From Deltaproteobacteria bacterium (GTDB lineage Bacteria > Desulfobacterota > Binatia > Binatales > Binataceae): a DNA stretch of 33,547 nt. The notes below the pieces were generated by a model. The model saw nothing but the letters and a program-made list of their open reading frames with translations. It did not search any database and was not told the origin of the DNA. The position numbers and the translations under genes are program-made. The stretch lies in assembly GCA_021799495.1 (NCBI GenBank), contig JAJZAI010000039.1, forward strand, positions 1-33,547, in the 5' to 3' direction. Each line of letters starts with the position of its first letter. Position 1 is the stretch's first letter. This document shows, piece after piece, positions 1 to 33,547 of the stretch.

Positions 1-1097
1 AGCGTCACACCGGTCGGCACGATTCCGGCGTCGAAGAAGGTCTCCTGCGGATAGCAGAGGATTGTGCGCGTTGAGGAGGTGTCGAACGCGTTGCCGGCGG
101 CGCCGCGGTTCGCGAGCGCGGTGGCGGGCGGCGTCGCGGGCGGCGAATCGATCAGCGCCATCGCGCGCGTCGTGTCCGCCAGCGTGACCATGGCCGCCGC
201 GATGTCGGATTTCTGCGAGTAGCCCGGCGCAATCAGCAGCTTGGCGAAAAAGCCCATCGTGCCGTACGCCGTGAGCAGCGCCTGCATCCCGGTGTAAACC
301 GAACCCGTGACCGCGCCGATGATGTCCGAGTCGGCGACGCGCGACGGATCGGCGTAGCTGAACGAAGCGATAACGGTCGCGCCCGCGGCGATCGCGCCGC
401 CGGCGAGCGCGGTGACCACGCCGTTTATCTCGTCGCTCGCATAGTCGGTTCCCGCGACGTAGGGAGTTCCTGAATAGTATGTATAGGTAACCAGCACCGC
501 TTCCGTCGCCGTGAGCGCGCCGCCGGCGATCTGGGTTATCAACCCGGTGCGCGCGTCGACCGAATAGTCAGTGCCCTGTACATAGGTTGTGCCGGCGGGG
601 CTGCTCGTCAGCACCACCGACGACGCCTGGATGTTGCCGTGCGCCAGTTGGATTGTCGCAGGGGATCCGGCGAAGGTATGGGCCTCGGCGGTCACGGTCG
701 CCGTCGTCGCCGGCATCACGGCGAGATTCGAAATCCCCATGTGCCCGAGGTTGATCGCGCCGGCCGAGTTGAACGTCATCGACGCCACAACGTCGCTAAA
801 ATGCCTGGTCGGATCGAAGACGTTGACTACTATCGCCTGCCCGGCGCCCTGTCCCTGGATGGCGGCGAGCGCGTAGGGAATCGTGTAGCCCTGGACGAGC
901 GGGCCGAACATCGCGGCGTCCTGCACGGACGAAACCAGCGTGGGCGCGTTCGGGCCGGGCGCGACGGCTGGCGGCGCCACGGCCCAAACCGGCGCCGTGC
1001 CGATCAGTCCGACGACCGATGATTTGACGACGGTTACTGGCGCCGGTCCGCTATCGAACTCGACGACTTCGACTCCATGCAAAAACGATACAGGCAT
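1..1097 (-). CDS. Phage tail sheath protein (Mu gpL-like), 3' end cut by window edge
   Basis: The reading frame is open from an ATG at 1,097 to the window edge, giving 365 residues without a stop. The N-terminus (MPVSFLHGVEVVEFDSGPAP) and the following VKSSVVGLIGTAP segment are typical of contractile-tail sheath proteins, which form the outer tube that shortens on infection. The segment MGFFAKLLIAPGYSQ near residue 285 is also sheath-like. It follows gp37, as gene L does in Mu. Unusually, residues 169-251 hold two tandem copies of a roughly 42-residue beta-rich module (TYVQGTDYSVD... and TPYVAGTDYASD...) that also occurs in gp37 and in the capsid decoration protein. This is probably a surface-exposed insertion. 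The C-terminus lies outside the window. Confidence 0.88.
   Translation of the reverse strand, partial: MPVSFLHGVEVVEFDSGPAPVTVVKSSVVGLIGTAPVWAVAPPAVAPGPNAPTLVSSVQDAAMFGPLVQGYTIPYALAAIQGQGAGQAIVVNVFDPTRHFSDVVASMTFNSAGAINLGHMGISNLAVMPATTATVTAEAHTFAGSPATIQLAHGNIQASSVVLTSSPAGTTYVQGTDYSVDARTGLITQIAGGALTATEAVLVTYTYYSGTPYVAGTDYASDEINGVVTALAGGAIAAGATVIASFSYADPSRVADSDIIGAVTGSVYTGMQALLTAYGTMGFFAKLLIAPGYSQKSDIAAAMVTLADTTRAMALIDSPPATPPATALANRGAAGNAFDTSSTRTILCYPQETFFDAGIVPTGVT
345..593 (-). repeat. Tandem pair of a ~42-residue beta module inside the tail sheath gene
   Basis: Codons 169-210 and 211-251 of the sheath gene encode two related modules. The shared pattern is Y-V-x-G-T-D-Y, then D, then a G-[LV]-[IV]-T turn, then G-G-A-[LI], then alternating hydrophobic residues ending in [TF]-x-Y. 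Single copies recur at 1,191-1,319 (gp37) and 3,668-3,796 (decoration protein). The copies match as protein and have diverged at DNA level, so this is not a recent duplication. Confidence 0.8.
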
Positions 1098-1139
1098 CGG
1101 CTTTACCTCTGCGGATGGATGGAATGCGCGCCGGGCGTT

Positions 1140-1979
1140 TCAATTCGACGGAGCGGTCGGAACGGATCCGCCGCCGGCCACGGCTAGAACCGCCTCTGCG
1201 TATGAATAAGCAATCGAGACTGTGGCGCCAGGCGCGATCGCGCCGGTGGCGGCGCACGTGATCACGCCGGTCGCCGAGTCGAGGACATAGTCGGCGCCGT
1301 CCGCGTACACGGTTTCGCCGGACGGGTCGGTGATCGCCGCCTGCGTCACATTGATATTGGGCAGTTGAATCTGGTTGGCGGCGTTGAACGTGTAAAGCGC
1401 GGCGCCGCGGTTCACGTTCGTAACGCCGCCGCGGTCGAACGCCGCCGCTTGCGCGAGCAGCGGATAATTGACGGCGGGCGCGGCTTCGACCGCCATGCCG
1501 CGCGTGGCGAACAGCATCCGGTAGGTCCACACGCCGCCCTGCCGGTCGCGTCCGGCGAAACTTTCGCGCAGCGGGTAAAGCCGCGTGCATCCCGGAATCG
1601 CATACCCGGTCAACGCGATCCGGATCGCTTCGAGCAGCGCGTACGCGCCGGGCGTGGCGCCGTCAGGCGCCACGCCCATGCCCCAGCCGAGGTCGCGGAC
1701 CATCACCATGACGGCGAATTTGAAGGTCCGCTCCTGGACGATCGCGGCGGCGTCGATCAGCGGTCCATACTCGCCTCCCTCGTACCGCACCAGCGCGGCG
1801 CCGGCGCGGCTGGTGAGCCGGTAGGCCTCGGGCCGGTCGGGAAAATGCGCGACTTCGACCGACGAAATCTGCGCCCGCAGGCGCGCGACGATCGACGCTT
1901 CCACGGCGGTGATATCGGTCGGCGTCGGCGGCGTGAAGGTGGCGCCGGTCCAGGGTTGGTCGAGTATGATCGCGGCCAT
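1140..1979 (-). CDS. Mu gp37-like virion protein (DUF1834) with C-terminal beta module
   Basis: This 279-residue protein lies between gp36 and the tail sheath, the place of gp37 in Mu. Residues 1-180 fit the gp37/DUF1834 pattern: an N-terminal IVARLRAQI helix, FKFAVMVMVRDLGWG, the helix GAYALLEAIRIALTG, and GVWTYRMLFATRG. The family is small in Mu (near 180 residues), so the C-terminal third looks like an added domain. Residues 221-263 (GETVYADGADYVLD onwards) are the module also found twice in the sheath and once in the decoration protein. The ATG is preceded by an AAGGA ribosome site. The likely role is at the neck or tail completion, by family and position only. Confidence 0.8.
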   Translation of the reverse strand: MAAIILDQPWTGATFTPPTPTDITAVEASIVARLRAQISSVEVAHFPDRPEAYRLTSRAGAALVRYEGGEYGPLIDAAAIVQERTFKFAVMVMVRDLGWGMGVAPDGATPGAYALLEAIRIALTGYAIPGCTRLYPLRESFAGRDRQGGVWTYRMLFATRGMAVEAAPAVNYPLLAQAAAFDRGGVTNVNRGAALYTFNAANQIQLPNINVTQAAITDPSGETVYADGADYVLDSATGVITCAATGAIAPGATVSIAYSYAEAVLAVAGGGSVPTAPSN

Positions 1980-2021
1980 CTGCGATTCCTTGAATTCCCG
2001 TTGGAATGTTCCGCCCGCCCG

Positions 2022-2480
2022 CTAAAACCCCTTGAGCGATCCGCGGCTGAAGACGCGCGACGGCAGAACCCCGCTCGGATCGCCGCCCGCATCGACGACG
2101 ATCGATCCGGGTGCGTCGGGCGCGTCCTGATTGTCCGCCGACAAGCCCAGCGTCACCGTTCCGGCCGCGACCTTGCCGAGCAGCGCGATCGCGTCGTCGT
2201 AGCGCCGGCGCGCGTCGGCGATATCGTGCAACGGGCGGAGCGCCTGCAGGCGGTACATCGCGATATCGCACGCGAGCCGGTTCAGCGCCGCGGGCGGATC
2301 GGCGAGCGGAAGCGCGAAACGGCCGTCGAGATAGCCGTCGATTTCCGCCGACGCGTCGTCGAGCGCCTGCTGGAGCGTCGCGGCGTTGATCGTGAGGGTC
2401 GCCGGATCGTCGTTGGTGAGCTGGACCAGATCGCGATTCGGATAGCGCGCGATCAAGTCGTTCGGAGATGCGTAGGCCAC
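2022..2480 (-). CDS. Mu gp36-like protein (DUF1320)
   Basis: The protein has 152 residues and opens with MAYASPNDLIARYPNRDLVQL, the usual start of DUF1320/gp36 proteins. Then comes LQQALDDASAEIDGYLDGRFALPL, a very typical segment, and DIAMYRLQALRP. It lies between the major capsid gene and gp37, as in Mu. Proteins of this family are thought to act as head-tail connector or completion components. It ends 42 nt before gp37 starts and begins just below the capsid stop, so the genes are probably co-transcribed. It looks intact. Confidence 0.9.
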   Translation of the reverse strand: MAYASPNDLIARYPNRDLVQLTNDDPATLTINAATLQQALDDASAEIDGYLDGRFALPLADPPAALNRLACDIAMYRLQALRPLHDIADARRRYDDAIALLGKVAAGTVTLGLSADNQDAPDAPGSIVVDAGGDPSGVLPSRVFSRGSLKGF

Positions 2481-2513
2481 TTGATGCCTCGGCGGACGGC
2501 GCTGGCGCCGCGC

Positions 2514-3470
2514 TTAGGAGAGATATTCGCTGACGATCAGCGTCGCGGTGTTCTTCCAGATATTGCTGGTCGCGACGTTCGCGCTGGCACCCGCGCCGGC
2601 CATGAAGTCGGCGTGCAGAATCTGCGCGGCGGCCTCTTCAAGCGCGGGCGGCACGAGCAGATAGACGTCCTTCGGACTCGTGAGGGCGCCGAAGGGCAGG
2701 CCCGCGTCGGTCTTGATCGACCGCATCGCGGCGCGCGCGGCGCCGTAATTCGCGGGATTGGTCAGGTCGGTGTTGCTGGCGTATGCGAGCTGCCACAGGC
2801 CGACGCCGGTGTTGGCGCGGCCGTCGACGCCGAAGCGAAATTCGCGCCGCGTGAACACCGCCTCGTCGGTGAGCGCGTTCATCCGCGTCATCGCGTACTC
2901 GCGCCTGAGCTGGAAGATGAACGGCCGGATCGCGCGCGACGCGTCGATCAGGAACCAGTAAGGCCCGGTTCCGCTCGCGTTGATATTCGACGCGAGCGAG
3001 TCGCGCGGATCGTTCGCCGCGCCCATCGGACCGACCGGATGGGTCGCGGAGAAGAACGGCTGGCCGTCGAATCCGACTACGCTCGACGGCGTCGTGACCG
3101 AGTTTTTGATCATCGTGAAAAGCAGCGAGTCGGGATGAACCTTGGTGTCCCAGCCGAGCTGCTCGATCACCGGCTCGTAAACTGCGTAGTTGTCGTCTTC
3201 GATATCGTTGCGGTTGATCGCGACGGTATCTTCGAAATCCTTGTTGACGATGGTGTAGCTGTGCGCTTCGAGCGCCTGGATCACGCGCTCGCCGAGCCAT
3301 TCGCGAAACTTGGTCGTGCGGCCGAGCCACGGATAGGTGGTTTGGCGGGTCGTCGAACGCACGACGCTCGCGATCTTTTCATAGTAGGAGGGCGGCTTTT
3401 CGAAGCCGCGCTGGAAAATTACGTCGAAGCCGGTGAACAGCGCCGAAAGATTTGCAGCGGTGATTTCCAT
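2514..3470 (-). CDS. Major capsid protein (Mu gpT-like)
   Basis: The 318-residue protein starts MEITAANLSALFTGFDVIFQ. The opening (an NL..LF..F...F..G pattern), TTYPWLGRTTKFREWLGERV, VHPDSLLFTMIK, and the central FFSATHPVGP segment are hallmarks of the Mu major head subunit. The C-terminal part NIWKNTATLIVSEYLS also fits. The length is close to the usual 300-310 residues. The start at 3,470 was chosen because family similarity begins there; the frame remains open upstream to 4,025, but that stretch overlaps the decoration gene and is low-complexity arginine-rich shadow sequence. The ribosome site is weak. The gene appears intact although the protease and scaffold gene needed to assemble it is broken. 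Confidence 0.93.
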   Translation of the reverse strand: MEITAANLSALFTGFDVIFQRGFEKPPSYYEKIASVVRSTTRQTTYPWLGRTTKFREWLGERVIQALEAHSYTIVNKDFEDTVAINRNDIEDDNYAVYEPVIEQLGWDTKVHPDSLLFTMIKNSVTTPSSVVGFDGQPFFSATHPVGPMGAANDPRDSLASNINASGTGPYWFLIDASRAIRPFIFQLRREYAMTRMNALTDEAVFTRREFRFGVDGRANTGVGLWQLAYASNTDLTNPANYGAARAAMRSIKTDAGLPFGALTSPKDVYLLVPPALEEAAAQILHADFMAGAGASANVATSNIWKNTATLIVSEYLS

Positions 3471-3577
3471 TTGCTCACGCGATTGGCGGGCCGCTTGTCG
3501 AACGATCGCGGCCGGCGGATGGCGCGGACGAAAACGCCCGCGGAGGTTGGCTGGAACGGATGCTTGCGCCGCCCGGA

Positions 3578-4276
3578 TTAGATCGCCGGCGCGGCCTGAT
3601 GCATGAAGTCGATCCAGATTTGGCCGTTGGGGTCGAGATTCACGATACGGCCGGCGACGCTGCGGGTCGGCGCGCCCCAGTTGTAAGTAACGTACACGGT
3701 GGCGCCAGCGGCGATCGCGCCGCCTGTGATCAGGAAGATCACGCCGGCCGGGTAATCGACGACGTAATCCGTCCCCTCGGTGTAAACCGTCCCGCCCGTC
3801 GCGGTGCTTTGCACCCGGACGCTCGATACGTTTTCGTGGCCGAGCGCCGCGGCCTGCGCCGAGGTTGTGGCGGGGAATGTGACTGGCTGCGCCGTGACTG
3901 CGGTGGCGCCGGAGCCGTCGCTCGCGGAAACCGAGTTGTCGTCCACGGCGTACGCCATCTGGCCGACCTGCGCGGCGCCGATCGAGCCGTCGTTTACCGC
4001 GTACATGAAAACGCCGCGCCGGCACACCAGCGAAATCGCGCCGGCGGCTCCAGGATTGTTGACCGCGTTCTCGCCGGGGATGCCGTCGTGCACGCGTTCG
4101 GCGCGACCGACGATTTTGAGTCCCGCCGCGCTTGACGCCGGCACGGCGTTGCCGTTGGAGTTGAGGGCGACGATGCCGCCCAGATAGACGGTGGTGTTGG
4201 CTTCAACCGGATAAACTTGCATCCGGCCGCCGTCGGCGAGTTCGGGCGTATTGCGGGAATTGGTCAGTGCCGCCAT
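3578..4276 (-). CDS. Capsid decoration/cement-like protein (DUF2190-like) with beta module
   Basis: The protein has 232 residues. The first ~140 (VEANTTVYLGGIVALNSNGNA, LKIVGRAERVHDG, GENAVNNPGAAGAISLVCRRGVF) resemble small beta-barrel cement proteins that coat tailed-phage heads. Its place between the protease and the major capsid gene fits that job. Residues 161-203 (GGTVYTEGTDYVVD to VTYNWGAP) are a copy of the module found in gp37 and twice in the sheath. The short C-terminal tail IWIDFMHQAAPAI follows. The function is inferred from position and the N-terminal pattern; a head fibre or other accessory head protein is possible. Confidence 0.7.
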   Translation of the reverse strand: MAALTNSRNTPELADGGRMQVYPVEANTTVYLGGIVALNSNGNAVPASSAAGLKIVGRAERVHDGIPGENAVNNPGAAGAISLVCRRGVFMYAVNDGSIGAAQVGQMAYAVDDNSVSASDGSGATAVTAQPVTFPATTSAQAAALGHENVSSVRVQSTATGGTVYTEGTDYVVDYPAGVIFLITGGAIAAGATVYVTYNWGAPTRSVAGRIVNLDPNGQIWIDFMHQAAPAI

Positions 4277-4339
4277 CGATTCATCCTGTGTTTCGCCGGC
4301 CGCATGCGGCGCGGCCGGCGTGGTTGGAAATGCGGATTC

Positions 4340-4790
4340 TCAGTCGCGCCCGAGGGCGAAGGCTTCGCGCGAAGCGGCGTCCTTGCGCCGGGCGTAGTCT
4401 TGCGGATCGATTCCGAGGCGCGCGCAGATCGCCGCTTCGGTTCGCGTGAGCGGATGCGCGGCCGCGTGCGGCGGGCGCCGCGAAATCGGTCGCGTGGTCG
4501 TAATCGATCGGCAGGCCGGCGTCCATCCGCAGCGCCTGGGACGCCTCGATCACCGCGGCGGCGTCCGTCAGGCGGTACGGACCGCGGCCGTCGCGCCCGG
4601 CGAATTCGCCCGCGGGAATCAATTCGATCCACTCCGGCGTTTCGCCGGCCGGCAGGATGGCGGCGCCGACTGCGGCTCTCCGGAGCGCAGCGGGAATTGG
4701 AGCGGAAATATTTACGCGATCGGCGTCCATGGCGCGCGATTCTGCCATCGCCGCGCGTCCCGCATAAGGGTGAAACATTTCACTATTCAT
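4340..4790 (-). pseudogene. Mu gpI-like prohead protease/scaffold, internal deletion with frameshift
   Basis: The 5' part encodes the start of the Mu protease: IELIPAGEFAGRDGRGPYRL and then GLPIDYDHATDFAAPAARGR, a well-known conserved segment. Immediately after this (about 4,450) the frame should continue into the catalytic core, but it does not. Instead, in the +1 frame, the sequence encodes the normal C-terminal end of the protein: LTRTEAAICARLGIDPQDYA to GREAFALGRD-like residues, with a TGA at 4,340. About 200 central residues seem to be missing, and the two halves are out of frame. The protease/scaffold is normally about 350 residues; what remains is near 150. The original start may be the ATG at 4,748 (MAESRAMDADRVNIS), because a palindrome at 4,770-4,783 lies upstream of it. 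Confidence 0.72.
4770..4783. promoter_or_regulatory. Palindrome GTGAAA-N2-TTTCAC upstream of protease remnant
   Basis: The sequence GTGAAA CA TTTCAC is a perfect 6-bp dyad preceded on the plus strand by TAAGG. The same arrangement, TAAGG then GTGAAA-N2-TTTCAC, occurs once more at 11,110-11,123 upstream of the endolysin. Identity extends through 11 consecutive bases (TAAGGGTGAAA) plus the second arm. Two copies in front of two minus-strand phage genes suggest an operator or activator site, possibly for a Mor/C-type protein. The binding protein is not known. Confidence 0.5.
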
Positions 4791-4800
4791 AGTCGTTCGA

Positions 4801-6222
4801 TTACTCAGTGAGGCGGGTGGTTGGCTGAATATGAGTATCCGGCGCGGCCGATTCGCCGGGTTTAGCCGCGGGCGAGAGCGTGGGTTCGTCCGCTCCGGGC
4901 TGCGGCAGCCCGAGCCGATCGAGTATCGCCGTCTGGCCGACGCGCAACCCGCGATCGACCATCGCCGCGACCGTCGCCGCGAAGGACTGCTCGTCCTGCT
5001 CGGCCGGGAGCGCGAATTCGACGCTCGGGTATCGCCGCCGCGGCCCGGCGTTCAAATCGACGATCGGTTTCACCAGGTCGCGCCGCAGCGTCGCGGCGAG
5101 GCGCCGCGCGTCCGCGCGCAGGATGTCGCGGCGCACGGAATTGTGAACCTCGGCCGCCGCCCGCGAGCCGGTCGTGCGCGGCATGTCGTGCGTCAGGGTC
5201 TGGCCGATGACCGCCTTGCTGACCTGCCGATCGAGGTACTCGCAAAGCCGCTCGTACACCTCGATACTTCCGGTCTGGCGCGATTCCGTGAATTCGATCA
5301 GCATCGACTCCGGAATAATCGCGGCGGCGTCGGTGCCGATATTGGCGACCGCGGCGAGCAGGGTCTGCTTTTCGGCCTCGGTCGCGCCCGCGCCGTACTT
5401 GCCCACTCTGAGCGGCTGGCCGAAGACTTCCGCGAACGTCACCCAATCCTTGAGCACGTAATTCTTGAACAGGTACGCCCAGCCGGCCGCGCGCGCGAGT
5501 CCTCCGCGAATCGGAAGGCCGGACTTGGCCTTGGCGAAGTGGACGACGAATTTGAATGGCAGAATCGGGACGGTCATCGGCTGCCAGTCGTTCCATCCGG
5601 AGTTGGGCGCGCGCGAAAAGCCGGCGTTCATCCGCCGATCCAGATGCGATCGGCCGGAACCGGCGGCATCGACCGGCTGGCCGCCGTCCTCCATCGTGCG
5701 CACCAGCAGCCGTTCGCCGCTGACCCAGTCGAATAAAAACCAGCGCGGATCGCGCCAGCGCAGCTCGCGCGGCCGCCACTCGCGTCCCGAGGTGTCCCAG
5801 ATAATCTCGGTCGCCGAGAAGCCTTTGCCCAGCGCGTCGAGCACGTCGAAAAGCGTTTCGGGCAGATCGAGCGGACCGTCAAGAAGCGCCTCGCGCACCA
5901 GGTCCGCGTCGCGCGCGTCACCGGGATCCGGAGAGGCCGGCCGCACGATCAGCGGCAACTGCGCCAGGGCTTGCTTGCGGGTTTCGAGCACCGCCAGATA
6001 GTGGAGATCCTTTTCCTCCATCTCCTCCGCGAGTTCGAGGTAGAGGAACGGATCGCCGAATTCGGCCTGGTTCAAAATTCCCGCGAGCTTTTCCGGCGTC
6101 AGCGCGACCGACGGATGCATCACGGAGTAGATGTTGCGGACGCCGGTCATCGTGGCGCCCGCCTGTTCCTCGCGCAGCCGGCTCGCGTCGACCGGGCGCC
6201 CGTACGCATCGTATAGCGTCAT
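4801..6222 (-). CDS. Phage portal protein (Mu gp29-like, DUF935)
   Basis: The protein has 473 residues. It forms the dodecameric ring at one head vertex through which DNA is packaged. Typical segments are: LAGILNQAEFGDPFLYLELAEEMEEKD, HYLAVLETRKQALAQLP, FSATEIIWDTSGREWRP, LPIRGGLARAAGWAYLFKNY, WVTFAEVFGQPLRVGKYGAG, VSKAVIGQTLTHD and AAAEVHNSVRRDILRADAR. The ATG at 6,222 was chosen because a GAGGCGAAG ribosome site precedes it and family similarity starts there (MTLYDAYGRPV); 13 codons upstream are also open. It lies between terminase and protease. In Mu a gpF-like head-morphogenesis gene would follow, but here only 10 nt separate the portal stop from the protease ORF. Confidence 0.94.
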   Translation of the reverse strand: MTLYDAYGRPVDASRLREEQAGATMTGVRNIYSVMHPSVALTPEKLAGILNQAEFGDPFLYLELAEEMEEKDLHYLAVLETRKQALAQLPLIVRPASPDPGDARDADLVREALLDGPLDLPETLFDVLDALGKGFSATEIIWDTSGREWRPRELRWRDPRWFLFDWVSGERLLVRTMEDGGQPVDAAGSGRSHLDRRMNAGFSRAPNSGWNDWQPMTVPILPFKFVVHFAKAKSGLPIRGGLARAAGWAYLFKNYVLKDWVTFAEVFGQPLRVGKYGAGATEAEKQTLLAAVANIGTDAAAIIPESMLIEFTESRQTGSIEVYERLCEYLDRQVSKAVIGQTLTHDMPRTTGSRAAAEVHNSVRRDILRADARRLAATLRRDLVKPIVDLNAGPRRRYPSVEFALPAEQDEQSFAATVAAMVDRGLRVGQTAILDRLGLPQPGADEPTLSPAAKPGESAAPDTHIQPTTRLTE

Positions 6223-6285
6223 TATATACTTCGCCTCAGTTGATAATCCGCCGAATAGCAAGTGTGCGGGCGGCGCGCGGCGCGA

Positions 6286-7836
6286 TCACCACGCGTCGAG
6301 TCCCGCGCGGATGCGTCCGCGCCGGACCGTCCGGGACGGCGAATCCTGGAAGGACGGCGCGCCGAAAGACGTTTCACTCGCGCCGAAGCGCGCGCGCGGC
6401 GCGGGCGTGTACGCGATTTCCGGAACGTCGAGCCGGCTCGCGAAGTAGGCGAGCGCGCCCGCGATCGCCGAATCGCCATGGCGGCGGGCGCCGCCGGGCG
6501 CGGCGGCCCGCCGCTCGGGCACATGGACGACGCCGCGCTCCATCACGAGCGCGCGATGGTCGGCGAGGATTTCGGCGTCGCGCGGCAGTTCGATCGCGCC
6601 GTCCTCGAACGCCGCCTTGTAGCGCGGCATGTTCTCGCGATACCACTCCGGCGACAGCATCACCTGGCTGATCCGCGCGCCGTAGCGCTGCATCGCCGCT
6701 TCCGCCAGATACTGTCCGTTGCCGCGCGCGTCCATCGCGCCCGCGACGAAGCGCGGCAGCCGGTCCGCGACGTAACAGAGAATCTGCTCCTGCTGGCGGA
6801 AGGGGATATTGCGCAGTTCGATCACGAACGGCGTGCGGCGGGCCGCGCCGGCGCCGATTTGCAGCGGCCAAATCACCGTCAGGTCGCCCGACCGGCCGAA
6901 ATCCTCGCCGAAGAAACTGAGCGCGTCCTTTTGCAACGAAGAGAGTAGCGGCGCGATCCGCTCCTCGCAGAAATCCCGCGTCACGCTAACGCGTTCAGCT
7001 TCGGGACGGGCGGCGAAGCTCTCCGGCATCTCCCATCGCGCCACGGCGGCGCCGTCGCGCATCCGGCTCTCGATCAGCGCCGAAGAAAGAAAAGCGCCGC
7101 CGCTCGAGCGCGGCGCGCAGAGCAGCTCCTCGTCCGCGTTTGCGCCGTATTGATCGAACAATTGCGCGCGCCATTCGGCCTCCGCCGCCGAACTCCATCG
7201 CCGGCCGAGCTTCGCGCAGATGCGATGGAACAGGCCGTCGGCGAGCGCGTCGTCGATTGTGATGCGATGGAGCGAGAAGGGCCGCCGTCCCGCGCGAATT
7301 TCGTTGACCAGCTCATTGAACGAATTGTCGGCGCCATTGTGGGTCGAGATGACGCGCACGACGCCGCCCCACATCGTGAACGCGAGCGCGGCCTTGAGGA
7401 GTTCGGGAAGATCGTCGTGGAACGCGGCCTCATCGATTACGGCGCGCCCCTGTTTGCCGCGCAGGTTCGACGGCCGCGAGGAAAGCGCGACGATCTTCCG
7501 GCCGGACGCGAAACGAACCCGGTAGGCGCGGATATCGCGCCGTTCGTCGTCGACCGCTATCTCCTCGATCGCGTGGGCGGCCTTGTTGAACTGGCGCGCC
7601 CATTGCGCTGCGGTCTCGACGAATTCGAGCGCCATGTCGCGGTTGTAACCGATATACCAGGTGTCCATTCCCTTCGCCGCCGCGGCCCGGAGCGCGCTGT
7701 CGGCGGCTTCGGTCCAGGTGATGCCGACGCGGCGCGATTTTTCAGCGACTTTCACCGGCGCTTCGTCGGCCAGCCATCGCACCTGGTACGGCAGCATGAT
7801 TTCTTTTGACACGGCGGGGTTTCGCGCGGGTTTCAT
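6286..7836 (-). CDS. Phage terminase large subunit (Mu gp28-like)
   Basis: This 516-residue packaging motor protein has an N-terminal ATPase. Its Walker A-like loop is EKSRRVGITW (residues 32-41), with the arginine-rich form common in gp28 proteins. Walker B and the catalytic carboxylate are AVIDEAAF (D135-E136), followed by a coupling motif region VVRVISTHNG. The C-terminal nuclease domain begins near FFGEDFGRSGDLTVIWP, with acidic residues suitable for metal binding, and includes GAMDARGNGQYLAE. The start at 7,836 has a strong GGAGGAGG ribosome site. The length is normal and no lesion is visible. Its small-subunit partner gp27, directly upstream, is broken. Confidence 0.94.
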   Translation of the reverse strand: MKPARNPAVSKEIMLPYQVRWLADEAPVKVAEKSRRVGITWTEAADSALRAAAAKGMDTWYIGYNRDMALEFVETAAQWARQFNKAAHAIEEIAVDDERRDIRAYRVRFASGRKIVALSSRPSNLRGKQGRAVIDEAAFHDDLPELLKAALAFTMWGGVVRVISTHNGADNSFNELVNEIRAGRRPFSLHRITIDDALADGLFHRICAKLGRRWSSAAEAEWRAQLFDQYGANADEELLCAPRSSGGAFLSSALIESRMRDGAAVARWEMPESFAARPEAERVSVTRDFCEERIAPLLSSLQKDALSFFGEDFGRSGDLTVIWPLQIGAGAARRTPFVIELRNIPFRQQEQILCYVADRLPRFVAGAMDARGNGQYLAEAAMQRYGARISQVMLSPEWYRENMPRYKAAFEDGAIELPRDAEILADHRALVMERGVVHVPERRAAAPGGARRHGDSAIAGALAYFASRLDVPEIAYTPAPRARFGASETSFGAPSFQDSPSRTVRRGRIRAGLDAW

Positions 7837-7893
7837 CGATACTCCTCCTCCTTGCGTCATTGTTCCGCCGGCCGCCAAGCGCAGGCGCGGCGG

Positions 7894-8308
7894 TTACTCG
7901 GCGATTTCGGTCAGCACCTTGCGGATACGATCGACGGCCTGCGGCGAGAGGCCGCCGTCGCGGCCGGCCGCGGCGTCGATTTCGCGCTCCGCTGCGCCAA
8001 TCTTCGCCGCCATCCGGGCGCGGGTTTCCTCGACCAGCTTGCGCTGAACGATCGACGCCCGCCCCATCTCGGCCACGCTGCGCGCGATCGCCGCGAGATT
8101 GGCGCCGCGCGGATCCGCCGGATCCAGCGCCACCAGCACGTTGAACAGATGCTGCTGGACGAGGCGCAGCAGCGCTTCGTTCATCTTCAGATCGTCGTCG
8201 CCGGCCGCCGTGGTTGCTGAAATTGCCCTCGAGCAGGCGGCGGTCGAGCTCCGCGCGCAGTTTCGCGGGCAGGCGGCTGAGCCGGGAGCGATTCGGTTTG
8301 GCGGCCAT
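7894..8308 (-). pseudogene. Mu gp27-like terminase small subunit (DUF3486), internal deletion with frameshift
   Basis: Starting at the ATG at 8,308, the frame encodes MAAKPNRSRLSRLPAKLRAE and then LDRRLLEGNFSN, the normal beginning of DUF3486 proteins. At about 8,215 the frame stops making sense (an arginine-rich run). In the next frame the C-terminal part appears: DDDLKMNEALLRLVQQHLFN, VALDPADP, ARSVAEMGRASIVQRKLVEE and an end at 7,894. The central stretch that normally follows (an HTH-like part after the GNFS motif, perhaps 40-50 residues) is missing. The joint is out of frame. Only the C-terminal 96 residues could be translated independently, from an internal ATG at 8,184. Confidence 0.72.
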
Positions 8309-8316
8309 CGCGGCGC

Positions 8317-8634
8317 CTACCAGTACCGCCGCGGACGGGCCACGCCCGGCGGAGCTTCGAGCGTGTATTCGACCACGTCGACGCCGCGCGCGGTGAGTTT
8401 CGCGAACCAGGTTTCCGAGAGTTCGTTTTCGACCTCGATCAGGCCGAGGTTGCGCAAGTAGTCGAATTCGCGGCGCACGCCGGTAATCGACAGCGGCAGG
8501 CGCACGTCGTGCAGCACCCGCCAGACGATATTTTCCGAGACCGCGATCGGCCGGCCGGCGTCGAGCACGCGCAGGATCCGCCAACGCGCCTCTTCACGCT
8601 GTTTCTGTTCGAGATCGATCGAGCTGCCATTCAT
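8317..8634 (-). CDS. Mu gp26-like phage protein, winged-helix-like
   Basis: The protein has 105 residues and starts MNGSSIDLEQKQREEARWRI. It continues with LRVLDAGRPIAVSENIVWRV, LPLSITGVRREFDYLRNLGL and LTARGVDVVEYT, a layout that suggests a winged-helix fold and matches the small protein before gp27 in Mu-like phages. Its ATG overlaps the stop of the gp25-like gene (ATGA), so it is probably translated by coupling. The function is not known. Confidence 0.72.
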   Translation of the reverse strand: MNGSSIDLEQKQREEARWRILRVLDAGRPIAVSENIVWRVLHDVRLPLSITGVRREFDYLRNLGLIEVENELSETWFAKLTARGVDVVEYTLEAPPGVARPRRYW

Positions 8635-8987
8635 ACGGTCGTCTCTTCCGCCGGGAGCGCCCGGCTTCCCATCTGGTACATTCGCTCGCGCACCTCGCCG
8701 ATTTCCGCGCGCATCTCCGCCCGCAGCGCGTCGAGCTTGGCCTCGAGCGTGTTGCCGAAACGGATCCAGTCTTCGCGGCGGACGTAATCGACCGGCAGTT
8801 GCGCTTTCAGTCGCAGGAGTTCGCGTTCGAGCTCGCGCGAAAATTCGCTGCCGTCGCGCTTCAGATCGCCCACCCGCTTGCCGAGGTCGGTTTCGTAGCG
8901 CGTGAGCAGCCATCGAATCGCGCCGAGGTTGAGGCCGACCAGCGTGACGAATGACAACACAAAGGTCGCGATCGCTTCCCAGCTCAT
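8631..8987 (-). CDS. Mu gp25-like membrane-anchored coiled-coil protein (DUF2730-like)
   Basis: The protein has 118 residues: one N-terminal membrane segment (MSWEAIATFVLSFVTLVGLN) followed by a long charged helix (RYETDLGKRV, FSRELERELLRLKAQL, FGNTLEAKLDALRAEMRAEI). This layout matches the small protein found upstream of gp26 and gp27 in Mu-like phages. It ends in a 4-nt overlap with the next gene. A structural or envelope role is possible, but the function is not established. Confidence 0.7.
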   Translation of the reverse strand: MSWEAIATFVLSFVTLVGLNLGAIRWLLTRYETDLGKRVGDLKRDGSEFSRELERELLRLKAQLPVDYVRREDWIRFGNTLEAKLDALRAEMRAEIGEVRERMYQMGSRALPAEETTV

Positions 8988-9084
8988 CGGCGCGCCCTTG
9001 CGCGGCGCGGCGTCGCGACCGAAGCGATGCGGCGGGCAGGCGAGCGCATCGCGGCCGCGCGATTCAGGATCGGCCGCCGCCCGC

Positions 9085-9327
9085 TCAGTGCGCGCCCGGC
9101 GCCGGCTCCGACGATTCCTTGATCTTGACCGCGCCCGACATCGAGAGCAGCACCGTCGCCAGTCCGGCTCCGTACGCCGCCGCGTCCCCGCCGGTGAAAT
9201 GGCCGAAATTGAAGACCGCGGCGCTCCAGAAAACCACATAGGCCGCCGCGCCGGCGACGCCGACGATGCGGGCCGCGTCGTAAGTGAGATTGTCCTTGCC
9301 GGTGAGCGCGTCCTGTATCCATTTCAT
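9085..9327 (-). CDS. Holin-like small membrane protein
   Basis: The protein has 80 residues with two hydrophobic segments (about residues 19-38, AARIVGVAGAAAYVVFWSAA, and 50-67, AAAYGAGLATVLLSMSG) and a charged tail KIKESSEPAPGAH. It sits next to the spanin pair in the lysis cassette, where it would form the membrane hole that releases the endolysin. No close family is recognised, so holin is inferred from topology, size and neighbours. Confidence 0.6.
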   Translation of the reverse strand: MKWIQDALTGKDNLTYDAARIVGVAGAAAYVVFWSAAVFNFGHFTGGDAAAYGAGLATVLLSMSGAVKIKESSEPAPGAH

Positions 9328-9354
9328 AATATGAGAGTCAAATTTTCCTGCTGG

Positions 9355-9696
9355 CTATTTTCGTGAGGCTTCGCCGGGCGCGCCGGATGCGCTCCGGGAC
9401 GCGGCGGCGATCGCAGCCGGCGCGGAGCATCCCGCGAGCGCCGCGTCGCGTTCGGCGACGGCGCCCTTGAGAATCGCGACCGTCGCGGCGTAAGCGCGCA
9501 TCGTGTCCGCGGGCGGCGAGGCGGGTTTCAGTCCCGCGATCGGAAGCGCCGGCCGGCCCATGCGGGGAGGGTCGCAGGGCAGCGGACGAAGGATGGGAAC
9601 CTTCACCGTCACGGGCACGGCCGGCGCAATCGGCGGCGGGGCCGACGCGCAGCCCGCAAGCAGGGCGAGGAGAGGCGGGAGGAGGCGCCTTACCAT
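9355..9696 (-). CDS. Rz1-like outer-membrane spanin lipoprotein
   Basis: The protein has 113 residues with a basic start (MVRRLLPP), a short hydrophobic core and a lipobox LLAGC, so the mature protein would begin at Cys16. The next ~40 residues are rich in proline (CASAPPPIAPAVPVTVKVP), as is usual for Rz1. The ATG overlaps the 3' end of the Rz-like gene by 7 nt. In Gram-negative hosts the lipoprotein pairs with Rz to fuse inner and outer membranes at the end of lysis. The C-terminal part (MRAYAATVAILKGAVAERDA) is helical. Confidence 0.78.
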   Translation of the reverse strand: MVRRLLPPLLALLAGCASAPPPIAPAVPVTVKVPILRPLPCDPPRMGRPALPIAGLKPASPPADTMRAYAATVAILKGAVAERDAALAGCSAPAAIAAASRSASGAPGEASRK

Positions 9697-10091
9697 GTGC
9701 CGAGCTCCGGGCCGCGCGCGTTGCCCCATCGAATCGCGCCCGCGCAATCGCCGGGGATCGAAGCGTTGCGCAGTCGGCGCGCGAGTTTGAGGTTCGTCCG
9801 CATCAGCGCCGCGCCGCGCTGGTCGGCTTCGGTCTCGCGGGCGCGGGCGGCCGCGTCGGCGGCGCGGGCCTTCGCCGCGAGCGCCGCGACGGCGGCGTTC
9901 TGCCGCGCCACCGCCAGGCGCATCGCGGTGACGCTTTCCTGCAGGGCGCCGCACTGTTCGGTCAGCGTCGTGACTTGGGCGCGGGCCGCGTCGCGTTGAT
10001 CGACCAGCACTTCACGGTAGATCAGCGCCGCCGCAAGCAACGCCGCGAGCGCGCCGATTTTCCAGTATTTGAGGATCCAGAGAAGCGGCAT
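9690..10091 (-). CDS. Rz-like inner-membrane spanin
   Basis: The protein has 133 residues: one N-terminal membrane anchor (WKIGALAALLAAALIYREVL) and a long periplasmic coiled coil (RDAARAQVTTLTEQCGALQE; AAVAALAAKARAADAAARAR). The end is CAGAIRWGNARGPELGTW, resembling the 'CA..AIRW' ending common in Rz-type proteins. The ribosome site is GGAGCAAG. It overlaps the Rz1-like lipoprotein gene, the normal arrangement for a spanin pair. Confidence 0.8.
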   Translation of the reverse strand: MPLLWILKYWKIGALAALLAAALIYREVLVDQRDAARAQVTTLTEQCGALQESVTAMRLAVARQNAAVAALAAKARAADAAARARETEADQRGAALMRTNLKLARRLRNASIPGDCAGAIRWGNARGPELGTW

Positions 10092-10131
10092 GGCGAACTT
10101 GCTCCGGTGCTACGGGCGGGCGGCGCGCCGC

Positions 10132-10479
10132 TCAGGCGCGGGCGGCGGGCGCTTCGGCGTGATTCGGATTGGCGCGGCGCTCGACCGCCGCGGCCACCGT
10201 CGCGGTGCCGTGTTCGTCGATCGCCGCCGCATGCTTGTCCACCGCGGCCGCGAGCTTTTCGACGGCCGCCGCGTGTTTCTCAACCGCGATCGCATGAACG
10301 GCGGCCGCATGCTGTCCCATGGCGCCGCCCGCCGCATGTTCGAGCGCGCCGACGCGGGCCTCGAGCGAATGAGCGAGCGCGTCGAAATCGCTGAACAGGC
10401 GGCGGCCGAAAAGCGCGCCGAGCGCGAAACCGCCGCCGGCGGCGAGAGCGATGCCAGTCAAAGTTGCGTCGATAATCAT
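10132..10479 (-). CDS. Membrane-anchored protein with heptad-like KHAAA repeats
   Basis: The protein has 115 residues. The N-terminus is hydrophobic and glycine-rich (LTGIALAAGGGFALGALFG) and the remainder is one long helix with repeats of about 7-8 residues: VEKHAAAVEKLAAAVDKHAA. A GGAGG site lies upstream of the ATG. It stands between the endolysin and the spanins, so it probably belongs to the lysis cassette, perhaps as a second holin-like or envelope protein. I do not recognise the family. The repeats make it a likely target for length variation. Confidence 0.62.
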   Translation of the reverse strand: MIIDATLTGIALAAGGGFALGALFGRRLFSDFDALAHSLEARVGALEHAAGGAMGQHAAAVHAIAVEKHAAAVEKLAAAVDKHAAAIDEHGTATVAAAVERRANPNHAEAPAARA

Positions 10480-10552
10480 GTTGCCTCCGAAATTTCCGCG
10501 GGTTGGAGTCCGCGGCGGGTTGATCCGATGAGCGGGCGAACCGTTCGCCGCC

Positions 10553-11071
10553 TCATTCGTACGCGCGATTCAGCCATCCGCGCAGAAATTCGTCGTCCAC
10601 GGGATTCGCCGCGGCCAGCGCGCGGTAATAACCCGCGGCCTCCGCGCGGAAAGCCGCGATTAACGCCGATTGATTCGCTTGCGCCGCGGCGGCGCGCGTT
10701 GCCGCGCCGATCACGCCGTCGTCGGCGATCTGCCGGCCGCAGGCGCGCAGCGCGCGCTGCAAACAGCGGCCCGCATTGCCGGGCCCCATGTTGACCGCCA
10801 GGTTGAAGAGCTTCGCGCCGATCGGCTCGGCAAAATCGCCGTAGCCGAAACGCGACCACCAGTCGCGGAAGTAGATGGCTACCGCCTCGTCGCGGGTGAG
10901 CGCGCGGATATCCAGATGGGGATAGTCGCGCTGCGAGATTCCGAAGCGGGTCGCGCCGCCCGGATCGGCGGGATTGAGAACGTAGCCGCCTTCGTCGCGC
11001 AGCAGGCGGGAGACGGCGCGATCGAAGGCGGCTGGGTAGGGGGATTGGGGCGGGGTGGGTTGGCGGGTCAC
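10553..11071 (-). CDS. Phage endolysin, GH108 N-acetylmuramidase
   Basis: The 172-residue protein has the GH108 signature: LLRDEGGYVLNPADPGGATRFGIS, with the catalytic Glu27 in the EGGY motif. Later segments AVAIYFRDWW, LFNLAVNMGPGNAGRCLQRAL and VIGAATRAA belong to the C-terminal PG-binding-type half of the same family. It cuts the glycan backbone of peptidoglycan. No signal peptide is visible, so a holin would be needed for export. The start is a GTG without a clear ribosome site; a palindrome shared with the protease gene lies 45 nt upstream. Confidence 0.9.
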   Translation of the reverse strand: MTRQPTPPQSPYPAAFDRAVSRLLRDEGGYVLNPADPGGATRFGISQRDYPHLDIRALTRDEAVAIYFRDWWSRFGYGDFAEPIGAKLFNLAVNMGPGNAGRCLQRALRACGRQIADDGVIGAATRAAAAQANQSALIAAFRAEAAGYYRALAAANPVDDEFLRGWLNRAYE

Positions 11072-11109
11072 GTGGCCGAAAATACGCGCGGCGGCGCAGC
11101 CCGGTAAGG

Positions 11110-11123
11110 GTGAAATTTTTCAC
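11110..11123. promoter_or_regulatory. Palindrome GTGAAA-N2-TTTCAC upstream of endolysin
   Basis: This is the second copy of the TAAGG-GTGAAA-N2-TTTCAC element (TT in the centre here), centred 45 nt upstream of the endolysin start. It is next to an AT-rich island at 11,144-11,175. Together they are the best candidate for a lysis/late promoter region. Confidence 0.5.
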
Positions 11124-11143
11124 GACATCAGCCGCGCTTCTCG

Positions 11144-11175
11144 ATTAGTCAACTAATTGTCAACTTAAAGTGACA
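11144..11175. promoter_or_regulatory. AT-rich operator/promoter island upstream of lysis genes
   Basis: In a very GC-rich region this short stretch has ATTAGT-CA-ACTAAT (6-bp dyad), two direct GTCAACT copies 11 bp apart, TGTCA-N8-TGACA, and on the minus strand a perfect TTGACA hexamer (11,158-11,163). No good -10 box lies 17 bp downstream of it, which fits a promoter needing an activator. Positions 11,124-11,310 contain no other feature I can support. Confidence 0.4.
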
Positions 11176-11310
11176 GTTTGTTAGCATCCGGCGGCCGGTA
11201 ATTTGGCCCGTTTTCGCGCGGCGCCGCCGCGACATGACAAAAAAAGGCGCCACGGACGAAGGTCGGAATTCCTCCGCGCGCGGCGCCCGGTCGCAAGGCG
11301 GACTAATCCG

Positions 11311-11854
11311 TCAGCGGCCGCGGTCGATCGCGCGCGCCTCGGCCAGCACCTGGAAGACGCGCCGCCGCGTGCATCCCAGCGCCAGCGCAATCGAATCGAC
11401 GCTGGCGCCGCGCGCGCATTTGCAGAATCCGCACGCGCCGCGGCGGCGGATTCGGCACGTCGATGCGATCGCCGCCGAAGACGCCCGCGAGCGCCAGCGC
11501 GGCCGCGTGGCCGACCGCCCCGCTGAGCGCGTCGCCGGGTTCGGGCGAATGCGGGATATAGAGCCGCGCGCCGCCAAAGGCTTCGATCAGCCGGCTGGCG
11601 CCGTCCGCGCCGATGGTTCGCACCAGTTCGTCGAGCATCGCGCCGCGCCGGGGGGCGCGTTGCGCCGCGGGCGCGATGCGATCGCGATCCGGCGCGAACG
11701 CCGCGGCCGTTTCGGCGCCGGTCGGGCGGGCGAATCCGGGGGAGGGCGCAGGCTGGCGCGGCCGGCGCATGAAGATGCGGCCGGGTTCGCGCAGCGGCGC
11801 GCCGGGCGGCGGCCAGTCGAACGTGAGCGGCGTTGAACCTATCCGTTTTTCCAT
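11311..11854 (-). pseudogene. Mor-type transcription activator, split by a 1-nt frameshift
   Basis: From the ATG at 11,854 the frame encodes a proline/arginine-rich lead, then LVRTIGADGASRLIEAFGGA and ARLYIPHSPEPGD, which matches the dimerisation part of Mor/C activators (the GG..LYIP motif). At about 11,411 the helix-turn-helix, GASVDSIALALGCTRRRVFQ, appears in another frame and ends at 11,311. A single missing base in the GCGCGCGG run (plus-strand 11,407-11,417) would join the two. In Mu, Mor activates the middle promoter that makes C. The start overlaps the DnaA-domain gene stop (TGATG). A sequencing or assembly error in the GC run is possible. Confidence 0.65.
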
Positions 11855-12228
11855 CAGACAGCCTCTTTTCCTTCGGATTTGGCGCCGGAGGGCGCCGCGA
11901 GTTGGCCGATCAGCCGGTCGAGCAGGCGGGCGAAGCCGGCGTCCGCGCAACGCCGGCGGGCGACCGCCGCACAGGCGTGGATTACGCTGCTGTGGTCGCG
12001 GCAAAAAGCGCGTGCGATGCGCGGAAAGGACGCGGACGCGCCGCCCGGACGCCGGCGCGGCGGACCGGCCAGTTCCCGGCTCAGATACATCGCGACATGC
12101 CGCGCGCAGGCGACGTGCTGGCGGCGGGTGGGCGCGCTCAGTTCGGCGGAATCCACTTTGAATTCGCGCGCCACCAGAGCTTGAACCTCGCCGATCGAAA
12201 TCGGCCGCGGACGTGGTTCGTCAATCAT
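11854..12228 (-). CDS. DnaA domain IV-like phage protein
   Basis: The protein has 124 residues. The central part matches the DNA-binding domain IV of DnaA: VQALVAREFKVDSAELSAPT, then RRQHVACARHVAMYLSREL and FPRIARAFCRDHSSVIHACA. The RDHS-VIHA segment is the signature that reads the DnaA box (usually RDHTTVIHA). There is no AAA+ domain, so it cannot load helicase itself. It may occupy DnaA boxes to regulate replication or transcription. The start at 12,228 was chosen for its GGAG site and family similarity; the upstream part of the frame is low-complexity. It overlaps Mor by 1 nt. Confidence 0.78.
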   Translation of the reverse strand: MIDEPRPRPISIGEVQALVAREFKVDSAELSAPTRRQHVACARHVAMYLSRELAGPPRRRPGGASASFPRIARAFCRDHSSVIHACAAVARRRCADAGFARLLDRLIGQLAAPSGAKSEGKEAV

Positions 12229-12890
12229 CGGAGACACTCCCTGAAAGCGGCGCCGGACGGCGTTATCGCGGCGCGGGCGGCGCCGCGCGCGGCGGCTGGC
12301 GATTGCCGGGCTTACGATGCGTTCGCTAGACGAGATCGAAATCGATGTAGCGAACGGCCCTGGCACGCGTGCTGAAAGCATCGGTCCACGGCGCGATCGC
12401 GCGCCAGAGCCTCGGCGCGATATCGGCGGCGCCAATTTGGCTGGTCGGAGGCTTCAAAAAATTGGCGCTGCGATGGCGCTCCCTGCTGGTTTTGGCCGCA
12501 AAGATCCGCCGCCGCCACACACCTCCGCCTCCGCATCCGGACGAAAATCTGCGGCGTAGGTTGAATATGACCAACCGAGGCGAACGCGCCAACGCGTCAT
12601 CGCCGCGGTCGTAAAACACCTGCGGATTCCGGCACACGCATTGCGTTGCGTGCCGATCATGCGCCGGTCAGGCTGGATTCGAGCTTCCGGCAGAGCCGGA
12701 GGATTCGGCGCATAGCCGCACGACGCACTGGAACCGGCGAGTGGAGAACTCGCTGATGACTCGTGATTAACAATCGCGAGGTTATTGAACGGATGGAGAA
12801 TCGAGTCGCCCAAACTAACCATTCGTGGTATGGTCGTACAAAACATTGAACGTTTTCGCCCGCTTACAGGCGTATTCGTCGGTGTCTATA
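12229..12890. other. Gene-poor stretch between DnaA-domain gene and repressor
   Basis: In Mu-like phages this side of the repressor carries ner and the transposase genes A and B. Here no frame encodes a DDE transposase or AAA+ MuB-like protein. Minus-strand open frames at 12,326-12,637 and 12,454-12,846 lack ribosome sites and look low-complexity, so I do not call them genes. The part from about 12,600 on is less GC-rich than its surroundings. A small hairpin (GCGAGT-N5-ACTCGC) lies at 12,737-12,753. Confidence 0.5.
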
Positions 12891-12903
12891 TCCCACAGTG
12901 GGA
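12891..12903. promoter_or_regulatory. Candidate repressor operator TCCCAC-A-GTGGGA
   Basis: This perfect 13-bp dyad lies 5 nt upstream of the repressor ATG at 12,909 and overlaps a TATATC (-10-like) hexamer at 12,887-12,892. A second dyad, CTACT-GT-AGTAG, follows just inside the gene. The position fits autoregulation. A weak AAAAC/GTTTT dyad lies at 12,840-12,856. Confidence 0.45.
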
Positions 12904-12908
12904 GAATA

Positions 12909-13562
12909 ATGTCAACTACTGTAGTAGATGAAGAATTTCGTCGCAGATTGCGCCTGATCATGCAACAGTTCGGTTCCGTCGCCGATCTCGCGCGCGCCGT
13001 CGGCGTTTCCGACAATGCGATTTACAAGTGGGTCTCGGGACGCGGCCAGCCCAGCATGATGAGCCTGGTGAATCTTGCGAAGGCGGCGGGCGTTTCGGTC
13101 GAATGGCTGGCGACCGGCCGCGGCGCCTCCGGCCGCATCCGCGGCGAGATCGCAGGTAGCTCTGAGAGCTCCGAACCGGCCGGCGCCGTGGGGCGCGCCG
13201 TCACGACTCCGCCGCCGAGTCCGCAAATCGTCGAATACGTGCGCTTGCGCGGCGATTGGTTGCAACGCGCGCTCGGCGCCGATGCGCGCGCGATCGCGAT
13301 GGTCGAGGCGGTTGGCGATTCGATGGCGCCGACGATCGACGAAGGCGACGTGGCGCTCACCGACCTGCGTGAAAACCGCTTCCGTTACGACGGCGTGTAC
13401 GTGATTCGTTCCGACAACGAGCTCGCGATCAAACGTATCCAGCGCCAGCCCGACGGTTCCCTGCTGGTGCGCGGCGACAATCCGGCCTACGAACCCGCGA
13501 CCGTGCGGCCCGACCAGCTTAAGCTGCTGGGCCGCGTGGTATGGGTGTTCGGACGGCTCTGA
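12909..13562 (+). CDS. LexA/CI-type prophage repressor (HTH + S24 peptidase)
   Basis: The 217-residue protein has an N-terminal XRE-type helix-turn-helix (FGSVADLARAVGVSDNAIYK, W..GRGQPS) and a C-terminal S24 peptidase-like domain. The catalytic pair is Ser138 in VGDSMAPTI and Lys175 in LAIKRIQ. A linker with an Ala-Gly pair (PAGAVGR, residues 90-96) could be the autocleavage site. It would keep the prophage silent and be inactivated after RecA-type DNA damage signalling. The ATG at 12,909 has a GGGAG site. It is the only plus-strand phage gene and stands at the right edge of the element. It looks intact although much of the phage is not. Confidence 0.9.
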   Translation: MSTTVVDEEFRRRLRLIMQQFGSVADLARAVGVSDNAIYKWVSGRGQPSMMSLVNLAKAAGVSVEWLATGRGASGRIRGEIAGSSESSEPAGAVGRAVTTPPPSPQIVEYVRLRGDWLQRALGADARAIAMVEAVGDSMAPTIDEGDVALTDLRENRFRYDGVYVIRSDNELAIKRIQRQPDGSLLVRGDNPAYEPATVRPDQLKLLGRVVWVFGRL

Positions 13563-13613
13563 CTCAACCGGCGGCGGATCGGCGCCGGACCGCTCGCGCG
13601 TGGCGCGGGCAAA

Positions 13614-14384
13614 TCATTCGCCGAAGCGGCCATGACGGCCAGCGCCGCCCGTGAAACGGCGGGCGCCGGCGACGGTTTTGCCCGACCGAATCGTGGCGCT
13701 TCCGTGCCGGTACTCATTGGCCAGCGCCTCCGCCAGAGCCATCGGGGCCTGTTCGTGCGCGGAAAGCCGATCGCCGCGCAGGCACTGTTGCGGAAAGGCC
13801 GCGATTTGTTCCGCCAACTCGCGCGCCGCGGCAAGCGCGCCGCCGCGCTCGGCAAGGCGATTGACCAGGCCCATCCGCAACGCCTCTTCCGCGCCGACTC
13901 CCCGGCCGGTCAGAATCATGTCGAGCGCGTGGCTCATCCCGATTAGCCGCGGCAGGCGCACCGTGCCGCCGTCGACCAGCGGCACGCCAAAGCGCCGGCA
14001 ATAGACGCCGAAGACGGAGTCGCGCGCGGCGACCCGAAGATCGCACCACAGGGCCAGTTCCAGTCCGCCGGCGACGGCATGCCCTTCGACCGCCGCGATA
14101 ACCGGCTTGCCAAGCAGCATCCGGGTGCATCCGAGTGGACCGTCGCCGTCCGGCGCGACCCGGTTGCCGCGATCGCCGGCGACCGCCTTGAGGTCGGCGC
14201 CGGCGCAGAACGCGCCGCCCGCTCCGGTCAGAATCGCGACGCTGAGCGCGGGATCCGCGTCGAAGCGCCGGAACGCCGCCGCGAGCGCGTCGGCGGTCGG
14301 CCGATCCACGGCGTTGCGCGCTTGCGGCCGGTTGATGGCGACGACCGCGACCGCGCCAGAACTCTCGAACGTTACAGTGGACAT
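13614..14384 (-). CDS. Crotonase (enoyl-CoA hydratase/isomerase) family protein
   Basis: The protein has 256 residues. Oxyanion-hole segments are present: FCAGADLKA (residues 59-67) and EGHAVAGGLELAL (100-112). In the region where classical hydratases carry the first catalytic Glu, this protein reads VFGVYCRRFGVPLVDGGTVR, so that Glu seems absent and an Asp sits nearby at 138. The reaction may therefore differ from simple enoyl-CoA hydration. The GGAGG site at 14,392-14,396 supports the ATG at 14,384. The C-terminus (GGAGRHGRFGE) is complete, so the prophage did not interrupt it. It is divergent from another crotonase gene. Confidence 0.88.
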   Translation of the reverse strand: MSTVTFESSGAVAVVAINRPQARNAVDRPTADALAAAFRRFDADPALSVAILTGAGGAFCAGADLKAVAGDRGNRVAPDGDGPLGCTRMLLGKPVIAAVEGHAVAGGLELALWCDLRVAARDSVFGVYCRRFGVPLVDGGTVRLPRLIGMSHALDMILTGRGVGAEEALRMGLVNRLAERGGALAAARELAEQIAAFPQQCLRGDRLSAHEQAPMALAEALANEYRHGSATIRSGKTVAGARRFTGGAGRHGRFGE

Positions 14385-14572
14385 CCCACGACCTCCGCGG
14401 CGGCGATGCGCGCCGCGTGGATTCGGCTTTTTCGATAGCACGCGCGGGCTGCGGAAAAAATCCGCGCCGCGGGCTTGGCGCCGCGCGGCGATCGGCGCGA
14501 AAATCGCGCTCGCGGCGAAACCCTTGCCGGCGGCGGGCGGGTCCGCTGGCGCGAACCTGTGGAGGCATCCGA

Positions 14573-15388
14573 ATGGATTACAAGACTCTGTTCTACGAAA
14601 AGAACGGTCGGGTCGCGAAAATCACCCTCAACCGTCCGCAATACCGCAACGCCCAATCGACTGCGCTGCTCAAGGAGCTGGACCGCGCCTTCGCCGAAGC
14701 GGCCGACGATCGCGAAGTGCGGGTGGTAATCCTGGCCGGCGCTGGCGACCATTTTTCCTCGGGCCACGACCTCGGCACGCCCGACGAGCAGGCCGACTCG
14801 TCGAGCTATATCAATGTGCGCGGACTGGCCAACCGGCACTGGAAATCATGGGAAGTTTTTCTCGACAACACGCTGCGCTGGCGCGACCTGCCGAAGGCGA
14901 CGATCGCGCAGGTGCAGGGCTACTGCATTTTCGGCGGATATATGTTCGCCTCGGCGATGGACCTGATCGTCGCGGCGGACGACGCGATGTTCCTGCCGTC
15001 GCTGACGCAGTATTTTTCGGCGCCGTGGGATCTCGGTCCGCGCAAGGCCAAGGAAATACTTTTCCAGAGCCGCTTTATCGACGCGCGCGAAGCCGAGCGA
15101 TTGGGCCTCGTGAACATGGTTGCGCCGCGCGCCGAGCTGGAGCGCGTCACGGCGGAGCTGGCCGCGCGCATCGCCGAGAGCGACGAATTCCAGCTCCGGA
15201 TGGTTAAATTCGCGGTCAACCAGGCGCAGGACGCGATGGGGTTCCGGACCGCGGTGCGCAACGCCCATTCGCATCATTTCCTCGGCCGCATGCCGGCCTA
15301 CAACAAAATCGATCAGGGCGGGGAGGCGCGGCCGAAGCGCCTGCCTGGCGTCGAGCAGGCGATCCGCGGAATGGGCGGCCACAAATAG
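14573..15388 (+). CDS. Crotonase (enoyl-CoA hydratase/isomerase) family protein
   Basis: The protein has 271 residues and starts MDYKTLFYEKNGRVAKITLN. CoA-binding and oxyanion-hole segments are: NRPQYRNAQS, FSSGHDLGTPDEQ and VQGYCIFGGYMFASAMDLIV. The usual first catalytic Glu is not evident in FLPSLTQYFSAPWDLGPRKA. The C-terminal helix region (FRTAVRNAHSHHFLGRMPAY) is characteristic of a subgroup often annotated as enoyl-CoA hydratase. A GGAGG site precedes the ATG; the upstream open frame is low-complexity. It is followed by an NTF2-like gene, and acyl-CoA or aromatic-acid catabolism is a plausible role. Confidence 0.88.
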   Translation: MDYKTLFYEKNGRVAKITLNRPQYRNAQSTALLKELDRAFAEAADDREVRVVILAGAGDHFSSGHDLGTPDEQADSSSYINVRGLANRHWKSWEVFLDNTLRWRDLPKATIAQVQGYCIFGGYMFASAMDLIVAADDAMFLPSLTQYFSAPWDLGPRKAKEILFQSRFIDAREAERLGLVNMVAPRAELERVTAELAARIAESDEFQLRMVKFAVNQAQDAMGFRTAVRNAHSHHFLGRMPAYNKIDQGGEARPKRLPGVEQAIRGMGGHK

Positions 15389-15450
15389 CAACTTGTGCCG
15401 AAATAGTATTCAGGCGAATCTCATTAAAACAGGACTGAAGGGAGACGGCG

Positions 15451-15846
15451 ATGAGCGCGGCGGACAACCGGAAACTGATTACCGACGCCTTCGCGGCATG
15501 GGCGCGCGGAGACGGCAATGCGTTTTTCAATCTGCTCGCGGAGGACGTGCGCTGGACCGTGATCGGCGGCACGCCGGTCTCGCGGACCTATCCGGGCCGC
15601 GCCGCGTTCGTCGAGGGCGCGGTCAAGCCGCTCACGGCGAAGCTGGCCGGGCCGATCGTGCCAACGGTGCGCGATATTATCGCGGAAGGCGACAAGCTGG
15701 TGCTGCAGTGGGACGGCCGATCGTCGGGCAAAAACGGCGCGATTTATCATCAGACCTATTGCTGGGTGATGCGTTTCGAGAATGGCAAGGTTCGCGAGGG
15801 CGTGGCCTACCTCGACACGGCGCTGATCGATCAGCTCTGGGCCTGA
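15451..15846 (+). CDS. NTF2-like / SnoaL-like protein
   Basis: The protein has 131 residues. The alpha+beta cone fold is suggested by: LITDAFAAWARGDGNAFFNL, LAEDVRWTVIGGTPVSRTYP, DIIAEGDKLVLQWDGRSSGK and the final WVMRFENGKVREGVAYLDTA. Such proteins are small ligand-binding enzymes (isomerases, hydrolases, cyclases) or of unknown function. GGGAG precedes the ATG. It lies 62 nt downstream of the crotonase and may share its transcript. The substrate cannot be told from the sequence. Confidence 0.85.
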   Translation: MSAADNRKLITDAFAAWARGDGNAFFNLLAEDVRWTVIGGTPVSRTYPGRAAFVEGAVKPLTAKLAGPIVPTVRDIIAEGDKLVLQWDGRSSGKNGAIYHQTYCWVMRFENGKVREGVAYLDTALIDQLWA

Positions 15847-15881
15847 CGCCCGCCGCGCGGCGCAAATAATCGCCGCGGGCG
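15847..15881 (+). terminator. GC-rich hairpin after NTF2-like gene
   Basis: The transcript can form GCGGCG-CAAATAAT-CGCCGC, extended by CGCCC/GGGCG with a 5-nt bulge. It starts directly after the TGA. There is no T-run, so it may be a stabiliser or a weak terminator. Confidence 0.3.
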
Positions 15882-15915
15882 TTCGTTACGAAGTGGGAAC
15901 AAAAGTCGGATGCGG

Positions 15916-16149
15916 ATGAAATATAGGACGGTCGGGCTCGCGATCGCGCTTGGCCTTGCGATGGCGGCAAGCGCATGTGGACCGGATTCCAGTTCAGTCG
16001 GCGCCAGACCGCCGTGCGCCGTTTACCATTCGGCAGGCTCGGGCGGCTTTCCCGCGGGAGTCGGCTTCGATCCTTGCGGCCGCTTCGGAGCGCACTTTGA
16101 CAGCTCCGGATATTTTTTGCGGTCGAGTATGGCGCCGTCGGCGCGCTAA
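15916..16149 (+). CDS. Small putative lipoprotein
   Basis: From the second ATG (15,916) the protein has 77 residues. It begins MKYRTVGLAIALGLAMAASA with a cysteine next, so a lipoprotein signal peptide is likely although the lipobox (ASAC) is imperfect. The mature part is glycine- and serine-rich with two more cysteines (PPCAVYHSAG; FDPCGRFG). I do not recognise a family. Position between two genes in the same direction and the signal peptide support it as a real gene, moderately. Confidence 0.45.
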   Translation: MKYRTVGLAIALGLAMAASACGPDSSSVGARPPCAVYHSAGSGGFPAGVGFDPCGRFGAHFDSSGYFLRSSMAPSAR

Positions 16150-16267
16150 CCGGCCGATCCAGGCGGGAGCGGGCGTCGCGTGCGCCTCGATCGATCTGCT
16201 GCTTCGTATCGCGACGACGGCTAAAATCGAATCAGCCGAAACGAGCCGCAATCAATCGCCATAAGCC

Positions 16268-16984
16268 GTGGCCGGCTTTCAGGCTGAAACAGCCATGCAT
16301 ACACGTCGCGAACCGGATCGGCGCGCCCGGCGCAACTCCATCCATGCCGGCGCGGAACGTCACGCGGCTCCGGATCGCTCCGCGGCGCTGGGTCAGTACC
16401 GGGCGCGCGCCGCGGTGTACGATTTCGAGATCGCCTCGGTTGAGCCGATGCGGCGGAGGGCGATCGAGCGGCTCGGCTTGAACGCGGGCGAGGCCGTAAT
16501 CGACGCCGGATGCGGCACGGGGCTGAGCCTGATCGCGCTGGCGCGCGCGGTCGGCGAGCGCGGCGCGGTAATCGGCGTCGAACAGTCGCCGGAAATGATC
16601 GGGCGGGCGCGCGATCGCATCGCGGCGGCGGGACTGCATAACGTGACGCTGGTCAACGCTCCCGGAGAAGAGGCCGAATTTCCGCGCACGGCCGACGCCC
16701 TGCTGTTCCATTTTACCCACGACCTGATGCAGATCGAGGCGGCCGTCGAGCGCATGATGGCGGCGGTCAGGCCGGGCGGCCGGGTGGTCGCGACGGGATT
16801 GAAGTGGGCGCCGTGGTGGATGCCGGCGACGAACCTGTTCGTCCGCGTGGCGGCGCCGCGCTCGGTCACGACGCTGGCCGGACTGGACCATCCGTGGCGC
16901 AACCTCGCGCCTCATCTGACCGGCATGGTGGTCGAGGCGGGCTACGGCGGCGGAACTTATCTCGCCTACGGAACGCGCAAATGA
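16268..16984 (+). CDS. Class I SAM-dependent methyltransferase
   Basis: The protein has up to 238 residues (GTG start); an ATG at 16,295 is equally possible. The Rossmann-type SAM site is VIDAGCGTGLSLIALARAVG, followed by the acidic strand VIGVEQSPEMI and a ADALLFHFTHDLMQ segment in the place of motif III. The first ~35 residues are basic and low-complexity. The substrate is not predictable; small-molecule or lipid methylation is usual for this type. Its stop overlaps the ATG of a lipase-like gene (ATGA), so the two are translationally coupled. Confidence 0.82.
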   Translation: MAGFQAETAMHTRREPDRRARRNSIHAGAERHAAPDRSAALGQYRARAAVYDFEIASVEPMRRRAIERLGLNAGEAVIDAGCGTGLSLIALARAVGERGAVIGVEQSPEMIGRARDRIAAAGLHNVTLVNAPGEEAEFPRTADALLFHFTHDLMQIEAAVERMMAAVRPGGRVVATGLKWAPWWMPATNLFVRVAAPRSVTTLAGLDHPWRNLAPHLTGMVVEAGYGGGTYLAYGTRK

Positions 16985-17685
16985 AAGGCGCGCGCCGCGA
17001 GCGGGCGGACTCGATCGGCGCCGTGCCGCCCGGCGCAATCCTGCGCATGATCCTCGGTGCGCTTGGCGCGACCGTGGTTTTCGGACTTGCGGCGGAAGCC
17101 GTTCAGGCGGCGATCGAGTACGGACGGCTGGGCGCGGATCCGATCTTTTACGGATGGAACGCGCCGCGTGGCGGCGGCCGGCCCGTAATTGCAATTCCGG
17201 GCTTTCTCGGCAGCGACGGTTATCTGGGAACGCTGCGCGGCTGGCTCGGGCGAATCGGCTACCGGCCGTTGGAATCGGGACTGCGCCGCAATACCGGATT
17301 CAACGCCGCATCGCTGGACGAAATCGAGCGGCGTGCGGTCGAGGCGTCGCGCGCGTCGGAAGAGCCGGTCGCGCTGATCGGCCACAGCCTGGGCGGCGTT
17401 TACGCCCGCGCAATCGCGCGCCGGCGGCCGGAACTGGTGGGCGACGTGATCGCGCTGGGTTCGCCCCTGGGGCTTGACGCCGGTCCGATTCCGGCTTCGG
17501 TCAGATTCACCGCGATCTATACGCGCGGCGATCGGATCGTGCGCTATCCGTGCGCGCTGGCGCCGGGGCCAGGCGCACGTAACGTCGAGGCCGGCGGATC
17601 GCATGTTGGAATGGCTTTCAACGCCGATGTATATCGCGCGATCGCGTCCGCGCTGGCCGCCATCCACCCCTCCTCGTCCGCATAA
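16981..17685 (+). CDS. Lipase-like alpha/beta hydrolase, membrane-anchored
   Basis: The protein has 234 residues. A hydrophobic segment at about 18-45 probably anchors it to the membrane. The fold is an alpha/beta hydrolase: VIAIPGFLGSDGYLGTLRGW carries the oxyanion region, ALIGHSLGGVYARAIARRRP the nucleophile Ser136, TRGDRIVRYP the acid Asp184 and GGSHVGM the base His208. The complete triad predicts an active esterase or lipase. It overlaps the methyltransferase by 4 nt, so a joint job on a lipid or ester is possible. The substrate is unknown. Confidence 0.85.
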   Translation: MKGARRERADSIGAVPPGAILRMILGALGATVVFGLAAEAVQAAIEYGRLGADPIFYGWNAPRGGGRPVIAIPGFLGSDGYLGTLRGWLGRIGYRPLESGLRRNTGFNAASLDEIERRAVEASRASEEPVALIGHSLGGVYARAIARRRPELVGDVIALGSPLGLDAGPIPASVRFTAIYTRGDRIVRYPCALAPGPGARNVEAGGSHVGMAFNADVYRAIASALAAIHPSSSA

Positions 17686-17762
17686 TTTATACGTTCGCGC
17701 CGTCGCCGCCGGGACGCGCATGGTTTACAGCGCCGCACAAACGGGGCACGATTTTAGCGCGG

Positions 17763-17780
17763 CGCGGCCGATAGGCCGCG
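17763..17780 (+). promoter_or_regulatory. Hairpin in trmFO leader
   Basis: CGCGGCC-GATA-GGCCGCG forms a perfect 7-bp stem with a 4-nt loop, 12 nt before the trmFO ATG. It is close enough to affect ribosome access. No T-run follows. Confidence 0.25.
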
Positions 17781-17792
17781 GCGCACGAACGG

Positions 17793-19151
17793 ATGGAGCA
17801 AACGCCGGTAAAGGTGATTGGCGCCGGACTCGCGGGCAGCGAGGCGGCGTGGCAGCTCGCGCGCCGCGGAATTCGCGTGCGGCTTTACGAGATGCGTCCC
17901 GTCGCCGCGACCGAGGCGCATCGGACGCCGTTCTTCGCCGAGTTGGTCTGCTCGAATTCGCTGCGCAACGCCTCGCTGGAGACGGCGGTCGGCGTGCTTA
18001 AAGAGGAGATGCGGCGGCTCGGCTCGCTGATTATCGCGGCGGCCGATCGCGCGCGCGTTCCGGCCGGCGCGGCGCTCGCGGTGGATCGCGACGCTTTCGC
18101 GCGGTCGGTGACCGGTGCCCTGGAATCGCATCCGCTGGTCGAAGTGATCCGCGAAGAGGCGGCCGCGATTCCCGCCGGCCGGGCGATTATCGCCACCGGA
18201 CCGCTGACGAGTCCGGGCCTGGCGCGGGAATTGAACCGGATAATCGGCGAGAACCGGCTTTATTTCTACGACGCGATCGCGCCGATCGTGACCGCCGAAT
18301 CGATCGATATGGCGGTCGCGTTCAAGGCGTCGCGATGGGGCGTCGGCGGCGACGACTACATCAATTGTCCGCTCGACGAAGGGTGCTATCACGAATTTGT
18401 CCAGGCGGTGATGGCGGCGGATAAAGTCGCGGCCCATCCGTTTGAAAAACCGATCTATTTCGAGGGCTGCATGCCGATCGAGGAGATGGCGCGGCGCGGT
18501 CCGATGACGCTCGCGTTCGGCCCGATGAAGCCGGTCGGCCTGATCGATCCGCGCACGGGGCGGCGGCCGTATGCGGTCGTGCAGCTTCGTCAGGACGACA
18601 GCGCGGGGCGGCTTTACAATATCGTCGGGTTTCAAACCAAGATGACCTATCCGGAGCAGCGGCGGGTGTTGCGGATGATTCCGGGCCTGGAGCGGGCGGA
18701 ATTCGTGCGGCTCGGCTCGCTCCATCGCAATACGTTCATCGATTCGCCGCGCCTGCTGCGGCCGACGCTGCAATTGCGCGGACGCGACGATCTGATGCTG
18801 GCCGGGCAGATGATCGGCGTCGAAGGGTACGTCGAATCGGCGGCGGCCGGGATGCTTGCGGCGATCAATCTGGCGCGGATCGCGAACGGCGGCGCGCCGG
18901 CCGCGCCGCCGCCGGAGAGCGCGCTCGGCTCGCTGATCGCGTACGTGACCGATCCGGCGCGCCGCGATTTCCAGCCGATGAATGCGAATTTCGGCCTGAT
19001 GCCGCCGATCGCCGGACGCTTGCGCGGACGGGAGAAGAAAATCGCGATGGGCGGGCGGGCGCTCGCGGCGTTCGAACAATGGGTTGCGAGCGAACGAATT
19101 GAAGACGGATGCGGCGCCGGCGCGTATCCGGACGAGGCGGTGACGGCGTGA
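17793..19151 (+). CDS. trmFO: tRNA (uracil-5-)-methyltransferase TrmFO
   Basis: The 452-residue protein is TrmFO, the folate- and FAD-dependent enzyme that makes T54 in the tRNA T-loop using methylene-tetrahydrofolate. It shows the FAD dinucleotide motif [19 protein letters not shown] (residues 8-26), the family segment [12 protein letters not shown] with Cys53, and [20 protein letters not shown] with Cys226. These are the two cysteines known to act in the Bacillus enzyme. Other conserved parts are [20 protein letters not shown] and [20 protein letters not shown]. The length is normal. It is found in Gram-positives and some Gram-negative lineages instead of SAM-dependent TrmA. The next gene overlaps its stop (GTGA). 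Confidence 0.96.
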
Positions 19152-20077
19152 AGCTTGGCGCGCTCGACGTCGGCAGCAATACGGTGCTGATGCTGGTCGC
19201 GGAGGCGGCGGCGCCGGCGGCGGTCGCGAAGATCGCCGACCTGAGCCGAATCACCCGGCTCGGACGCGGCGTCGACGCCACTGGCGCGCTCGATCCTGAA
19301 TCCGCCGCGCGCACGCTCGATACGATCGACGAATTCGCGGCGCGGGCGCGCGAACTCGGCGCCGAACGGATTTTAGCCGTCGCCACCGCCGCCTTGCGCG
19401 ACGCGCGCGACGGCGCGCGGTTTATCGCGCAAGTGAAACAGCGTACGGGCGTGGCGCTGGAAATAATCAGCGGCGAGGGCGAGGCCAGGCTCTCGTGGCT
19501 GGCGGCGACGCGCGGCCTGAAAATCGATCCCGCGGCGCGCCTGCTGGTCGTCGATATTGGCGGCGGTTCGACCGAGCTGATTCGCGCCGAACCGGGCGCC
19601 GCGCCCGCTCTGACCAGCCTGCGGCTTGGCTCGGTGCGATTGACCGAGCGTATCGTGCGCCACGATCCGCCGGCCGCGCGCGAGGCCGCCGACCTCAGGC
19701 TTGCGTGCGACGAGTTGTTGCAAAAGCTCGGTTGGGAATTCGCGCCGTCGGTGATGGTTGGAATCGCCGGGACCGTGACGACGATCTGCGCCTTGACGCT
19801 GGGGTTGAATCATTACGACGCGTCGCGGGTCCATGGTTATCGGCTGACGCGCGCGCAGGTGCTGGAGGCGATCGCGCGCTTCGGCGCCGTGACGCTGGAA
19901 GAGCGGCGCAAGATGCCGGGGCTGGAGCCGGGGCGCGCGGACGTGATTTTCGCGGGCGCGGCGATCCTGGAACGGGTGATGGGGCATTTCGGGCTGGATG
20001 AAGTAATCGTGAGCGACCAGGGAGTGCGCTGGGGCCTCGTCTGGCAGGCGCTCGATCAGGCGGGCGCCGCGCGCTGA
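19148..20077 (+). CDS. Ppx/GppA family phosphatase
   Basis: The protein has 309 residues when started at the GTG at 19,148, which overlaps the trmFO stop; an upstream ATG at 19,109 would lie inside trmFO. The ASKHA phosphate-binding motifs are present: [53 protein letters not shown] and [14 protein letters not shown]. The family hydrolyses polyphosphate or pppGpp. At about 310 residues it is a short form lacking the C-terminal HD domain. Coupling to trmFO suggests co-expression; no functional link is clear. Confidence 0.9.
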
Positions 20078-20088
20078 AGCGCGCGGCG
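20065..20088 (+). terminator. Perfect 10-bp GC hairpin spanning the phosphatase stop codon
   Basis: CGCCGCGCGC-TGAA-GCGCGCGGCG forms a 10-bp stem with a TGAA tetraloop; the loop contains the TGA stop (20,075-20,077). No T-run follows. It may stop RNA polymerase in a GC-rich host, stabilise the upstream mRNA, or separate expression of the HU gene that starts at 20,112. Confidence 0.4.
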
Positions 20089-20111
20089 GAGCGAATGTCG
20101 CCCGGATTGCG

Positions 20112-20381
20112 ATGACCAAGGTTGAATTAATCGAAGCGGTGGCGCGATCGACGCGCCAGCAGAAAAAGGCGGTCGCGCTTACCCTTGAGCTCGCGTTCGA
20201 GCAGATTGCGCGCGCGATCCGCCGCGACAAGCGCTTTGTGATGCCCGGCTTCGGAACATTTTCCGTCCGGCGCCATAAAGCGCGCGCGGGATTCAATCCG
20301 CGCACCAACGCGCCGATGACGATCCCGGCGACCCGGACGGTCGGGTTTCGGCCCGCGCCCAAATTGAAGAAGGGACTTTAG
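20112..20381 (+). CDS. HU/IHF family DNA-binding protein
   Basis: The protein has 89 residues, the usual length. It carries the DNA-bending signature: RFVMPGFGTFSVRRHKARAG, FNPRTNAPMTIPATRTVGFR, and the C-terminal PAPKLKKGL. The N-terminal helices (MTKVELIEAVARSTRQQKKA) match the dimer core. It bends DNA and compacts the nucleoid. Whether it acts as HU or IHF cannot be told. It follows a GC-rich hairpin and has a weak ribosome site. Confidence 0.94.
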   Translation: MTKVELIEAVARSTRQQKKAVALTLELAFEQIARAIRRDKRFVMPGFGTFSVRRHKARAGFNPRTNAPMTIPATRTVGFRPAPKLKKGL

Positions 20382-20459
20382 CGCGCGGGCGATGGAATCA
20401 TCCCGCCGCAGCGCCGGCCGGCCGCGCTCCGTGATTGCAATCCGCGGACTTCCGCATCG

Positions 20460-21890
20460 ATGAATCGGGGACGTTTCCACTCCCTGTCGATTCTGGCGCT
20501 GGCGCTCGTGGCGGGCGGCTTTTTGCGCTTCTACCGGTTGGGCGCTTTCGAGATGTCCGCGGACGAAGGCGCCTCGTGGGCGGCCGCCGCGGCGCCGTCG
20601 CTGTCCGCGGTGCTGCGCGCGCAGATTGTGCTGAATCCGGGCAAGGCCGGCTTGCACGACGTGGCGTTGCATCTGTGGATGCGCGCTTTCGGCGACGGGC
20701 TGATCGCGATGAGAGCGCTTTCGGCGGCCGCAGGCACGCTCGCCGTGGCGTTGGTGTTCCTGCTCACACGCGAGGCGTTCGCGCCATCCGGCGTCGAGGA
20801 ATCTGCCGCGCCGCTGCCGCCGGAGGCGCGCAATTTGACGGCCGCGCTCGCGGCGTTGTTGTTCGCGGTGAATCTGGTGATGGTCAAGTACGCGCGCGAG
20901 GCGCGGATGTATCCGCTCGAAATCGACGCTGTAATCGGCGCCGCCTGCTGCGTGCTTCGCGGAATGAACCGCGGCGGCTGGGTCTGGCCGGTGGGGGCGG
21001 CGATATGCACGGCGTTAGCGATCGCCGCCCATCTGACGGCGCTTGCGGCGTTGGGGGCGATCGGACTCTGGCTGCTTTATATTTTTTTTCAGGCGCGCCG
21101 CGAAACCAAATCCGCCGCAAGCCGCGCGCGGCGCGCGCTGGGAAATCTCGCCGCGCTGGCTGCGGGAGCGGCCTTGCTGGCGCCGCTCGCGCCGGCGGTG
21201 ATCGGTTCGGCGGCGCATGCCGCGGCGATCGGCGCGATCAACTGGATCAAGCGGCCGGCGTGGTGGGCGCCCTTCGCTCTGTTCAACAAGGCCACAGGAA
21301 CGTTCGCATTTCCGGTTTACGCGGCGCTCGCGGGATGGGGCGCGATCCGGGGCTGGCGGCAGGCCCGCGACCGCGTGCTCTTTGTCCTAATCTGGATGTG
21401 GGCGCCGCCGGTGGTCGTGCTGGCGGCGTCATACATGCTTGAGCCGCTGTTTGTGGAGCGTTATCTGGCTGCGGTTTTCGTGCCATTTTTTATGCTCTCG
21501 GCGCTGGGGATCGCGGCGATCGAAAGCCGGCCGCTCAGGACGGCGGCGCTGGCGTTGGCGCTGGCGCTCGCCCTCGGCCATCTGTGGGAGTGGTCGCGCA
21601 AAGCCCACGATGCGCAATGGCGGGAGGCGGCGATGGCGGCGCTGCATCGATGCGCCGCGGGTGAAGCGATCGTCGTCGCGCCGGGTTACGCCGACAACGT
21701 CGTGCGCTACTATTTGCGCGGCCGCAAGAACGGCCCGCGGGTGATTCCCGTGAACAAAGCCGCCGGAAGCGGCGCGCGGATCGCGATTCTCGGCGGCGCC
21801 GGCGTCGCGCCGGAGATCGCTGCCAGGGTGCGCGCCGAATATCCGCGAGTCGTGGCGCGCGAGCGCGGGGTCGTGGTACGAGAACGGTAA
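20460..21890 (+). CDS. GT39/ArnT-like membrane glycosyltransferase
   Basis: The 476-residue multi-pass membrane protein has about ten hydrophobic segments. Early in the sequence FLRFYRLGAFEMSADEGASW gives the acidic pair D35-E36 in the first periplasmic loop, the catalytic place in PMT/ArnT-type enzymes that transfer sugars from polyprenyl-phosphate. HLWMRAFGDGLIAMRALSAA and MVKYAREARMYPLEIDAVIG are also typical of the family. The C-terminal part is soluble (GEAIVVAPGYADNVVRYYLR). Substrate and acceptor are unknown. It lies near two large membrane proteins with a different fold pattern. Confidence 0.82.
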   Translation: MNRGRFHSLSILALALVAGGFLRFYRLGAFEMSADEGASWAAAAAPSLSAVLRAQIVLNPGKAGLHDVALHLWMRAFGDGLIAMRALSAAAGTLAVALVFLLTREAFAPSGVEESAAPLPPEARNLTAALAALLFAVNLVMVKYAREARMYPLEIDAVIGAACCVLRGMNRGGWVWPVGAAICTALAIAAHLTALAALGAIGLWLLYIFFQARRETKSAASRARRALGNLAALAAGAALLAPLAPAVIGSAAHAAAIGAINWIKRPAWWAPFALFNKATGTFAFPVYAALAGWGAIRGWRQARDRVLFVLIWMWAPPVVVLAASYMLEPLFVERYLAAVFVPFFMLSALGIAAIESRPLRTAALALALALALGHLWEWSRKAHDAQWREAAMAALHRCAAGEAIVVAPGYADNVVRYYLRGRKNGPRVIPVNKAAGSGARIAILGGAGVAPEIAARVRAEYPRVVARERGVVVRER

Positions 21891-21923
21891 TTTCGGCGGC
21901 GGCCGATCAGGGAGACGAATCAG

Positions 21924-22784
21924 ATGGCGGAAAATGCGGTTAGTCCGGAACGTTTGAAGGAAGAACAGCGGCGCGACTGGGACACCGCCGCGGCCGGCTG
22001 GAAGAAGTGGTGGCCGTTGTTTGAACAGTGCGCCAGCCATGTGAGCGAACGGCTGGTCGAACTGGCGGGAGTACGGCCGGGCGCGCGCGTGCTGGATATC
22101 GCGACCGGCAACGGCGAACCGGCTCTGACCGCGGCGCGGCGGGCCGCTCCCGGCGGTTTCGTGATCGCCACCGATCAATCGCCCGGGATGATCGCGATTG
22201 CGCGCGAGCGTGCGGCGGCCGCCGGCGCCGCCAACGTCGAGTTCCGCCAGATTGACGGAGAGAGCCTCGATATTCCGGAGCGCGATTTCGACGCGGTGGT
22301 TTGCCGCTGGGGACTGATGTTCATGCCGGACTATGCCGGCGCGGTGCGCGCGATCCACGCGCGCCTCAAACCCGGCGGACGGTTCGCCACGGCCGTGTGG
22401 GCGAGCGCCGACCGCGTGCCGATGATCGCGATCGGCGCGGAAGCGGTAAGGCGGATTGCGTCTTTGCCGCCGCCGCCGGCCGACGCGCTCGGACCACTCA
22501 GGCTTGCCGACGAGTCGCGAATGCGCGTGGCATTGAGCGCGGCCGGGTTCCGCGATATCACGGTCGAGCGGATGATCGTCGAGTTCGTTTTCGATTCGCC
22601 CGACGACTTCACGCAGATGCGCGTCGACGTCTCGGCGCAGTTCCACGCGCTGCTGGATCGGGTCAGCGTCGACGAGCGCGGCCGGATAATCGCGGCGGTT
22701 ACCGATGGCGCACGCGCATTTGTCGCGGCCGGCGGCAAAGTACGCACGCGCAACGAGACGATCTGCTTCTCGGCCGCGCGTTGA
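21924..22784 (+). CDS. UbiE-like SAM-dependent methyltransferase
   Basis: The 286-residue protein has the motif VLDIATGNGEPALTAARRAA (residues 57-76), the acidic strand VIATDQSPGMIAIARERAAA, FDAVVCRWGLMFMPD and LKPGGRFATAVWAS. This layout is shared by UbiE/COQ5-like and related small-molecule methyltransferases. The N-terminal RRDWDTAAAGWKKWWPLFEQ is a frequent opening of this subgroup. GGGAG precedes the ATG. The substrate is not known. Confidence 0.87.
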   Translation: MAENAVSPERLKEEQRRDWDTAAAGWKKWWPLFEQCASHVSERLVELAGVRPGARVLDIATGNGEPALTAARRAAPGGFVIATDQSPGMIAIARERAAAAGAANVEFRQIDGESLDIPERDFDAVVCRWGLMFMPDYAGAVRAIHARLKPGGRFATAVWASADRVPMIAIGAEAVRRIASLPPPPADALGPLRLADESRMRVALSAAGFRDITVERMIVEFVFDSPDDFTQMRVDVSAQFHALLDRVSVDERGRIIAAVTDGARAFVAAGGKVRTRNETICFSAAR

Positions 22785-22937
22785 AGCGCTCGGGCGGGGC
22801 GGCGCCAATGCTTGATGCCATTGACGCGCCGCGCCGCTACTCTATTGCCGTGATTGCGGGTTTGGCGCAGTGCAAGGGCGCCGAATGCGGCGCGCCGGCG
22901 CGAGTGCGCGCGGATTTGGCGGAAGGGGTTTCCATCG

Positions 22938-24554
22938 ATGGCTGACGCGGCGATATCTGCCGTCGGGAACGCGAGCCGCGCGGTCGGGCCGGCGGACGGC
23001 GAGCTTGCGCTTTCCGCCGGAGCCGCCCGGGCAAGCGCACGCTACAGTCTGTTTCGATATTCGCCGCTACTATTTTTTCTCATCATTATAGTTGCGGACG
23101 CGAGCCAGTGGGCCGACCCGGATCTGTGGATCCACTTGCGGGCAGGTCAATCGATTCTCGCCAACTGGCGCGTGCCCGCTATCGACGCCTACTCATACTC
23201 CGTGCCGGGCGCAATCTGGACCGATCATGAGTGGTTATGCCAAGCGCTGATGGCGCTCGCGTACGATCATCTTGGCGTTCTCGGGCTCCAAATATGGAAG
23301 CTGCTTTTGGTGGCCGCGACGCTTGGCTTCACGTCGATGAGTCTTGCGGAGACCGGCGCGGCGCCCGCTTTGCAATTCAGAATCATGACGGTCGTCGCGA
23401 TCGCGTTGATGGAGCAATTGCAATACCGGCCGCAGCTTTTTACATACGCGCTCTTTGCTGGACTTCTGGTTCTCCTGGCGCGCGACTGGCACGGCCGGCG
23501 AGCGCCATTATTGCTGGTAATTCCGTTCATGGCGGTTTGGGCGAATCTTCATGGCGGATTCATCATGGGGATCGCCGCGATAGGAATCTACGCCGGATGC
23601 GTGATGATTTGCGCGCTATTCGGCCACGTGGCGAGGATGCGGCGCGCATTCGAGCTGGGCGCTCTGACGCTTGCGGCCTCGGCCGCCACGCTTTTGAATC
23701 CCTACGGAATCGGCCTGTGGCGTTTGATTTGGCGCGCCGCGACGGATCCTGTAAGCCGTATCGCGAATGACGATTGGCTGCCGCTTTCCCGCGCGGTGGA
23801 GGCGCAATGGAGCAATTCCCATAGCGGCGCAATCTTTGTGCTGTGCGGCGCGGGCCTGATGGCGGCGACGGCGCTTGCGGTCGCTCTCGCGCCGCGGGCG
23901 GGCGATTTCCCGTTCGTCGCGATCGCCGCGATCATGTGCGCCGCCGCCATATCGTCATCGCGCAATCTGCCCTTTGCGATTATCGCGTGCGCGGCGCCAC
24001 TGACTCTACGCCTGGCAAAAAAGGGCCGCCAATGCGAACCGGACGTGCAGACGCGATCCGCGGTAAATCCGTGGATTGCCGGCGTGATCGCGATCGTGGC
24101 CGTCTGGCGGCTTGGACTCATATCCGGCCGGCTTAAGCCGGCCATCGCGAATCCCGCCGGCGCGGTCCGGTTCATGCGGCTGAATTCGCTGCATGGCGAT
24201 ATACTAAATGATTTCAATTGGGGCGATTACCTGATTTGGCGCCTGGAGCCGCAATCGAAGGTTTTTATCGACGGCCGGTATGATACTCTCTATCCGTATT
24301 CGGTGATTCGCCAGTATATCGATTTCCGTTTCGATTTGCCTGGCGCACAAAAGACGCTCGACGGCTGGCCCCATGACTTTGTTCTGGTTTCTCCCGGAAC
24401 GCCCGCATACAAAATGATGGTCAAACAGTCTGGATGGACACTGATCTATCTCGATAGCGTGTCGGCGCTCTTCGCCCGCAATGGGACCGCGGGCGCGCTC
24501 GTCACTCCGCATCTCAAGCCCGCGGAAAAGCCGGCCGCCAGGTATTTTCCGTGA
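22938..24554 (+). CDS. Multi-pass membrane protein, paralogue A of a tandem pair
   Basis: The 538-residue protein has about ten hydrophobic segments after a 40-residue soluble start. Conserved motifs shared with the next gene are: DLWIHLRAGQ, DAYSYSVPGAIWTDHEWLCQ, YRPQLFTYALFA, WANLHGGFIMG, LHGDILNDFNWGDYLIWRLE, PQSKVFIDGRYDTLYP and PAYKMMVKQSGWTLIYLDSV. The charged D/H/E residues in the first loop and the soluble C-terminus suggest a membrane enzyme acting on lipid-linked sugars, but I cannot name the family. The start at 22,938 has GGAAGGGG upstream. It is coupled to the next gene by a GTGA overlap. Confidence 0.82.
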   Translation: MADAAISAVGNASRAVGPADGELALSAGAARASARYSLFRYSPLLFFLIIIVADASQWADPDLWIHLRAGQSILANWRVPAIDAYSYSVPGAIWTDHEWLCQALMALAYDHLGVLGLQIWKLLLVAATLGFTSMSLAETGAAPALQFRIMTVVAIALMEQLQYRPQLFTYALFAGLLVLLARDWHGRRAPLLLVIPFMAVWANLHGGFIMGIAAIGIYAGCVMICALFGHVARMRRAFELGALTLAASAATLLNPYGIGLWRLIWRAATDPVSRIANDDWLPLSRAVEAQWSNSHSGAIFVLCGAGLMAATALAVALAPRAGDFPFVAIAAIMCAAAISSSRNLPFAIIACAAPLTLRLAKKGRQCEPDVQTRSAVNPWIAGVIAIVAVWRLGLISGRLKPAIANPAGAVRFMRLNSLHGDILNDFNWGDYLIWRLEPQSKVFIDGRYDTLYPYSVIRQYIDFRFDLPGAQKTLDGWPHDFVLVSPGTPAYKMMVKQSGWTLIYLDSVSALFARNGTAGALVTPHLKPAEKPAARYFP

Positions 24555-26170
24555 TCCTGGGCCGCGCGATCGAAAAGTTGCCGGATGAACCGGCCGGCGA
24601 TGCGAGCTGGCCGCAACCCGTCTCATTGTGGCGTTACTCGGCAGCGCTCGTCTTCGTTGCGGCGGTGATTGCCAACGCCTGCAGTTATGCCGACATTGAT
24701 TTGTGGGGACATGTCTATTTTGGCGCGGCGATGATACGGGCCGGGCGGATCATCACGAATGATCCATACAATTATTCGGTTCCGAATCATCTCTGGCTCC
24801 ATCATGAGTGGCTGACTGAAGTCATGATGGCGGCGATCTATCAGCATTGCGGAATCATCGGCCTCAAGCTCTGGCATTTCAGCGTAACGGCGTTTGCGAT
24901 TGCGATGTTGTCGATGGCGGAAGGCGAGACGGGCGCGCCGCCGCCGATCCAGTTCGGCGTGCTCGCGGCCGCGGCCCTCACATTATCCGCCGTGATGCAA
25001 TTCAGGCCGCAGATTTTCACATACGCGCTGTTTGCGATGTTGATTTTTCTGCTGACGCGGGATCTTTACGGCCGCCGATCGCATCTTTGGCTCGTTATCC
25101 CGATGCTCGCGTTGTGGTCAAACCTGCACGGCGGGTTTTTCATCGGGTTGGTGACGCTCGGAATTTATACGGCCGCGATCGGCGTTGACGATTTGCTTAC
25201 GGGGCGCGGCTTGAAGCGGGCGTGGCGGCTGGCGGCGCTGACGCTTGCGGCGACGGCCGCGACCTTCGTCAATCCGATCGGAATCGAATGCTGGCGCACG
25301 GTGTTTGTATCGCTGACTGATCCGCTGGCGCACAAGGTGATGGCGGACTGGCGGCCAATCGTTACCGTCATCCGCGATTCCGGCGTTCATGGTTCCGATA
25401 ATTTACTACTTGAGGTGTGGGCCGCGTATATGGGAGCCGGAGCCATTTCGATCGCTGTTACTCCGCGTCGCGATGATTGGCCGCTAATCGCGATTGCCGC
25501 GGTGATGGCGGCGGCGGCGTTTAGCGCGATCCGCAATATTCCGCTGCCGATAATCGCGGGAGCGCCGCTGCTTGCCCGGCATCTCGATTTGACTTTCCGC
25601 AAGCTAGCGGCCCGGAAGGGCGATTTGGCCAATTCCGCAGCGCAAGAAACGAGCGGCGTCTTCCAGCGGATGTCGATCGCCGGCCAGAGTCTGATATTCA
25701 TCGCGTCATTCGCGGTGCTGTTCGGAAGAGAGGGGCTGTGGTCGGCGAAATTGGCGGCGGTTGGTGAATATCCGTCAGGCGCGGTAAGCTTCATGAAGGA
25801 GCACAACCTGCATGGCAATATCCTGAATCCATCACAATGGGGGCAATATTTGATTTGGCACCTTGCTCCCGAATCCAAAATTTTTTACGACAGCCGGTTC
25901 GACACCGTATATCCCCAAAAAGTTTTGATTCAATATCTGGATTTTTTCTTCGAACCGCCATCAGGCGCCCGGCTACTGAATGAATATCCACATAATTTCG
26001 TACTTGTGATTACGAACTCGCCCACTTACAAAATGATGCTCGAGCAGCGGGCATGGAAACCGCTCTACCGGGATTCCGTTTGCGCCTTGTTCGCTCCCGC
26101 CGCTTCGCGGGCGGCCGAGATGCCGGGCCTGCCCGTGATTGGCAAAGCGCGGAAGACTTTTTTCCCCTGA
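24551..26170 (+). CDS. Multi-pass membrane protein, paralogue B of a tandem pair
   Basis: The 539-residue protein starts with GTG overlapping the stop of the previous gene and shares its length and its motifs in the same order: DLWGHVYFGA, NDPYNYSVPNHLWLHHEWLT, FRPQIFTYALFAM, WSNLHGGFFIG, LHGNILNPSQWGQYLIWHLA, PESKIFYDSRFDTVYP and PTYKMMLEQRAWKPLYRDSV. The pair came from gene duplication and diverged considerably. Translational coupling suggests they act together, maybe as a heterodimer. The function is not known; glycan or lipid-linked sugar transfer is a guess from membrane topology and the GT39-like gene upstream. Confidence 0.82.
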   Translation: MILGRAIEKLPDEPAGDASWPQPVSLWRYSAALVFVAAVIANACSYADIDLWGHVYFGAAMIRAGRIITNDPYNYSVPNHLWLHHEWLTEVMMAAIYQHCGIIGLKLWHFSVTAFAIAMLSMAEGETGAPPPIQFGVLAAAALTLSAVMQFRPQIFTYALFAMLIFLLTRDLYGRRSHLWLVIPMLALWSNLHGGFFIGLVTLGIYTAAIGVDDLLTGRGLKRAWRLAALTLAATAATFVNPIGIECWRTVFVSLTDPLAHKVMADWRPIVTVIRDSGVHGSDNLLLEVWAAYMGAGAISIAVTPRRDDWPLIAIAAVMAAAAFSAIRNIPLPIIAGAPLLARHLDLTFRKLAARKGDLANSAAQETSGVFQRMSIAGQSLIFIASFAVLFGREGLWSAKLAAVGEYPSGAVSFMKEHNLHGNILNPSQWGQYLIWHLAPESKIFYDSRFDTVYPQKVLIQYLDFFFEPPSGARLLNEYPHNFVLVITNSPTYKMMLEQRAWKPLYRDSVCALFAPAASRAAEMPGLPVIGKARKTFFP

Positions 26171-26308
26171 TTCAGTATTGATTCGCCGCTTTCGCCAGAT
26201 TTTGCGCGACCGCCGCATAAGTTTGGAGACCGGCGGGAGTTCGCCAATCTTGCGCGGGGCGGCTCCACTGGCGCAAAGCACAATTCGGATGGCATACTCT
26301 ATTTTTGC

Positions 26309-26401
26309 GGAGAGGTGGCTGAGCCTGGTTTATGGCGCACGCCTGGAGAGCGTGTAGACCCCGAAAGGGTCTCGGGGGTTCAAATCCCCCCCTCTCCGCC
26401 A
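26309..26401 (+). tRNA. tRNA-Ser (anticodon GGA)
   Basis: The cloverleaf is complete. The acceptor stem is GGAGAGG/CCTCTCC with discriminator G and an encoded CCA. The anticodon stem is CACGC/GCGTG with loop CTGGAGA, anticodon GGA at 26,345-26,347, reading UCC and UCU. The long variable arm (GACCC-CGAAA-GGGTC) is typical of serine tRNAs, and the T arm is GGGGG-TTCAAAT-CCCCC. A CATACT hexamer about 10 nt upstream may be the -10 box. No second copy of its 3' end occurs in the window. Confidence 0.97.
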
Positions 26402-26655
26402 GACCGGCCGCAAGATTTCGCTTCAATCCAGAGTATGTGCGTGAGCAGAATTCGGGATCGATCCGGCGATGCGGGATGAGACGGGACATGCACGGGACGA
26501 GCCGGAACAATAGCCGGCGTGCACCCCGATGCCAGTCAGTCCGGCTGATGCGAGGCGGCGCGATATGGCGCTTTGGTTGAGCCGCTTTTTGGCGAGGCTG
26601 CCGGCTTGCGATTACAGTCGGCGCAAGCGAGGACGTCCATAAATCAGACAGCGTT
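26402..26655. other. Intergenic region between tRNA-Ser and DUF2063 gene
   Basis: I see no credible gene or RNA here. Short open frames lack ribosome sites and resemble no family. The two neighbouring transcription units converge. Confidence 0.4.
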
Positions 26656-27555
26656 CTATGAACGTTCTTTTCGCGCCCTTCGGTTCTTTGATTGCGCGCC
26701 GTCCGCGACAGCGTCAACCGCCGGCGTCCTGGCCAGCAAGCCGTCCGCGATCCATCCTGCAAATATGCAGTTTATCGCTTCGACCGGATTCTCATCGCCC
26801 AGTCTTTCGGCCAGTATCTCGCACAGCCTGTCAAACGTCGCGCCGTTTGACATGACCTTCAGCGCCTCATTCTCGGCCGCCTCCAATTCCCGGAAATAGA
26901 CTTGCCCGGCGCGGCGCCAGATGATGACCGTGGCCGGTTCGCGCGCCGGATCGCTCCACTGCCCGGAATTTTCGATGGCGCGGCGGACGCCCGCGATCCG
27001 CCATTCGCATTCCAGTATTACTGACGCTGGAACCATGCGGAGCAAGAGCGCCGGCCAGCTCTCGGGCGCGATATTGCGCAGCTCGGCCGCGTTGAGAGCT
27101 GCGCAATCCGGGGCGACAAAGATTTCCGAGATCGCCCACTCCAGGCCGGCCAGATCGGCCAGGAATGGCGGCTGAAAAATTCGCGATTGGCCGGCGAGGA
27201 ACCGGGCAAAGCGCCGGCCGGCCCAATCTATCGACGGCTCCGTGGGCGGATGTTCGACGAGGTATTCGCGAACCAGCTTGCCAAACTCGATTTCGCCCGC
27301 GACCGCCATGGTCGCCGGGAAATCTTCCTTGAGGCATTCGAGCAGCCGCTGAAAATAAGCCGCGGAGTATATTTCGATACGTTCGAGGGCGCCGGGACCG
27401 GCTTCGCTCCTGATGACGTTTTCGACTTCGGAGCAAGCGCTATAGTTCTTGCCGCGCCGCGCCCTGGTAGTGCGGGAAGGCGCGGTGACGCGCTTATAGA
27501 GAAACGTCTGGAGTTCTTTGAGATGCACGATCGCGTGTGGAGTCTTTCGCGCCAT
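26656..27555 (-). CDS. DUF2063 family protein, MNIO partner (BufC-like)
   Basis: The protein has 299 residues from the ATG at 27,555 (MARKTPHAIVHLKELQTFLY). The N-terminal DUF2063 domain is clear: LQTFLYKR, then ERIEIYSAAYFQRLLECLKE, DFPATMAVAGEIEFGKLVRE and YLVEHPPTEPSIDWAGRRFA, then FLADLAGLEWAISEIFVAPD. In RiPP clusters such proteins bind the precursor and present it to the DUF692 enzyme. It overlaps the MNIO gene by 62 nt, so the pair is tightly coupled. The C-terminus ends in a basic tail (SKNRRARKERS). An upstream ATG at 27,657 is possible but adds only low-complexity sequence. Confidence 0.88.
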   Translation of the reverse strand: MARKTPHAIVHLKELQTFLYKRVTAPSRTTRARRGKNYSACSEVENVIRSEAGPGALERIEIYSAAYFQRLLECLKEDFPATMAVAGEIEFGKLVREYLVEHPPTEPSIDWAGRRFARFLAGQSRIFQPPFLADLAGLEWAISEIFVAPDCAALNAAELRNIAPESWPALLLRMVPASVILECEWRIAGVRRAIENSGQWSDPAREPATVIIWRRAGQVYFRELEAAENEALKVMSNGATFDRLCEILAERLGDENPVEAINCIFAGWIADGLLARTPAVDAVADGAQSKNRRARKERS

Positions 27556-28411
27556 CCGCCGCCTGAGCGCGCCGCCGCGCCTCCTCGGCAGTGGCCGCGA
27601 GAGTGGCGAATCCGGGTATGTTGTCGTCCCATTCGACCAGCGTCGAAACCGGTCCAAAGCGGCGCAGCGCGTAATCGTAAAGCGACCAGACTTCTTCCCG
27701 CACCGGATGATCGTGAGTGTCGAGCAGAAAGGCGCCGTGTTCGCTGTGGCCCGCCATGTGGAACTGCACGACCCGTTCGATCGGAATCATGTCGATGTAC
27801 GTCACCGGATCGAAGCGGTGGTTGAAGGCGTTGACGAAGATATTGTTGATGTCCAGCAATATTCCGCAGTCCGCCTCTTGCGCCACCGCCGCCAGAAACT
27901 CCCATTCGCTGAGCGTCGAGTCGGTGAATTCCATATAGCTCGACACATTTTCGATCAGAATCGGCCGTTCGAGTATCTCCTGGACCGTGCGAATACGCTT
28001 GGCCACATGCCGTAGCGCCTCTTCGGTATAGGGCAAGGGCATCAGGTCGTGCAGATTGCGCCCGCCCACGCCAGTCCAGCATAGATGATCCGATATCCAT
28101 GCCGGTTCGAAGCGGCGGGCGAGTGACGCGAGCCTGCTCAGATAGCCGCGATTCAGCGGATCGGTCGAGCCGATGGAAAGACTGACCCCGTGCAGGACGA
28201 TCGGATAGTGCTCACGGACTTTTTCGAGAACCTGAAGCGGGCGGCCGCCGGCCACCATGAAGTTCTCCGAGATCACTTCGAACCAGTCCATCCGGGGATG
28301 ATGGTCAAGAATGTGATTGTAGTGAGGACGGCGCAGGCCTGCGCCGAAGCCCAGAAAGGGAAAAGCGTTACGCTTGCGGAATTCCACCATCATTTCGATT
28401 GCGCCGCCCAT
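27494..28411 (-). CDS. DUF692 multinuclear non-heme iron oxidase (MNIO, BufB-like)
   Basis: The 305-residue TIM-barrel-type protein has the family signature throughout: LGFGAGLRRPHY, FEVISENFMV (Glu49), IVLHGVSLSIG (His74), WISDHLCWTG (Asp108, His109), ILIENVSSYM (Glu154), ILLDINNIFVNA (Asp187), VQFHMAGHSEH (His218), LLDTHDHPVRE (Asp231, His233) and LVEWDDNIP (Glu260). These acidic and histidine residues are the expected ligands of the iron cluster that oxidises cysteines in precursor peptides to oxazolone/thioamide or thiooxazole products. The annotated start is ATG at 28,411; ATGs at 28,393 and 28,390 are alternatives. It follows a Cys-repeat precursor and overlaps a DUF2063 gene, the standard core. 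Confidence 0.95.
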   Translation of the reverse strand: MGGAIEMMVEFRKRNAFPFLGFGAGLRRPHYNHILDHHPRMDWFEVISENFMVAGGRPLQVLEKVREHYPIVLHGVSLSIGSTDPLNRGYLSRLASLARRFEPAWISDHLCWTGVGGRNLHDLMPLPYTEEALRHVAKRIRTVQEILERPILIENVSSYMEFTDSTLSEWEFLAAVAQEADCGILLDINNIFVNAFNHRFDPVTYIDMIPIERVVQFHMAGHSEHGAFLLDTHDHPVREEVWSLYDYALRRFGPVSTLVEWDDNIPGFATLAATAEEARRRAQAADGAKDSTRDRASQRTPDVSL

Positions 28412-28420
28412 GGCGCCGCG

Positions 28421-28445
28421 CCGCTTCGCCTCGGAGCCGAAGCGG
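28421..28445 (-). promoter_or_regulatory. Second hairpin before MNIO start, alternative to 28,442-28,472
   Basis: The arms CCGCTTCG and CGAAGCGG (8 bp) enclose a 9-nt loop, ending about 10 nt before the MNIO ATG. The last four bases are also the first four of the next hairpin, so both cannot form completely at once. It could mask the ribosome site. Confidence 0.35.
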
Positions 28446-28472
28446 GGATGCCGGCTGAACCGGCATCCCCGC
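28442..28472 (-). promoter_or_regulatory. 13-bp perfect hairpin between precursor and MNIO gene
   Basis: GCGGGGATGCCGG-CTGAA-CCGGCATCCCCGC is a perfect 13-bp stem with a 5-nt loop, 18 nt past the precursor stop. No T-run follows on the minus strand. A mRNA stabiliser or partial terminator here would give much more precursor than enzyme, as is common in RiPP operons. Confidence 0.6.
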
Positions 28473-28490
28473 CTGTCAGCGGCGGCGCCT

Positions 28491-28709
28491 TTACATGCTC
28501 ATACCCTTGCATGAGCTGTGGCCCTTGCACGAACTATGGCCTTTACACGAGCTATGGCCTTTACACGAGCTGATGCCCTTGCACGAGTTGGCGCCAAAGG
28601 CATTGAGCCGCGCCGCCTGTTCGCTTGAGGCAGTCGGACTCGGCGTCGCCATGAACAACGCGGCAGCCGCGTTGGCCAGAGTCGTTCCAGAAACTGCATT
28701 CCTTTCCAT
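28491..28709 (-). CDS. Bufferin-type RiPP metallophore precursor with five SCKG repeats
   Basis: The 72-residue peptide begins MERNAVSGTTLANAAAALFM, a leader that resembles the signal-peptide-like start of BufA2-type precursors (SGT-LA-AAAALF). After a spacer (residues 21-40) the core is five copies of an S-C-K-G unit with cysteines at 43, 49, 55, 61 and 67, spaced exactly 6 residues apart, and the end is GMSM. The CKG motif next to a DUF692 gene is the mark of MNIO-modified peptides, which bind copper or other metals. The start at 28,709 is decided by a consensus AGGAGG site 5 nt upstream. Known relatives, from memory, have fewer, unevenly spaced CKG motifs; an unbroken hexapeptide array is unusual. 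Confidence 0.85.
   Translation of the reverse strand: MERNAVSGTTLANAAAALFMATPSPTASSEQAARLNAFGANSCKGISSCKGHSSCKGHSSCKGHSSCKGMSM
28495..28584 (-). repeat. Five tandem 18-bp units encoding the SCKG array
   Basis: Five units start at 28,495, 28,513, 28,531, 28,549 and 28,567. The second to fourth are closest (GAGCTATGGCCTTTACAC type on the plus strand). Each encodes one hexapeptide S-S-C-K-G-[HIM] on the minus strand. Changes are mostly synonymous or affect the sixth residue. Unequal recombination or slippage could change copy number. Confidence 0.9.
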
Positions 28710-28714
28710 GCTAA

Positions 28715-28720
28715 CCTCCT
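28715..28720 (-). promoter_or_regulatory. Consensus ribosome binding site of the precursor gene
   Basis: AGGAGG on the minus strand lies 5 nt before the ATG at 28,709. It is the strongest site of the cluster, and fixes the precursor start over the longer open frame from 28,796. Confidence 0.8.
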
Positions 28721-28833
28721 GTGGGTGCGGTGTCGGACCCGTGGGCGACCGGAGTTGGTCACCTCCACTGTCTTCCAAATCCGCTTCGCGTTTCAAGGAT
28801 GAATGGGCGGAAACTCGAACGGCGGCGAATCTC

Positions 28834-29274
28834 CTATCGGGCCGCTTTCAGCGGATCGGCGAATTCGGTCGCAAATCCGCGCGCCTTGAGCGCCTCGACG
28901 CAGCAGGCGATATCTTCATCGATAGTTCCGCCGCTGACGCCGACTGCGCCAAGGAATTCGCCATCTTCCACGATCGGAAAGCCGCCTGCGACCATGCAGA
29001 TGCGATCGTCGGTGTGCTGGAGCCCATAGGCCATCGCATCGGGCATCATTATCGCTCGCACCATCGCGGTCGGACGTTTGAAGGCGATCGCTGTCCAGGC
29101 TTTCTTGATCGCAATATCGACGTTGGCGATCCTGCCGCCTTCGGGCCGCTCCAGTCCTCGCAGATGGCCGCCGAAATCGACGATCGCCGTCGTACTCGAC
29201 TTGCCGCATCGATGAGCCTCGCGCCCGGACGCCTCAAGCATCTTGCGCACTTCATCAAGTTTCAGTTCACGCAT
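28834..29274 (-). CDS. GlcG/HbpS-like protein (DUF336)
   Basis: The protein has 146 residues: AIVDFGGHLRGLERPEGGRI, VDIAIKKAWTAIAFKRPTAM, ICMVAGGFPIVEDGEFLGAV and GVSGGTIDEDIACCVEALKA are the four conserved blocks of the GlcG/HbpS family. Some members bind haem; others lie in glycolate or diol-oxidation operons without a proven role. GAGGAAGG precedes the ATG. It is the last of three genes with a GlcF-like and a GlcD-like protein, 124 nt upstream of the RiPP precursor. Confidence 0.9.
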   Translation of the reverse strand: MRELKLDEVRKMLEASGREAHRCGKSSTTAIVDFGGHLRGLERPEGGRIANVDIAIKKAWTAIAFKRPTAMVRAIMMPDAMAYGLQHTDDRICMVAGGFPIVEDGEFLGAVGVSGGTIDEDIACCVEALKARGFATEFADPLKAAR

Positions 29275-29293
29275 CGGAGACCTTCCTCATGGT

Positions 29294-30691
29294 TTACAGG
29301 CCAAGAATCTGCGGGCTCATGATCCCGTTGGGATCGAGCGTCTTTTTCAACCTGGCCAAAGTGGTGTGATAGCGCCCGAATTGATCCATCATCGGCGCCC
29401 AAACCCGGCCGGACTTGTAGGGCACGCATTCGTTCGCCAGCAGGTCGCGGCAGCAGCGCTCGGACGCCATCCGGATCTGCTCCCACTGCTCGCGCTCTTC
29501 GTAAAAAACGATGACGGCGCCATGCACGCCGCGGCGGCATAGCACCAACCCGCCTGCCCAGATGAATTCGGGATGAGCCTCTCGATTGTTCTGGATCGCG
29601 CGGAAAAAGCGCGGGACGGTCTCGTTCGCCATCGAGCACATCAGCAACGCGCACATCGAGCGGCCGAAATATCCCGCGTAAGAATACCAGAAGGTGTTGT
29701 CGCGTCGCAGTTTGGCGAAAAAGATCTCGTCGAAGAGCGCGAACTCGGCGCCGCCGAACCTGCCCGCTTCGGCGACGATACGGGCGCGGTCGCGCGCCAC
29801 CTCTTCGCTTGTACCGCGGGCGTCCAGGGCCAGACAGAAGCGCGGCAGAGCGGCCCGCTCGAACTGCGGCCGGGCGCCCATCACGCGCGCCTCGATCGCC
29901 TTGTCCTCGTAGCCGGCGCCGTACCAGAGATTGTGCGTCAGTTCCTTGAGTTGAAGCGCGGAGATGAAACGCGCGCCCGATTCATAGTCGGGAAAACCCA
30001 GAGCGAAGGTCTCCTGATATTCGGGCCGGGGATGGACCCATAAAGCGATTTTGGTGATCACCCCAAGGGAGCCGCTGGCGCCCAGGAACATTCCCGTCAG
30101 GTCGGGACCGACGGCATAACGGGCGAAAAAACCCGCATCGGCCAGCACCGCGCTGCCCGTGCGCAAAAGTTCTCCGCTGGGCAGGACGACTTCCAACCCT
30201 GCGACCTCGTCGCCCGTGCTTTGATAACGCGGCGAGCCGGTGCCCAGGCCGTGAGAGGCGATTGCGCCGCCCACGGTGCCGGCGGCTCCTGTGAGCGGGA
30301 CCACGCCCAGGGTTAATCCGCGCCGCCCCAATTCAGCCAGCAACGCGCCGTAGGTAACGCCGGGTTCGACCAGCGCCAGTCCGCGATCTTCGTCGATTTT
30401 CAGGATGCGGTTCAGCGCCGAGGTATCCAGCACGATCGCGCCGTCGCAGGGATTGGCGCCGCCGGCATAAGTCGATCCCGCCGCGCGCACATAGAGCGGA
30501 ACCTTGCGCCGATTGGCCGTGGCGACCGCCGCGGCCACATCCTCGACGCTGCGCGCGATCACCGCCGCTGCCGGATTGCCGCCGGGCGCAATCGAGGTGT
30601 CGCGCCGGTACCCGAGCAGGTCGATCTTGTCTTCGAGGACGAGCGCGCCGCCCTGACCGGCGAGTTCCGTTCCGATTTGACTGAGCTTCAT
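29294..30691 (-). CDS. FAD-linked oxidase (GlcD-like, PCMH/VAO family)
   Basis: The protein has 465 residues. The N-terminal FAD-binding domain is clear: ARSVEDVAAAVATANRRKVP, LYVRAAGSTYAGGANP, VEPGVTYGALLAELGRRGLT, GTVGGAIASHGLGTGSPRYQ and LTGMFLGASGSLGVITKIAL. The C-terminal substrate-binding half ends LKKTLDPNGIMSPQILGL, as in D-lactate/glycolate-type oxidases. It probably oxidises a 2-hydroxy acid or similar and passes electrons to the Fe-S protein encoded upstream, whose stop overlaps its start (TAATG). The substrate is not known. Confidence 0.9.
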   Translation of the reverse strand: MKLSQIGTELAGQGGALVLEDKIDLLGYRRDTSIAPGGNPAAAVIARSVEDVAAAVATANRRKVPLYVRAAGSTYAGGANPCDGAIVLDTSALNRILKIDEDRGLALVEPGVTYGALLAELGRRGLTLGVVPLTGAAGTVGGAIASHGLGTGSPRYQSTGDEVAGLEVVLPSGELLRTGSAVLADAGFFARYAVGPDLTGMFLGASGSLGVITKIALWVHPRPEYQETFALGFPDYESGARFISALQLKELTHNLWYGAGYEDKAIEARVMGARPQFERAALPRFCLALDARGTSEEVARDRARIVAEAGRFGGAEFALFDEIFFAKLRRDNTFWYSYAGYFGRSMCALLMCSMANETVPRFFRAIQNNREAHPEFIWAGGLVLCRRGVHGAVIVFYEEREQWEQIRMASERCCRDLLANECVPYKSGRVWAPMMDQFGRYHTTLARLKKTLDPNGIMSPQILGL

Positions 30692-31908
30692 TACACGACC
30701 CGCCTCAAGCGAAAATAGCTGTCGATGAATTCAAAGACGCCCATCACCGCGGGGAAGCCCGCCGCTTGCGAACGCCGCAAGTGGGCGACGCAAAGCGGGC
30801 TGGCGCCAAGCACGACGACAGCGCCGGCCTCGGCAAACGATCTCAGCTTGCCATCAGCCATGCGCGCCGCGGATTGCGGGCTCATCCGCGGCATTCCGCC
30901 CGCGGCGCCGCAACACACAGCGTAGCTTCCCTGATCCGCGACGGCGACCGTTTGGCATCCCAGGCGATCGAGCAGCGCACGGATTCGCAGCGGGTGGTTC
31001 GCAGCCCCGGCAATGCCGTGACTCTTCTTGCTCAGATGGCAGGAATCGAGAAGTCCAATCGGTCCGGCCGCAGCGTTCACCCTGGGCTCGAAGCCGATCC
31101 GGCCTTCCGCGACCGCCCGCTCGATCAGATCGAAAGCGTGAAGCACTTCGACCCCGTCGGCGAGCTGCGTTCCAGCGAGGCTCCCGAGGCATTCGGCGCC
31201 TGACGCCACGACGCGGCGGCATCCGCTGCGCGCGATCGCCGCAGCCAATTCCCGCCGTTCAGCGTCGGCTTCGGCTGGGAATCCGATCTCTTCCAATGGG
31301 GCGCCGCAGCAGCGCGCCTGCTCGGGCGGCAACAGCTTCAGCGGCACGCCGGCTTGATGCAATACCGACACGGTTGCGCGCGCTTCAGCCGGCGCCTCGT
31401 AACTTGCGGCGCATCCGGGAAGATAGAGCGCGCCGGCGCCGGCGGCGATACCGTCGAGTCCCGCGGCCCAGTGGTTGCGCGTCTCGATCGACGCGCCGGC
31501 GGGGTTGTGGCGCTCGACGACATTCTCGGCGATCGCCGCAATCGGCGCCGGCGCGAAGCCTTGCGCGACCATCGCTGCGCGAATCTGTTTAACCAGATGC
31601 GCCGGCCGCAAGCCTACCGGACAGACTTCCTCGCAATTGCCGCAGGTGGTGCAGTTGAAAAAGCGTTCGATCAGTGAATTTATCGGCAGTTCTTCGCCTT
31701 CGAGCACGGCGCGCGCCGTAGTCAAATAACCCTTGCCCGAATACCCCGGAGCGGGGTTGTGATGAAGCAGCGTGGGGCACACGTGCTGAATCCCGCGCTC
31801 TTCCCAGTGCATTTCAACGCAATAATTGCAGCGCAGGCAGTGATAGAGGTTCTCCACGAATGGCTCAGCCGCCTGAGCCAGCGACGTCCTTAATTCATCT
31901 TGCGCCAT
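30691..31908 (-). CDS. GlcF-like Fe-S/CCG-domain oxidoreductase subunit
   Basis: The protein has 405 residues. The N-terminal ferredoxin part has an unusual first cluster, C24-x2-C27-x2-C30 with the fourth Cys only at 44 (CLRCNYCVEMHWEERGIQHV then CP), and a regular second one, CTTCGNCEEVCPVG (C86, C89, C92, C96). Two CCG domains follow, with QARCCGAPLEE and YAVCCGAAGGMPRM, the cysteine-rich signature of GlcF, HdrB/D and LutA-like electron carriers. It probably takes electrons from the FAD oxidase to quinone. Overlap with the oxidase start indicates coupling. Confidence 0.9.
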   Translation of the reverse strand: MAQDELRTSLAQAAEPFVENLYHCLRCNYCVEMHWEERGIQHVCPTLLHHNPAPGYSGKGYLTTARAVLEGEELPINSLIERFFNCTTCGNCEEVCPVGLRPAHLVKQIRAAMVAQGFAPAPIAAIAENVVERHNPAGASIETRNHWAAGLDGIAAGAGALYLPGCAASYEAPAEARATVSVLHQAGVPLKLLPPEQARCCGAPLEEIGFPAEADAERRELAAAIARSGCRRVVASGAECLGSLAGTQLADGVEVLHAFDLIERAVAEGRIGFEPRVNAAAGPIGLLDSCHLSKKSHGIAGAANHPLRIRALLDRLGCQTVAVADQGSYAVCCGAAGGMPRMSPQSAARMADGKLRSFAEAGAVVVLGASPLCVAHLRRSQAAGFPAVMGVFEFIDSYFRLRRVV

Positions 31909-32010
31909 TTTACACTCAACCGACCCGCATGGTTCGCAAAATCATGCGAATGCGATTGTTTCTAAGAAGTAGCCAAAAAAAAGTCCATTCATTGTTTCTG
32001 GCTTGCCTGA

Positions 32011-33420
32011 CTAATTGTCGGGTGAAACCTCGTCAGCGGAAACTTGTTTCGACCATTGCCGTTTAAAGCGGCTTCCAGGGTGATCGGACGCGAGCTGGCG
32101 CTGACCCTTGCCGAAGTAGTGCTCGCGCAGGGTGCTCGCCTCATACTCTTTGCGCAGCAGTCCGCGGCGCTGTAGCTCGGGCACGACGAGATCGACGAAG
32201 GTCACGAAGTCGCCCGGCGAGTTGACTGAGAGAAGATCGAAGCCGTCGATACCGCCTTCGAGGACCCAGCGCTCGAGCTCGTCCGCAATACGACGGTAAT
32301 TGCCAACCGGCACCGGCACCACGCTGCCGATTGACAGAAACTCGCCTACTTCGCGTACCGTCCACTGGCGCGTCGAATCGACCGATGAAAAATACTGCGC
32401 CAAAAACTGCATTCCATCGGATTTCACGTTGCCGATACTGTCGTTGGGGCCGTACTTGGAAAGATCAATCCCCGTCCATCCGCCGAATAGCGCAAGCGCG
32501 CCTTCGGGACTGGCATATTTCATCATCTCTTCATGCTTGAGCCGCGCCTCGGCGTCGGTCATGCCGACCACCGGTGCAATTCCAATCAGTATCTTCAGGT
32601 GCTTAGGATCGCGGCCCTGCTCGGCGGCGAGTTGGCGGATGCGGTCGCAGTACGCGCGGCATACGGTAGTATTGGGAAATACGACGAAGAGCGCCTCGCC
32701 GTGCGTCGCCGCAAACTGCATCCCGCGCCCCGACAGTCCAGCTTGATAGATCACCGGGGTGCGCTGTGGCGAGGGTTCACAAAGATGCGGGCCGAGCACG
32801 TCGAAGTATTTTCCGTGGTGTTGGATCTCGTGAATCTTGGAGGGGTCGGTGTGGATGTCGCGCGCGGCGTCACGGATAATCGCGTCATCCTCCCAGCTCT
32901 GTTCCCACAGCTTGTACATGACCTCCATATACTCGTCGGCGCGATCGTAGCGCTCGTCATGCGGGAGCACCTCGCCCAGTCCGTTTTTCTCCGCGTCGGG
33001 CAGGTACGAGGTCACCACGTTCCATCCCACGCGTCCCTTGGTGAGGTGATCGAGTGTGGAGAAAAGCTTCGCGGCTTGATAGGGCGGATGGTAGGTCGTG
33101 CTGTAAGTGGTGGCGAAACCAAGATGGCGCGTTATCATCGCAAGCGCCGGGATGAGTACCGTCGGGTCGTTGCACGGAAACTGCACGGCGTGCCGGACCG
33201 CCGCGTCGCGCGTGCCACGATAAACATCATAGGTGCCATGTATATCGGCAAAGAAGAGAGCGTCGAAACGCCCGCGCTCCAGCGTGCGCGCGATTTCGGC
33301 GTAATATTCAAGGTCACGGTAGCCGGTCGAGGAGCGGTCCAATGGATGTTTCCACTGGCCCTTGGACTGCGGACAAATCGAGCACTGGATGAAAGCGTTG
33401 AGATGTATCCTTCTTGCCAT
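32011..33420 (-). CDS. NtaA/SnaA/DszA-type FMN-dependent monooxygenase
   Basis: The protein has 469 residues from the ATG at 33,420 (MARRIHLNAFIQCSICPQSK); the frame is open 24 codons further upstream. Family segments are: FFADIHGTYDVYRG, ATTYSTTYHPPYQAAKLFST, RVGWNVVTSYLPDAEKNGLG, DERYDRADEYMEVMYKLWEQ, GKYFDVLGPHLCEPSPQRTP and VIYQAGLSGRGMQFAATHGE. This is the two-component luciferase-like group that uses FMNH2 from a separate reductase to cleave C-N or C-S bonds (nitrilotriacetate, dibenzothiophene sulfone and similar). No reductase is in the window. It ends 102 nt before the Fe-S gene, so co-transcription is possible. Confidence 0.93.
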   Translation of the reverse strand: MARRIHLNAFIQCSICPQSKGQWKHPLDRSSTGYRDLEYYAEIARTLERGRFDALFFADIHGTYDVYRGTRDAAVRHAVQFPCNDPTVLIPALAMITRHLGFATTYSTTYHPPYQAAKLFSTLDHLTKGRVGWNVVTSYLPDAEKNGLGEVLPHDERYDRADEYMEVMYKLWEQSWEDDAIIRDAARDIHTDPSKIHEIQHHGKYFDVLGPHLCEPSPQRTPVIYQAGLSGRGMQFAATHGEALFVVFPNTTVCRAYCDRIRQLAAEQGRDPKHLKILIGIAPVVGMTDAEARLKHEEMMKYASPEGALALFGGWTGIDLSKYGPNDSIGNVKSDGMQFLAQYFSSVDSTRQWTVREVGEFLSIGSVVPVPVGNYRRIADELERWVLEGGIDGFDLLSVNSPGDFVTFVDLVVPELQRRGLLRKEYEASTLREHYFGKGQRQLASDHPGSRFKRQWSKQVSADEVSPDN

Positions 33421-33547
33421 GGTGGTGTCTGTCAATTGGTAGAAAAGCAGTGGCATCCGAGATCCGCGAGAGTTGCGCAGTTGAATTATCAAGTTGCTAC
33501 TAGCAGGGCGTTGATAAACGCCTGAATTTCACTCGCCTATAATTCGT

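Follow-up and report, generated by a model that had tools for sequence, protein, structure and literature searches.

Results

A Buf2-type cluster with an array precursor

The cluster described here is a slightly unusual variant of Buf2 whose evolutionary history is clear; it does not represent a new kind of system. Our best explanation, to which we assign a probability of about 0.75, is that it is a derived Buf2-type bufferin cluster whose array precursor arose from a canonical BufA2, that the cysteines of its CKG units are modified and buffer copper, and that its enzyme pair serves both the array precursor and a canonical one. The new part is the history: the ancestral bufBC genes were lost, an intact bufA2 was left behind, and no enzyme pair other than that of the array cluster was detected in either array species. 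The window, i.e. the whole stretch of 33,547 nucleotides that was analysed, belongs to the genome G000. G011 is a sister species from the same genus, and G012 to G016 are five further members of this genus. The cluster comprises the following features.

28491..28709, minus strand: bufA-type precursor, 72 aa, with a BufA2-homologous N-terminal part and five SCKG hexads
28497..28586, minus strand: CKG array SCKGIS-SCKGHS-SCKGHS-SCKGHS-SCKGMS, with an 18-nt DNA period
28715..28720, minus strand: AGGAGG ribosome-binding site of bufA, 5 nt before the ATG; AGGAGG is also found in the sister species
28442..28472, minus strand: strong hairpin between bufA and bufB, with a perfect stem of 13 bp by script and 15 pairs upon folding
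27494..28411, minus strand: bufB, MNIO (DUF692) maturase, 305 aa, with the Cys-Lys class motif EWDDNIP
26656..27555, minus strand: bufC, DUF2063 partner (PME type 1) of 299 aa, counted from the chosen ATG
26660..28813, minus strand: cassette collinear with the array locus of the sister species

The preliminary description had reported a 72-residue reading frame with a strong AGGAGG site and cysteines at positions 43, 49, 55, 61 and 67, each within an SCKG motif, followed by a DUF692 MNIO gene and an overlapping DUF2063 gene. Translation of 28491-28709 (minus strand) confirmed the first part, and matches to PF05114 (378.6 bits) and PF09836 (61.5 bits, cut-off 27.2) confirmed the second. The start of bufC is an ATG that we chose, and the gene overlaps bufB by 62 nt. 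The assignment to the bufferin type also holds, as BufB exceeds the cut-off of its model, the structural model of the DUF2063 partner matches solved MNIO partners, and the precursor is homologous to BufA2.

The Pfam scan, which covered 12 ORFs of the window, gave no copper gene, DoxX or metal regulator above cut-off. Elsewhere in the window, a tRNA-Ser (GGA) is located at 26309-26401, approximately 250 nt downstream of the bufC stop, while the 20 kb around the array locus of the sister species contain a tRNA-Ala only. A pair of large neighbouring ORFs (566 and 539 aa) at 22854-26170 resemble each other, look membrane-like by eye and have no Pfam family above cut-off. Mu-like prophage genes, including portal (PF06074) and major head subunit gpT (PF10124) genes, are present at 2514-6261.

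The array precursor

The match of the precursor to the BufA2 model NF050166 supports homology (44.5 bits, E 1.3e-11) but misses the curated cut-off of 60. The array precursor of the sister species also falls below the cut-off (39.9 bits), whereas a canonical orphan BufA2 encoded elsewhere in the genome of the window exceeds it (75.1 bits). In the alignment, the array form keeps the N-terminal part of BufA2 and the GANSCKG junction, with LNAFGANSCKG of the array precursor aligning with VKCLGANSCKG of the canonical BufA2 of G029b. An alanine replaces the first cysteine, and the tail and the last cysteine are absent. Buf2 precursors are described with 6 or 12 cysteines (PMC12452194, covered here in part), compared with five in the window precursor and four in that of the sister species, whose array consists of four units (spacing 6-6-6, against 6-6-6-6 in the window). 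In Buf1, a disulphide links the first and last cysteines, and modification affects the central ones (PMC12452194). If the cysteines of Buf2 have the same roles, the array form would have lost just the scaffold.

The array is not a chance pattern, since a pattern of four CKG codon triplets spaced by 18 nt matched the window twice and none of 100 dinucleotide shuffles. TRF reports 4.7 copies of an 18-bp unit. Among the five units, the S-C-K-G-S codons vary by synonymous changes only, and bufA shows a dN/dS of 0.22 relative to the sister species (66 codons), which together indicate a coding array under constraint.

The hairpin between bufA and bufB has a z-score of -5.6 in the window and -4.3 in G011, and it contains one compensatory G-C to T-A pair between the two species. 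Its 15-nt core is a single-copy sequence in both genomes and is absent from five further members of the genus. Perfect stems of 9 bp or longer are present in the bufA-bufB gap of 17 of 26 array loci versus 5 of 25 non-array loci; this association is a lead only, as related loci are not independent. The hairpin could possibly keep the precursor transcript in excess over the enzyme transcript.

Relatives within the order

We searched 41 genomes of the order, representing one family and 17 genera. A precursor match at E <= 0.01 was obtained in 32 of these genomes, at 43 places overall, and an MNIO match in 33. A script filtering for CKG retained 33 of the 43 places, with cysteine spacings of 6-6-7-6-14 (n=26), 6-6-7-6-13 (n=1) and 6-6-13-14 (n=4) in addition to the two arrays. 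The ten places that failed the filter comprise two with 6-6-7-6-14, six with 6-6-13-14 and two chance matches that are not BufA2 (L039 and L045). The canonical layout is thus exhibited by 39 of the 41 real BufA2-like precursors, the arrays being those of the window and G011 only; judged by spacing, 10 of the 39 carry five cysteines. The preliminary description had contrasted the precursor with BufA precursors, in which the cysteines are unevenly spaced and a segment follows the last of them; this contrast is correct within its own order.

N-terminal region and export

The signal peptide was judged solely by a hydropathy script (N-region charge, hydrophobic stretch and AxA site), with 31 other precursors for comparison. 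The net charge of the N-region is 0 in the window array and -1 in the sister array, and positive in 28 of the 31 others; the three exceptions are L004 and L017, with charge 0, and L030, for which a wrong start was used. The hydrophobic stretch scores 1.57 in the window and 2.18 in the sister species, compared with 1.71-2.97 in the others (without L030). Both arrays fail the AxA test, but so do 14 of the 31 others, so this test does not discriminate. The canonical orphan BufA2 retains all six cysteines and a positive N-region. The signal peptide of the window precursor may therefore be weak by these measures, and export of the array peptide appears uncertain.

The enzymes BufB and BufC

BufB scores 385.5 bits against the NCBIfam BufB model (NF050167, cut-off 310), and the invariant H/D/E/N positions hold across the 13 BufB compared. 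Where 3bww exhibits ERDFNFP, BufB exhibits EWDDNIP, i.e. an aspartate instead of a phenylalanine after the aspartate of the EWD motif; DD is present at this site in 51 of 57 distinct BufB examined. An aspartate replacing the phenylalanine next to the catalytic base is described as a mark of Cys-Lys class MNIOs, and multiple Cys-Lys motifs are spoken of in the same source (PMC13097082, likewise covered in part). Both traits of Cys-Lys captophorins, multiple Cys-Lys motifs and an aspartate at the site of FonB Phe250, are found here (five CKG and EWDD), provided that the motif site corresponds to the Phe250 position, as we read it.

BufC scores 64.8 bits against the HvfC model, under the cut-off of 142, and its sequence gave no match in the PDB up to E 0.1. 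We used an AlphaFold model (mean pLDDT 80.6, pTM 0.74, built with 16 sequences) and Foldseek instead of the sequence search. The model matches 8hi7_A (TglHI), 3dee (NGO1945, TMt 0.75) and 8hci_A with E < 0.001, and weakly 7dz9_C from the MbnABC complex (E 0.14). Judging from the entry titles and from the structure comparison of BufB, the partner proteins are probably chains A in the TglHI entries and chain C in 7dz9. Relative to the sister species, dN/dS is 0.17 for bufB and 0.63 for bufC, which is fast-evolving.

Loss of the ancestral enzymes

In G012 to G016, a canonical bufA2-bufB-bufC cluster lies beside a divergent ECF sigma gene, with bufC of G014 cut by the contig end; a 364-residue ORF comes next in the four genomes with a long enough contig. 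G000 (contig C87) and G011 (contig C9) exhibit the same syntenic neighbours and an intact canonical bufA2, with no bufB match at this locus in either genome. Each has a single MNIO match, at the array locus (assemblies 98% and 94% complete). A deletion scar is visible behind the orphan gene, with G013 as the only blastn reference. In G000, 182 of the 297 nt after bufA2 align to the end of G013 bufC and the following DNA (76%, E 7e-34), covering the last 40-odd nt of bufC, while the first 78 nt of the gap have no such match. In G011, the alignment to the DNA behind G013 bufC spans 83 nt (78%, E 6e-16), and the orphan gaps of the two species are 79% alike. As the scar aligns and the end of bufC is still readable in both (DGLLVARDRLP, against DGLLIELDR in G013 BufC), bufB was lost together with almost the whole of bufC. 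Judging from these alignments, this loss in all likelihood happened once, before the two array species split. The orphan bufA2 itself is under purifying selection (dN/dS 0.20).

The divergent ECF sigma gene accompanies the canonical bufA2 in all seven genomes of the genus (L155, L148-L153). In L155, it is located at 12329-12943 (minus strand), with a 285-aa ORF at 11283-12140 (minus strand); this ORF, which has no Pfam family, is next to the sigma gene in the six genomes whose contig reaches there. A conserved AAAGGTTCCCG element lies near the sigma start. In the covered part of PMC12452194, sigma genes are reported with Buf1 but not with Buf2 clusters. A promoter motif common to the array bufA and the canonical sigma-bufA2 region was rejected, as no 7-mer occurs in both arrays and at least three of the seven regions.

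Mobility and origin of the array cluster

Positions 26660-28813 of the window match contig C16 of G011 (88.9%), and positions 28816-31915 match a different contig, C48 (87.0%). This split indicates that the cluster moves independently of its glycolate-oxidase-like neighbours and carries its own upstream region of approximately 100 bp. These neighbours, which we take to be glcEFG from their Pfam domains, were considered as a part of the system and rejected because they lie on another contig in the sister species. In G011, an ORF of the phage integrase family and a transposase ORF are located within 1 kb of the cluster.

In the BufB tree, the array BufB groups with that of G029b (98/81), apart from those of the five other genus members, and the BufB of the genus were held together in 0% of 200 bootstrap trees in each of two trees. 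A separate origin of the array BufB was nevertheless not upheld, as the AU test on BufB alone did not reject a single genus clade (p 0.169); the test on BufB and BufC together was marginal (p 0.0425, 22 rows, with G014 and G029b not among them). From the trees and the split match, horizontal gain of the array cluster is likely, and an old duplication is a possible source.

CKG arrays elsewhere

A collection of genome contigs was scanned for four CKG at an 18-nt period. This gave 73 stretches, 65 of which have a CKG frame and eight none. The flanking DNA examined contains an MNIO for 27 of the 65, on the same strand and at most 1.2 kb downstream in 26; in the 27th (L107, Bdellovibrionales), the MNIO is on the opposite strand. 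The 26 loci comprise nine from Legionella, 11 from Opitutia or other Verrucomicrobia, and six singles (a Vicinamibacteria MAG, a gammaproteobacterial MAG, BWSM_10, a deltaproteobacterial MAG, an alphaproteobacterial MAG and Bu91). Bu91 (L137) is the sister species, with the same precursor as G011. The uniqueness implied by the preliminary description is therefore contradicted by 25 further loci at which an exact six-residue CKG array lies just upstream of an MNIO. The longest runs contain 10 CK units (L. tucsonensis) and nine (Opitutia among others). Such arrays are not described in the covered part of PMC12452194, and we make no claim that they are unreported. The window array most likely arose separately from those elsewhere, as the window BufB falls among BufB with canonical precursors. 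A tblastn search for relatives on plasmids gave none, although the BLAST low-complexity filter may hide them.

The other 38 of the 65 stretches have no MNIO in the flanking DNA examined. L102 and L123 look like Buf2-type precursors, 16 are three-residue repeats, and the rest look like unrelated repeats. The 16 (L080, L082, L087, L088, L095, L098, L103, L105, L109, L112, L114, L122, L125, L129, L146 and L147) are small proteins from Legionella or Legionellaceae in which CKG-type units recur every three residues (CKGCKGCKGC); by eye, the N-terminus of most of them is signal-like.

Discussion

In the mechanism that we propose, BufC would dock or present the N-terminal part of the precursor, and BufB would oxidise the cysteines of successive Cys-Lys-Gly units, most likely to thiooxazole. 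The product would be a short and flexible chain that carries as many as five identical ligands for soft metals. The modified row would bind and buffer copper or another soft metal. The preliminary description had likewise put forward a row of five cysteines with the same modification and a chelation of copper, both of which are inferred. The literature covered holds no modification data on any array-type Buf2; related systems lose approximately 4 Da per modified cysteine (PMC13097082), and for Caulobacter Buf2 a mass loss and a 305-nm band equal to those of Buf1 are reported (PMC12452194). The array would have been derived from a six-cysteine BufA2 by loss of the first and last cysteines and of the tail, and by duplication of 18-nt units. 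One enzyme pair would probably serve both the array precursor and the canonical orphan in trans. We count against this explanation the sub-threshold BufA2 score, the possibly weak signal peptide, the dN/dS of bufC, the outcome of the AU test on BufB, and the Pfam scan of 12 window ORFs, with no copper gene, DoxX or metal regulator above cut-off.

The array peptide could be secondary, a drifting remnant beside an enzyme pair kept for the canonical orphan. The orphan keeps six cysteines, a positive N-region and a low dN/dS, and the array precursor has an uncharged N-region and a variable number of units. In contrast, the purifying selection on the array gene, the purely synonymous differences in its S-C-K-G-S codons, and the conservation of the ribosome-binding site and of the hairpin with its compensatory change make drift doubtful. 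Even less probable is an unmodified, metallothionein-like thiol peptide beside an MNIO that acts on the canonical precursor only. Evenly spaced cysteines could bind soft metals unmodified, and unmodified precursors are deemed possible where several share one MNIO pair (PMC12452194), but the array gene is directly upstream of the MNIO in both species, and the same arrangement recurs at the 25 further loci.

A cytoplasmic chelator would be a variant of the best explanation and compatible with it; here, the N-terminal segment would be kept for recognition by BufBC without export and the metal would be buffered inside the cell. It would fit the N-region charges of the arrays and preliminary results according to which the signal peptide of Buf1 is a part of BufBC recognition (PMC12452194). 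As it depends on a hydropathy script, the sister species scores like the other precursors in its hydrophobic stretch, and the AxA test has no discriminating power, we hold this variant to be rather unlikely, if somewhat less so than a drifting remnant. A fuller scenario, in which the BufBC of a mobile cassette replaced the ancestral bufBC and now matures both the exported six-cysteine orphan and a scaffold-free cytoplasmic CKG row whose signal peptide has decayed, is a speculation that we would not expect to hold as a whole.

The cluster is a natural case from which the minimal requirements of a Buf2 precursor could be read: modification of a plain CKG row would mean that neither the outer cysteines nor the C-terminal tail is needed. 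For the question, raised in PMC12452194, of several precursors sharing one MNIO pair, the cluster also offers a case with a visible history, since the deletion scar shows that the orphan precursor was formerly accompanied by enzymes of its own. The four- and five-unit arrays of the two sister species form a ready series relating ligand number to metal stoichiometry.

With Buf2/BufA2 (Buf_6/12Cys; NF050166, NF050167), the array cluster shares the bufABC order, a BufB above cut-off, a DUF2063 partner, the N-terminal part of the precursor and the CKG units. In contrast, the array form exhibits four or five cysteines instead of 6 or 12, an exact six-residue period and an uncharged N-region; it is devoid of the first and last cysteines and of the C-terminal tail, and scores below the model cut-off. 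The CKG-hexad arrays of Legionella, Opitutia and others have the same exact period, an MNIO and often a DUF2063 protein downstream, and frequently a bufA-bufB hairpin; they are often longer (up to 9-10 CK units), with KN or KD linkers, and their BufB are located elsewhere in the tree. The Lys-Cys captophorins oxazolin, fontiphorin and Microbulbifer MmrA also contain a repeated cysteine motif modified by an MNIO with a DUF2063 partner, and thiooxazoles are reported for them, tentatively for MmrA (PMC13097082, PMC12538549, both covered in part). They differ in their five-residue EGKCG motif, in which the lysine precedes the cysteine, and in their MNIOs, which have a phenylalanine where this BufB has an aspartate.
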